In this document: piece after piece, positions 1-35,568 of the stretch | Numbering within the stretch: position 1 is the first letter of the stretch | Layout: each line of letters opens with the position of its first letter | Virus record (IMG/VR): IMGVR_UViG_3300042516_000180 | Coordinates: 1-35,568 of that record | Strand: one strand, 5' to 3' | Length of the DNA: 35,568 bases | Source: a virus | Position numbers and translations under genes: made by a program | Notes under the pieces: generated by a model | What the model saw: the letters and a program-made list of their open reading frames with translations, nothing else | The model's database searches: none | Told to the model about the DNA's origin: nothing

Positions 1-127
1 GCCGCTATACTTGCCGCTGTTGGTGAAAAAAAATCCCGTAAAAAAGCGGTAGCCACAGAGGAAGCTTAATTATGTCATCAACCATGCTCCAATTAGTACA
101 GCAAGTTACCGCTGAACTAAACTTAGC
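1..127. repeat. Terminal direct repeat, left copy
   Basis: Bases 1-127 are identical to 35442-35568. They span the 3' end of the 34863 gene and the first codons of the 72 gene, so reading frames continue across the join. This is what a circular assembly linearised with a k-mer-sized overlap looks like. An exact 127-bp repeat inside coding sequence is less likely to be a biological terminal repeat. Confidence 0.95.
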
Positions 128-974
128 TGTTCCTACTTATGTGCAAGGCAATACAAATCAGGATGTGCAACAAGTCCTAGCTTTGATGAACCGTGCTGGG
201 TACGATTTGGTTAAGGAGCATGACTGGCAAGCTTTGGAATTAGAGTACCGCTTCTACACCACAGCAATTACTACCACCTGCGACACTATCAACAATACTT
301 ACGACTTATTAAATGTTGGTAATGTCACAGGTCTAAATAGCAATTACTCCGTAGTCGGTACGAATGTTCCGCAAGATACTTATGTTGAGAGCGTAACTGG
401 TTCTACTGTTCGTGTTAGCCAGCTTGCATCGGCTAGTAGCATCGGTGGTACTGTTACATTCTCACAAACAAAGTATCCATTGCCACCTGACTTTGAAACT
501 ATTACCGATAATACTCATTGGGATAAGACCAAACATTGGCAAATGTTGGGGCCAGAAGACGCACAGCAATGGCAATGGCTTAAGTCAGGTTACATTTCGA
601 CAGGCCCACGGATTCGTTGGCGCATCTTAGGTGGTCAATTCCAAATATGGCCACCATACAACACGCAAGAATATTTAGGTTTTGAGTACCGCTCTAAAGG
701 CTGGGCAAGAAGTGCTACTGACCAAGTTAAAAATAGTTTTACCGCTGACACAGACACCACGGTGTTTGACGATACGGTCATGGTTTTAGCCACAAAACTT
801 AAGTATTTCCAAATCAAGTCGTTTGATACGACAGCATTGATGCAAGACTATATGCGGTATCTAAGTATTGCCAAGGCTAATGACAAGGGTTCAGCCACCC
901 TATCCTTTGCGCCATACCCAAGCAAAGTTCTCATCGGCTACGCAAACATTCCTGATACTGGCTACGGTAGCTAA
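72..974 (+). CDS. Tail accessory / head-tail connector protein (P22 gp4-like)
   Basis: 300 residues. This is probably the adaptor that sits under the portal ring and joins the DNA-filled head to the short tail. The N-terminal half is helical, with a motif around EHDWQALE (residues 48-55). A beta-rich, Thr/Val-rich insert covers about residues 65-130. After it comes the YPLPPDFE segment that is typical of these connectors, then a Trp-rich middle and a helical C-terminus. The gene lies between a capsid-side structural gene (34863, across the circle junction) and a gp10-like protein, which is the order expected for tail accessory factors. A purine-rich GAGGAAG ribosome-binding site precedes the ATG. 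Family assignment rests on motif style and gene order. Confidence 0.6.
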   Translation: MSSTMLQLVQQVTAELNLAVPTYVQGNTNQDVQQVLALMNRAGYDLVKEHDWQALELEYRFYTTAITTTCDTINNTYDLLNVGNVTGLNSNYSVVGTNVPQDTYVESVTGSTVRVSQLASASSIGGTVTFSQTKYPLPPDFETITDNTHWDKTKHWQMLGPEDAQQWQWLKSGYISTGPRIRWRILGGQFQIWPPYNTQEYLGFEYRSKGWARSATDQVKNSFTADTDTTVFDDTVMVLATKLKYFQIKSFDTTALMQDYMRYLSIAKANDKGSATLSFAPYPSKVLIGYANIPDTGYGS

Positions 975-976
975 TT

Positions 977-2746
977 ATGGCGGTCGCTAAGAAGTTTACC
1001 GCTACAACTACCTCATTACCCGCCCCAATTGGTGGCTGGAATGCTAGGGATTCTTTGGCTGAGATGAACCCGCTCGATGCGGTTCAGATGGTCAACTTCT
1101 TTCCTACGCCTACCGATGTCACGATGCGTAAGGGCTACACAAAGTATTCAACAGGGATTACGGGCGCAGTCCTATCCTTGATGAACTACTCTAGCCCAAC
1201 GACTACGAAGCTGTTTGCGTCTACGGCTACCATTATTTACGATGCAAGCACTTCTACAGCTACCCAAAGTCTGACAGGTAACACCGATGGTAAGTGGATT
1301 CATTCCATGATTACTACTGCTGGCGGTTCGTTTATGCCAGCCGTTAACGGTGTTGATCCGATGGTGGTTTATGACGGTACACGCTGGTCAAGAAGCGCAA
1401 CAACAAGCACAGCGCAAACTATTTCAAGCATCACTAGAGGTGGCACGGGTAACCTAACTGCTACCCTAGTTACTGCCAGCGCACATGGTTTGGTTACAGG
1501 CAACACGGTTACTGTAGCTGGCGCAGTACCAGCAGAATTTAATGGTACTTACCGCATCACAGTTACAAATGCGACAACCTTTACTTACACGATGACTACC
1601 GCCCCTAGCGGAGATGCATCGACTGTAGGCACTTACACAATTGACTATTACATTACAGGTCTAAATTCCAATACATTCGCTTATATCAACTTGTTTAAAG
1701 AGCGTCTGTATTTTGTAGAAAAGAACTCCCTTAGTTTTTGGTACTTGCCTGTTGACTCGATCAACGGTGCGGTAACTGAGTTCCCCCTTGGCGGCATCTT
1801 TAAAAAGGGCGGCTACTTACAGGCGATGGGAACTTGGACTATTGACGCTGGATACGGTGTCGATGACTTAGCCGTATTTGTTACAAGTAACGGTGAAGTC
1901 GCTGTTTATAAGGGATCTGATCCGTCTGATCCTACTGATTGGTCGCTGGTCGGTATTTGGGCGATTGGACAGACTTTTGCCCGTAAATGCGTGTTTAAGT
2001 TTGGTGGCGATATATTGATCCTGACCGAAGACGGGTTAACGCCTTTGTCAGCAGGATTGCAGTCTACCCGCCTAGACCCCCGTGTCAACATTACCGATAA
2101 GATTTTCTACGCCATTAACCAAGCGGCTGACTTTTACGCATTTAACTATGGCTGGCAGATTAACTACTTTGCCAAAGTCAATATGCTGATCGTCAATGTT
2201 CCCGTAACTGGCGGCTCTGAGCAATATGTCATGCACAACATTACAAAGTCATGGGCGAGGTTTACCAACATTAACGCCAACTGCTGGGAGTCCAGCAATG
2301 ACGATATGTACTTTGGTTCAAATGGCTTTGTAGGTAAGTTTTACGACACCTTTGCCGATGCGGGTACAAACATCAAATCTTTTGTACAGCAAGCGTATTC
2401 GTACTTTGACTCTAGAGGTCAGCAAAAACGCTTTACCTTAGTGCGCCCAATTCTTCAGACTGATAACGGTTTGCCTACCGTGTTATGCGGTCTAAGCACC
2501 GATTTTGATACCGTTGAATTAACTAGCCAAATATCATTTAACCCCGCCATCTTACAAACGGGTGAGTGGGATAATGACACATGGGATAACGCCAACTGGG
2601 GCGGTGGACTAACCACGACTAAAATATGGCAGGGCGTGACTGGACTAGGTTATGCTGGATCGGTTAGTCTTAATGTTGCATCGCAAAATATCGAGTTTCA
2701 TTGGGCTAGTACAGACTTTGTAATGGAAAAAGGTGGAGTTTTATAG
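977..2746 (+). CDS. Packaged-DNA stabilisation / tail hub protein (P22 gp10-like)
   Basis: 589 residues. The N-terminus has the PIGGWNARDSLAEMNPLDAV signature (residues 17-36) followed by a region on Arg/Gly boundaries, as commonly found in podophage gp10-type head-completion or tail hub proteins, which fold as beta-propellers. An inserted beta domain at about residues 148-222 (SAHGLVTGNTVTV ... FNGTYRITV) is a frequent module in phage virion proteins. The C-terminal third is also beta-rich with repeated Trp. It starts 2 nt after the gp4-like gene and is probably co-transcribed. Expected role: plug the portal channel after packaging and carry the tail needle or fibres. Confidence 0.7.
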   Translation: MAVAKKFTATTTSLPAPIGGWNARDSLAEMNPLDAVQMVNFFPTPTDVTMRKGYTKYSTGITGAVLSLMNYSSPTTTKLFASTATIIYDASTSTATQSLTGNTDGKWIHSMITTAGGSFMPAVNGVDPMVVYDGTRWSRSATTSTAQTISSITRGGTGNLTATLVTASAHGLVTGNTVTVAGAVPAEFNGTYRITVTNATTFTYTMTTAPSGDASTVGTYTIDYYITGLNSNTFAYINLFKERLYFVEKNSLSFWYLPVDSINGAVTEFPLGGIFKKGGYLQAMGTWTIDAGYGVDDLAVFVTSNGEVAVYKGSDPSDPTDWSLVGIWAIGQTFARKCVFKFGGDILILTEDGLTPLSAGLQSTRLDPRVNITDKIFYAINQAADFYAFNYGWQINYFAKVNMLIVNVPVTGGSEQYVMHNITKSWARFTNINANCWESSNDDMYFGSNGFVGKFYDTFADAGTNIKSFVQQAYSYFDSRGQQKRFTLVRPILQTDNGLPTVLCGLSTDFDTVELTSQISFNPAILQTGEWDNDTWDNANWGGGLTTTKIWQGVTGLGYAGSVSLNVASQNIEFHWASTDFVMEKGGVL

Positions 2747-3184
2747 GTGCTATGTCTAGACAAAATGGCTGTTGGTACATGGGTAGGCAACCAATGTGGA
2801 ATGGTGTTTACGCCTGAAAATTCAACCGCCATAGGCTGGATTAAGGATGGTGAAATATGTGCGGGTGTATGGTACGAGGACTACAACAAAATGTCCGTGA
2901 TGTGCCACATTGCCATAACACGGCAGATGACACCCGAATATTTGAATATCATTTTTGACTATCCTTTTGTACAATTAGGCGTAGATAAAATCATTGTTCC
3001 TGTAATTAGTGACAATGAAGCTTCAATAAAGTTTGTTAAAAATTTAGGTTTTGAGGAAAAAGCCCAACTACTTGATGTTTTTCCTTCAGGCGATTTGTTG
3101 TTTTTCGTAATGACGAAAGATAAATGTAGGTTTATAGGAGAAAGATATGGGAAAAGGCGGGGGAAGTGCGCCACCACCACCTGA
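2747..3184 (+). CDS. GNAT-family acetyltransferase
   Basis: 145 residues. GTG start directly after the previous stop, with a GGTGGAG Shine-Dalgarno sequence inside the preceding gene. The strand/helix pattern suits GNAT. A central beta pair reads AIGWIKDGEICAGVWYEDYN, and the C-terminal half (GVDKIIVPVISDNEASIKFV, then NLGFEEKA) is the classic final GNAT segment where neighbour-in-space residues and an 'N-x-x-S-x-K-F-x-x-x-L-G-F' run close the acetyl-CoA site. It overlaps the next gene by 38 nt. Such genes recur among virion genes of related podophages. The substrate is unknown and could be a virion or host protein. Confidence 0.7.
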   Translation: MLCLDKMAVGTWVGNQCGMVFTPENSTAIGWIKDGEICAGVWYEDYNKMSVMCHIAITRQMTPEYLNIIFDYPFVQLGVDKIIVPVISDNEASIKFVKNLGFEEKAQLLDVFPSGDLLFFVMTKDKCRFIGERYGKRRGKCATTT

Positions 3185-3971
3185 TTATCGTGGTGCGGCA
3201 ATTGAAACAGCTAAAGGCGATGTAGAGGCGGCTAGACTAGCTACTGCGGCTAACCGTGTAAATCAGGTTACGCCTTATGGTGAACTGCGCTATTCTACAA
3301 ACCCTGCTGATGTGGATCAATGGGGCAATCAGATGTGGACTGCTACGCAGACCCTATCCCCATCCCAGCAAAGACTCCTAGACTACCAAAATCAGACCAG
3401 CGAGGGGCTTGGTGAACTTACAGGCACAGGTCTTAACTATGTAAAGGGTATGTTGCAAGACCCGTTTACTACTACCAATTTGCCATCCCTTGGCATTAAT
3501 GCGGGTGAAACATATCAAGACGCTTATATGCGTAGGCTTCAGCCCCAAATTCAGCAGGGGCGTGACCAATTACAGCAACGCCTAGCTAATCAGGGTATTG
3601 ACATTGGTTCGGAAGCGTATGACCGTGCAATGATGCAACAGCAACAGCGTGAGAATGACCTGCTCTTAGGGGCTACTACACAAGGTTTTGGTACTGGTTT
3701 ATCTGCCCGTCAGCAAGGCTTTACCGAAGCGGCTTACCAGCGTAATGAACCACTCAATACCCTAAACGCTGTTCGTACTGGCGCACAGGTTACTAACCCT
3801 AGTTTTGTTAGCGTACCCCAACAGGCAACGACCAAGGGTGCTGACTTGCTGGGTGCGGCAACTGCCGAGGGTAACTACAATACCGCTTCTGCTAATGCTC
3901 AAGCCGCTCAAAACGCAGGTATGACTAGCGGGCTGGTATCGCTTGGTTCTACGGCAATGATGGCATTCTGA
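3147..3971 (+). CDS. Putative ejection (internal virion) protein, first of cluster
   Basis: 274 residues. A Gly/Pro-rich start (GKGGGSAPPPP) is followed by a Gln-rich, largely helical body (YMRRLQPQIQQGRDQLQQRL at about residues 127-146) and an Ala/Gly-rich tail. This matches small ejection proteins such as P22 gp7 and T7-type internal proteins, which leave the head with the DNA and help form a channel in the envelope. The ATG has a good AGGAGAAAG ribosome-binding site inside the previous gene. The gene opens a run of similar Gln/Ala-rich proteins (4693, 5063, 6277). The role is inferred from composition and context. Confidence 0.55.
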   Translation: MGKGGGSAPPPPDYRGAAIETAKGDVEAARLATAANRVNQVTPYGELRYSTNPADVDQWGNQMWTATQTLSPSQQRLLDYQNQTSEGLGELTGTGLNYVKGMLQDPFTTTNLPSLGINAGETYQDAYMRRLQPQIQQGRDQLQQRLANQGIDIGSEAYDRAMMQQQQRENDLLLGATTQGFGTGLSARQQGFTEAAYQRNEPLNTLNAVRTGAQVTNPSFVSVPQQATTKGADLLGAATAEGNYNTASANAQAAQNAGMTSGLVSLGSTAMMAF

Positions 3972-4696
3972 TGCAAGATTTCTTTGACCGCCACGAAAAG
4001 GTCGCTTTGATGTTTTCAGGCGGTAAGGATTCTATTGCTTGCTTGCACTTAATTAAGGATTATTTAGACAAAACAACGGTCGTATGGGTCAATACAGGGG
4101 CTAGTTTCCCTGAGATTGAAGACTTAATGGAAGAAACACTGGCAAAAGTACCGCATTTTCTAGAAATTAAGACAAATCAACCCCAATCCGTTAAGTCTAA
4201 AGGCTATCCCGTAGATGTAGTGCCTGTAAATTACACAGAATTAGGTCAAGCGGTCACAGGCATCAAGGATTTTAAGGTGCGTAGCTACTTTGAGTGCTGT
4301 TCCGAAAACTTTTGGATACCTTGTGATGCTGAAATCCGCAAGTTAGGCATTACGGGCGTGATTCGTGGTCAAAGAAACAGCGAAAAGCACCGTGCGCCTA
4401 TTCAGTCAGGTCATGTCGAGAACGGAATTGAGTATAACTTTCCGATAGAGGCATGGTCAGATAGCGAAGTTATTGACTATCTGCGTAGCAAGGATGTAGT
4501 AATAGACGAAAGGCTGTCAATGTCGCACTCCAGCCTAGATTGCTGGAATTGCACGGCATACATGGCAGAAAGCGCAGATCGTTTTAACTACATTAAAAAG
4601 AACCACCCAACAAAATACGAATCTATTGTCGAAATAGTAAAAAAAATCGATAATGTATTAACAGCAGAAACATCTATTTATAAAGGTTTCCTATGA
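3971..4696 (+). CDS. PAPS-reductase-family protein (adenine nucleotide alpha-hydrolase fold)
   Basis: 241 residues. The ATP-pyrophosphatase loop SGGKDS lies at residues 16-21. Family features follow: VVWVNTGASFPEIE at 37-50, and GVIRGQRNSEKHRAP around 129-143, which resembles the substrate-binding 'G-x-R-x-x-S/E-x-x-R' segment. Cysteines at 109-110 and the pair C191-x-x-C194 echo the CC...CxxC iron-sulphur ligands of APS reductases, with another Cys at 118. The C-terminal ECG(L)H catalytic tail of true CysH is missing. It starts 1 nt into the preceding stop and overlaps the next gene by 4 nt, so it is translationally coupled within the ejection cluster. It may move sulphur or a nucleotide; the substrate is unknown. 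Confidence 0.8.
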   Translation: MQDFFDRHEKVALMFSGGKDSIACLHLIKDYLDKTTVVWVNTGASFPEIEDLMEETLAKVPHFLEIKTNQPQSVKSKGYPVDVVPVNYTELGQAVTGIKDFKVRSYFECCSENFWIPCDAEIRKLGITGVIRGQRNSEKHRAPIQSGHVENGIEYNFPIEAWSDSEVIDYLRSKDVVIDERLSMSHSSLDCWNCTAYMAESADRFNYIKKNHPTKYESIVEIVKKIDNVLTAETSIYKGFL

Positions 4697-5061
4697 ATCC
4701 CTACTTATCCCAGTTTGCCCCCCAAGTGATGCAACAAGACATCTATCAGCCATCACAGATGATGGATACAACTGCTCGCCAGTTAGCCCAAGATGCCGCT
4801 AATAAACAAGGCGCACAACTAGGACAACAGGCATTGGGGGTTAATAAGAACCCTATGAGCGGTGTAGACCCAATTAAGCTGGGCATGGCTCTGCGTAATA
4901 TGAACCAACCCTATGGTGGTACGCCACAAGGTTCATACGGTCAGCAAAACGCTTACCTGCGGGCTTCTACCATGATGCCATATACCCAACAACAGCAAGC
5001 GTTGATGGATCAAGGCGGTGCTGAATTTATGTCATTTAACAATCCAATGACAGGATCGTAA
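4693..5061 (+). CDS. Small Gln/Met-rich virion-cluster protein
   Basis: 122 residues, rich in Gln, Met, Asn and Ala (MQQDIYQPSQMMDTTARQLA near the N-terminus). No enzymatic motif is visible. It begins with an ATGA overlap on the PAPS-reductase-like gene and ends 1 nt before the next gene. Composition resembles ejection or internal virion proteins, so a virion-associated role is likely but unproven. Confidence 0.55.
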   Translation: MNPYLSQFAPQVMQQDIYQPSQMMDTTARQLAQDAANKQGAQLGQQALGVNKNPMSGVDPIKLGMALRNMNQPYGGTPQGSYGQQNAYLRASTMMPYTQQQQALMDQGGAEFMSFNNPMTGS

Positions 5062-5062
5062 T

Positions 5063-6277
5063 ATGCCTAGTTACACTACTGGACAGGCTGGCGGTCAAGT
5101 ACAACCGTTAAGCAACATACCTGCCGAATATACCGCTGATGCCCTTGAATTAGCACGGGCGCAACGCATGGCACAGATGCTAAGTTCATCTCAGATGCCT
5201 GAGGGTCAAATGATCAGCGGGCGTTATGTAGCCCCGTCTTGGACACAGCAATTAGCACAATTAGCGAATGCCGCAACGGGTGCGTATTTTGGTAACCAAG
5301 CAGAAGAGAAGCAACTTAAGTTAGCTGAAAAACTGCGCCAAGATAAATCAATGACGCAACAAGGCATCATGGAAGCTATTGATAAGGGCGATACGAAGAA
5401 AGCCCTTGCTATTGCATCTTCACGCCCTGAGTACAGCAAAGAGTTTATTGCTCCATTGATGGCTAATGTGATACCTAAAGCGCCTACGCCACCTGCGCCT
5501 ACGACTGAGATGCAAAACTTTATGTTTGCTAAAGAGCGTGGCGAGATTCCAAAGAATATGGGATTCCTTGGCTACCAAGCTTACATGAAGCAGGTCGGAA
5601 GAGAAGATAAAGAAAAAGCCCCAATGGGTTACCGCTTCTTGCCTGATGGTTCATTAGAACCGATCAAGGGTGGCCCTGCTGATATGAAGACACAAGCTAA
5701 AGTAGCTGGTGCTGGCGATGTATCAACCGAAATTATTAAGCTGAAAGATAGCTACGATAAGCTTTTAGAAGGTGGCGGTATTACTGATCCATCACTTAAA
5801 GTCGGAAGTAACATCATGGGCAAGATTAGTTCTTCTGCCGTAGGTCAAACTGTTGGCTCTACCTTAGGAACTAGAAACGCTACCGAGCGTGACAAGATTG
5901 CTCAATCACGACCATTGCTGATGGGCGCAATCATGAAAGCAACTGGAATGTCTGCTAAGCAGATTGACTCCAATGCTGAATTGAAGCTATGGCTGTCTAC
6001 TGCTACTGATCCTAATAAGAGTTACGAAGCTAACATTGAAGCGTTGCAAAACATTGAGAACTTGTACGGTGTAACTGCGCTTGAACGCCAAGCCGTAGCA
6101 CCAAACTTTAATAACAATAAACCGAATGCACCTTCTGCTCCAAACGCTCCTAACGCTTCAACCAAACCTAATGTTCCAACAGCTAAGACAATTGTACGAA
6201 GCGGTGAAGTACAAAGCGGGCCTAACAAAGGCAAGCGGATTATTGAATATAGTGACGGCACTAAGGAATACAAATAA
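5063..6277 (+). CDS. Putative ejection protein, second
   Basis: 404 residues. The N-terminal 60 residues are low-complexity, followed by an alpha-helical region with a coiled-coil-like stretch (GNQAEEKQLKLAEKLRQDK near residues 77-95). The middle is Lys-rich. Near the C-terminus there are short Asn-Ala-Pro repeats (NAPSAPNAPNAS) as a linker, then a compact end with EYSDGTKEYK. No enzymatic motifs are seen. It lies between other virion-type genes, and its 3' end is coupled to 6277 (TAATGG overlap). An internal virion or ejection role is the best guess. Confidence 0.5.
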   Translation: MPSYTTGQAGGQVQPLSNIPAEYTADALELARAQRMAQMLSSSQMPEGQMISGRYVAPSWTQQLAQLANAATGAYFGNQAEEKQLKLAEKLRQDKSMTQQGIMEAIDKGDTKKALAIASSRPEYSKEFIAPLMANVIPKAPTPPAPTTEMQNFMFAKERGEIPKNMGFLGYQAYMKQVGREDKEKAPMGYRFLPDGSLEPIKGGPADMKTQAKVAGAGDVSTEIIKLKDSYDKLLEGGGITDPSLKVGSNIMGKISSSAVGQTVGSTLGTRNATERDKIAQSRPLLMGAIMKATGMSAKQIDSNAELKLWLSTATDPNKSYEANIEALQNIENLYGVTALERQAVAPNFNNNKPNAPSAPNAPNASTKPNVPTAKTIVRSGEVQSGPNKGKRIIEYSDGTKEYK

Positions 6278-7842
6278 TGGCTCAAGAAAACATTGTTTGG
6301 GATACGCCAAAAGAAGAGATTGCGTGGGATCAGGCAAAACCTGCATCCGCATACGATCGTTTTTTAACTAGCTTACGCAACCCACAAACCTTTGGCAAAG
6401 GTGGGGCGTATAGCCCTATGTTGGTAGCTGGTGCCGGTGAAATTATTAAAGGTACTGGTGCTTTAAGTCAATTAGCTGGCTTTCCTAATGCTGGTAACCG
6501 CCTTGTTGAAGTAGGTGGAGCGATGACCGAGGGTGCTAAAAGTGTTTCGCCTGTAACGGGAACAATAGGTCAAATCGGATCTTATTTATTGCCATTTACT
6601 GCGGCACAAAAAGGTATTACTGCAATTTCTAACATTCCAAAAGTCGCACAAAATATAGGAAAATTACCTAGCTATCTTAAGGCTACTGGCGCACCATTAC
6701 AGCAAGCCACTATTGGTGGTGCTACTGGATACGCATTAACGCCCGACCAAGAAAACCGTGAACAAGGCGCAACCTTTGGTGCGGTAGGCGGTGCGGCTGG
6801 TGAATTAATTAGACCTGTTGCCAAAGCTACTGGCAGTCTTGCATCTGAAGTCTTAGGCAATCTAAGCGGTGTAGGTTCACAAGCGTATAAGACCGCATAC
6901 AATGCCGCTGTACAAGGCGGTGACAAGCTTAAAGCATTAGCTTCAAACTTGCGTAAACAAGCCCCAATGGAAAATGTTGTAGATGATGCCTTATTAGGCT
7001 TAACCAACATGGGTAAAGAATTACAAAATCAATACCGTAGCGGTATGATCGACATCAAAAAAGATAAGACCATATTAGACTTTAAAGGTATTGATAAATC
7101 CATTGATGATGCTAGAAATTTAGGAATATTCAAGGGTAAAGTAAACAAAAAAGAAATTGTTGACGAAGTAGATAGAATTAAAGCTATTGTTGACGATTGG
7201 AAAAAAGAGAACCCTGCTGAGTTCCACACGCCTGAGGGCATGGATCAACTCAAACAAATGATTGGTCTTGAACTAGAAAAAATACCTTTTGAACAGCAAA
7301 CATTGCGTAAAGCGGTAGGCGGTGTTTATTCTTCTGTACGGGATGAAGTTAAGAAACAAGCACCCGTATACGATAGCGTAATGAAGAAATATTCCGAGGG
7401 TTTAGATCAAGCTTCTGAACTTAAAAAAGCACTTGGTCTTGGTAATAAATCATCTGTAGATTCATCGTTACGCAGACTGCAATCGGTCATGCGTGACAAT
7501 GTAAACACCAATTACGGTAACCGAGTTAATTACGCTGAGATGCTAGAGCAAGCAAGCGGTAAGCCAATCATGGCGCAGTTAGCTGGACAATCATTAAGTT
7601 CGCCAACACCAAGAGGCTTGCAAAAGTTATTGCCATCGGTTACTGGTGCTGGCGCATTTGCTTTAGACCCTATGTTTTTAGCAACATTGCCAGCCCAATC
7701 GCCACGCTTAATGGGTGAGGCAACAATACTAGCTGGAAAAGCATCACGACCTGTTATTAATCTTGCCAATTCAGGAACACCTGAACAGCGCAGAATAGCA
7801 AAATTATTAATGATGAAAGCCGCTGAAGAGGAATCAAAATGA
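6277..7842 (+). CDS. Large putative ejection protein
   Basis: 521 residues. The N-terminal pattern IVWDTPKEEIAWDQ is common at the start of phage internal virion proteins. A hydrophobic, Gly/Ala-rich region at about residues 45-110 and 130-175 could insert in membrane. A Lys/Glu-rich helical centre (residues 230-380) follows, then a shorter Ala/Leu-rich tail. It is the largest member of the Gln/Ala-rich cluster, parallel to P22 gp16/gp20 or the T7 gp15-16 set. No lytic transglycosylase motif is visible. It ends with an ATGA overlap on the first fibre gene. Confidence 0.5.
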   Translation: MAQENIVWDTPKEEIAWDQAKPASAYDRFLTSLRNPQTFGKGGAYSPMLVAGAGEIIKGTGALSQLAGFPNAGNRLVEVGGAMTEGAKSVSPVTGTIGQIGSYLLPFTAAQKGITAISNIPKVAQNIGKLPSYLKATGAPLQQATIGGATGYALTPDQENREQGATFGAVGGAAGELIRPVAKATGSLASEVLGNLSGVGSQAYKTAYNAAVQGGDKLKALASNLRKQAPMENVVDDALLGLTNMGKELQNQYRSGMIDIKKDKTILDFKGIDKSIDDARNLGIFKGKVNKKEIVDEVDRIKAIVDDWKKENPAEFHTPEGMDQLKQMIGLELEKIPFEQQTLRKAVGGVYSSVRDEVKKQAPVYDSVMKKYSEGLDQASELKKALGLGNKSSVDSSLRRLQSVMRDNVNTNYGNRVNYAEMLEQASGKPIMAQLAGQSLSSPTPRGLQKLLPSVTGAGAFALDPMFLATLPAQSPRLMGEATILAGKASRPVINLANSGTPEQRRIAKLLMMKAAEEESK

Positions 7843-8414
7843 GTAGAAATGGATCGGGAGTCTACTCCCTACCGCCTTCAAACCCTGTCGTAACAGGCAC
7901 GACTATATCGAGTACATGGGCTAACAACACCATGAATGATATTGCGGCCGCCCTTACTGATTCTGTAGCGGCAGACGGTCAAACCCCAATGACGGGTAAC
8001 CTAGACCTAAACACGCATAAGATAATTAATTTAGTAGCTGGATCTGTAGCGGGTGATGCTGTTGAGTACAGTCAATTTACTACTGCTTTTGTAAACCCTG
8101 TATTTACAGGCACAGGCTTTATGTTGATTCCAAAAGGAACTACAGCACAACGCCCTGTAAGCCCAGTAAACGGTGAAATCCGCTACAACACAGACACTTC
8201 ACAATTTGAAGGCTACCAAGGCGGTGCATGGGGTCAATTAGGCGGTGGTGCTACAGGTGGTGGCGGTGATGAAGTATTTGTAGAAAACGGTGTAACGGTA
8301 ACAACAAATTACACGCTTTCTACTGGAAAAAATGCTGAATCGGTAGGCCCAATTACAGTAAACTCAGGGGTAACGGTAACAATTCCTTCAACACAAAGGT
8401 GGGTCATATTATGA
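7839..8414 (+). CDS. Tail fibre / spike protein with virion-binding N-terminus
   Basis: 191 residues. The N-terminus (SRNGSGVYSLPPSNPVVTGT, then TWANNTMNDIAAALTDS and GQTPMTGNLDLN) is the typical attachment segment of podophage tail fibres. It continues with a collar-like GEIRYNTDTSQFEGYQGGAW motif (about residues 107-126) and a Gly-rich linker. The last 35 residues (ending in RWVIL) match the C-terminus of the unlinked fibre at 28511-30313. It is short for a whole fibre and may be an adaptor to which the following products attach. Four-nucleotide overlaps tie it to both neighbours. Confidence 0.7.
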   Translation: MSRNGSGVYSLPPSNPVVTGTTISSTWANNTMNDIAAALTDSVAADGQTPMTGNLDLNTHKIINLVAGSVAGDAVEYSQFTTAFVNPVFTGTGFMLIPKGTTAQRPVSPVNGEIRYNTDTSQFEGYQGGAWGQLGGGATGGGGDEVFVENGVTVTTNYTLSTGKNAESVGPITVNSGVTVTIPSTQRWVIL

Positions 8415-9016
8415 GCCTAGTATTACAATCCAGCGGTGGTGGTCAAATCACCATCCAAGAACCTGCAACTGCTAGTAACTTTACGCAGACATTACCTGCT
8501 GTAAACGGAACTGTTCTTACTACGGGCAATATACCTGCTGGTTCTGTTTTGCAAGTAGTTCAAGCATACAAAACAGATGTTTTTTCAACAACCACTAATA
8601 CTGGATGGGTAGATATAACAGGTGTATCTGTTTCAATAACCCCAACTTCTTCTTCAAGCAGAATATTAGTAATGGCAACGCTTACAGATTGTTCTACAAG
8701 TTCGGTTTCGGGTGACGGAATGTTTCAAGTATTGCGTGGTTCAACAGCAATAGGTAATGCTGACAGCGGTGGCACAAACCCTATTATGGGATATGTAGCT
8801 ACTTTTCTTTCTGCAAGTGGAAACATTACTGATTCTGTAGTTTTTAATTTTATTGATTCTCCATCAACAACATCATCTACAACATATAAAGTGCAATGTC
8901 GCTTATGGAGTAATAGCGGTTCAGGTTTAGATGGAACGCTTTTTGTTGGTAGAAGAAACAGTAACGGTTCTTTTATTTCCCCATCATCAATTACTTTAAT
9001 GGAGATAGCAGGATGA
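8411..9016 (+). CDS. Tail fibre module, copy A
   Basis: 201 residues from the ATG at 8411, which overlaps the previous TGA (ATGA) and has AAGGTGG upstream. An earlier in-frame ATG at 8399 is less well placed. SLVLQSSGGGQITIQEPATA at the N-terminus is a common phage fibre start. The body, from PAGSVLQVVQ to the final SITLMEIAG, is a beta-rich head domain homologous to the 10532 gene (shared PAGSVLQVV, SITPTSS, LVLRGST-like, FxDSPxTTSxTTYK). It probably forms a receptor-facing trimeric tip. It overlaps the small gene 9013 by ATGA. Confidence 0.7.
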   Translation: MSLVLQSSGGGQITIQEPATASNFTQTLPAVNGTVLTTGNIPAGSVLQVVQAYKTDVFSTTTNTGWVDITGVSVSITPTSSSSRILVMATLTDCSTSSVSGDGMFQVLRGSTAIGNADSGGTNPIMGYVATFLSASGNITDSVVFNFIDSPSTTSSTTYKVQCRLWSNSGSGLDGTLFVGRRNSNGSFISPSSITLMEIAG

Positions 9017-9279
9017 ACCACAAAGCTATTTATGCACTTTACCCACAAGTTGTTACTGTTGATGACGGCACAGGTGCTTTTGACAAAGACGGTAATTCTG
9101 TAGCTATTGACATGGTTTTTGTTGATGCTTGGCAAGACCCTGATGCTTATAAGTATGCAAGGGCTAGAGAATACCCATCATACGCAGACCAGTTTGACAC
9201 CATCTTCCATGAAGGTTTAGACGCATGGAAAGCACAAATTCAAGCAGTAAAAGATAAGTATCCGAAAGGAACGGTATGA
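9013..9279 (+). CDS. Small fibre-associated protein (assembly/chaperone-like), copy A
   Basis: 88 residues. The N-terminus (AIYALYPQVVTVDDGTGAFD) is shared with the 11056 product (ALYKLYPQIVT), and both follow a fibre module of the same family. That pairing suggests a fibre assembly or capping role. The middle is rich in acidic and aromatic residues; the C-terminus is Lys-rich. No recognised domain beyond this pairing. Confidence 0.5.
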   Translation: MNHKAIYALYPQVVTVDDGTGAFDKDGNSVAIDMVFVDAWQDPDAYKYARAREYPSYADQFDTIFHEGLDAWKAQIQAVKDKYPKGTV

Positions 9280-10376
9280 GCCAGTTACAAGTAAACCGAA
9301 TAAACGATGCAAGCGGTGGAGTTCTAGCACCCATTAGTTCAGTCATGCGAAATCGCATCATAAACGGTGCGATGGTTATTGACCAAAGAAACGCTGGTGC
9401 TAGTGTTACTAATACTGCTGGTGTACAACAATATCCAGTAGATAGATGGTTTACTTTTGGTACTCAAGCGTCTAAATTTACTGCACAACAAAATGCTGGT
9501 TCAGTAACTCCACCAGCGGGGTTTACAAATTATTTAGGCATTACTTCTTTGTCAGCTTATTCTTCAGGAGCAGGAGAAGTTTTTGGAATAGCACAGTATA
9601 TTGAAGGTTTTAATTTTTCTGACTTAGATTGGGGGACAGCCAATGCTAAAACTGTAACTTTATCTTTTTGGGTACGCAGTTCATTAACTGGAACTTTTGG
9701 CGGCTCTTTAATGAATGGCGCACAAAATAGAAGTTATCCATTTACATACACAATTTCTGCCGCAAACACTTGGGAACAAAAGTCAGTAACGATTGCTGGC
9801 GATACAACTGGTACTTGGTTAAAAACAAATGGTGCTGGACTTCAAGTTTGGATAAATATTGGAAGCGGCTCATCAGTAAGCGGTACTGCTGGCGCTTGGG
9901 CGGCAGGTACATTTGTATCAGCCACAGGTGCAACATCCGTAGTCGGCACAAACGGTGCTACCTTCTACATTACTGGAGTTCAGCTAGAGGTAGGCACACA
10001 AGCTACTTCATTTGAATACAGACAGTACACTACAGAATTGCAACTTTGCCAACGGTATTACGCAAAAACATTTCCTCAAACAGTAGCACCTGCTAATGGA
10101 TTAGGAGAAACATATTATTTTGGTTACACACCTAATTCAGCAAATCCAATAACTATTTGGAAATTTCCAGTAACAATGAGGGGTTCACCTACTGTTACTT
10201 TATTTAATGACAGAAGTGGTGGCACAGCAGGGCAATGGCAAAATGGTAGTACCAGTAGTGCAAATGGAAGGGCGTTAGGTACATCATCAGAATTTGTAAT
10301 GCTAGACAATTCAGCAGTAGCCATTTCTTCAGGGAATTGGTGGTTAGGCGGTGCAACAGCATCAATTGAACTATAA
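9276..10376 (+). CDS. Tail fibre / receptor-binding protein
   Basis: 366 residues. The N-terminal RNRIINGAMVIDQRNAGASV (residues 25-44) followed by YPVDRWF is a widespread phage fibre signature that introduces a jelly-roll, carbohydrate-binding-module-like domain (to about residue 245). Its end is marked by TGVQLEVGTQATSFEYRQYT and ELQLCQRYY. The last 110 residues are a variable beta-rich tip. It likely binds a host surface glycan. It is linked to the 9013 gene by ATGA and separated from the small 10386 gene by 9 nt. Confidence 0.7.
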   Translation: MSQLQVNRINDASGGVLAPISSVMRNRIINGAMVIDQRNAGASVTNTAGVQQYPVDRWFTFGTQASKFTAQQNAGSVTPPAGFTNYLGITSLSAYSSGAGEVFGIAQYIEGFNFSDLDWGTANAKTVTLSFWVRSSLTGTFGGSLMNGAQNRSYPFTYTISAANTWEQKSVTIAGDTTGTWLKTNGAGLQVWINIGSGSSVSGTAGAWAAGTFVSATGATSVVGTNGATFYITGVQLEVGTQATSFEYRQYTTELQLCQRYYAKTFPQTVAPANGLGETYYFGYTPNSANPITIWKFPVTMRGSPTVTLFNDRSGGTAGQWQNGSTSSANGRALGTSSEFVMLDNSAVAISSGNWWLGGATASIEL

Positions 10377-10385
10377 GGCGTAATT

Positions 10386-10532
10386 ATGTATAAATTAATT
10401 AAAGACATAAAATCAGTTCAGCGTTTATCTGATGGTGCATTTATCCCATTCGACCCAGCCAACACGGATTTTGTTGAGTATCAGAAGTGGCTGGCTGACG
10501 GCAACACACCATTACCAGCGGAGAATACATAA
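10386..10532 (+). CDS. Short tail-associated protein (48 aa)
   Basis: 48 residues, reading MYKLIKDIKSVQRLSDGAFI at the N-terminus. The central motif IPFDPANTDFVEYQKWLADG and an end in NTPLPAENT are characteristic of small phage proteins encoded beside tail fibre genes. Its TAA overlaps the ATG of the following fibre module by 1 nt, and only 9 nt separate it from the preceding fibre. It may assist fibre folding; function is not established. Confidence 0.65.
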   Translation: MYKLIKDIKSVQRLSDGAFIPFDPANTDFVEYQKWLADGNTPLPAENT

Positions 10533-11059
10533 TGCCTACTATTATTTCAGGTGATGGAACAATCACAGGACTAACCGCTACTGGTATTAGTGCGGTACAG
10601 AATGTAGGCAGAACTAATCTACCTGCTGGTTCTGTTTTACAGGTGGTTAGCACAACAAAAACTGATGCATTTACTACAGCAAGTACAAGTTATGTTGATG
10701 TAACTGATTTTTCAGCAAGTATTACTCCAACAAGTTCAACAAGCAAAATATTAATAATTGTAAATTCGTATATTGGTATTAATAATATTAACGCAAAAAT
10801 AAATTTAGTAAGGGGTTCAACAAACATTGCTCAACCAGCAAGCGGGGCAAATCCATCTAGTGCAATTTTTAGGTCTGGAATACAAATTGCTGGTTCTTTT
10901 AATCTTTCTTTTTTAGATAGTCCCGCAACAACTTCTGCGACAACTTATAAGATACAAATAAAATCAAGCGGTGGAAACACAACTTGCATTAATAGAGCAG
11001 ATGACGATGCAAATAATTCGGGTGTTTCTACAATAACCTTATTGGAGATTGCGGCATGA
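10532..11059 (+). CDS. Tail fibre module, copy B
   Basis: 175 residues. It starts PTIISGDGTITGLTATGISA, a compact fibre N-terminus, and from PAGSVLQVVS to the end is homologous to 8411-9016 (SITPTSS, NLVRGSTNIAQ, FLDSPATTSATTYKIQ, STITLLEIAA). Identity is moderate, so this is an old duplication or an imported allele. It is followed by a paralogue of the small protein that follows copy A, so a two-gene unit is duplicated. Confidence 0.65.
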   Translation: MPTIISGDGTITGLTATGISAVQNVGRTNLPAGSVLQVVSTTKTDAFTTASTSYVDVTDFSASITPTSSTSKILIIVNSYIGINNINAKINLVRGSTNIAQPASGANPSSAIFRSGIQIAGSFNLSFLDSPATTSATTYKIQIKSSGGNTTCINRADDDANNSGVSTITLLEIAA

Positions 11060-11274
11060 TTAATGCTCTTTACAAACTCTATCCACAAATAGTTACCACT
11101 AATGGCGATATTGCTTATGATGCAAACGGCAATGAAGTAGCTTATGACTTACAAGCCGTAACTGCACAGGCTGAAGCTGATGCACAAGCCGCTATTGATA
11201 CAAAGGCTTCTGCACTAGCTAAACTAGCCGCATTAGGTCTTACCCAAGACGAAGTAAAAGCATTGGTAGGATGA
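11056..11274 (+). CDS. Small fibre-associated protein, copy B
   Basis: 72 residues. The first 35 residues (ALYKLYPQIVTTNGDIAYDA, NGNEVAYDL) match the 9013 product and resemble small phage tail proteins. The rest is an Ala-rich amphipathic helix ending with a DEVKAL turn. ATGA overlaps join it to the fibre upstream and the membrane protein downstream. Confidence 0.5.
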   Translation: MINALYKLYPQIVTTNGDIAYDANGNEVAYDLQAVTAQAEADAQAAIDTKASALAKLAALGLTQDEVKALVG

Positions 11275-11504
11275 TGGATAACGGCATTGACTTAATCCGC
11301 TACGGTGCTTTATGGCAAAAGGTGGAAAACTATGAAGCCAAATTTCAGGAAATGTCAGACAAAATTGACAAACTGGAAGCCAGCATTGAATCGCTTGTTG
11401 CAATGGCTAACCGCAGTCGTGGTGCTTTGTGGCTTGGGCTGGGCATTGTATCTTCAGCTAGTACCGTTATGGGTTTTGTCGCACATTGGTTTTCCAGTAA
11501 GTAA
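11271..11504 (+). CDS. Small coiled-coil membrane protein, possible lysis protein
   Basis: 77 residues. A predicted coiled coil (residues 14-45, KVENYEAKFQEMSDKIDKLE) precedes one hydrophobic segment (about 52-71, ALWLGLGIVSSASTVMGFVA) and a short basic tail. It opens the lysis cassette that runs to the M15 peptidase at 12622. It could be a holin, antiholin or spanin component; topology alone cannot decide. Four-nucleotide overlap with the upstream gene. Confidence 0.5.
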   Translation: MMDNGIDLIRYGALWQKVENYEAKFQEMSDKIDKLEASIESLVAMANRSRGALWLGLGIVSSASTVMGFVAHWFSSK

Positions 11505-11509
11505 ATGAA

Positions 11510-11965
11510 GTGTCTGACTTACTTGGTTTGTCTGAAGGGGCAAAAGGGCTAAGTAGCGGTTTAGATTCTGCCCGTGAAGCTGGTAAGTCTGTTACTAAAC
11601 AGATTGAAAGCATACAAAAAGATGCAACAGATGTAGCCCAGCAAAGAGCGCAAGAACGCATACGGGCAAAACGGGAAGCAGAATTTAAAAAAGAACGGGC
11701 GTTAGTCAAGGCTTTAGAAGAATGGAAACGCAAGAAGCAAATATCAGACGAAGAAGCCGATTTAAAGATTAAGTTTGTAAAACAGTACGGTGCAAAAGAG
11801 TGGGATGCGTTACTTAGGATCAAGCTAGACATTGAGAACATGGAACGCAAGAATAACGAGGAATTTCAGCACGATTTGAAGGCAGTAAGGCGGGTGCAGT
11901 TTTGGTGTTTTATGGCGGCACTAATAGTAACCTTGTGGCTAAAGTTTATTTTGGGGGCGTTTTAA
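11510..11965 (+). CDS. Coiled-coil protein with C-terminal membrane anchor
   Basis: 151 residues from a GTG start. The N-terminal 40 residues resemble small phage structural or lysis proteins (LLGLSEGAKGLSSGLDSARE). A long, highly charged helix (residues 40-125) follows, and a single hydrophobic segment closes the protein (about 129-149, WCFMAALIVTLWLKFIL). Its TAA overlaps the next ATG. It sits between two other small membrane proteins and ahead of the holin. A lysis-related role is inferred from position only. Confidence 0.5.
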   Translation: MSDLLGLSEGAKGLSSGLDSAREAGKSVTKQIESIQKDATDVAQQRAQERIRAKREAEFKKERALVKALEEWKRKKQISDEEADLKIKFVKQYGAKEWDALLRIKLDIENMERKNNEEFQHDLKAVRRVQFWCFMAALIVTLWLKFILGAF

Positions 11966-12225
11966 TGAATATGCAAGACTTACTAAAGGCGGTTATTCCG
12001 ATCTTGGTAGCCTGTATAGCTTGGCTACTCGGTCAGGTTTCTTCATTCCAAGAACGCCTTACCAAGATTGAGGGCAAGATGCCAGCCCTAATTACTACCG
12101 AGGGCGTACCCACAGACAGTCCATTATCTGCTGAAAAACGCCACGCATTACGGGCTGAACTGCATAAAGAAATTCAAGATCTTCATGTACGGGTCAAACT
12201 TATCGAGGAAAGGAATAAAAAATAA
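11965..12225 (+). CDS. Inner-membrane protein with periplasmic-type coiled coil (spanin-like)
   Basis: 86 residues from the ATG at 11965 (TAATG overlap with the previous stop). The frame is open upstream to an ATG at 11902, but the coupled start is better. The N-terminal TM segment (residues 7-25, KAVIPILVACIAWLLGQVSS) is followed by Glu/Lys/Leu-rich helices to the end (about 55-86). This layout matches inner-membrane spanin (Rz-type) or small holin-associated proteins. No partner Rz1 gene is evident inside or next to it. Confidence 0.5.
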   Translation: MNMQDLLKAVIPILVACIAWLLGQVSSFQERLTKIEGKMPALITTEGVPTDSPLSAEKRHALRAELHKEIQDLHVRVKLIEERNKK

Positions 12226-12632
12226 TGTTTCCACTTACCGCTTTGTTTGATGTTGGCATGAAAGTATTGGATAAGTTTATTCCTGATCCTGAGGCTAAAG
12301 CTAAAGCCCAAGCTGATCTATTAAAGATGCAACAAGAGGGTCGGTTAGCGGAACTTAACGCTGACATGAACGAACAGAACAATATATCTGACCGCTGGAA
12401 AGCTGACCTTAGTAGCGATTCGTGGCTATCTAAAAACATACGCCCTATGTCTTTGGTGGCTATTTTTGTTGGTTACTTTCTTTTTGCCATGATGTCGGCT
12501 TTTGGCTACGATGCCAAAGAGTCATATGTAAACCTGCTTGGCGAGTGGGGTATGCTAATAATGAGTGCTTATTTTGGCGGGCGCACTCTTGAAAAGATCA
12601 TGGATATGAAAGCCAAAAAAAATGCAACTTAG
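12225..12632 (+). CDS. Holin, 3-TM gene-transfer-agent type
   Basis: 135 residues. The pattern of an N-terminal FIPDPEAKAKAQAD segment, a Glu/Asn-rich helix (LAELNADMNEQNNISDRWKAD), then SDSWLSKNIRPMS leading into hydrophobic helices at about residues 78-95 and 105-118 is that of the 'holin of 3 TMs, for gene-transfer release' family. It would permeabilise the inner membrane and release the peptidase encoded next. The two genes overlap by 11 nt. Confidence 0.75.
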   Translation: MFPLTALFDVGMKVLDKFIPDPEAKAKAQADLLKMQQEGRLAELNADMNEQNNISDRWKADLSSDSWLSKNIRPMSLVAIFVGYFLFAMMSAFGYDAKESYVNLLGEWGMLIMSAYFGGRTLEKIMDMKAKKNAT

Positions 12633-13056
12633 TGAAAATTTTAGTTTAGAAGAACTAACCCACTCAGAAACCGCATCCCGTAATAACTGGGATAACACCC
12701 CTAACGCTACTGAACTAGCTAACCTTGTGCGCCTAGCCGCATTCCTAGAGGAAGTTAAAAAGGTTTTAGGCGGCAAGCCCGTCATGATTAACTCTGCATT
12801 CCGTTGCAAACTGGTAAATGATGCGGTAGGATCAAAGGACAGCAGTCAGCATCGGATTGGATGTGCGGCAGACATTCGAGTACCCAGCATGACCCCCGAT
12901 GAAGTCGTAAAGGCTGTTATTGCATCGGGGATTGAATATGACCAAATTATTCGAGAATTTGACCGCTGGACACATATTAGTATTCCTAATACTGCTGGCG
13001 ATAATCCTCGCAGACAAGCTTTGATTATCGATAAACAGGGTACACGCCCGTTTTAA
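12622..13056 (+). CDS. Endolysin, M15-family D-Ala-D-Ala peptidase
   Basis: 144 residues. The M15 zinc peptidase pattern is present: NSAFRCKLVNDAVG (57-70), then SSQHRIGCAADI with H77 and D84, and RWTHIS with H118. These supply the two His and one Asp zinc ligands. N-terminal LSENFSLEELTHSETA is the usual start of the phage Peptidase_M15_3 group. There is no signal peptide, so export depends on the holin just upstream. The stop codon is interleaved with that of the convergent gene 13053. Confidence 0.85.
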   Translation: MQLSENFSLEELTHSETASRNNWDNTPNATELANLVRLAAFLEEVKKVLGGKPVMINSAFRCKLVNDAVGSKDSSQHRIGCAADIRVPSMTPDEVVKAVIASGIEYDQIIREFDRWTHISIPNTAGDNPRRQALIIDKQGTRPF

Positions 13057-13484
13057 AAAATATCGGTTAGGTTTACGACTTTCCACAGGTGCTTGGGTAC
13101 ATCGTAAAAATACTCATCCTTGGCTACTGCCCTGTTTGGCACTTCAATTAACGGGCATTCTTTGATCTTATTAGCCCTGATCCAGTAAGCGTGGGTCAGC
13201 GGGCGGTTTACTACATACATTGTGGTTCTAGGGTGGCTAAATAGCTTTTCTTTGCGCTGGGCGATGTGGATTGTGTCAAACGGGCAATATTCCCAATCTC
13301 TGACCTCTACCTCGGCATACCCTAAATGCTCACCCCTGCGGCTTAATACAAGGTCTACAGCGTATATATCGGGGTTCGGTAAGGCATCAACATGGTGAAC
13401 CGTTTTAAGCCATTCAGCGACCGCATTACGAGCGGGTGGATCGCAAGCATCATGCAGTCGCTGGTCAAACTTCTTATATTGCAT
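13053..13484 (-). CDS. Possible PD-(D/E)XK-like nuclease fold protein
   Basis: 143 residues. The segment YAVDLVLSRRGEHLGYAEVE (about residues 41-60) places an Asp before a GYAEVEV strand, which resembles the D...ExE/ExK core of PD-(D/E)XK nucleases. A basic, Arg/Lys-containing helix (IAQRKEKLF) follows. The canonical Lys after the second acidic residue is not clear, so activity is doubtful. It is the last gene of a leftward unit and overlaps the 13474 gene by 11 nt. Confidence 0.35.
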   Translation of the reverse strand: MQYKKFDQRLHDACDPPARNAVAEWLKTVHHVDALPNPDIYAVDLVLSRRGEHLGYAEVEVRDWEYCPFDTIHIAQRKEKLFSHPRTTMYVVNRPLTHAYWIRANKIKECPLIEVPNRAVAKDEYFYDVPKHLWKVVNLTDIF

Positions 13485-13716
13485 AGCCGTGCATTAGGTA
13501 ATTAGCACCAAAAAACAACACGCAAAACAGTATTGCCGCCAAACCACCCAGCAAGAACTGCTTGATAGACTCCCTGCGCTCCTTGCGCTTTTCTGATGCT
13601 CTGAGGCGGTTATACGCTTCAACATCACCCCAGCCCTTATCAATCATGCGCTGGCGTTGCTCAAACTTGCGCTGGGCTTCATAAAAACGCTCTGAATCTC
13701 TTTCACTTTGTAGCAT
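13474..13716 (-). CDS. Small single-TM protein
   Basis: 80 residues. A charged helical N-terminus (residues 1-50, rich in Arg, Glu, Lys) precedes one hydrophobic segment (about 53-73, FLLGGLAAILFCVLFFGANY). Predicted as an inner-membrane protein with its long tail in the cytoplasm. Unknown function; early leftward expression hints at host takeover or exclusion. Confidence 0.5.
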   Translation of the reverse strand: MLQSERDSERFYEAQRKFEQRQRMIDKGWGDVEAYNRLRASEKRKERRESIKQFLLGGLAAILFCVLFFGANYLMHGYAI

Positions 13717-13725
13717 GATGACTCC

Positions 13726-13977
13726 TTATTGAAAAATACGGTAACGGGGATTGCAGGTAACTTCTACAGGTACATCGGTGGTAACGCCATTAATCCTGCG
13801 CTTAGCGGTAATTACTACGGGGCGTGTGCCAGCATCCTCACACTCATTAATTCCTAGGATAACCTGCGCCCTAGTCATGTGATACGCCTGTTTGTCGGTT
13901 TCTAGGGTGACATTGGGCGGGGTGTAAGAACTGCACCCAATCATGGCTAATGGGGCTAGTAAGAGTAAATACTTCAT
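13726..13977 (-). CDS. Small predicted lipoprotein
   Basis: 83 residues from the ATG whose first base is 13977. An in-frame start at 14064 would add 29 residues running over the stop of the upstream gene, so it is less likely. KYLLLLAPLAMIGC is a signal peptide with lipobox (cleavage before Cys15), giving a lipid-anchored periplasmic or outer-membrane protein. The mature part is short, with Cys at two places (GINECEDAG and EVTCNPRY) that could form a disulphide. AGAAAGG upstream is the ribosome-binding site. A role in superinfection exclusion is possible but unproven. Confidence 0.6.
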   Translation of the reverse strand: MKYLLLLAPLAMIGCSSYTPPNVTLETDKQAYHMTRAQVILGINECEDAGTRPVVITAKRRINGVTTDVPVEVTCNPRYRIFQ

Positions 13978-13989
13978 AAAAACCTTTCT

Positions 13990-14003
13990 GCCCCCGTAGG
14001 GGC
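13990..14003 (-). terminator. GCCCC-UACG-GGGGC hairpin between two leftward genes
   Basis: On the minus strand GCCCC-TACG-GGGGC forms a 5-bp GC stem capped by a UNCG-class tetraloop, 6 nt downstream of the 14009 stop and upstream of the lipoprotein start. No strong T run follows, so it may be a weak terminator or an mRNA-stability element. The same hairpin recurs at 17922-17937. Confidence 0.6.
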
Positions 14004-14008
14004 GTTGA

Positions 14009-14287
14009 TTAACGGGCTGTAACTTTAAGGGTAATAACTGCGGTGGTCTTGGTGTGTTTTTCAATTAACTCAGCAGGTACATTCGCTTCTGCGTACACAG
14101 CTTTGTTATCTACGGTCTTGCGCTGGGAGAGGGTTACACAGGCTTTGTAAAAGTTACCCTCGATGTGACCCTCATCCTGCTTGAGTTCGGTCTTGAGTGC
14201 TTCTGCTTGGGCTTCTAGATCAGCGATCTGTGCCAAGAGCATACCTAATTGGTCAACTTTAGTTACTTTGATGTCTACAACTTGCAT
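14009..14287 (-). CDS. Small coiled-coil early protein
   Basis: 92 residues. N-terminal VVDIKVTKVDQLGMLLAQIA leads into a helix rich in Ala/Glu/Lys (ADLEAQAEALKTEL) and a beta-type second half (ACVTLSQRKTVDNKAVYAEA). It is the first gene of the leftward unit driven by the promoter at 14330-14359. It has an AAAGGAG ribosome-binding site and the leader hairpin also found before 17754. Function unknown. Confidence 0.5.
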   Translation of the reverse strand: MQVVDIKVTKVDQLGMLLAQIADLEAQAEALKTELKQDEGHIEGNFYKACVTLSQRKTVDNKAVYAEANVPAELIEKHTKTTAVITLKVTAR

Positions 14288-14306
14288 TTGATTCTCCTTT
14301 TCTATC

Positions 14307-14325
14307 TCACTCCCCGATGGAGTAA
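14307..14325 (-). promoter_or_regulatory. 5' leader hairpin
   Basis: Minus-strand TTACTCC-ATCGG-GGAGTGA forms a 7-bp stem that lies at about the predicted transcript start, directly before AGATAGAAAAGGAG. A hairpin with different bases but the same placement occurs at 17715-17732. It may protect the mRNA 5' end or gate the ribosome-binding site. Confidence 0.5.
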
Positions 14326-14329
14326 TGAC

Positions 14330-14359
14330 AGTATAAGTTAAGTAATCTTAACAATGCAA
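14330..14359 (-). promoter_or_regulatory. Leftward promoter with operator in the spacer
   Basis: On the minus strand, TTGCAT (-35) and TATACT (-10) are 18 nt apart. The spacer holds GTTAAGATTACTTAAC, a perfect 6+6 palindrome (plus-strand 14337-14352). The same operator type is found at 16989, 17023, 17690 and 23811. A repressor bound here would cover the RNA-polymerase site. It drives the 14287-13053 unit. Confidence 0.65.
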
Positions 14360-14475
14360 GGATTATTTATTAGGACAAACCCTAGGTTTTGCAAAAAAAC
14401 ATCAGGGCAGTATTTGGCAGTTACTACGAATAGGGCAGAAAGCCGCAAAATTCCCTAATTACTGCATCCTACTGT

Positions 14476-14560
14476 GGCGGCTTAACGCCCTTAAATAAGT
14501 GGGGTACTCACATTCCCGTATGTGAAGCGTGTCTGCTTTCCCCCGTTCCCGTGAAGGAAC
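14476..14560 (-). other. Three consecutive hairpins in the gap after the RecB-like gene
   Basis: The 278-bp gap 14288-14565 contains, apart from the promoter, three simple stems: 14545-14560 (GTTCC/GGAAC), 14508-14525 (TCACAT/ATGTGA, perfect) and 14476-14489 (GGCG/CGCC). All lie downstream of the leftward 14566 gene. None has a convincing U run on the minus strand. They could be a structured 3' end or a weak terminator. Nothing coding is evident. Confidence 0.35.
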
Positions 14561-14565
14561 TTTAA

Positions 14566-15309
14566 TTATAAGCCGTTCTTGATTTGGTAAACACGCAGTA
14601 AATGCTCAAAGCACTCCCAGCCCTTTTGAAGCCGATCCTGCTCAATTTCAATCAATTTGACTTGGTTAGTCGTACCGTTGACAAACACGATAGCGCACCG
14701 TGCGCTGGGTACTCCTAGACCCTCACGGTAGGCGGCTAACTGCATCTCATGCTCAAAATACACATCCACCTTATCTAAGTCGGTATCTTTGGTCTTAAAG
14801 TCCACTACAAAGCCCGCTGTGGACATTAGATCGCATTTACCGCCATACCCTAGCGGATGCCCAAACGACTTCTCAGAAAGCCATAGCTGGCTTCCAAAGG
14901 CGTTGTCAAGGGTTTCCACAATGGTATTGATGTACGGTGGCTTTTCAGGCATATACACACCCTCAAACCAGCTTTGGATAATGGCGTGGATTGCAGTACC
15001 CCGCTCTGCCGCTTCCCTGCCCGTAGCTTTACTATCCTGCATCACCCTAGCCAACCAGTCTGATTCGGGTTCATCAGGAAGTCTAGGCAGGGTCAGGGCG
15101 GCTAAGAGGACTTGTTGTTGCTTCCATGTATCAAGCCCTGCTTTCGATAGCATTCCGTTAATTGTTGTAACACTTGGCAAAAGTCCGAGTTTCCGTGCGT
15201 CACGGAGCGTTGTTGCCCGTTCCCCAGTCTTGCCGATGGTAGTGTAGGCTGGAGTGCCGTCTTTCGTATACCAATGACCTGATTCACTTAGTTTCTCCTT
15301 GACAATCAT
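14566..15309 (-). CDS. RecB-type PD-(D/E)XK exonuclease
   Basis: 247 residues. Nuclease motifs are in order: GTAIH (H108), a Glu near residue 146, GYGGKCDL (D160), VVDFKTK (D170, K172) and EHEMQLAAY (Q190, Y194). This is the RecB/Cas4/lambda-exo-like pattern of metal-dependent DNA exonucleases, and the family is common in phage recombination or replication modules. It follows an SSB-like gene (8 nt gap), forming a plausible end-processing and annealing set. A proteobacterial-type ribosome-binding site is present upstream. Confidence 0.75.
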   Translation of the reverse strand: MIVKEKLSESGHWYTKDGTPAYTTIGKTGERATTLRDARKLGLLPSVTTINGMLSKAGLDTWKQQQVLLAALTLPRLPDEPESDWLARVMQDSKATGREAAERGTAIHAIIQSWFEGVYMPEKPPYINTIVETLDNAFGSQLWLSEKSFGHPLGYGGKCDLMSTAGFVVDFKTKDTDLDKVDVYFEHEMQLAAYREGLGVPSARCAIVFVNGTTNQVKLIEIEQDRLQKGWECFEHLLRVYQIKNGL

Positions 15310-15317
15310 GTTAATCC

Positions 15318-15935
15318 TTAAAATGGGGGTGGGCCAAAATTATCATCATCGGCTAGTTTAGGCGCATTTTTTTCACGCTCCTGCTGACCACGCCACTCGC
15401 TAGACTCCGCTATCTTTTCTTTGTAATACTTGGGTAGCGCATCGTACTCTTCCTGCTTGTAGCTTTGTAGCCAAAAGATTTTAGTGGGGTTTATGCCATC
15501 AGGCTGGGCGTTACGCAATGCGCTAGGCACAGGGCTAATGCCGCTGATGTTGGCGTACTTGCCATCCTCGGAGTGCGTGATATTGACCATGCAAAACTTA
15601 CCCAATAGGTTCTTGAGGTCAAAGTTCTTGCGGTCTTCAGGGGTCATTTTTTTATTTGACCACGCCTCTAGGTCTTGGCGTAACCGTGCTTGATCACCTA
15701 GGCTGACTGTATAACGCTTAGATACGATTAAAGGTTTACCATCGTCTGTCTGTAATGGCTGACCCGCATCGTCATCACCGTGCAGTTCCCAAGTCAATAC
15801 GACCTTGTGCATGATCTTGGTTTCTCCAGCCCATTCGGTGGCTTGATGACCTAGGTCAATGATGGAATAAAGGCGAGCCATATGCAGACCTGCTGGCGCA
15901 ATCTTAAAGTCTTTTTGGTTATCGGAAATAATCAT
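15318..15935 (-). CDS. ssDNA-binding-like protein with acidic C-terminal tail
   Basis: 205 residues. A beta-rich core (VVLTWELHG, ISKRYTVSLG-like strands, GKFCMVNITH) suggests an OB-type fold. A disordered tail ends in ADDDNFGPPPF, the acidic, phenylalanine-capped tip typical of SSB and gp2.5-like proteins, which recruits partners. It is encoded between a ParB/DGQHR-like protein and a RecB-type exonuclease; overlap with the upstream gene is 4 nt. Related phage proteins are often labelled DNA-binding or unknown. Confidence 0.55.
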   Translation of the reverse strand: MIISDNQKDFKIAPAGLHMARLYSIIDLGHQATEWAGETKIMHKVVLTWELHGDDDAGQPLQTDDGKPLIVSKRYTVSLGDQARLRQDLEAWSNKKMTPEDRKNFDLKNLLGKFCMVNITHSEDGKYANISGISPVPSALRNAQPDGINPTKIFWLQSYKQEEYDALPKYYKEKIAESSEWRGQQEREKNAPKLADDDNFGPPPF

Positions 15936-16726
15936 TTTTTCTCTTTCGTTAATAGGTTTCTAACAATGTTGCGGCAATACGCATTAGCGGCAGTTTCTTC
16001 TGAGTCACTAATCTGTAAGCGTGAAACATCCTTAAACTCAGGGTTAAATACTTTTAGACCCCGTGCTAGTAGGTTTGCCTTATTGTTTGCGGTAATCCTG
16101 CCATCGGTAACCTGACGGATAAAGTTTTGCGCTACATTCGGCAATTCGTTAAATTGCTGGTGGCATAGGTTTGCGTATAGTTCCTTGACATAGTTTTGGT
16201 TATACCCGTCAAGGATTAGGCAGACTGCCGCAGTACGCATAGGAGCAGACGAATAGACTTTAATCTGCTTGCCGCAATACTCGACTAGGCTGTCAGATAC
16301 CTCGCCCACCCCCGTGTTATATATCTCTAAGCACTCTTCTGCGCTGGTGACTGAATTGCCACCGTAGACCAATCTAGCCAAGATGCGGCATACCTCGGTA
16401 GTCCTAACATTGATGCCTGTCAGGTCTGACAATGTGCGCTTGATGCCGTTATCTAAGACCTTGTACGCATCGTTACTTACGCCAGTAGTGACCAGCAATT
16501 TCACGGGTGTATCGGCTTCTACAATAGCTTCTAGGCGGTGCTGACCGTCAATCAGTTTGCCTGACTCAGAGAATGCTACGCCCTGATGGGTCAGTATCCA
16601 GTCACCACGCTTGATTGCCTTGGCTAGACACGACACATACCAGCCCCTCTGTTGGCGGTTATCGGTGTTTTTGGATAGATACAACTTCGCCATTTCGGGC
16701 GTTACTAGCTGTACTTGTGGGTTCAT
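15932..16726 (-). CDS. ParB/DGQHR-domain protein
   Basis: 264 residues. GKLIDGQHRLEAIV (residues 57-69) is the diagnostic motif of ParB-like/DGQHR proteins, which use NTP or act on DNA in diverse mobile elements. It is preceded by a helix (LAKAIKRGDW) and an ILTHQGVAFS strand. The C-terminal two thirds are helical. It is in an operon with nuclease and SSB-like genes, so a replication or partition-like role is suggested. Start ATG overlaps the previous gene's stop by 4 nt. Confidence 0.65.
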   Translation of the reverse strand: MNPQVQLVTPEMAKLYLSKNTDNRQQRGWYVSCLAKAIKRGDWILTHQGVAFSESGKLIDGQHRLEAIVEADTPVKLLVTTGVSNDAYKVLDNGIKRTLSDLTGINVRTTEVCRILARLVYGGNSVTSAEECLEIYNTGVGEVSDSLVEYCGKQIKVYSSAPMRTAAVCLILDGYNQNYVKELYANLCHQQFNELPNVAQNFIRQVTDGRITANNKANLLARGLKVFNPEFKDVSRLQISDSEETAANAYCRNIVRNLLTKEKK

Positions 16727-16968
16727 TTTAGATTCCTTGCTAAAAGGTTATTGGTATCTACCAACATATTCCAAAGCATTTGACCCGAATTTGACATACG
16801 GTTAACTGGCGCAAAGCCACAACCATAGCGCAGTAAGTCGATTTGTTCCTTGGAAAGATCAGAGCCGCCCTCTAGTACATCAAAGATTTTTTCTAGCTGA
16901 CCCTGCAATTGAAGTAAGTCATTTGTTTGCGATTCTATTTCACTCATAAGAGTTTCTCCTGTTATCAC
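16723..16968 (-). CDS. Unknown early protein, first gene of leftward operon
   Basis: 81 residues, helical, acidic at the N-terminus (LQGQLEKIFDVLEGGSDLSK near residues 20-39). No recognised motif. It follows the promoter at 16987-17015 with AGGAG about 6 nt upstream of the ATG, so it is the first leftward early product. Confidence 0.5.
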   Translation of the reverse strand: MITGETLMSEIESQTNDLLQLQGQLEKIFDVLEGGSDLSKEQIDLLRYGCGFAPVNRMSNSGQMLWNMLVDTNNLLARNLK

Positions 16969-16986
16969 GGCACATACCGTACAACC

Positions 16987-17015
16987 ATATTAACCTAACT
17001 TAACACAATGTGCAA
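16987..17015 (-). promoter_or_regulatory. Leftward early promoter with operator
   Basis: Minus-strand -35 TTGCAC (17010-17015) and -10 TAATAT (16987-16992) are 17 nt apart. Operator GTTAAGTTAGGTTAAT (plus-strand 16989-17004) overlaps the -10 by 4 nt. The same register is seen at 23809-23837. It drives the 16968-14566 operon and lies back-to-back with the repressor gene. Confidence 0.7.
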
Positions 17016-17022
17016 GAAATAT

Positions 17023-17038
17023 GTTAAGATTACTTACA
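17023..17038 (+). promoter_or_regulatory. Operator abutting the repressor start codon
   Basis: GTTAAGATTACTTACA is close to the perfect palindrome at 14337 (15 leading bases identical to its reverse complement, save the last few). Its last base is the A of ATG 17038. A candidate -10 TAAGAT (17025-17030) with -35 TTAACA-like bases farther upstream would give a start at or near the ATG. This suggests autoregulation and perhaps a leaderless mRNA, as for lambda cI. Confidence 0.5.
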
Positions 17039-17259
17039 TGAACTCAGTCGCTATTATTCGTTTATTGGGTGGGCCAACCAAAGTAGCTAAGATGCTAGGC
17101 ATCAGCGTACCTGCGGTATCCATGTGGCAAAACGGAGATATACCGCATGACAAGCTGGTGATCCTAGCCGCAACCCTTGAGAAACAAAGCCACGGTCTAA
17201 TCACCCGAAAAACTTTATTTCCTGAAACCTATAAATTAATTTGGCCTGAATTAATTTAA
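17038..17259 (+). CDS. Cro/YdaS-type HTH repressor
   Basis: 73 residues from ATG 17038; an upstream ATG at 17008 would place the operator inside the coding sequence and has no better ribosome-binding site. The helix-turn-helix reads GGPTKVAKMLGISVPAVSMW (residues 11-30), as in P22 Cro and YdaS proteins, with a C-terminal IWPEL tail. It is the only DNA-binding regulator apparent in the genome, sits between divergent promoters, and its likely operator recurs five times. No cI partner, integrase or excisionase is seen, so lysogeny cannot be concluded. Confidence 0.75.
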   Translation: MNSVAIIRLLGGPTKVAKMLGISVPAVSMWQNGDIPHDKLVILAATLEKQSHGLITRKTLFPETYKLIWPELI

Positions 17260-17261
17260 TG

Positions 17262-17405
17262 TATACTTGCTGGTAAGCGGATTGAACCCCGTTAGTAACA
17301 TACCAGCCTAAAGCCCTTGAAGGGTAGTTTTTGAGCATTTTGGAAAGGCTGGCTGGTCTTTTCTAAAGTGGGTTCAACTTAGAAACTACTCTTGAAGGGC
17401 TTTTT
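17262..17405 (+). ncRNA. Structured RNA candidate with alternative terminator stem
   Basis: A -10 like TATACT (17262-17267) precedes a transcript that can fold in two ways. Fold 1: TTGAACCC (17282-17289) with GGGTTCAA (17370-17377), enclosing ACCAGCC (17302-17308) with GGCTGGT (17351-17357). Fold 2: 17310-17330 pairs with 17383-17403 for 21 bp with one G.G mismatch and one G.U, followed by TTTTT. The folds interleave, so they are alternatives or a pseudoknot. The terminator-like end and lack of any ORF argue for an attenuator-type or stand-alone small RNA. Confidence 0.55.
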
Positions 17406-17681
17406 CTATTTCCGCTTCGTACTCCAAACGATATTAAGCACCTAGATGGGTGGCGTGGAATAGAACATGGGCTGGTTTACACCTGACAGCAAGCCCCGTA
17501 GACTTAAGTGGGTACTACACAAGTTACAAGGACAATGGTGATAGACAACCTTGTATCGATTGAACACTACCTTAGGGAGCATTAGTTCGGGATCAACTTC
17601 CTGAATGGATGGGGTGCTATCACCTTTGGGATACCTATGACGAAAAAACAACACTAAGGGTATATCCTAATCAAATACCTG
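17406..17681. other. Remainder of the gene-free region, some pairing, unknown
   Basis: No convincing gene. A 70-codon minus-strand frame (17442-17654) is probably spurious. Perfect pairings are GGTGATAG (17537-17544) with CTATCACC (17617-17624), and ACAAGG (17526-17531) with CCTTGT (17549-17554); they interleave. It may continue the RNA above or be a replication origin or packaging region. I cannot tell. Confidence 0.3.
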
Positions 17682-17710
17682 TTGACATAGTTAAGCTACC
17701 TTAATAAACT
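17682..17710 (+). promoter_or_regulatory. Rightward early promoter with operator
   Basis: TTGACA (17682-17687) and TAAACT (17705-17710) are 17 nt apart. The spacer holds operator GTTAAGCTACCTTAAT (17690-17705). It is the strongest -35 in the genome and would drive the rightward early genes from 17754. Confidence 0.75.
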
Positions 17711-17714
17711 GGTA

Positions 17715-17732
17715 TCACTCAATAACGAGTGA
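17715..17732 (+). promoter_or_regulatory. 5' leader hairpin, second copy
   Basis: TCACTC-AATAAC-GAGTGA forms a perfect 6-bp stem at about +1, followed by GATAGAAAAAGGAG. It matches the leader at 14307-14325 in position and flanks but not in stem sequence. Confidence 0.55.
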
Positions 17733-17753
17733 GATAGAAAAAGGAGCAACAAA

Positions 17754-17915
17754 ATGAAATCAAAAGGTCAAGGCAAAAAAGAATTTGTAGTTATGCAATT
17801 AGATGACTACAAAAATGAGTGGAAAGTTTGGAGCGTTCCAGTAACCATCAAACAAGCATATTTTATTCTTGCTCGCAAAAATCCACAGTACTACAAAATT
17901 TCAGAAATCAAATAA
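17754..17915 (+). CDS. Small early protein (53 aa)
   Basis: 53 residues with an AAGGAG ribosome-binding site 8 nt from the ATG. Basic and aromatic (KNEWKVWSVPVTIKQAYFIL, then RKNPQYYKIS). First gene behind the strongest early promoter, so probably one of the first phage proteins made; such genes often redirect the host. No family recognised. Confidence 0.6.
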   Translation: MKSKGQGKKEFVVMQLDDYKNEWKVWSVPVTIKQAYFILARKNPQYYKISEIK

Positions 17916-17921
17916 TTAACC

Positions 17922-17937
17922 AGCCCCTACGGGGGCT
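17922..17937 (+). terminator. AGCCCC-UACG-GGGGCU hairpin after first early gene
   Basis: A 6-bp stem with the same C(UACG)G loop as 13990-14003, starting 7 nt after the stop. It is followed by ACCTTTAAAGG, not a clean U run. It may lower read-through or define the 3' end of the first early mRNA. Confidence 0.6.
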
Positions 17938-17958
17938 ACCTTTAAAGGTGAGATAGAC

Positions 17959-18219
17959 ATGACAATTAAAAAAACCCCAAAAGCCAAGCCGCTTACAAAG
18001 CTACAACAGGCAGAGCGTAAAGCCGCAAACATGGAATATGCGATTTACGATACATACAATAATTTTGATGAATTGTTTGCATTGCTTAGACTTTACAAAG
18101 ATTACATCGAAAGCCCAAATTACAACAAATACACCGCCAAAAGCGCATTAAACGGCATTTTTACTAACGCCATCAGTATGCAGACAACCATGATGGATCA
18201 ATCAGGATTGGAGTGGTAA
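17959..18219 (+). CDS. Unknown small helical protein
   Basis: 86 residues. Lys-rich N-terminus (TIKKTPKAKPLTKLQQAERK), then helices with many Tyr/Asn (YAIYDTYNNFDELFALLRLY). Good GTGAGATAGAC leader. Overlaps the 22-codon gene at 18219 by 1 nt. No function apparent. Confidence 0.5.
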   Translation: MTIKKTPKAKPLTKLQQAERKAANMEYAIYDTYNNFDELFALLRLYKDYIESPNYNKYTAKSALNGIFTNAISMQTTMMDQSGLEW

Positions 18220-18287
18220 TGAAAGATTTATTGGGTGCTTGTTTGCTGGGCGCAATCCTTGGTGCAATGTTGGCATACGGTATCTAA
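18219..18287 (+). CDS. Tiny hydrophobic protein (22 aa)
   Basis: ATG overlaps the previous TAA (TAATG). It reads KDLLGACLLGAILGAMLAY, one short membrane helix. Followed immediately by another TM microprotein. Too short to be sure, but coupled starts on both sides support expression. Confidence 0.4.
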   Translation: MKDLLGACLLGAILGAMLAYGI

Positions 18288-18389
18288 ATGGTAGAAACCG
18301 TCATGACCGTGTTTGCAATTGGCGTGTTTATCATCTTTGCCACGCTTATGTTTATTGCCGCATTTCTTTATTTTTGGATGGACAAATGA
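18288..18389 (+). CDS. Small membrane protein (33 aa)
   Basis: Starts directly after the previous stop. One TM segment over about residues 5-29 (VMTVFAIGVFIIFATLMFIA). It ends in an ATGA overlap with the replication-like gene. Perhaps a membrane microprotein; function unknown. Confidence 0.4.
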   Translation: MVETVMTVFAIGVFIIFATLMFIAAFLYFWMDK

Positions 18390-18763
18390 CCTTTCAAAAT
18401 TTTTACGCTATGTATCCCCGCAAAATGGGGCGCAAAGAGGCTGAAAAAAGCTGGAATAGGCTAACCCCTACCCAGCAAGCAGAATGCCTACAAGCCCTGC
18501 CAAACTACCTTAAATACTGGAAGATCAAGCAGACGCAAAAAGATTTCATCCCGTACCCCGCCACATTTTTGAACCAAGAACGCTGGACTGACGAGATTGA
18601 CTTTGAACCTACCAAAAAGCCCGAACTGCCGTGGTATTCCAGCGAGGAACTTACCGCCCGTAAAGCGCAGGAAGTTAATTGCCCCGCTTATGCGGGCGAG
18701 GCGTGGCAACAATGGCGGGCAAGGATTAGCCAAAAGATCAAGCAGATTGAGGAACAGATGTGA
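18386..18763 (+). CDS. Replication-initiator C-terminal-domain-like protein
   Basis: 125 residues from the ATG coupled (ATGA) to the previous gene; earlier in-frame start at 18239 would run through the two microproteins. FYAMYPRKMGRKEAEKSWNR at the N-terminus, then DFIPYPATFLNQERWTDEID (about residues 52-71), is the domain usually found at the C-terminus of phage replication initiators (O/DnaT-like). Here it stands alone with a short helical tail. It may recruit host helicase loader. No helicase or polymerase gene accompanies it. Confidence 0.6.
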   Translation: MTFQNFYAMYPRKMGRKEAEKSWNRLTPTQQAECLQALPNYLKYWKIKQTQKDFIPYPATFLNQERWTDEIDFEPTKKPELPWYSSEELTARKAQEVNCPAYAGEAWQQWRARISQKIKQIEEQM

Positions 18764-18921
18764 AAAACTTTCGAGATGATTACCTTGTAGATTGGTACAT
18801 CGGGGTAGCCAAAAGGCGTGGCTGGGATGAGGTCGTTAGACTGCTGGCGCAATACCCCAAGGATGAAGAACGCATGAAGATGCTTATTAAAAAAAGGTTA
18901 GCAAATGAACGACCTGTTTGA
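18760..18921 (+). CDS. Small basic protein (53 aa)
   Basis: GTG start overlapping the preceding stop (ATGTGA). It reads KNFRDDYLVDWYIGVAKRRG and continues as a basic helix (EERMKMLIKKRL). Its stop overlaps the next gene by 17 nt. Unknown, perhaps DNA-associated. Confidence 0.5.
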   Translation: MKNFRDDYLVDWYIGVAKRRGWDEVVRLLAQYPKDEERMKMLIKKRLANERPV

Positions 18922-19135
18922 TGACCAGTTTGATTACGACAAAGAATGGGAAGGGATGCCTGAGTTTGTATCCGAAGACCTTAAGTCTATTGCGGCTGTC
19001 ACGGTTAACTTTTTGACCGTAGAAGATATGAACGCATTTAGCGAACTGGTCGGCAGACGCATTACTTTTCAGACCAAAAGCATATTGTTCCCCGTAAAAG
19101 AACCCGTAAAGAAAATCTACATCGATGAATCCTAA
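18905..19135 (+). CDS. Phage protein of the EWxGMPEF type
   Basis: 76 residues. DKEWEGMPEFVSEDLKSIAA at about 12-31, then VTVNFLTVEDMNAFSELVGR and a final SILFP motif. This short domain is seen as an appendage of phage nuclease, ParB-like or methylase proteins, and here it is separate. It may act as a protein-protein or DNA module next to the TAGT gene, with which it overlaps by 11 nt. Confidence 0.5.
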   Translation: MNDLFDDQFDYDKEWEGMPEFVSEDLKSIAAVTVNFLTVEDMNAFSELVGRRITFQTKSILFPVKEPVKKIYIDES

Positions 19136-19955
19136 ACACCCTGTCTACATTATTTCCAAGGGCAGATGGGAAAGCCGCTTAACTAGCAAGTCGCTAGAAA
19201 AGATGGGCGTACCGTACTACATCGCTGTAGAGCCGCAGGAATACGACAACTACGCAGAGGTTATTGACCCAGCCAAGATACTGACTTTGCCGTTTAGTAA
19301 TCATGGCTTTGGTTCTACCCCCGCCCGTAACTGGTGCTGGGATCACTCAATCCAAAACGGACACGCCTACCATTGGATGCTGGATGACAACATCAACGGC
19401 TTTGTACGGCTAAACCGTAATGAGCGTGTACCCGTAGCGTCAGGCACGATATTTAGGGCGGCAGAGGATTTTGTTGAGCGGTACGACAATGTAGCCCAAG
19501 CTGGCTTTGAATACCGATTCTTTGCTGGCGGTAATAGGCGCAAGAAGCCACCGTTTAGGCTAAACAACCGCATCTTTTCCTGTATGTTAATCCGCAATGA
19601 CATACCGTACCGCTGGAGAACCAAGTACAACGAAGACACCATCCTATCGCTGGATTGCTTAGAAGGCGGCTGGTGTACGATCATGTTCCATTGTTTTTTG
19701 CAAAACAAAGCCGCAACACAGACGGTCAAGGGCGGTAACTCAGCCGAGTTTTACGACCACGAAGGTACGCTACCCAAGTCACAGATGTTGGTAGATGAGT
19801 ACCCGCACAGGGCTAAATTGGTGTGGCGTTATGACCGCTGGCATCACGAAGTTAGCTACGATGGATTTGAAAAGAATATGTTGAAAAAGAAGGAAGGGAT
19901 AGTTATTCCCAAGGGCGTAAACAATTACGGAATGAAACTAGTGGAGATAACATGA
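19125..19955 (+). CDS. TAGT-type glycosyltransferase (DNA base modification)
   Basis: 276 residues. A GT-A-like pattern: YIISKGRWESRLTSKSLEKM (8-27), VEPQEYDNYAE, FGSTPARNW (62-70), MLDDNI (85-90, a DxD-like metal site), YNEDT (168-172) and a KGGN near residue 203. This is the signature of phage TET-associated glycosyltransferases, a family proposed to add sugars to modified bases. No TET/JBP oxygenase or thymidylate-type hydroxymethylase is encoded here, so the acceptor is unclear. It could act on a host-made or directly on another substrate. Confidence 0.7.
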   Translation: MNPKHPVYIISKGRWESRLTSKSLEKMGVPYYIAVEPQEYDNYAEVIDPAKILTLPFSNHGFGSTPARNWCWDHSIQNGHAYHWMLDDNINGFVRLNRNERVPVASGTIFRAAEDFVERYDNVAQAGFEYRFFAGGNRRKKPPFRLNNRIFSCMLIRNDIPYRWRTKYNEDTILSLDCLEGGWCTIMFHCFLQNKAATQTVKGGNSAEFYDHEGTLPKSQMLVDEYPHRAKLVWRYDRWHHEVSYDGFEKNMLKKKEGIVIPKGVNNYGMKLVEIT

Positions 19956-20281
19956 GAGAGATAGACCCAAACCGCTGTATAGACTTTATCCTTGATAACG
20001 CTGGCAAGTACGCATCTGCGAAGGGTGAGTTAGCCCAGCTAGAAACCTATAAGAGTTCGCTTAAGGCCATAATGATGCAGAAGTCAGGCGAACAGACAAT
20101 CGGGGCGCAGGAACGGGAAGCATACGCCAGCCAAGACTACCAAGACTTGTGCAAAGCTATTGGTGCGGCTACCGAAAATGTCGAAAAGCTTAAGTGGGAA
20201 CTAGAAGCCGCAAGACTGCGCCATGCTACATGGCAAACTTTAGAAGTATCAAACCGTAACCAAGATCGGATATTAAAATGA
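19952..20281 (+). CDS. Unknown coiled-coil early protein
   Basis: 109 residues, helical. A Glu/Lys-rich helix (AKGELAQLETYKSSLKAIMM at 23-42) and ATENVEKLKWELEAARLRHA near 72-91 suggest an antiparallel coiled coil, somewhat like Gam/host-nuclease inhibitors. Such proteins accompany recombination genes in related phages. Overlaps the TAGT gene by 4 nt and the next by 4. Confidence 0.5.
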   Translation: MREIDPNRCIDFILDNAGKYASAKGELAQLETYKSSLKAIMMQKSGEQTIGAQEREAYASQDYQDLCKAIGAATENVEKLKWELEAARLRHATWQTLEVSNRNQDRILK

Positions 20282-20445
20282 TTACCCTAACAGAAGAATT
20301 TTTAATCTTAAAAACTTTGACCCGTATGTATGACGATGCCCTTAAAAACAACAACGCCATGCTGATGATGGAGATAGCCGTAGACATTGCTGAATGCGCT
20401 GAAAAGCTAGAACAAGCCAGCGTGGATCATGCCAATGTATCGTAA
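20278..20445 (+). CDS. Small acidic helical protein (55 aa)
   Basis: ATG overlaps the previous stop (ATGA). It reads ITLTEEFLILKTLTRMYDDA, then acidic helices. Overlaps the zinc-protein gene by 17 nt. Function unknown. Confidence 0.45.
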   Translation: MITLTEEFLILKTLTRMYDDALKNNNAMLMMEIAVDIAECAEKLEQASVDHANVS

Positions 20446-20725
20446 TAAAAGTCTATTAGAAATTGTTAGAAGCTTTCCTTGCACTAACTGCGGGGCTGTC
20501 GATGGCACAGTAGTAGCCGCACATTCAAATCAACTTAGGGATGGTAAAGGTCGTGGAATCAAAGCGCATGATTACAGAATTGCCGCAATGTGTTACACCT
20601 GTCACGCAGAAATTGACCAAGGGGCAACACTCAGCAAAGCGGAGAGAGTGGAATGTTGGGAAGAAGCGCACAGAAAAACGATTGCCTTGTTATTTGAATC
20701 AGGGTTTTTATATACCAAGTTTTGA
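20429..20725 (+). CDS. DUF1364-type zinc/HNH-like protein
   Basis: 98 residues. C18-x-x-C21 and C55-x-x-C58-H59 with H32 form a zinc-binding set, arranged as in the phage DUF1364 (Ref/NinG-like nuclease related) family: VVAAHSNQLRDGKGRGIKAH, then AMCYTCHAEIDQGATLSKAE. It sits directly before RusA, as recombination genes often do. A second in-frame ATG (20435) could also start it. Confidence 0.7.
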   Translation: MPMYRNKSLLEIVRSFPCTNCGAVDGTVVAAHSNQLRDGKGRGIKAHDYRIAAMCYTCHAEIDQGATLSKAERVECWEEAHRKTIALLFESGFLYTKF

Positions 20726-20729
20726 AGAA

Positions 20730-20822
20730 ATGACGCAAGACGCTGTGGAATTGTTAAACTCTCTTAATGTTGATCCTGACTCTACCTTTGCCGCCTACCG
20801 TAAACCACTACATAAAAAGTAG
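20730..20822 (+). CDS. Possible 30-codon coupling ORF
   Basis: 30 residues (TQDAVELLNSLNVDPDSTFA ...), overlapping the start of RusA by 56 nt. A GAAGAA lies just upstream. It could couple translation into rusA, or be chance. I keep it only as a weak candidate. Confidence 0.2.
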   Translation: MTQDAVELLNSLNVDPDSTFAAYRKPLHKK

Positions 20823-21150
20823 TGGGCATAGGCGTTATCTAAGCAAGGAAGCTATTGAATTTAAAAAACAAGTAGCTGACTATGTAGCCGAGTACAGAGT
20901 GCCAAAGCTGGGCGATGCCCGCATAGAAATGAAAATAGTTATTCATTTTGCCAATAAGCGTAGGCAAGATTTGGACAATCGTGTCAAGTCACTTTGGGAT
21001 GCATTAGGCGGCAACGGTGCTGGGGTGTTTGACGATGACAGCCAAATTGATGTGTTATTTTTGCAGAGAGGCGCAATAAAAAAAGGCGGTGGATGCCTTG
21101 TTTATATCGACATTCTTGATAAAATAGAGGAAACTACACCCATTACATAA
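20767..21150 (+). CDS. rusA: RusA-family Holliday junction resolvase
   Basis: 127 residues, the family's usual length. LILTLPLPPTVNHYIK at the N-terminus, then RRQDLDNRVKSLWDAL with D68/D70 and D78, and GVFDDDSQIDVL (D89-D91), the acidic catalytic set of RusA. It cuts four-way junctions in replicating or recombining DNA before packaging. It follows the DUF1364-like gene and precedes an unrelated small gene. Confidence 0.85.
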   Translation: MLILTLPLPPTVNHYIKSSGHRRYLSKEAIEFKKQVADYVAEYRVPKLGDARIEMKIVIHFANKRRQDLDNRVKSLWDALGGNGAGVFDDDSQIDVLFLQRGAIKKGGGCLVYIDILDKIEETTPIT

Positions 21151-21158
21151 GGATTTGT

Positions 21159-21515
21159 ATGGAAAACTGTGCGTTATTCCTAGCAACATTACTACACTCA
21201 GCGACCAATACGCATTTTTTCCATTGGTCTACTGATTCTTACGCCAAACACAAAGCACTTGCAAAGTATTACGACAGTATCATTGATTTAACGGATGCTT
21301 TTGCCGAATCCTATATGGGCAAATACGGTAAGTTCACCAGCTTTCCAAGCGTTTACCACCAACCTAAAGACCCAATCCGCTACATGGAGTCATTGCAAAG
21401 CTTTGTAAAAGAAGCCCGCATGGAATTACCTCAAGACAGCGAACTACAAAACATTGTTGATGAGATCGCTGACCTTATAAATGCCACCGCATACAAACTT
21501 AAGTTCTTGAAATAA
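21159..21515 (+). CDS. Dps/ferritin-like small protein (DUF5856-like)
   Basis: 118 residues. LLHSATNTHFFHWSTDSYAK then HKALAKYYDSIIDLTDAFAE (His/Asp/Glu-rich helices, about 11-50) resembles ferritin-like four-helix proteins, and the run is typical of the phage DUF5856 group. Whether it binds metal or DNA is not known. AAGGATTTGT separates it from rusA. Confidence 0.5.
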   Translation: MENCALFLATLLHSATNTHFFHWSTDSYAKHKALAKYYDSIIDLTDAFAESYMGKYGKFTSFPSVYHQPKDPIRYMESLQSFVKEARMELPQDSELQNIVDEIADLINATAYKLKFLK

Positions 21516-21525
21516 AAGGATATTT

Positions 21526-21711
21526 ATGCCATTAGATAAATCAGGTAGCAAGGAATCTGTAGGTAAAAATTACGACAAAGAGCGTCAATCGGGCAAGTCT
21601 AAAAAACAAAGTCTAGCGATTGCTTTAAATGTTGAGCGTGAGAACGCCAAGGGTAGCCGTAAAGCCAAGCTGGAAGACGCATACGCTAAGTACATTGAGG
21701 AAAAAGCATGA
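21526..21711 (+). CDS. Small basic phage protein
   Basis: 61 residues. PLDKSGSKESVGKNYDKERQ and a Lys-rich helix that is common in small phage proteins (KKQSLAIALNVERENAKGSR). Likely nucleic-acid associated by charge; function unknown. Overlaps the next gene by 4 nt. Confidence 0.5.
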   Translation: MPLDKSGSKESVGKNYDKERQSGKSKKQSLAIALNVERENAKGSRKAKLEDAYAKYIEEKA

Positions 21712-21974
21712 GTCGAAGGGATGACATTCGTGCCGCAGTAGAAAAGCACGATAAACCCATTCCTAAGACAACAACGGGCAAGGATAAGAATTACTTGCCC
21801 ACAGAGCAGGGCGCAGGTATGACCGCCAAAGGTAGAGCGGCATACAATCGTAAAAACAACGCCAACTTACAAGCACCTCAATCAAGTGGCCCACGGCACG
21901 ATAGTTTTTGTGCAAGGTCAAAAGGCTGGACAGGTGAGCGTGGTAAGGCGGCTAGAGCAAGGTGGAAATGCTAA
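21708..21974 (+). CDS. Small basic protein (DUF6321-like)
   Basis: 88 residues. GAGMTAKGRAAYNRKNNANL (about 39-58), then SFCARSKGW and a C-terminal Cys (ARARWKC). This motif is shared by small phage proteins that occur in runs like this one. Role unknown. Overlaps the next gene by 1 nt (TAATG). Confidence 0.6.
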   Translation: MSRRDDIRAAVEKHDKPIPKTTTGKDKNYLPTEQGAGMTAKGRAAYNRKNNANLQAPQSSGPRHDSFCARSKGWTGERGKAARARWKC

Positions 21975-22156
21975 TGAAAGACGGACTATATGCCAATATT
22001 CACCGCAAGAGGGCTAGGATCAAGGCGGGATCAGGCGAAAAGATGCGTAAGGTAGGTAGCGAAGGCGCACCATCCGCTAAAGACTTTAAGAAGTCTGCTA
22101 AGACTGCTAAACCTACACGCAGGGAAATGATTGCTTCTAAGATGAAGGATATGTGA
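21974..22156 (+). CDS. Small basic protein
   Basis: 60 residues from ATG 21974 coupled to the previous stop; a GTG at 21962 also opens the frame. Reads KDGLYANIHRKRARIKAGSG then Lys/Ser/Ala-rich repeats, ending in TRREMIASKMKDM. A common companion of the preceding protein in phages; possibly nucleic-acid associated. Confidence 0.5.
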   Translation: MKDGLYANIHRKRARIKAGSGEKMRKVGSEGAPSAKDFKKSAKTAKPTRREMIASKMKDM

Positions 22157-22302
22157 TGTTTAAAAAAGAAAAGATTAAACCTGAAAACAGCTTGCTTCAG
22201 CCTAAAAAAGAGTCAACGCTTGAAAGACAACAGCGTGAGCGTCTAGAGCGCAGAGCCGCCCTAGCTGACAAACTGAAAGACATGGACAAAGAAGTTAAGT
22301 AA
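22156..22302 (+). CDS. Charged short protein (48 aa)
   Basis: ATG overlaps the previous TGA by 1 nt (TGATG). The sequence is nearly all Lys/Glu/Arg/Leu (TLERQQRERLERRAALADKL at 21-40), a single charged helix. It ends just before the next ATG. Function unknown. Confidence 0.45.
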   Translation: MFKKEKIKPENSLLQPKKESTLERQQRERLERRAALADKLKDMDKEVK

Positions 22303-23607
22303 ATGAATTTAGCTGATGCATTACGGTCGTTTAGCGATAGGGTGGTAAACCTACCTACCGAAGCACAGCGATTTATGTACAACCCCCAAGCATTTACCCA
22401 AATGTTTGGCAGAAACCAGCTACCCAACGAAACAGGGTTTGCTGAAGGCGCAATGGTCGGTGACCGCAAATACGGTAGTGAAAAAGGCTTTCAGCAGGGT
22501 GAACCGCTGGCATTGCCTATAGCCGTAGCATCAATGGGCGCACCACTTGCCGCCCCTGCCGCTAGAGCATTAGCACCCAAAGCCGCAAGCATGGCTGAAG
22601 ATTACCTTGCTAAAATTGGTGGCGTTCAATACATTACCCCGCAGAATAAAGCCCTAGCTGACGCTATCCGCAATAAGCCAATTGGTGAGTTTGATGTGCG
22701 ATTTGACAATAAACGCAAGTCAGACATAGAAAAGATAGCCACTACTGTGCCTGTGGTCGAGCAATTAAACAAAACCCCAATCCCCAAGGTATCGCTGGCA
22801 GACTTTGAGGGTAGACCGTTTATTACCAGTATGTCTGACCGTACTGCCGCTGGCGGTGACTTGCTGGGCGTTAACGATGTTATGTTTAAAAGACCCGTAC
22901 ACCTGTATGGCGGGCAAGACTATATGTTTAACGCACCCAATCAGGTGTGGGCATCAGCACAAAGCGCAGTTAAGCCAATCCTTGAAAACGCCAAACTTCT
23001 TAAGGAAGTTACTGGACAGAATCCGCTATATATCCCTTGGAGAATGGCCCCATCGGGCGGTGACTTTGCTCACATGACGGGTGAAAGTATGCTGGGATAC
23101 GCTGAAGCCGCTATGGGTAAAACAGATAAAAAAGCGTTAAATGCCGCAATTAAAGATTTGATCCCAAGCTGGAAAGGCGTAGATTCTGCCGACAGCATTA
23201 CCCAATACAGAGCCGCCCCCAAGGTCGTAAGGGATTCGATCATGCAGATCATGGATAGGGATTTTAGAAACCTAGGCGGCTTAAACTATGGTCAAGCTAG
23301 ACTATCGGTTACTGATCCACGCCAAATCAATGCTATGGAAGGTGGAATACAAAACATTGGTGAAATTTTTGCAGACCAACCCATGATTATGAAATCAGGT
23401 CACCCATCGTATCCACGGGGCGTGGCAGGTCAAGGGCTGGGAACAATTGACAGAGAACTGAATATCTTTGAACTTTTGCCTAATGTGGTGAAAGAGCGTG
23501 GCATTGCTAACCCAAGAAACCCATCCGATCCTGACCTGCGAGCAATGCAGATGAAGCCGTACTCAGGAATCATTACCGCCAAGATGTTACGGGATCTAGG
23601 GCTTTAA
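22303..23607 (+). CDS. Large unknown protein, possibly virion-associated
   Basis: 434 residues. N-terminal part contains a PQAFTQMFGRNQLP segment and an Ala/Pro-rich hydrophobic stretch (LALPIAVASMGAPLAAPAAR, 66-85). The rest is mixed alpha/beta, with PFITSMSDRTAAGGDLLGVN and a later FADQPMIMKSGHPSYPRG. I see no catalytic signature that I can name. Size and position at the end of the early/middle run, before the leftward 23604 gene, fit an internal virion or host-interaction protein. Its stop is interleaved with that of the convergent 23604 gene. Confidence 0.5.
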   Translation: MNLADALRSFSDRVVNLPTEAQRFMYNPQAFTQMFGRNQLPNETGFAEGAMVGDRKYGSEKGFQQGEPLALPIAVASMGAPLAAPAARALAPKAASMAEDYLAKIGGVQYITPQNKALADAIRNKPIGEFDVRFDNKRKSDIEKIATTVPVVEQLNKTPIPKVSLADFEGRPFITSMSDRTAAGGDLLGVNDVMFKRPVHLYGGQDYMFNAPNQVWASAQSAVKPILENAKLLKEVTGQNPLYIPWRMAPSGGDFAHMTGESMLGYAEAAMGKTDKKALNAAIKDLIPSWKGVDSADSITQYRAAPKVVRDSIMQIMDRDFRNLGGLNYGQARLSVTDPRQINAMEGGIQNIGEIFADQPMIMKSGHPSYPRGVAGQGLGTIDRELNIFELLPNVVKERGIANPRNPSDPDLRAMQMKPYSGIITAKMLRDLGL

Positions 23608-23789
23608 TACAGATATTCAGGTTTAAATTGATTCGCTACCTGCTCGCCAAAGCGATGTGTCAAGAAGTTACAAACAGATTCATGTGTCACCTGCTCGATA
23701 CCTGACGCAATACAGTAGGTTTCATGTAAGGTAAGAGCATCAAGCATAGCTTTAGGCATTGGAACATCAACATTAACAGTCGGGGTCAT
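23604..23789 (-). CDS. Unknown small protein under operator control
   Basis: 61 residues. Pro/Val-rich start (TPTVNVDVPMPKAMLDALTL), then helical with Cys/His. AAGGAG upstream. Isolated single leftward gene with its own operator-containing promoter (23809-23837), which makes it a candidate regulator or immunity-type protein. No family recognised. Confidence 0.5.
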   Translation of the reverse strand: MTPTVNVDVPMPKAMLDALTLHETYCIASGIEQVTHESVCNFLTHRFGEQVANQFKPEYLY

Positions 23790-23808
23790 AATTGCTCCTT
23801 TTAACTAT

Positions 23809-23837
23809 ATATTAACCTAGCTTAACATGGAAATCAA
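23809..23837 (-). promoter_or_regulatory. Leftward promoter with operator
   Basis: Minus-strand -35 TTGATT (23832-23837) and -10 TAATAT (23809-23814), 17 nt apart. The operator GTTAAGCTAGGTTAAT (plus-strand 23811-23826) overlaps the -10 by 4 nt, exactly as at 16987-17015. It serves 23604 and abuts the ATG of the divergent gene 23827. Confidence 0.7.
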
Positions 23838-24540
23838 TACCCTTTGGATAGAGAAGCTATTAAAAAAGCCATTCCATAAGTACAGCTTGTGGGGTGATAA
23901 GAAGTTTTATGATCCGCACCTACACCCAATAGCCAAGGAACTAGAGAATAACTTCCCCGCTATTCAGGCAGAGGTCAAGGAACTATTGAAACGCTATGAT
24001 GAGTTCGCCCACTTCCAAAGCATTAGCCCTGATCAGACCTACATAAGCAACGATGACCGCTGGCGTATGTTCTTTTTCAAGGCGGCTGGCGTTAACTTTG
24101 GCAAGAACAAGCAATTTTGCCCAGTAGCTATGTCAATTGTGGATAAGCACAAGGATGTAATCAGCGCATATATCTCAGTCCTTGGCGCACGGAAAGCTTT
24201 GAATCCGCATGAGGGGCCATGGTCAGGAATCCTTAGAATGCACCTAGGCGTAGTCATCCCTGAATACTTACAATGCGCCCTGCACAACGGTGGAGAGGTT
24301 TACTTTTGGGAAGAAGGCAAGTGCGTACTGTTTGACGATACCTACACACACATGGCATTTAATGATACGGACAGCATAAGAGCAGTATTGTTCCTAGACA
24401 TCATGCGCCCGCTACCCCAGCCGTGGAAATTCATTAACTGGGCAATCCTAAGATTGTCTATCCTATTCCCATATATATGGATACCCTATTTCCGTCACAA
24501 GAAATGGGAGAAGCGGTTTTACAAACAACAAGTTAACTGA
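23827..24540 (+). CDS. AspH/LpxO-like Fe(II)/2-oxoglutarate hydroxylase with membrane anchor
   Basis: 237 residues. The aspartyl/asparaginyl beta-hydroxylase fold is shown by NPHEGPWSGILRMHLGVVIP (126-145, with H128 and H139), CALHNGGEVYFWEEGKCVLF, and DDTYTHMAF (H175), then R185 for 2-oxoglutarate and LFLDIMRPL. The C-terminus has a hydrophobic segment at about 202-221 and a basic tail, as in LpxO, the lipid A 2-hydroxylase. It may hydroxylate lipid A or a protein at the membrane. It starts right after the operator at 23811 and has no visible ribosome-binding site. Confidence 0.7.
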   Translation: MEINTLWIEKLLKKPFHKYSLWGDKKFYDPHLHPIAKELENNFPAIQAEVKELLKRYDEFAHFQSISPDQTYISNDDRWRMFFFKAAGVNFGKNKQFCPVAMSIVDKHKDVISAYISVLGARKALNPHEGPWSGILRMHLGVVIPEYLQCALHNGGEVYFWEEGKCVLFDDTYTHMAFNDTDSIRAVLFLDIMRPLPQPWKFINWAILRLSILFPYIWIPYFRHKKWEKRFYKQQVN

Positions 24541-24544
24541 TAAA

Positions 24545-24560
24545 CTTAATGTATCTTAAT
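24545..24560. promoter_or_regulatory. Degenerate operator-like site upstream of terminase
   Basis: CTTAATGTATCTTAAT (reverse ATTAAGATACATTAAG) keeps the TTAAG-N4-xTTAA spacing of the operators. A weak promoter (TTAACT, 18 nt, TAATCA) could overlap it. It would place the late genes under the same repressor. Confidence 0.3.
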
Positions 24561-24578
24561 CAACTACTTGGATAAGGT

Positions 24579-24872
24579 ATGAGTTCTACTGTAGAAAAGA
24601 CTAGAAAAAAGACAGGCGGGCGTGTTGCAGGTGTGCCTAACAAGTCCACAGCACTCGCTAGAGAGGCGATCGCTAAGTTCGTGGATGGTAACAGCCACAA
24701 GCTACAAGAATGGCTTGAGGAGATCGCTATGAATGAAAAGCTAGGCCCTAAAGTCGCATTCGATTGCTTTATGCAAGTCGCTGAGTACCATGTGCCAAAG
24801 CTTGCCCGTGTAGAGCAGGTGGGAGATGAAACTAAACCCGTAGTCCATATTTATAAGTGGAAAGATGACTGA
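24579..24872 (+). CDS. Terminase small subunit
   Basis: 97 residues, short for the family. A basic GGRVAGVPNKSTALAREAIA (13-32) is the DNA-recognition start common to small terminases of this phage type; FVDGNSHKLQEWLEEIA and an EYHVPKLARVE segment follow. Preceded by GGATAAGG. It would select viral DNA for the large subunit, with which it overlaps by 8 nt. Confidence 0.7.
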   Translation: MSSTVEKTRKKTGGRVAGVPNKSTALAREAIAKFVDGNSHKLQEWLEEIAMNEKLGPKVAFDCFMQVAEYHVPKLARVEQVGDETKPVVHIYKWKDD

Positions 24873-26211
24873 AGAAGTCATCATTGAGTTTGAGTACAAA
24901 GCACGGGAAGCGTTTAAAGAGTTTCATAAGAGAACACAACGCTGGGCTGTGCTGGTCTGTCACCGAAGGGCTGGCAAAACAGTAGCTAGTATTAACGACC
25001 TGATCCGCAGGGCTATCAAAGAAAATAAACCTGACGGCAGATACTTTTACCTTTGCCCGTTCTACAGTCAGGCTAAGTCGGTGGCATGGGATTACTTATT
25101 ACGGTTCTCCAAACCAGCATTGGCTAAAGCTAACCAGTCTGAGTTATGGGTAGAACTGCACAATGGCGCACGGATACGGCTATTTGGTGCAGATGCGCCT
25201 GACAATCTCCGAGGCAATTACTGCGATGGCATCGTTTTGGATGAGATGGCCGACATGAAACCCCGTGTATGGGGTGAGATCATTAGACCGTTATTAGCGG
25301 ATCGCCTCGGCTGGGCTGTATTTATCGGCACACCCCGTGGGCATAACGCTTTCTATGACATATACCGTGAAGCCCAAAACAATGACAGGTGGTACACCAA
25401 GACGCTACGGGCAGATGAGTCAGGGCTACTGGCGCAGGAAGAACTGGTAGACGCACAAGCATCCATGTCAACCAATCAATACGAGCAGGAGTTCCTTTGC
25501 TCATTCGAGGCGGCAATCCTTGGAGCGTATTACGGGCAGGAGATGCGTAGGCTTACAGACCTTGAGCGCATTACTACGGTGGACTATGACCCCATGTTCC
25601 CCTGCCACACGGTTTGGGATTTGGGGTACAACGATTCCACGGCTATTATTTGGTTTCAGACGGTATACGGTGAGATACGGGTGCTAGATCACCATATGTC
25701 TAACGGTCAAGCCATCCCCTATTACACGGGATTGCTGGCGCAGAAAGAGGATGAGTTTGGGTACAAATACGGTACACATTGGCTACCTCATGACGCTAGG
25801 GCAAAAACACTAGCCAGCGGTGGCAAGAGCATAATCGAACAAATTGCGACAAAAATTGACATAAAACATCTAAAAATTGTTCCGAACCTATCACTTCAGG
25901 ATGGAATACAGGCAACAAGGCTTGCATTAACCCGTGCTTGGTTCGATAATAAGTGTGAAGAATTAATTGAATGTTTGCGTCAATATCAAAGGGAATGGGA
26001 TGATGATAAAAAAGTATTTAGAGATCGCCCAAAGCACGATTGGACATCACACTCTAGCGATGCGATGCGCTATTTATCAATTGTTTGGAAAGATGAGGAC
26101 AGCCCTATCCTCAAAGATGCAAGGGTTAAAGGTTTATCTATTGGCGAAAACGAAGTAACCCTAGACGAATTATGGAAGCAAACGCCTAAATCAACATACC
26201 GCAGGATATAA
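24865..26211 (+). CDS. terL: Terminase large subunit
   Basis: 448 residues. ATPase motifs: CHRRAGKT (32-39, Walker A), IVLDEM (123-128, Walker B with D126/E127), and FIGTPRGHN (coupling motif near 153-161). The nuclease domain begins VWDLGYNDSTAI (D252) and has a conserved HDWTSHSSDA near the C-terminus. It powers DNA translocation into the prohead and cuts the concatemer. Two nucleotides separate it from the portal gene. Confidence 0.95.
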   Translation: MTEEVIIEFEYKAREAFKEFHKRTQRWAVLVCHRRAGKTVASINDLIRRAIKENKPDGRYFYLCPFYSQAKSVAWDYLLRFSKPALAKANQSELWVELHNGARIRLFGADAPDNLRGNYCDGIVLDEMADMKPRVWGEIIRPLLADRLGWAVFIGTPRGHNAFYDIYREAQNNDRWYTKTLRADESGLLAQEELVDAQASMSTNQYEQEFLCSFEAAILGAYYGQEMRRLTDLERITTVDYDPMFPCHTVWDLGYNDSTAIIWFQTVYGEIRVLDHHMSNGQAIPYYTGLLAQKEDEFGYKYGTHWLPHDARAKTLASGGKSIIEQIATKIDIKHLKIVPNLSLQDGIQATRLALTRAWFDNKCEELIECLRQYQREWDDDKKVFRDRPKHDWTSHSSDAMRYLSIVWKDEDSPILKDARVKGLSIGENEVTLDELWKQTPKSTYRRI

Positions 26212-26213
26212 AC

Positions 26214-28511
26214 ATGGATCACACCTACGAAGATTGGTACAACACCATTGCTAGTTACGAAAGAGCGTACAAGGAGTGGGAAGCCCGTACTGACCGAATC
26301 ATCAAGCGGTATCGAGATGACAGCCGCACCCGTAACAACCCCAACGCCCGCTTTAATATCCTTTGGTCAAATGTACAGACCATTACCCCAGCTATCTTTG
26401 CTAGACTGCCACGCCCTGATGTAAGCCGTAGGTTTAGAGATAACGACCCAGTAGCACGGGTGGCATCGATGATGCTTGAGCGGGCTTTAGATTATGAGAT
26501 TACCCACTACGGTGACTACAAGTCTGCCATGAGTCAGTCGGTTTTAGACCGCTTACTTGGTGGGCGTGGTACATCATGGGTACGCTACGAACCACACATT
26601 GCTGGTGAGGCTGGCGGCATGGCTGACGGTGCGCCTGAAGATGGCTTTCAGATTACCGAGGACACAGACGAAGCAGAAACCGAAGGCGGCATTTACCGTG
26701 AAGACCAAGAACGCATCGAGTACGAATGCGCCCCAGTCGATTATGTTTACTGGCGTGACTTTGGGCATACGATTGCCCGCACATGGGAAGAGGTCACCGC
26801 TGTATGGCGTAAGGTTTACCTTGGCAGACCAGCCCTAGTAGAACGCTTTGGCGAGGAACTGGGTAATAAGATCCCGCTGGATACAAAACCTGAAACTTCT
26901 AAAACTTTCAACGAAAAGATGGGCGAAGGCGCATCGGAAGCCGTTGTCTATGAGATATGGGATAAGACCTCAGGCGAAGTCATTTGGTTATCGAAGTCAA
27001 TGGGCAAGATCCTTGATACACGCCCTGACCCGCTAAAGCTTGAGAACTTTTGGCCTTGCCCGAAACCTCTGTACGCAACATTGACCACGGATAAGCTAGA
27101 ACCTATCCCTGACTTTGTACTGTACCAAGACCAAGCTAAACAGCTAGACACGCTGGCTGACCGCATCGATGGATTCATTAACGCCCTGAAAGTGCGTGGT
27201 GTTTACGATGCATCCGAACCAAGTCTTGCCCGTTTATTCTCCGAAGGCGAGAACAATACCTTGATCCCTGTCAAGAACTATGCCGCATTTAGTGAAAAGG
27301 GTGGCATGGGCGGGGCTATTAACCTTGTAGATATTGCCCCAATCGCACAAGCCCTGAATATGTCGTATCAGGCTATGGATCAAGTCAAGGGTCAAATCTA
27401 CGAGATCATGGGTATCGCTGATATTCAGCGTGGACAGACCGATCCGAATGAAACCCTTGGCGCACAGATTATCAAGTCGAACAACGCCAGCGGTAGACTC
27501 AAGACCATGCAACACGCAGTCGTGGACTTTGCTACTGAACTGTTAAGCATCAAGGCGCAGATCATCTGCAACCACTTTACCGATGACACCATCGTTAAGA
27601 TTAGTGGTGCAATGCAACTAAGCCAGCAGGATCAGATGTTGATCCCACAAGCTTTAGCCCTGTTGCGTGACGAAGCCGCCAAGAACTTCCGTGTTGAGGT
27701 GACTAGCGACTCGATGATATTCCAAGACGAACAGCAGGAAAAAGCTGACCGTCTAGAGTTCCTATCCGCTATTAGTGGATTCCTACAGCAAGCATTACCT
27801 GCCGCAAGCGCAACACCTGAACTTACCCCAATGTTGGTCGAGATGCTCAAGTTTGGTGTCACCGCATTCAAGGCTGGCAAAGGTCTAGAGGGCATGATTG
27901 ACGAAACCGCTGATAAGTTCCGTGAACAAGCCAAGGCGCAGGAAGGTCAACCCAAGCCACCAAGTGCTGAAGAGCAGAAGATGCAGATGCAGATGCAGAT
28001 TGAGCAAGCTAAGATGCAAGCCGAACAGCAGAAAATGCAGATGCAACAGCAGATTGAACAGGCTAAGATTCAGGGTCAGATCGAACTTGAAAAAGCTAAA
28101 CAAGAGTACCAAGCGCAAGAGAATCAGCTTAAGTTTCAGCTTGAGGATGAGCGTAACCGTCAGCAGATGCAGATGGAGATGGATCTTGAGCAGACTAAGC
28201 TTGATTCTTCCAACAATAAAGAACTTCTGCTTGCCTACCTCAATAATGCGGCTAAGATTGAAACCACCCGTATTACAGCAGGTCTAGATACGGGCGAGGA
28301 AGCTTACGCTGACAATGTACAGATGGCTAACATTTTGCAAGATCAATTAGGATATTCAGACATGAAAAACCACCCACTACAGCCCGCAATTGAGAATATG
28401 TACAACAGCAATCAGCAGTTAGCGCAGATGCTATCCATGTTGCTGGATAAACTTAATCAGCCTAAGACTGTGATTCGTGGCCCTGACGGTAAAATTGCTG
28501 GAGTTCAATAA
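26214..28511 (+). CDS. Portal protein (P22-like)
   Basis: 765 residues. The N-terminus (YRDDSRTRNNPNARFNILWS, then NVQTITPAIFARLPRPDVSR) is characteristic of large P22-type portals. Mid-protein IMGIADIQRGQTDPNETLGA and the SGRLKTMQ helices are also typical. Residues 575-660 form a Met/Gln-rich coiled coil (MQMQMQIEQAKMQAEQQKMQ) corresponding to the C-terminal barrel helix region. It forms the 12-mer at one capsid vertex through which DNA passes. Confidence 0.9.
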   Translation: MDHTYEDWYNTIASYERAYKEWEARTDRIIKRYRDDSRTRNNPNARFNILWSNVQTITPAIFARLPRPDVSRRFRDNDPVARVASMMLERALDYEITHYGDYKSAMSQSVLDRLLGGRGTSWVRYEPHIAGEAGGMADGAPEDGFQITEDTDEAETEGGIYREDQERIEYECAPVDYVYWRDFGHTIARTWEEVTAVWRKVYLGRPALVERFGEELGNKIPLDTKPETSKTFNEKMGEGASEAVVYEIWDKTSGEVIWLSKSMGKILDTRPDPLKLENFWPCPKPLYATLTTDKLEPIPDFVLYQDQAKQLDTLADRIDGFINALKVRGVYDASEPSLARLFSEGENNTLIPVKNYAAFSEKGGMGGAINLVDIAPIAQALNMSYQAMDQVKGQIYEIMGIADIQRGQTDPNETLGAQIIKSNNASGRLKTMQHAVVDFATELLSIKAQIICNHFTDDTIVKISGAMQLSQQDQMLIPQALALLRDEAAKNFRVEVTSDSMIFQDEQQEKADRLEFLSAISGFLQQALPAASATPELTPMLVEMLKFGVTAFKAGKGLEGMIDETADKFREQAKAQEGQPKPPSAEEQKMQMQMQIEQAKMQAEQQKMQMQQQIEQAKIQGQIELEKAKQEYQAQENQLKFQLEDERNRQQMQMEMDLEQTKLDSSNNKELLLAYLNNAAKIETTRITAGLDTGEEAYADNVQMANILQDQLGYSDMKNHPLQPAIENMYNSNQQLAQMLSMLLDKLNQPKTVIRGPDGKIAGVQ

Positions 28512-30313
28512 TGGCTATTACAGTCAAGCATTTAAAGGTATCAACCGTTCCTGATGCTGGGGATGACACACTTGTAGAACCGTCAGATTGGAATGCCGAC
28601 CATACCCTCACAGGTATCGGCACAATGGCAGAGCAAAACGCTAATGCCGTAGCCATCACAGGCGGTACGATTAGCGGTGTAACCATCCCTGCATCCAATG
28701 TCACGGGAACGCTACAAGTTAACCAAGGCGGTACAGGCGCAACAACCCTGACAGGCTATGTCAAGGGAACTGGCACAACCGCTATGACAGCGGCAAGCAC
28801 CATTCCAAATACGGACATCACGGGATTAGGTACGGCATCGACTAAGGATGCAGGTTCAGCCAATGGCGTAGCTACCCTAGATGCTGGCGGTAAAGTGCCT
28901 GTTTCTGAACTTCCTGCCGCAGTCTTAGGCGCATTAAGCTACCAAGGAACATGGGATGCAAGCACTAATACACCTACCCTTACTTCTTCTGTTGGTACTA
29001 AAGGTTATTACTATGTTGTCAGCGTTGCTGGTAATACTAACCTTAACGGGATTACTGATTGGCTTGTGGGCGATTGGGCGGTATATAACGGCACAATTTG
29101 GCAGAAGGTGGATAACACCGAAACGGTAACAAGCGTCAACGGACAGACAGGTGCGGTTACATTAACCACAACTAACATTGCCGAAGGCACAAACCTTTAT
29201 TACACCGATGTACGGGCAAGGGCATCAAATAGTGCTGGTACAGGCATTAGTTACGATTCCGCAACTGGCGTAATTACTAACTCTGCACCCGACCAAACTG
29301 TAAGCATTACAGGCGCAGGTACATCCGTAGTAACTGGTACTTACCCTAATTTCACCGTTACTAGCAATGATGCTTTTGTAGGCACAGTTACTAGCGTAGC
29401 CGCAACCGCAGGTACAGGAATTAGCGTAACAGGTAGCCCAATTACAAGTAGCGGTACATTAAATATTACCAATACTGCACCTGACCAAACCGTAGTTTTA
29501 ACGGCTGGTACTGGCATATCTACTAGCGGCACTTACCCTAACTTCACTATTACAAACACTAGCCCATCATTGGGTGGTGATGTTGTTGGGCCAGCTTCCG
29601 CAACCGATAACGCAGTAGCTAGGTATGACAGCACAACAGGCAAATTGATTCAAAATAGTCTAGTTATTATTGATGATACGGGTAGCGTAACAGGCGTAAA
29701 TGCCTTAACTGCCCAAAGTTTGACTGTAAACAACAACGCTACATTAGGTTCATCCAATACCGATAGTTTAGATGTTAGGGCTAGGATTTCTTCTGATTTA
29801 GACCCTGAAACCAACAACGCTAAAGACATTGGAACTAACGGTAGAAACTGGCGTGATGCCTTTTTTGGTAGAACGGTTCATACCGTAAACCTAGAACTGA
29901 CAGGCACAACCAGCTTTGATGGTTCGCAAGGCACAAGCGGTCAAGTCCTAACTTCAGCAGGTACTGGCAATACACCTACTTGGACTACTCCTACAACGGG
30001 AACGGTAACCAGCGTAGGCGGTACGGGTACGGTTTCAGGTATTAGTCTTAGCGGCACGGTTACATCTTCAGGCAACTTAACGCTTGGCGGTACATTAGAC
30101 CTGTCTAGCCCCCCTGCTATTGGTGGAACTGCACCTAATACAGTAAACGGAACAGTCCTAAACGCTACTAACGGCATAGTCGTAAACAGCAATACTGTAG
30201 CGGCAAGCTATACGATTCCAAGCGGATCAAGTGCCATGAGTGCTGGGCCAATGACGGTAGCAAGCGGTCAGACTGTGACCGTATCAAGTGGGTCACGCTG
30301 GGTAATTCTGTGA
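28511..30313 (+). CDS. Long tail fibre protein
   Basis: 600 residues. Repetitive, Gly/Thr/Ser-rich fibre sequence with repeats around TSVNGQTGAVTLTT, GTYPNFTVTS and APDQTVS (residues 210-355), plus LGTASTKDAGSANGVATLDA and a shaft-like middle. The last 35 residues (MSAGPMTVASGQTVTV ... RWVIL) are homologous to the end of the 7839 fibre. It sits between portal and capsid genes, so it is distant from the main fibre array. Confidence 0.75.
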   Translation: MAITVKHLKVSTVPDAGDDTLVEPSDWNADHTLTGIGTMAEQNANAVAITGGTISGVTIPASNVTGTLQVNQGGTGATTLTGYVKGTGTTAMTAASTIPNTDITGLGTASTKDAGSANGVATLDAGGKVPVSELPAAVLGALSYQGTWDASTNTPTLTSSVGTKGYYYVVSVAGNTNLNGITDWLVGDWAVYNGTIWQKVDNTETVTSVNGQTGAVTLTTTNIAEGTNLYYTDVRARASNSAGTGISYDSATGVITNSAPDQTVSITGAGTSVVTGTYPNFTVTSNDAFVGTVTSVAATAGTGISVTGSPITSSGTLNITNTAPDQTVVLTAGTGISTSGTYPNFTITNTSPSLGGDVVGPASATDNAVARYDSTTGKLIQNSLVIIDDTGSVTGVNALTAQSLTVNNNATLGSSNTDSLDVRARISSDLDPETNNAKDIGTNGRNWRDAFFGRTVHTVNLELTGTTSFDGSQGTSGQVLTSAGTGNTPTWTTPTTGTVTSVGGTGTVSGISLSGTVTSSGNLTLGGTLDLSSPPAIGGTAPNTVNGTVLNATNGIVVNSNTVAASYTIPSGSSAMSAGPMTVASGQTVTVSSGSRWVIL

Positions 30314-30792
30314 GTTTTTCTACTGCTTTTCAGGCTAATGCGTTTCAAAATAACGCTTTCCAAGTCTATACGCCACCACCACCTGATAACCAAAAGGTAG
30401 GCGGTGATGATGCATGGACAGCAGATGATCTCAAGAGATTACGCAAACTATCTGCAAAGATAGCGGAAAGACAGCGCAAGTTAGATCAAGCAACGAAAGA
30501 TGCTAACGCAGAGCGTAAGAAAGCGTTTAAGGAACAAATTGATCCAACGCCTGTTGCAAAAGTTAAGCAATCTAAAGTACAATCAATTCAAAAGGTTAAA
30601 GCTGATATACCGTCAGTCGATACAGAAGAATTACAGCGGTCTATTAGCTACCTTGAAAGACAACGGGATAACATCCTTGAGGCGGTAGCTTACAGACATC
30701 AGCAATATCTCATTCAAGAGCAATTGCGAGTAATGGAAGCCAAACGCCAAGAGGAACTTGACGATGAGGCGGCATTATTACTATTGCTATAG
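30310..30792 (+). CDS. Coiled-coil virion-associated protein
   Basis: 160 residues from a GTG overlapping the previous stop. N-terminal repeats AFQANAFQNNAFQVYTPPPP are common in phage virion proteins. Residues 30-150 are strongly helical and charged (LAERQRKLDQ-like repeats), ending DDEAALLLLL. Its 3' end overlaps the next gene, which has no ATG there. Confidence 0.55.
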   Translation: MSFSTAFQANAFQNNAFQVYTPPPPDNQKVGGDDAWTADDLKRLRKLSAKIAERQRKLDQATKDANAERKKAFKEQIDPTPVAKVKQSKVQSIQKVKADIPSVDTEELQRSISYLERQRDNILEAVAYRHQQYLIQEQLRVMEAKRQEELDDEAALLLLL

Positions 30793-31685
30793 ATCCACAC
30801 GCTGAATATAAAAAGGCTTACGACCACCTACACGCTGGCAGGTATGCCGCTGGCTTTAGGTTATTTGAATACCGCTGGCATAAAGACATTCTTGCCAACC
30901 AAACAATCCCCTATGCAAGACTGCCCGTAGCCCCAAAACCGTGGCAGGGTGAATCGCTGATTGGTAAGTCTATTGTTGTACAGATGGAGCAGGGCTTTGG
31001 CGATATATTCCAATACGCACGGTTCTTGCCAGCATTAAAAGTCTTGGGCGCAGAGAAGCTAATCGTGCTGACTGTGCCTAATCTTATGGGCGTTTTAGGT
31101 CAGATGGAGTGCATCGACCAGCTAACGAACATGACAGAAGAGGGCGTAGCGCACGAATGCGACTACTGGATTGGCTCAATGTCATTGCCGTACTACATTG
31201 ACTGCTCTATGCCGTATGTAAAAGCATTATTCCCCGTAAATTTGCAGAAAATTGTCGGTTCGGAAGGTTATTTTGAAGCTGAACCCAGTAATATTCCCAA
31301 AAAGATAGGCGTAAATTGGTCTGCAAGCAATGGTACATTGCATTGGATTAAGTCAATTTCGGCAGAACACATGGAAAAGCTAGTCGGAAGTGATGCTTAT
31401 AGCCTAAATCCTGAAACAGATGCGATGTTTAGACCATTGCCTAACGATGGCTGGAAAAAAGACTGGTCAATTACCGCTAAACACATGAAAGCCATGAAGG
31501 GAGTCGTAACCGTAGACACGGGAACAGCGCATTTAGCTGGCGCATTGGGCGTGAAGTGCGTGGTTTTGCTACCTAAAGAAGAGTTTGTATGCTGGCGGTG
31601 GAAAAATGCACGGTGGTATGACAGCATCTGCCTACTTAGACCCGATGAATACGAAAAATTACCTGAAATCATAAGGAGAATGTAA
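30777..31685 (+). CDS. TPR-associated GT9-like glycosyltransferase with non-standard start
   Basis: 302 residues if it starts at AUU 30777, with GAGG 7 nt upstream; AUU 30774 and 30783 are also possible. The first ATG is only at 30984, inside the domain. Upstream sequence still reads as protein: HAGRYAAGFRLFEYRWHKDI and PWQGESLIGKSIVVQMEQGF, the TPR-end and start of a family-9-like glycosyltransferase. Downstream TVDTGTAHLAGALGVK is the conserved nucleotide-sugar site. A -1 frameshift from the 30310 gene or a sequence error are alternatives. It may decorate capsid or host surface. Confidence 0.6.
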   Translation: MTIAIDPHAEYKKAYDHLHAGRYAAGFRLFEYRWHKDILANQTIPYARLPVAPKPWQGESLIGKSIVVQMEQGFGDIFQYARFLPALKVLGAEKLIVLTVPNLMGVLGQMECIDQLTNMTEEGVAHECDYWIGSMSLPYYIDCSMPYVKALFPVNLQKIVGSEGYFEAEPSNIPKKIGVNWSASNGTLHWIKSISAEHMEKLVGSDAYSLNPETDAMFRPLPNDGWKKDWSITAKHMKAMKGVVTVDTGTAHLAGALGVKCVVLLPKEEFVCWRWKNARWYDSICLLRPDEYEKLPEIIRRM

Positions 31686-32083
31686 TGGCATTGGTAAAAA
31701 TCAGCGTAACTTGCCCATGTTGCAAGGTTTCTCATGAAGAGTATGACGAATCTCAGATGAGCGACAAGGAAAAGTACCTGACCTATTGGAATATCCCATA
31801 TGACACGCCCGAAGCTGAAGAAGCATGGCGGCAGAAGCTGGAGATGACACCAAAAGAAGCCCCGATGGTAGTGCCTGACATTGAAGGTCACATCAGCATG
31901 GCTGACGGTACATGGATCTCTAGCCGTTCTAAGCACCGTGAGAACTTAAAGCGCAACAACTGTATTGAACTGGGTAACGATGTACCAATGACGCAAAAGC
32001 CCATTGAATTTAGCCGCAAAGAGCAAGAAGCCCGTAAAAGGCAGATTGCTGAGATAGCGTATTCCAAACTTAATTACCGATAA
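31685..32083 (+). CDS. Unknown protein with N-terminal CPCC
   Basis: 132 residues. VTCPCCKVSHEEYDESQMSD at 8-27 is a possible zinc-ribbon half. The C-terminal part (SMADGTWISSRSKHRENLKR, then NNCIELGNDV) is a motif shared by small proteins that precede scaffold genes in podophages, often within regulators. TAATG overlap with the transferase gene. Function unknown. Confidence 0.55.
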   Translation: MALVKISVTCPCCKVSHEEYDESQMSDKEKYLTYWNIPYDTPEAEEAWRQKLEMTPKEAPMVVPDIEGHISMADGTWISSRSKHRENLKRNNCIELGNDVPMTQKPIEFSRKEQEARKRQIAEIAYSKLNYR

Positions 32084-32093
32084 GGAGCAACAA

Positions 32094-33191
32094 ATGGCTG
32101 ACGAATTAGATAGACGGGAACTATTAGAATCTGCGCTAGAACAGGCAGAAGAAGGCAACCTTGAAGCACCTATCGAAAAGGAGATTGAAGTAAATGACGA
32201 TCCAATCCAAGCAGAAAGTAGCGAAGAAGACACCCCTAAAGAAAGTAGTGACCGTGACGAAAAAGGTCGCTTCAAAAGTAAGTCCGAAGAAACCGATAAC
32301 GAAGCCGATCCCGTTGAAGAATCTGAACCTGTGGCAGAAGTTTCTGCTGTGGCTGAAGAAGTAAAACGCCCAACAACTTGGAAGAAAGAGTATGTTGAGA
32401 TTTGGGATAAGATGGAGAAAGGCGAAAAGCTAAACAAGGAAGACTTTGTTAAGTTTGCTGAATACGCTAACCAGCGTGAAGCCGAATACAAAAAAGGTGT
32501 ATCTGCCTACAAAGCAGAAGCTGACAACGCTAGACAGTTAACTGAAGCGATAGGCCCATTCGTTCCTGAACTACAAAAGCACGGCATTCACCCAGTAGCG
32601 TGGATACAAAGTTTAGGTCGGGCGCATTACACATTAGCTAACGGAACTTACGAACAAAAGATAAATGCGTTCAATAGACTTGCCCAAGATTATGGAATAC
32701 AATTAAATTCAGATAGCTTACAAATGCCTGAACAGGCGTATGTAGATCCGTATCAACAGCAGTTAATGCAACAGCTACAGGCAACACAACAGCAGGTGCA
32801 ACAACTGTCAGCGATTCGGGAGCAAGAAGAAAATGCCCGTTTGATGTCAGAAATCGAGCGGGTAAGTAGTAACAAGGAGCGGTTTCCGCACTTTGACATG
32901 GTAAGGGAAGACATGGCTCAATTACTTGAGCGAGGTATAGCCCAAGACCTTGAAACGGCTTATGCAAAAGCGGTGCGTATAAACGATGAAGCGTATAGGT
33001 TAGATCAGGAACGACTCCTAAAATCGACCAGTACCCAAGCATCTAAGGCACAGCAAGTAGCAAAAGCTAAAGCAACTGCTGTTAGTCCGAAGTCCGTTAC
33101 ACCTAGCGGGCAAGTGTCGAAAGCAGATGCAAAGGACAGACGCTCATTGCTGATGGCTAACTTAGCCGATGCAGAGGGCGGTAGGGTTTAA
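32094..33191 (+). CDS. Scaffolding protein
   Basis: 365 residues. Very acidic, disordered N-terminus (residues 1-95, rich in Glu/Ser), central helices (EIWDKMEKGEKLNKEDFVKF, PELQKHGIHPVAWIQSLGRA) and a Gln-rich coiled coil (QQQLMQQLQATQQQVQQLSA at about 220-239), ending in a basic tail. This is the composition of internal scaffolds that shape the prohead. It lies directly before the coat gene, as expected. Confidence 0.7.
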   Translation: MADELDRRELLESALEQAEEGNLEAPIEKEIEVNDDPIQAESSEEDTPKESSDRDEKGRFKSKSEETDNEADPVEESEPVAEVSAVAEEVKRPTTWKKEYVEIWDKMEKGEKLNKEDFVKFAEYANQREAEYKKGVSAYKAEADNARQLTEAIGPFVPELQKHGIHPVAWIQSLGRAHYTLANGTYEQKINAFNRLAQDYGIQLNSDSLQMPEQAYVDPYQQQLMQQLQATQQQVQQLSAIREQEENARLMSEIERVSSNKERFPHFDMVREDMAQLLERGIAQDLETAYAKAVRINDEAYRLDQERLLKSTSTQASKAQQVAKAKATAVSPKSVTPSGQVSKADAKDRRSLLMANLADAEGGRV

Positions 33192-33214
33192 CTTAACTTA
33201 ATAAAGGAAATATC

Positions 33215-33398
33215 ATGGCATTTGCTAACTCAGCAATTACCGATATTATCGCTACTACCATTCAAAGCCGTAGCGGTGTATTGGCCGACAACTTGACGCA
33301 GAACAATGCTGTTCTTCAGCGTCTAAACTCAAAAGGCAATGTACGGCCTTTCAGCGGGGGTAATGTAATCCTCGAGGAAATTATGTACAACGATCCGT
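33215..33398 (+). CDS. Major capsid protein, exon 1
   Basis: Codons 1-61 plus one base of codon 62. ATG 33215 follows AAAGGAAATATC. It encodes the coat N-terminus (SAITDIIATTIQSRSGVLAD ... GGNVILEEIMYNDP). Without splicing, translation would run into the intron and stop at 33422-33424 after 69 residues. The last base, U33398, pairs with G33408 in the intron P1 helix, the usual group I 5' splice mark. Confidence 0.8.
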
Positions 33399-33652
33399 TA
33401 ATTGGTGGCGGCCTTTTGCATTAAAACGCAAATTGAATAATTTTCTCTGATTGACTTGGAACTCCCGAAGGGGACAACAGGGCGGAAGCGATAAAAAGCA
33501 CCGTGAACGACTAAGTGAGAAAACACCTGCAAAGGTGGTGCGATAGTCTGAACTAGGATATAACTTAAGTTAGCAGAAGTCCTAGAGGGTAAGTCGAAGA
33601 ACATACCCCGCCATGAAAATGGTCAGTAAGCGAAAGCCGAAGTAACAGAATG
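33399..33652 (+). ncRNA. Group I intron, 254 nt, no ORF
   Basis: Core elements: P1 33395-33398 with 33408-33411 and extension (CCGU|UA..UGGCGG with U.G at the splice site), P2 33415-33419/33428-33432, P3 33441-33447/33517-33523 (TTTTCTC/GAGAAAA), P7 GACTA 33509-33513/TAGTC 33544-33548, P8 CACCT-GCAA-AGGTG 33524-33537 with GNRA loop, P9 CTAGGA 33553-33558/TCCTAG 33580-33585, P9.1 GGGTA 33587-33591/TACCC 33604-33608. It ends in G33652. No homing endonuclease is inside. Exact subgroup not assigned. Confidence 0.88.
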
Positions 33653-34452
33653 CAACAAATAACGCTAACAGCTATAGTGGCTATGAGGTGCTGAACATCA
33701 CCCCTGATAGCCCCATTTCTGCGGCACAGTTCAGCATTACTCAGTATGCTGACTCTGTAACCATGAGCGGTCTAGAAATGTTGCAAAACAGTTCTAAAGA
33801 AGCAATCATCGATCTGTTAGATGGTCGTATGCAAGTTTCTGAAGCCCGTTTATTGAACCGCATTTCGGGTGACATCTATGGTGACGGTACTGGTAATGGT
33901 GGTAAGAACATTACTGGATTGGCGGCCGCTGTTCCTGTTTCTAATACGACAGGCACATACGGTGGCATTAACCGTGCAAACTGGGCGTTTTGGCAGAACC
34001 AATCTTCCACAGGTGCTGACACATCTTTGGTGATTCAAGCCGCTATGACTTCTGCCGCAATCAAGTCTGTTCGTGGAACTGATAAGGTAGACCTCATTGT
34101 TTCAGGTAGCACCCTGTATCAACGCTATGTTGCATCACTTCAGGCTATTCAGCGTATCGCTGGCGTAGATGAAGGTGCGGCTGGCTTTGCATCCTTGAAG
34201 TTCTATGGTGGCGGTATGTCTGCCGATGTTGTACTCGGTGGCGGTATTGGCGCACAAGAGAATCCACTTTATATGTATCTCTTGAACACCAACTACATCT
34301 TCTTGCGCCCACACAAGGAGCGTAACTTTGTTCCTATCGGTGGTGAGCGTCAGTCGATTAACCAAGATGCGATTGTGAAGCTGTATGGCTGGGCCGGTAA
34401 CCTTACTTGCTCGAATGCTTCATTGCAAGGTATCTTGACTGGTACGGCTTAA
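33653..34452 (+). CDS. Major capsid protein, exon 2
   Basis: Joined to exon 1 it gives 984 nt, 327 residues plus stop, with the junction codon TCA (Ser): ...MYNDP-S-TNNANSYSGYEV... The rest (VTMSGLEMLQNSSKEAIIDL, GGMSADVVLGGGI and a C-terminal NLTCSNASLQGIL) is the body of the podophage coat protein with an HK97-like fold. A GTG at 33688 opens the frame artificially if the intron is ignored. Frame and homologous junction both support splicing. Confidence 0.8.
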
Positions 34453-34478
34453 TCCATTGATCAGAAAGGAAAAATATT

Positions 34479-34775
34479 ATGTCATATAACATTACCCCAA
34501 CCTCAGGCATTAATTTGGATGCTGTTGTAGAAACCAATCCAAACTCTGCTGGTACTGGCGTACCCGTTAACGGCCCACTCGGATCACAAGTGTTTGGCTC
34601 TGACGGTCTGCGTTATGTACTAGGCGTTGCTGGTGCGGCTATTACAGCTTCTACAGCAACTTGCTCTATCAACGCTTCAACATTTGTTGTTACAGCTTCA
34701 GGTGGTACTTATCTAAGTCCAGCCGTTGCCGTAGCTTCAGGTGATTATGCTTGGTTCAGCAAAGCTAGTGTTTAA
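34479..34775 (+). CDS. Small virion (decoration-like) protein
   Basis: 98 residues, Gly/Ala/Thr-rich and beta-type (SYNITPTSGINLDAVVETNP, LGSQVFGSDGLRYVLGVAGA, FVVTASGGTYL). Good AGAAAGGAAA ribosome-binding site. Directly after the coat gene and before a terminator, it is probably a capsid-decorating or vertex protein. Confidence 0.55.
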   Translation: MSYNITPTSGINLDAVVETNPNSAGTGVPVNGPLGSQVFGSDGLRYVLGVAGAAITASTATCSINASTFVVTASGGTYLSPAVAVASGDYAWFSKASV

Positions 34776-34797
34776 TAGTTTTTTGTAGTAAAAACGA

Positions 34798-34827
34798 GGG
34801 GTTACCGTAACTGGTAGCCCCTTTTTA
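34798..34827 (+). terminator. Intrinsic terminator after the capsid genes
   Basis: GGGGTTACC (34798-34806) and GGTAGCCCC (34813-34821) form a 9-bp stem with one G.U, loop GTAACT, followed by TTTTT. It would end or attenuate the coat mRNA and leave lower expression of downstream tail genes. Confidence 0.9.
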
Positions 34828-34862
34828 TCTTTTAACAACCTAATACCTTAGGAGAATTAAAA

Positions 34863-35510
34863 ATGGCATTACCATCAGATGAGCAAAATGCGGATAGCCG
34901 CTTACAGGTTCGCTTCTACAAGCGACCAGTACAGCAAGAGCAGGAATCCATAGAAGCTGGCAGACCCATATTTAAAGAGTTTGACTTTATACATATCTGC
35001 GTTGCTGGCGATACCCTAACCGAAATCGACACTTATGCGCTACCTAGCCATAAACAGCGTTTCCCTATTCAATGGGCAAACTACATGAATCGTGTAGGCG
35101 CAAACGAACCTGAGATTGTCGGTACACCCGTATCGGAATGGCCAATTGTTTCAAAAAGCCAAGCCGAAGAATTAAGGGCTATGAAGTTTCACACCGTAGA
35201 GTCTATTGCACACGCATCTGACCAACAGTTACAGCGCATGGGTATGGCGGCAGGAATGTCACCCTACGCATTCCGTGACAAGGCAAAGTCATTTTTAAAT
35301 CTAGCAACCGCTTCCGCTGAAACCGATAAACGGGATCAAGAATTAAATTCTTTGCGTGAAGAACTTGCCAAAAAGGAGCAAGAAACTGCTAAAATAAAAG
35401 CAGAAACAGATGCGAAGCTGGCTCAAATGCAAGATCAGATGGCCGCTATACTTGCCGCTGTTGGTGAAAAAAAATCCCGTAAAAAAGCGGTAGCCACAGA
35501 GGAAGCTTAA
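34863..35510 (+). CDS. Structural protein with C-terminal coiled coil
   Basis: 215 residues. N-terminal beta part (LQVRFYKRPVQQEQESIEAG), a centre with FHTVESIAHASDQQLQRMGM then AAGMSPYAFRDKAKSFL (about 117-150), which looks like a helix-hairpin-helix, and a charged coiled coil to the end (KEQETAKIKAETDAKLAQMQ). It follows the terminator and precedes the gp4-like gene across the circle join (GAGGAAGC gives the next ribosome-binding site). Likely a head-completion or minor capsid protein; I do not recognise a named family. Confidence 0.55.
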   Translation: MALPSDEQNADSRLQVRFYKRPVQQEQESIEAGRPIFKEFDFIHICVAGDTLTEIDTYALPSHKQRFPIQWANYMNRVGANEPEIVGTPVSEWPIVSKSQAEELRAMKFHTVESIAHASDQQLQRMGMAAGMSPYAFRDKAKSFLNLATASAETDKRDQELNSLREELAKKEQETAKIKAETDAKLAQMQDQMAAILAAVGEKKSRKKAVATEEA

Positions 35511-35568
35511 TTATGTCATCAACCATGCTCCAATTAGTACAGCAAGTTACCGCTGAACTAAACTTAGC
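35442..35568. repeat. Terminal direct repeat, right copy
   Basis: Identical to 1-127; see the left copy. It contains the end of the 34863 gene and a partial copy of the first 19 codons of the gp4-like gene. Confidence 0.95.

Follow-up and report, generated by a model that had tools for sequence, protein, structure and literature searches.

The operators of phage P22 are clustered triple operators, and Aca autorepressors are small HTH proteins that damp strong early promoters in anti-CRISPR operons, whose small genes are changeable. According to our comparison sources (PMC4997575, PMC9976882, PMC6550527, PMC9004378, PMC8546580, and PMC4488713), the P22 C2 operator CATTTAAGATATCTTAAATA (2R1J complex) contains the core TTAAG-N4-CTTAA, the C1 repressor of the temperate phage P1 has 22 asymmetric 17-bp operators scattered over the genome, the stoperators of cluster A mycobacteriophages number as many as 30 and lie mostly in one orientation, and the Cro proteins of PY54 and phiKO2 each bind a single operator.

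The window analyzed here (the whole stretch of 35,568 nucleotides of virus record IMGVR_UViG_3300042516_000180) resembles P22 in the protein family of its 73-residue Cro-type protein, in the operator core, and in the operators at the cro start and a divergent promoter. Unlike P22, no CI-type partner was found in 10 records, and single or paired sites lie on both arms and before late genes. As far as the sources describe these systems, one repressor with many dispersed operators is shared with P1 C1, but the site here is a palindrome and those records yielded no lysogeny gene. Likewise, genome-wide sites and a motif that drifts with the repressor are shared with the stoperators, whereas here about seven sites are present and lie in promoters. 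An all-helical Cro fold is shared with the telomere phages PY54, N15, and phiKO2, whereas the single operator of PY54 and phiKO2 differs from the many sites here. A literature search, mainly outside subscription journals, yielded no publication that we recognized as describing this operator or clade.

Operator sites and their promoters

All six sites of the form GTTAAG-N4-STTAAY listed in the preliminary description are present where it placed them. Four sites fit this consensus exactly, namely 14337 (GTTAAGTAATCTTAAC), 17690 (GTTAAGCTACCTTAAT), and two read on the minus strand, 16989 (GTTAAGTTAGGTTAAT) and 23811 (GTTAAGCTAGGTTAAT), whereas those at 17023 (GTTAAGATTACTTACA) and 24545 (CTTAATGTATCTTAAT) have two mismatches each. 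Allowing up to two mismatches on both strands, the pattern occurred 32 times compared to 12.9 ± 4.3 times in shuffled sequence, and none of 100 shuffles reached 32. An independent position weight matrix (PWM), built solely from the cro-upstream sites of relatives, ranked 17690, 14337, 17023, 33187, 16989, and 23811 as the top six in the window; five of these had been named before, and the fourth-ranking site, 33187 to 33202, had not. At the threshold of 14.03 bits, dinucleotide shuffles (n = 200) contained on average 0.27 sites at or above it.

As had been proposed, four of the sites (14337, 16989, 23811, and 17690) lie between −35 and −10 boxes spaced 17 to 18 nt, two of them (16989 and 23811) share the same register, each overlapping TAATAT by four bases, and the last base of the site at 17023 is the A of the cro start codon ATG (Table 1). 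A plain consensus scan of positions 13000 to 25000 gave 12 promoter-like pairs compared to 20.4 in shuffles; the consensus by itself shows no enrichment of the boxes, which therefore carry weight only jointly with the operators and their conservation. For 102 unique segments, the flanking boxes reach a score of 8.48 out of 12, compared to 7.57 ± 0.07 with shuffled flanks. The cro −10 box TAAGAT ends 7 nt before the ATG and no SD sequence was seen, from which the cro message is probably leaderless.

Table 1. Features of the window associated with the operator sites
Feature	Position	Strand	Evidence or remark
5′ leader hairpin, left-distal operon	14307..14325	−	covariation set
First gene behind left-distal promoter, 92 aa	14009..14287	−	other genes replace it in some relatives
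Left-distal promoter TTGCAT-18-TATACT	−35 14354-14359, −10 14330-14335	−	read from sequence
Symmetric operator within left-distal promoter	14337..14352	−	wholly in spacer; PWM and homologue loci
First gene of leftward operon, 74 aa, MSEIESQT	16723..16947	−	one family in all 74 cases
5′ leader hairpin, leftward operon	16966..16981	−	covariation set
Leftward promoter TTGCAC-17-TAATAT	16987..17015; −35 17010-17015, −10 16987-16992	−	sequence and family pattern
Operator in leftward promoter	16989..17004	−	PWM, relatives
Operator over cro −10 and start codon	17023..17038	+	PWM; at least 2 sites before cro in 74/74 testable relatives
Gene of the Cro-type repressor (73 aa), message probably leaderless	17038..17259	+	Pfam P22_Cro, PDB profile
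Right early promoter TTGACA-17-TAAACT	17682-17687, 17705-17710	+	sequence and consensus scan
Operator in right early promoter	17690..17705	+	overlaps −10 by one base; PWM, homologue loci
5′ leader hairpin, right early operon	17715..17732	+	covariation set
First gene of right operon, 53 aa, variable slot	17754..17915	+	blastp families
Leftward gene behind operator 23811, 61 aa	23604..23789	−	
Promoter TTGATT-17-TAATAT of 23604-23789	−10 23809-23814, −35 23832-23837	−	
Operator in promoter of 23604-23789	23811..23826	−	abuts hydroxylase ATG; PWM, hydroxylase loci
Weak operator before terS-like gene	24545..24560	+	conservation; overlaps promoter-like TTTACA-17-TAAACT (24518-24546)
terS-like gene, 97 aa	24579..24872	+	named by position before large terminase
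Additional operator-like site	33187..33202	+	between gene 32094-33191 and capsid gene; PWM rank 4

The regulon had also been said to include the hydroxylase region and perhaps the terminase. The first part of this claim is weak: in 12 of 15 clade loci no operator precedes the hydroxylase, which there comes after a codirectional gene, and a 23811-type site occurs where a leftward gene sits in that place. The 23811 operator most likely serves the leftward gene 23604-23789, not the hydroxylase. On the same count, a hydroxylase flanked by a duplicated operator was dropped as a candidate arrangement. Downstream of the hydroxylase gene, at the terS position, an operator is present in all 15 loci of this clade, these being the ones counted among 46 of 70 hydroxylase loci examined; a terS match was obtained in 14 of them, the exception being L202, which carries the downstream site, and L209 and L211 (5′ end of the gene cut) were left out. 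The terminase part fares better by conservation (14 of 14 terS homologues), but the window's own site at 24545, already called weaker, is by itself at chance level (PWM rank 13, 10.3 bits, 3.3 expected). The 33187 site has a counterpart at the same place in L085 to L088 and one gene further on in L089; because it overlaps a stop codon and lies near a ribosome-binding site, its conservation may have another cause.

The Cro-type protein and its sites in relatives

The 17038 product, described before as Cro/YdaS-like, matches Pfam P22_Cro (PF14549) above the curated cut-off (34.4 versus 30.2 bits, E 1.8e-8), over residues 5 to 39 only, and its top PDB profile match is P22 Cro (1rzs, E 2.4e-6). 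The YdaS half of the label stands less firmly: YdaS structures are near neighbors of the model, but YdaS_toxin, though aligned over residues 7 to 65, scores below its Pfam cut-off (28.0 versus 30 bits). The structure model (pLDDT 86) is all helical with no strands, as in the all-helical Cro fold. Its nearest Foldseek folds are Xfaso1 Cro, YdaS, and N15 Cro, and P22 Cro ranks 11th. The E values were no better than 0.012, none reaching 0.001. The protein is Cro-sized and without a second domain in Pfam, and is a putative binder of the GTTAAG-type sites.

Several trends were apparent in the relatives. First, 80 related contigs held 232 PWM sites compared to 1 in reversed sequence of equal composition, and in fifteen related records TTAAS-N4-STTAA occurred at 52 sites compared to 3 for the reversed pattern. 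Second, every one of 74 loci has at least two sites (at least 9.5 bits) at its cro gene, compared to 2 of 4,619 random pieces; the palindromes thus adjoin the protein's own gene in every testable relative, as P22_Cro-type operators would, and binding by the protein is predicted. This count required at least 110 bp of upstream sequence and omitted L034, whose cro lacks the standard upstream region. An earlier count, based on a strict regular expression, had for that reason put many close relatives below two sites; the recount was made with the weight matrix. Third, the right-interval site was found in 56 of 62 loci (missing from 6) and the left-distal site in 36 of 36, with 0 and 0 in the reversed controls. 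Among loci of left-distal gene homologues, 29 of 32 carry a 14337-type operator, the 3 without it being all distant, and 11 of 11 homologue loci carry the 17690-type operator; because most relatives are close, such locus counts are not independent events. Many relatives are more than 90% identical at cro. In HTVC010P (L090), no strong operator site was found (best 12.5 bits). Finally, when the search was reversed and started from the DNA pattern, a cro gene lay within 3.3 kb in 48 of 70 stretches among the matches listed; this is only supportive, because 22 of the 70, again among the matches listed, had no recognizable cro, by profile too, and some stretches are other pieces of known contigs. 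Of the cro-less stretches, some are cut at a contig end and others may be chance matches.

The recognition helix and the operator change together. The VPAVSMW helix pairs with TTAAG-N4-CTTAA, PAAVSQW and PPAVSQW (L081 and L082) pair with close variants such as TTAAG-N4-CTAAA, and PPSVSGW, in a 53%-identical Cro (L083), goes with TTAGG-N4-CCTAA; this evidence comes from three outside phages because the helix does not vary within the clade. One of the three, L083, has in addition a CI-type gene adjoining its operators. In Bordetella phage vB_BaM-IFTN9 (L084, 35.5% identity), no related palindrome was found, and Venkman (L091), which has an annotated Cro/CI-family gene, gives no covariation test because its best site (13.1 bits at 2542) lies away from that gene. 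Together with the PWM ranks, the conservation, and the Pfam match, this co-change gives good support to the compact regulon of a Cro/YdaS-like protein proposed at the outset, with binding as its predicted part.

Leader hairpins and interchangeable genes

A −35 box, an operator, a −10 box, and a covarying 5′ hairpin are common to three promoters, two of which drive small, interchangeable genes. The hairpin is 97% paired, with 29 two-sided changes compared to 8.5 in shuffles (0 of 500). The alignment consists of 33 of 74 unique leaders that were selected to be diverse, a choice that can inflate the number of covarying changes. The leader set excludes false starts within cro, misread sites, and the leaders of the MTPTV and MPEIK genes. 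Rfam gave no match on the window and, with E values of up to 1 allowed, none on the capsid region, so the leader hairpin and the capsid-gene insert match no described RNA family.

The right slot holds 18 blastp families among 59 instances (window and relatives) and the left-distal slot 10 gene families in 47 cases, with two families occurring in both. When one gene each from 10 of the 26 slot families was compared with Pfam, one matched (LPD29) and nine had no match; unlike the anti-CRISPR cargo of Aca operons, the slot genes are not known to act against host defense. In other respects the protein may be likened to Aca, as a small HTH protein at early promoters of changeable small genes. In related loci, the −35/operator/−10/5′-hairpin/RBS unit would act as a portable cassette, able to stand before small early genes that are interchangeable, and a role of its hairpin is predicted.

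A probable repressor acting on both arms

In the reading that we consider likely, the Cro-type protein encoded at 17038-17259 uses these sites as its operators and is an autorepressor acting as a lytic-cycle timer on both arms. A Cro dimer would bind the palindrome TTAAG-N4-CTTAA, the P22-type core. It would occupy the spacer at 14337, fill the spacer and enter the −10 at 16989, 23811, and 17690, cover the −10 through the start codon at cro, and cover the −10 end and transcript start at terS; from these positions over promoters, binding would block host RNA polymerase. After infection, the promoters would be open and the early genes of both arms would be made along with Cro, which, once accumulated, would shut its own promoter and the early promoters. 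Sites with one half altered (16989, 23811, the family's terS site, and 33187) would be weaker, leading to a graded shut-off. Binding, repression, and timing are all predictions in this scheme.

In 10 records, not rated complete, there was no match to Phage_integrase or Peptidase_S24 and none to HTH_3 besides cro; with no CI-type partner and no Phage_integrase match found in them, the arrangement does not qualify as a lambdoid CI/Cro switch. Among genomes of 84,980 prokaryote species, one per species, relatives occurred on three contigs only, all MAG and from unrelated groups, one of them an archaeon. The uncultivated water phage of this window is probably virulent. These results also bear on whether the protein is instead a genuine immunity repressor, the phage being temperate or plasmid-like and the dispersed operators keeping its whole genome silent as with P1 C1 and stoperator repressors. 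Such a repressor would suit the sites before terS and the capsid gene, which go beyond what a Cro needs, and the single dispersed sites recall those of P1 C1 as its source describes them; a weak ParB-like match of gene 15932-16726 (E 0.0012) would suit it as well. However, the missing integrase, Peptidase_S24, and HTH_3 matches, the scarcity of relatives in prokaryote genomes, and the Cro size without a second domain argue against this explanation, which we regard as unlikely. It is very improbable that the sites bind a host regulator whose control the phage borrows: the boxes resemble ordinary host sigma-70 promoters, but the sites recur before cro in every locus counted, and the site matches the operator of the protein's own family and shifts along with its recognition helix. 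Least credible is AT-rich promoter spacer sequence conserved merely by close descent since, despite the high identity of many relatives at cro and the overlap of TTAA with −10-like sequence, a diverged group retains the upstream site although its distance from cro is about 57 instead of about 34 bp, unrelated genes on opposite arms have the same site in front of them, and reversed sequence gives 1 site versus 232.

Returning to the autorepressor, we advance a wider reading tentatively, as possible rather than probable. An orphan Cro may be the single master repressor of modular expression in a widespread, probably virulent water-phage clade, with one −35/operator/−10/covarying-hairpin/RBS unit before two hypervariable slots, one per arm, for unrelated small early genes, perhaps for counter-defense, and with the same operator before late genes. 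Cro would then govern cargo expression, much as Aca proteins do in anti-CRISPR operons, and not be half of a lysis-lysogeny switch, and the hairpin would be a second control point.

One DNA word and one 73-residue protein would predict the main promoters of phages seen only in metagenomes, giving a testable regulatory map, and would point to the slots that receive new early genes. The map also raises the question of why a Cro has early and late operators in a phage without a visible lysogeny module. A scan for the cassette would be a direct route to small early genes, a likely source of host-takeover or counter-defense proteins.

Operator-like sites and predicted promoters in the window

All six operator-like sites of the preliminary description were found where it had placed them. 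Because its consensus should not be judged on its own sites, 22 diverged relatives supplied cro-upstream sites for a symmetrised weight matrix, with which the window was then scanned. The six top scores went to five of the named sites, each significant alone, and to a previously overlooked site, 33187 (rank 4), compared to a mean of 0.27 sites at ≥14.03 bits in 200 dinucleotide shuffles of the window. The remaining named site, 24545, ranked 13th, a score at which 3.3 sites are expected, and is thus at chance when taken alone.

Operator sites (named by start coordinate, with matrix scores and promoter boxes read from the sequence) and genes associated with them
Feature	Position	Strand or direction	Score (bits)	Promoter boxes
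Site 14337	14337	leftward	17.7	TTGCAT-18-TATACT, site between boxes
Site 16989	16989	leftward	14.0	TTGCAC-17-TAATAT
Site 17023	17023		16.0	
Site 17690	17690	rightward	18.0	TTGACA-17-TAAACT
Site 23811	23811	leftward	14.0	TTGATT-17-TAATAT
Site 24545	24545		10.3	
Site 33187	33187		14.7	
Left-distal slot	14009-14287	-		
Leftward operon, first gene	16723-16947	-		
cro	17038-17259	+		
Right slot	17754-17915	+		
terS-like gene (named for its place ahead of the large terminase gene)	24579-24872	+		

Four sites lie in -35/-10 pairs spaced by 17 to 18 nt, as had been proposed. The cro -10 box, TAAGAT, stops 7 nt upstream of the ATG with no Shine-Dalgarno sequence visible, and the cro message is therefore probably leaderless. 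A consensus promoter scan alone gave a count not above chance. The boxes at 102 unique segments from the relatives and the window scored 8.48 of 12, compared to 7.57 ± 0.07 with the flanks shuffled.

Conservation of the sites and their proposed recognition by Cro

Site numbers among the relatives, which measure consistency among kin and not independent events, were as follows. First, the loci of the best 80 of 132 Cro relatives in viral contigs (698,588 bases) contained 232 sites at ≥13.9 bits, compared to 1 in the same sequences reversed; matches to the strict pattern numbered 52 across 15 related records, and matches to the reversed pattern 3. Second, at least two sites (≥9.5 bits) were present at cro in all 74 loci having at least 110 bp upstream, compared to 2 of 4,619 random pieces. 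Third, a site was found 400 to 1,700 bp to the right of cro in 56 of 62 loci and 1,500 to 3,600 bp to the left in 36 of 36 (reversed controls, 0 in both cases). Finally, the upstream pair of the close group is ATTAACYTAACTTAAC and GTTAAGATNNCTTA, and the upstream site of the diverged group is mostly still ATTAAGNNNNCTTAAA despite its shift from ∼34 to ∼57 bp before cro. Four operator-like sites also fall within 200 bp (2105 to 2304) of L161, another compared stretch, on which no cro was found.

The candidate binder is the 73-residue cro product. Its Pfam match to P22_Cro exceeds the cut-off, and YdaS_toxin falls slightly under its own. Its best PDB profile match is P22 Cro. The predicted structure is entirely helical; Xfaso1 Cro, YdaS, and N15 Cro are the folds closest to it, P22 Cro ranks 11th, and every one of these matches has a weak E value. 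The P22 C2 operator of the 2R1J complex is CATTTAAGATATCTTAAATA, which holds TTAAG-N4-CTTAA, the core also of the window sites.

Clade members show almost no variation in their recognition helix, VPAVSMW. Two Manatee Spring phages outside the clade have PAAVSQW and PPAVSQW, with close site variants at cro and other promoters; in one of them (L082), the operator variant at 6197 overlaps the cro start, like the window arrangement. Acinetobacter phage Ab1656-2 has PPSVSGW, and GTTAGGAAATCCTAAC, each half of which differs by one base, lies between its CI-type gene and cro. This co-change of helix and site in three outside phages is the best evidence that the Cro family reads the site. Methylophilales phage Venkman also has an annotated Cro/CI-family gene (L091, 6495 to 6662), for which no operators were identified.

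Cassettes, leader hairpin, and sites near late genes

A set of 194 cassettes (118 unique), each read in its direction of transcription, was collected; it included false starts inside cro and wrong-site readings that were dropped from the later leader set. The usual order is -35 box, operator, -10 box, a hairpin at the 5′ end predicted for the transcript, ribosome-binding site, and start codon, the last 35 to 61 nt downstream of the operator. In the leftward operon, the leading gene comes from a single family in 74 of 74 cases; by blastp, 18 families occupy the right slot in 59 cases and 10 the left-distal slot in 47, with two families common to both. In an alignment of 33 leaders picked for variety, 97% of hairpin cells were paired, with 29 two-sided changes compared to 8.5 in shuffles. 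Covariation, partly a single split between promoter classes, was 0.468 compared to 0.140, a value reached by none of 500 shuffles and by no slid register. The hairpin is thus preserved through compensating changes. Our plain guess is a 5′ stabiliser; a nut-like element is a bolder one.

The suggestion that the terminase belongs to the regulon gains from relatives what site 24545 lacks alone: a site (12.1 to 14.4 bits) precedes the terS homologue in each of the 14 loci that have one. In the window, a TTTACA-17-TAAACT pair before terS overlaps the operator. A site also lies 4 bp past the hydroxylase stop in all 15 hydroxylase genes examined of this clade (CTTAATGTATCTTAAT in 10, ATTAACTTATCTTAAT in 5). 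The window hydroxylase (23827 to 24540; Asp/Arg beta-hydroxylase, PF05118, 1.3e-39) stands immediately ahead of the terminase genes, an order shared by 14 related loci in which terS was matched.

The case for operator control of the hydroxylase itself is weak. L195 has a site upstream of the gene, as in the window, and L204 and L206 have a weaker variant (9.9 bits), but the other 12 of 15 clade loci have none, the preceding gene running straight into the hydroxylase. The leftward 61-aa gene is therefore the most likely target of site 23811, and in most relatives the hydroxylase is probably read from a promoter further upstream.

Site 33187, flanked by gene 32094-33191 and the capsid gene, has an equivalent at this position in four relatives (L085 to L088) and one gene further on in L089. 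The window capsid gene (33215 to 34452) is split, with 33215-33397 and 33655-34452 in different frames matching residues 1 to 61 and 63 to 328 of a relative's protein. The ∼254 extra bases between, found in none of the other loci compared and matching no Rfam family, are possibly an unrecognised intron.

Lifestyle and proposed role of Cro

The window is a virus record of 35,568 bases. Its large terminase shares 41% identity with the protein of Pelagibacter phage HTVC010P and 42.6% with the Venkman one, and PHROGs matches among 50 scanned proteins include structural, lysis, and replication genes. A PAPS-reductase-like gene (3971 to 4696; 6.1e-28) sits amid the structural genes. The product of 19125-19955 strongly matches PHROG 842 (2.8e-45), whose annotation, beta-glucosyl-HMC-alpha-glucosyltransferase, hints at DNA modification.

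Cro could instead be an immunity repressor, a reading kept alive by the sites at late genes. It is the less probable reading, since the record and genome scans turned up neither a lysogeny gene nor a prophage. Integrase was not among the PHROGs families listed for these proteins; in ten records (the window and nine relatives), which are not rated complete, neither Phage_integrase nor Peptidase_S24 was found, and the HTH_3 matches (4 of 10 records) were cro itself. Cro relatives in the genome scan occurred on only three contigs, all from metagenome-assembled genomes (L094, a Nitrosotalea archaeon bin; L092, Spartobacterium [Spartobacteria]; L093, Bacteroidota) and probably misbinned phage DNA.

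The sites, their register and conservation, the site/protein co-change, and the hairpin covariation are established by the analysis; Cro binding, repression, and an order in time are inferred. In the most likely scheme, host polymerase would open all operator-bearing promoters at infection. Cro would build up from its own promoter and repress it together with the early promoters of both arms, restricting how long and how strongly the early genes are expressed; a site altered in one half would be weaker and be shut later.

Each element has precedents: Cro itself, operators of the P22 type, and dispersed operators. Nothing recognised in the literature searched describes them combined as here, where an orphan Cro has one or two operators at each promoter, on both arms and before late genes, within a portable promoter-hairpin cassette that serves changeable genes.

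Follow-up and report, generated by a model that had tools for sequence, protein, structure and literature searches.

The closest described systems come from phages, plasmids, and bacteria. The CI RNA of phage P4 is a phage RNA in which short self-complementary segments lie on one transcript and termination takes place before the replication genes (PMC4825925). The leader of the pT181 attenuator has interior loops, uses kissing recognition, and adopts either the fold of an intrinsic terminator or an antiterminated one (PMC4878617). In the RNAI/SLI systems of the IncK and IncB/O plasmids, loop and interior-loop nucleotides set self-specificity, and a single change alters compatibility (PMC10724649). 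GOLLD, ROOL, and OLE are structured RNAs of bacteria or phages, some of which are joined by kissing loops between copies (PMC12286853). RNA-based prophage replication also exists (PMC7157519).

The locus described here belongs to the IMG/VR virus record IMGVR_UViG_3300042516_000180, whose whole stretch of 35,568 bases is referred to as the window. The element occupies positions 17262-17405 of the plus strand and lies outside any gene. The sequence suggests that the phage, a freshwater one, produces an RNA of about 130 bases from the interval separating the Cro gene from the early promoter. The window gave 0 matches to Rfam 15 at the gathering score (best sub-threshold MIR844, 21.1 bits against 70, and sok, 18.3 against 59), and neither a tRNA nor a tmRNA was found in it. 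There is no Rfam riboswitch match, and the unpaired elements are hypervariable codes. No description of the element was found among the open-licence papers searched for phage RNA immunity, kissing RNAs, and structured phage RNAs.

Fold and neighbourhood of the element

The plus strand of the element folds with a minimum free energy of -62.2 kcal/mol, whereas shuffles average -37.0 with an sd of 3.7. This corresponds to z -6.9, and 0 of 200 shuffles do as well. The first-pass annotation had described a nested pair of perfect stems of 8 and 7 bp and a near-perfect 21-bp stem ending in a U-run, placed in no gene between the repressor and the early promoter. These stems and their position are confirmed. 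The 8-bp stem pairs 17282-17289 with 17370-17377 (UUGAACCC/GGGUUCAA), and nested in it is the 7-bp stem 17302-17308/17351-17357 (ACCAGCC/GGCUGGU). Of the 21 positions of the long stem 17310-17330/17383-17403, one is a G-G mismatch and one a G-U pair; the stem extends to 17335/17378 and, above a 7-nt bulge, carries on as a 13-bp stem (17336-17348/17358-17370). The features of the locus, all on the plus strand, are as follows.

17038-17259, plus strand: Cro-like repressor gene, 73 aa (PF14549 P22_Cro, 34.4 bits against a cut-off of 30.2)
17262-17267, plus strand: TATACT, a -10-like box; TATAAT-like hexamer conserved before the 5′ hairpin
17277-17292, plus strand: 5′ hairpin (P2a), stem GCGG 17277-17280 with CCGU 17289-17292, 8-nt loop 17281-17288; paired in 100% of cells
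17282-17288, plus strand: K1 recognition loop UUGAACC, the last seven loop bases; pairs with K1′
17302-17308, plus strand: K2 strand ACCAGCC, end of the linker; pairs with K2′ of the tip loop
17310-17335, plus strand: P4 long stem, 5′ arm, 26 positions, pairs with 17378-17403 (from the fold; seven top pairs aligned)
17336-17348, plus strand: P5 upper stem, 5′ arm, pairs with 17358-17370 (fold and alignment)
17349-17357, plus strand: 9-nt tip loop with K2′ GGCUGGU at 17351-17357 (fold and linker complementarity)
17358-17370, plus strand: P5 upper stem, 3′ arm (fold and alignment)
17371-17377, plus strand: K1′ bulge GGUUCAA, exactly 7 nt, on the 3′ side of P4/P5; complement of K1
17378-17403, plus strand: P4 long stem, 3′ arm (fold and alignment)
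17401-17405, plus strand: U-run closing the terminator-like hairpin (from the sequence); T17401-17403 are also paired at the foot of P4
17406-17640, plus strand: swappable RNA module, "domain 2", extent approximate; differs among relatives with a near-identical upstream RNA
17682-17710, plus strand: early promoter TTGACA-17-TAAACT with an operator-like palindrome at 17691 (sequence scan)

As in an intrinsic terminator, the stable hairpin at 17310-17403 runs directly into a U-run at 17401-17405. K1, K1′, K2, and K2′ are all unpaired in the stable fold and lie outside the stem bases of the terminator hairpin. When both strands of the whole window were scanned, 14 candidates with a long hairpin and a U-run emerged, and the only one whose bulge matches the upstream 50 nt over at least 7 bp is the element itself. 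The hairpin GCUGGUA/UACCAGC of the window's minimum-energy fold was discarded; it is not kept in relatives and probably lies upstream of the start site. By eye, and in the window's superfamily only, GCRGA (17277-17281) could pair with UCYGC (17409-17416) just past the U-run, forming a closing helix P1 which, if real, would need read-through RNA.

In 49 of 52 RNAs, the 5′ hairpin is preceded at a distance of 0-9 nt by a TATAAT-like hexamer with at most one mismatch (TATACT in 47), compared with 15 of 1020 control windows. No -35 element matching the TATACT box at standard spacing was recognised. Despite this, the conserved box suggests that the RNA has its own start near 17274-17277 and its terminator at 17405. 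No minus-strand promoter appeared at 16950-17800 in a scan for consensus promoters.

The early promoter region is duplicated, with copies at 14287-14391 on the minus strand and 17649-17753 on the plus strand that are 73% identical. Operator-like palindromes of the form TTAAG-N-CTTA occur at 14338, 17024, and 17691 and are probably Cro sites. Elsewhere the window carries a TET-associated glycosyltransferase gene (19125-19955; PF20691, E 6.6e-42), which suggests modified DNA bases, together with genes resembling a phosphoadenosine phosphosulfate reductase (phrog_424) and a starvation-inducible regulator (phrog_858) at 3971-4696 and 21159-21515.

Covariation and matched variation of the codes

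Relatives were collected by an exact 24-base search, which returned 37 viral loci whose P5 is identical by construction, by a second exact pattern, whose 24 loci all fell within the first 37, and by two Cro protein searches among viral contigs, which found 284 and 536 relatives; 80 loci were kept from each (160 kept). Two exact patterns searched for in genome contigs gave no bacterial or prophage copy.

In an alignment of 49 distinct sequences, covering 31 pairs of the 5′ hairpin, K1, the top of P4, and P5, 99.6% of cells are paired and 217 double-sided changes are counted, which, as the sequences are related, are inflated by kinship and are not independent events. The covariation score is 0.466 against 0.173 in shuffles, made without correction for kinship, and at most 0.083 when the partner is slid; sliding by one to three columns lowers pairing to 52% or less. 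The seven top pairs of P4 are formed in 100% of cells, two of them with double changes, while 8 of the 13 P5 pairs show double-sided changes and 99.4% of P5 cells are paired. K1/K1′ taken alone reaches the same 99.4%, with 95 double-sided and no one-sided changes and a covariation score of 0.774 against 0.202 shuffled. A single K1 position reads CG in 21 sequences, AU in 15, GC in 10, and UA in 3. The 5′ hairpin stem occurs in the 52 RNAs as GCGG/CUGC, GCAG/CUGC, GCGG/CCGU, and GCAG/CUGU, and never as GCAG/CCG. The first-pass annotation had proposed conservation and covariation as a check, and both sets of helices are indeed kept in relatives with compensatory change, the stems not being broken.

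Near-fixed G-U pairs, for example at two positions with GU in 49/49 and 44/49 sequences, indicate that the selected molecule is plus-strand RNA and not DNA. It is very improbable that the element is no more than an intrinsic terminator for cro whose complementarities arose by chance, or that it works at the DNA level as a cruciform or origin: its position just after cro and its U5 end would suit the former, but the covariation already contradicts both, and the near-fixed G-U pairs and an own -10-like box in 49/52 RNAs also speak against them.

The K1 loop exists in 16 versions among the 52 distinct RNAs of the superfamily. A script found perfect seven-base pairing of K1 with K1′ in 48 of the 52. 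The exceptions are L026, which is perfect once the register is shifted, L087, with one G-U pair, and L104 and L119, each with a single mismatch. In another set, wherever loop and bulge were both readable, each distinct RNA carried a K1′ that is the reverse complement of its K1, again with L026 in its shifted register. The second complementarity, K2, joins the linker and the tip loop by at least 6 bp in 42/42 distinct pairs against 359/4200 shuffles, and was seen in one superfamily only.

The paired codes are hypervariable. Mean pairwise difference is 0.398 for K1, 0.396 for K1′, and 0.410 for the tip loop, compared with 0.119 for the 5′ arm of P4 and 0.22-0.24 for P5, whose identity within the first 37 loci is partly forced by the exact-match search behind them. 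Among 72 pairs of RNAs that have at most three differences in their other 83-88 bases, K1 differs in 40, and K1′ has changed with it every time; in one close pair, six of the seven K1 positions differ. Several of these code-differing pairs have Cro flanks that are 94-98% identical, and some also share downstream flanks at 99.5% identity. Other close pairs share the RNA but not the flanks, which implies that the element also moves by recombination. The larger finding at the locus is a phage RNA architecture that is conserved while its self-matching code changes fast; the hypervariable matched code was missed in the first-pass annotation.

A code that is hypervariable and yet matched points to recognition between RNA copies. 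Fast compensatory drift combined with recombination, and no role in trans, could also be a source of the variation. Targets elsewhere were not apparent: in 8 genomes or loci, sites for an RNA's own K1 were no commoner than sites for other codes. The plus strand of the window has one copy of UUGAACCC and two of its complement GGGUUCAA, the second of these at 10813, 6.5 kb away.

Relatives with the same plan and the downstream module

Downstream of Cro, more distant phages carry RNAs that have no visible sequence similarity to the element and share its plan, consisting of a 5′ hairpin, a long stem whose bulge is complementary to the 5′ loop, and a U-run. Examples are MW202674, a named phage with the K1 loop UUGGCGG, and the loci L051, L082, L106, L113, L118, L130, L137, and L147. 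An automatic parse gave K1 pairing of at least 7 Watson-Crick bp in 58/68 distinct hairpins against 32/3400 shuffles; the ten without K1 are, by eye, mostly coding-sequence hairpins, L117 being a parsing failure and L197 a case in which the wrong U-run was scored. A looser architecture detector, requiring P4 and then at least four T, was positive at 94 of 153 Cro loci and negative at 59, after 8 loci had been dropped as too short; its null is looser (333/6500), and some of its scored matches are K2 rather than K1. Two of the negatives (L107 and L185) have the RNA by eye, and in most others cro is followed by protein genes or by a Betaproteobacteria-1-like RNA that lacks the leader. Whole-record scans found a long hairpin combined with a U-run and at least 7 bp of K1 pairing only at the window site and at its counterpart in MW202674. 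No site passed the architecture scan in phage P4 or HTVC010P, or in the three stretches scanned (L041, L042, and L044) from Acinetobacter and Bordetella phages and MW202520 with related Cro. At three loci (L138-L140), a tRNA-like sequence with CCA is seen by eye between cro and the RNA, just upstream of the latter. In MW202674, minus-strand hypothetical proteins are annotated across the RNA region (L008 3692-4188) and are probably spurious.

What follows the terminator differs among relatives. Downstream motifs in the 52 RNAs fall into classes W (17), C (16), B (10), and D (8), with one other; one of the classes corresponds to Rfam RF02932. The Betaproteobacteria-1 RNA (RF02932), for which the open-licence literature gave no match, lies directly downstream of the RNA in 15 of 35 loci scanned. 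In the window, RF02932 matches neither the element nor its own downstream module, which is of a type 73.6% identical over 108 nt to MW202674. In L118 and L147, the terminator hairpin stands just before a DUF1376 gene. By eye, six loci (L150, L151, L189, L191, L202, and L203) seem to have a Betaproteobacteria-1-like RNA right after cro and no kissing RNA, as would be expected if the latter is an optional leader.

The replication genes nearby (phrog_270) and a variation resembling that of plasmid incompatibility loops bring to mind a phage kept as a plasmid, in which the RNA and the RNA downstream of it would together form an RNA-based control of replication, copy number, and incompatibility. 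RNA-based prophage replication has a precedent (PMC7157519). Such a role is nonetheless quite improbable here, as there is no parABS, and a comparison of 20 window proteins with PHROGs gave no integrase and only one weak ParB-like match.

Fold competition, possible function, and known systems

The first-pass annotation had called the two sets of helices mutually exclusive and had read terminator/antiterminator logic into them. The 8- and 7-bp helices share no bases with the long lower stem. Since the alternative helices are built solely from bases that lie in loops in the stable fold, a simple base-competing terminator/antiterminator was rejected. What stands is a clash by topology within one molecule, together with the terminator-like hairpin and U-run; a co-transcriptional switch in cis is possible. 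The distance to the foot of P4 is 0-5 nt for K2 and can be as short as 3 nt for K1 (3-14 nt in many families, whose stems have 19-26 bp), with their partners about 20 bp or more up the stem. From A-form dimensions, K2-K2′ pairing, and in short-linker families K1-K1′ pairing too, would be sterically incompatible with a complete P4 in the same molecule. If so, either the switch is a kinetic one in cis, or the codes pair between molecules.

In a purely cis-acting switch, the nested K1 and K2 helices would form first during transcription and delay the terminator, so that read-through is tuned within a single molecule, perhaps by transcription speed or by a protein, and the code itself would be neutral with compensation. 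The steric argument and the order of transcription, which puts K2 and K1 ahead of P4, are in keeping with this. Forcing the K1 and K2 helices, however, makes the fold 17.5 kcal/mol worse on average (range 9-27 in 52 RNAs), the K strands coincide exactly with loops of the stable fold, and the 40 of 72 close pairs that differ in their code are left unexplained. This switch is a plausible but rather unlikely account of the element. Recognition between molecules is favoured instead, on the grounds that the stable fold presents precisely the K strands as its loops, that K1 has no other conspicuous target in the 8 genomes or loci, and that the code diversifies yet stays matched to itself.

Contacts between molecules need not imply attenuation. 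The RNA could be a structural one that dimerises or oligomerises through K1-K1′ and K2-K2′, assembly being its function. The stable fold leaves all four K elements exposed, pairing in trans would fit the short-linker families better than pairing in cis, and phage RNAs with conserved kissing contacts between copies are described (PMC12286853). The RNA is small, however, ends in a terminator U-run, and is an optional module placed ahead of a second RNA or of a DUF1376 gene, and a fast-changing code is not what simple assembly predicts; an assembly role is held to be unlikely.

The fold, with its 5′ hairpin, P4 and 7-nt bulge, P5, and U-run, the K1 and K2 complementarities, and their fast, matched variation are features of the sequences themselves, and the structure is well supported. 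The function preferred here, with somewhat less than even confidence, is that of an intrinsic-terminator RNA with a self-specific kissing code, which would act on the downstream RNA or the replication region as an attenuator or immunity-like regulator. The codes would allow recognition between RNA copies that carry the same code. In a nascent transcript with K1 and K2 paired in cis, P4 would be delayed and read-through would follow. Same-code RNAs already present may occupy K1′ and K2′ (or K1 and K2) in trans, allowing P4 to form and transcription to stop before the downstream RNA or replication gene. The outcome would be a self-specific attenuation amounting to RNA-based immunity, incompatibility, or dosage control. 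This self-specific attenuation is favoured by the covariation, the shared architecture in unrelated sequences, the hypervariability of the code, and the unpaired state of all K strands in the stable fold, as well as by the lack of an excess of K1 sites elsewhere, the placing of a terminator before a module or DUF1376 gene, and the existence of known systems with a like logic. The missing -35 at the TATACT box, the 59 of 153 negative Cro loci, and the restriction of K2 to one superfamily weigh against it.

A broader proposal is somewhat more doubtful. Such RNAs may form a widespread phage class with a hypervariable self-complementary code (K1/K1′ and, in one superfamily, also K2/K2′), recognised only by the same code, and may provide superinfection immunity or incompatibility by RNA only, through termination of the transcripts of an incoming sister; on a constant scaffold, diversifying selection would favour codes that are newly arisen or exchanged. 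The family stands outside Rfam and belongs to abundant uncultured freshwater phages, and its strict, quickly changing self-complementarity is an unusual signature. If the codes act between molecules, they would constitute a phage self/non-self system made of RNA only and a natural library of orthogonal attenuators, with 15 seven-nt K1 codes on one scaffold. The known RNA of unknown function Betaproteobacteria-1 is now found downstream of a presumed regulatory leader, which gives a handle on its role.

Among known systems, the CI RNA of phage P4 immunity shares the logic of self-complementary segments and termination (PMC4825925), but it is a processed piece with two partner sites (seqA and seqC), whereas here each code has one partner and the terminator stem has 26 positions. 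The pT181-type attenuator is similar in its terminator-or-antiterminated leader and its kissing recognition (PMC4878617); pT181 is, however, regulated by an antisense RNA encoded on the opposite strand, whereas in the phage element a single RNA strand carries both complementary halves of each code. RNAI/SLI of the I-complex plasmids resembles the element in that loop and interior-loop nucleotides set self-specificity, but it is a plasmid antisense pair controlling rep translation, and the available excerpt of PMC10724649 describes no 26-position terminator with a matched bulge. GOLLD, ROOL, and OLE are likewise structured phage or bacterial RNAs, some of them joined by kissing between copies, but they are several hundred nt long and form cages or dimers (PMC12286853), in contrast to about 130 nt with a terminator here. 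The Betaproteobacteria-1 RNA (RF02932) adjoins the RNA downstream in many relatives, but is a separate module. By the features tested, the RNA belongs to none of the systems compared.

Follow-up and report, generated by a model that had tools for sequence, protein, structure and literature searches.

A small group I intron predicted in the major capsid gene of an uncultured phage and further intron sites in its relatives

Introduction

Capsid-gene introns, phage genes with several introns and small phage introns are all known from earlier work. In mycobacteriophage LittleE, an intron of the major capsid gene was proven by RT-PCR and N-terminal sequencing (PMC3706429), and a capsid-gene intron of the lactococcal phage Tuc2009 is cited in the same report (PMC3706429). 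Several introns are found in the tape-measure gene of ICP1 (PMC10448857), and Jug phages contain abundant small introns of ~206 nt (PMC12363816).

The window analysed here is the whole of IMG/VR virus record IMGVR_UViG_3300042516_000180 (35,568 bases), which carries terminase, portal and head genes; its major head gene (phrog_9953) is interrupted. Like the LittleE intron, the insert lies in the major capsid gene, is preceded by U, ends in G, and exactly restores the coat protein when removed (PMC3706429). However, the LittleE intron measures 819 bp, contains a LAGLIDADG-like ORF and has been proven to splice, whereas the window intron is ORF-free, far shorter (254 nt) and predicted to splice. 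The Tuc2009 case, as far as it is described where cited, likewise places a group I intron in the gene of a phage capsid subunit, but the host and the gene family are different. An earlier sequence-only reading of the window had proposed that a group I intron splits the major capsid gene, a proposal now supported by exact boundaries, empty-site relatives and covariation; its statement that no coat-gene case was known was wrong, given LittleE and the cited Tuc2009 intron (PMC3706429). The ICP1 and Jug systems resemble the present one in that structural or essential genes hold several introns, which are small and mostly lack their own endonuclease, but those are large phages, whereas here the coat protein of ~35-kb, mostly freshwater phages is affected. 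The clustering of introns at many capsid sites is the more interesting part, and no prior report of a phage capsid gene with several intron sites was found in the literature searched, which was mostly non-subscription.

Exons and Splice Boundaries

The split point of the capsid gene lies at 33398|33399-33652|33653 (Table 1), and taking out the insert leaves a single in-frame protein of 327 aa. Both exons match one capsid family, phrog_9953, and are joined without loss of a residue according to the profile match and the translation. Relatives were collected by an exon-2 search of IMG/VR, which yielded 80 loci, 77 of them with a complete gene. No insert was present anywhere in the capsid gene in 65 of the 77, while inserts occupied the window's exact position (codon 61/62) in five, codon 72 in five and codon 53 in two; the search favours uninterrupted exon-2 matches in its ranking, so that genes with later introns are undercounted in these figures. 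Intronless relatives read ...NDP-x-TNN... across the insertion point, and it is this reading, together with the rule of a U before and a G at the end, that fixes the boundaries at U33398 and G33652. The exon coordinates and in-frame fusion given by the sequence-only reading were correct to the base, and the alignment of both exons to capsid homologues that it had suggested as a check places the junction where the intronless relatives have it.

Table 1. Exons and intron elements of the split capsid gene (window positions).
Feature	Position	Strand	Description
Exon 1, major capsid gene	33215..33398	+	61 codons and first base (U) of codon 62; phrog_9953 positions 4-66, 1.1e-11; boundary set by intronless relatives
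Exon 2, major capsid gene	33653..34452	+	phrog_9953 positions 74-328, 2.4e-72; 51% identity to BUCT555 MCP
Group I intron (predicted)	33399..33652	+	254 nt, without homing endonuclease ORF; terminal G is the last base
P1	33395..33411	+	5' exon CCGU (33395-33398) with internal guide GCGG (33408-33411); U.G at splice site
P3	33441..33523	+	UUUUCUC 33441-33447 with GAGAAAA 33517-33523, 7 bp; double changes in all 7 pairs, 60 introns
P4 enclosing P5	33455..33479	+	P4 CUUG with C-AG side; P5 CUCCC-GAAG-GGGA; 60-intron alignment
P6 and P6a	33482..33504	+	CGG/CCG and inner GC/GC; across introns CGG/CCG, CGC/GCG, GGC/GCC, GCC/GGC
P7 (guanosine-binding helix)	33507..33549	+	A33507/U33549, bulged C33508, GACUA 33509-33513 with UAGUC 33544-33548
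P8	33524..33537	+	CACCU-GCAA-AGGUG, GCAA loop; 4 pairs with double changes
P9 and two further 3' stems	33553..33623	+	P9 CUAGGA 33553-33558 with UCCUAG 33580-33585; 33587-33591/33604-33608; 33610-33623; single-sequence fold only

The insert begins with TAATTGG, preceded by U, and ends in ...CAGAATG. Without splicing, the upstream ORF runs over 33215-33424 (69 aa, stop at 33424) and the downstream ORF begins with GTG at 33688 (254 aa); standard gene calling does therefore break the gene in two, as had been anticipated. These two called ORFs are what could be said for a locus with no intron at all, expressed by translational bypass, as an intein or as two separately translated capsid pieces. An intein is excluded by the in-frame stops present within the insert. 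Two pieces are hard to reconcile with an exon 2 that has no start at its beginning, and initiation at GTG 33688 would lose a conserved stretch. The insert also shows group I covariation and matches a hold-out model (see below), and the same element is present in unrelated genes. With the empty sites, these observations already contradict any such non-intron expression, which we regard as extremely improbable.

Inserts at the same site were recovered from other assemblies at L007, L020, L063, L073, L079, L233 and L242, diverged in both exon and intron. The window is itself an IMG/VR contig, and an assembly or binning artefact could in principle place an unrelated RNA element inside a gene. This possibility is contradicted by the shared, diverged insertions, and the L007 contig, which comes from a different metagenome, has an insert identical to that of the window, which argues against an assembly error; an artefact thus has almost no likelihood.

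Intron Structure and Covariation

All pairings named in the sequence-only reading (P1 with its U.G, P3, P7, P8 with its GCAA loop and the P9 stems) were found at the positions claimed. U33398, which pairs with the guide G, precedes the intron and G33652 ends it, in keeping with the group I rule. The P3/P7 pseudoknot core that is a criterion for group I introns was found in P3-P8 over 60 introns, with P9 taken from a single fold. A bulge in P7 is expected of the group I guanosine site, and the bulged base is C or A among the aligned introns; the outer P7 pair is A-U in 46 introns and G-C in 14, and the inner five pairs are invariant (n=60). A possible P10, between guide and 3' exon, would comprise C-G and A-U alone, next to the guide. 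Plain folding energy of the insert was not significant in a single-sequence fold (z -0.7), and the case for an intron is therefore carried by comparative evidence rather than by energy.

Core pattern scans gave at least 144 distinct cores, and 60 related introns, the window first, were aligned (alignment A1). Over 25 core pairs, the paired share of cells was 95.3%, against 76.0 (sd 0.7) for shuffles; sliding the partner reduced pairing to <=46%. Double changes were seen in 20 pairs, with a covariation score of 0.540 vs 0.183 in shuffles. None of 500 shuffles reached any of the five measures; the shuffles do not preserve relatedness, whereas the slid controls do. Covariation was strong in P3, P5, P6, P7 and P8, and the same core pairs were recovered by free mutual information. 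P4, which was added by RNAalifold, is invariant across the 60 introns or changes only by G/A.

Covariation extends into the exon. At codon 61, exon CCG-U is accompanied by guide GCGG in the window, L020, L063 and L079, and exon CCA-U by guide GUGG in L073, L233 and L242. This link between the exon wobble base and the guide is good evidence that the intron would be used where it sits.

Covariance Model Searches

The Rfam model RF00028 (Intron_gpI) gave no match to the window at gathering or at E<=10, and none to ten other members of the window's intron lineage. At gathering, RF00028 also missed the proven td and nrdB introns of T4; because these were missed too, the silence of Rfam is no refutation. 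RF00028 is incomplete and phage introns are under-represented in it (2025 study, PMC11878797). The P3-P8 core architecture is common to RF00028 and the window's lineage, but the model does not match that lineage. RF00028 did match another, distinct intron, which interrupts this capsid gene at codon 72 in L053 and L035 (44 and 42 bits, E 6e-8 and 2e-7), the L053 score of 43.9 bits being under the curated cut-off of 50.

A hold-out model was built from 49 introns (alignment A2), all from outside the window's capsid family. It identified window positions 33434-33554 with 126.8 bits and E=1.4e-26, against 13.9 bits for the next match in the window; the E-values are rough owing to a short calibration, and the bit gap is sound. 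The group I covariance-model search that had been suggested as a check thus came out positive with the family model and empty with Rfam, the latter being uninformative since the T4 introns were missed as well. To link the family with proven introns, the hold-out model was also run against those of T4; it gave no match, so that group I membership of the window intron rests on shared architecture, without a sequence link to a proven intron. Judging from the covariation, the hold-out match and the empty-site relatives, the predicted group I structure is more than chance. A family model of this kind would detect such introns.

Predicted Splicing

The insert is almost certainly a small group I ribozyme that would splice itself from late capsid mRNA, leaving the message for the 327-residue coat protein, and that belongs to a wider lineage from which it probably arrived laterally. 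Its anatomy, the exact empty sites, the covariation and the homology are direct observations, and the two transesterifications and their efficiency would follow established group I biochemistry. Guanosine bound in P7 would attack after U33398, itself held by P1; the freed end of exon 1 would then attack after G33652, and the exons would be joined into an mRNA encoding the coat protein.

Were splicing lost, the group I intron would instead leave a split or dead capsid gene. Such a loss would be compatible with a metagenomic genome in which splicing of the intron is predicted from sequence, but the catalytic core, P1 and terminal G are intact and the invariant P7 residues are retained. Capsid codons of the window and L020 differ at 103 synonymous vs 15 nonsynonymous positions, and by this measure the carrier exons are under purifying selection, which also speaks against a dead gene, as does the recovery of identical or nearly identical carriers from several metagenomes. 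Loss of splicing is accordingly considered very unlikely, and an intron capable of splicing is the preferred reading.

Intron Sites Across the Capsid Gene

Mapping with an intronless capsid protein (tblastn) placed inserts of ~230-280 nt at codons 53, 61, 72, 83-94 (L211), ~148, 277 (L091) and 308 of the capsid gene; the 3' side of the L091 insert lies beyond the contig end. Introns of ~695 nt were located at codon 27/28 in seven of 77 complete capsid genes (of 80) of a second clade. Loci with this longer intron are L125 (reverse strand), L287, L292, L304, L308, L314, L315 and L344, and the L125 intron encodes a GIY-YIG protein (Pfam PF01541, 2.4e-5). Among relatives the gene is therefore interrupted at about eight positions, codon 28 included. 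Several capsid genes contain two introns, and L124 has three (codons 53, 72 and 308). The capsid gene of L108 is like that of L124, its contig starting inside the first intron, and a second, diverged intron candidate was noted at capsid codon ~146 in L093:5819-5986 (17.7 bits).

The ORF list of 33399-33652 contains no endonuclease ORF, which bears out the sequence-only reading, and no endonuclease was found among the ~240-nt capsid introns examined. Tentatively, this phage group may have an intron hot spot in its capsid gene, with small endonuclease-free group I introns at about seven positions, up to three per gene, some perhaps directed by guide pairing. If so, it would offer a natural system for testing whether endonuclease-free introns spread at the RNA level (by reverse splicing) or by trans-homing, and how a virus copes with multiple splicing of its most abundant protein. 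An essential, highly expressed gene that holds several such introns is a setting in which to ask how they spread and how efficient splicing must be. In L246, a free-standing HNH-like gene lies directly after the stop of the intron-bearing MCP and is a possible trans-homing partner.

Lineage in Other Genes and Route of Spread

Core pattern scans located the same intron element in genes unrelated to the capsid gene; a scan of bacterial genomes gave mostly chance matches. The lineage was found in P22-type coat genes (ctn9Y15), in ribonucleotide reductases (Roseobacter phage CRP-118) and, going by names read from translations, in apparent tape-measure genes and an apparent N4gp56-like coat gene. 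In L134:1691-3206 (MW202674 ctn9Y15), GenBank divides the coat gene into two CDS, separated by an ORF that is likely spurious; the gap is a lineage intron. The reductase of L135:1976-2377 (OR420741 Roseobacter phage CRP-118) is annotated as two genes with an unannotated lineage core in between. With an intron lineage that the standard library misses, the annotations of many uncultured phages probably show fragmented coat, tape-measure and reductase genes.

An intron of this phage lineage, common to many virion and reductase genes, probably reached the capsid site laterally by recombination, perhaps aided by an endonuclease encoded elsewhere or through guide-directed reverse splicing; we infer this route more weakly than the splicing chemistry. 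Between the window and L020 the introns are 97.6% identical, the exons 85.7% and the fourfold sites 96/149. In the seven codon-61 carriers, similarity over exon-2 bases +7 to +51 exceeds what overall divergence would predict (residual 0.072 against an sd of 0.023 for random sets; 9/5000), under a null that ignores phylogeny, and no such excess was seen in the 5' exon. This ~50-nt tract of 3'-exon similarity is suggestive of lateral transfer in which flanking 3' sequence was co-converted. In the sublineage at codons 53, 148 and 277, exons end in NCCU and the guide is GGGG, a pattern that would fit guide-directed reverse splicing and homology-driven transfer alike.

The window's own HNH-like ORF (20429-20725), the only one of its kind among the ORFs checked, was considered as a trans-homing partner and rejected: it is YbcO/DUF968-like, at a distance of ~13 kb, and has the look of an ordinary nuclease of recombination. 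Elsewhere in the window, a PAPS-reductase-like gene (3971-4696; PF01507, 1.3e-17) lies amid structural genes, and a TET-associated glycosyltransferase domain at 19125-19955 (Pfam TAGT, 6.6e-42) suggests DNA base modification in this phage.
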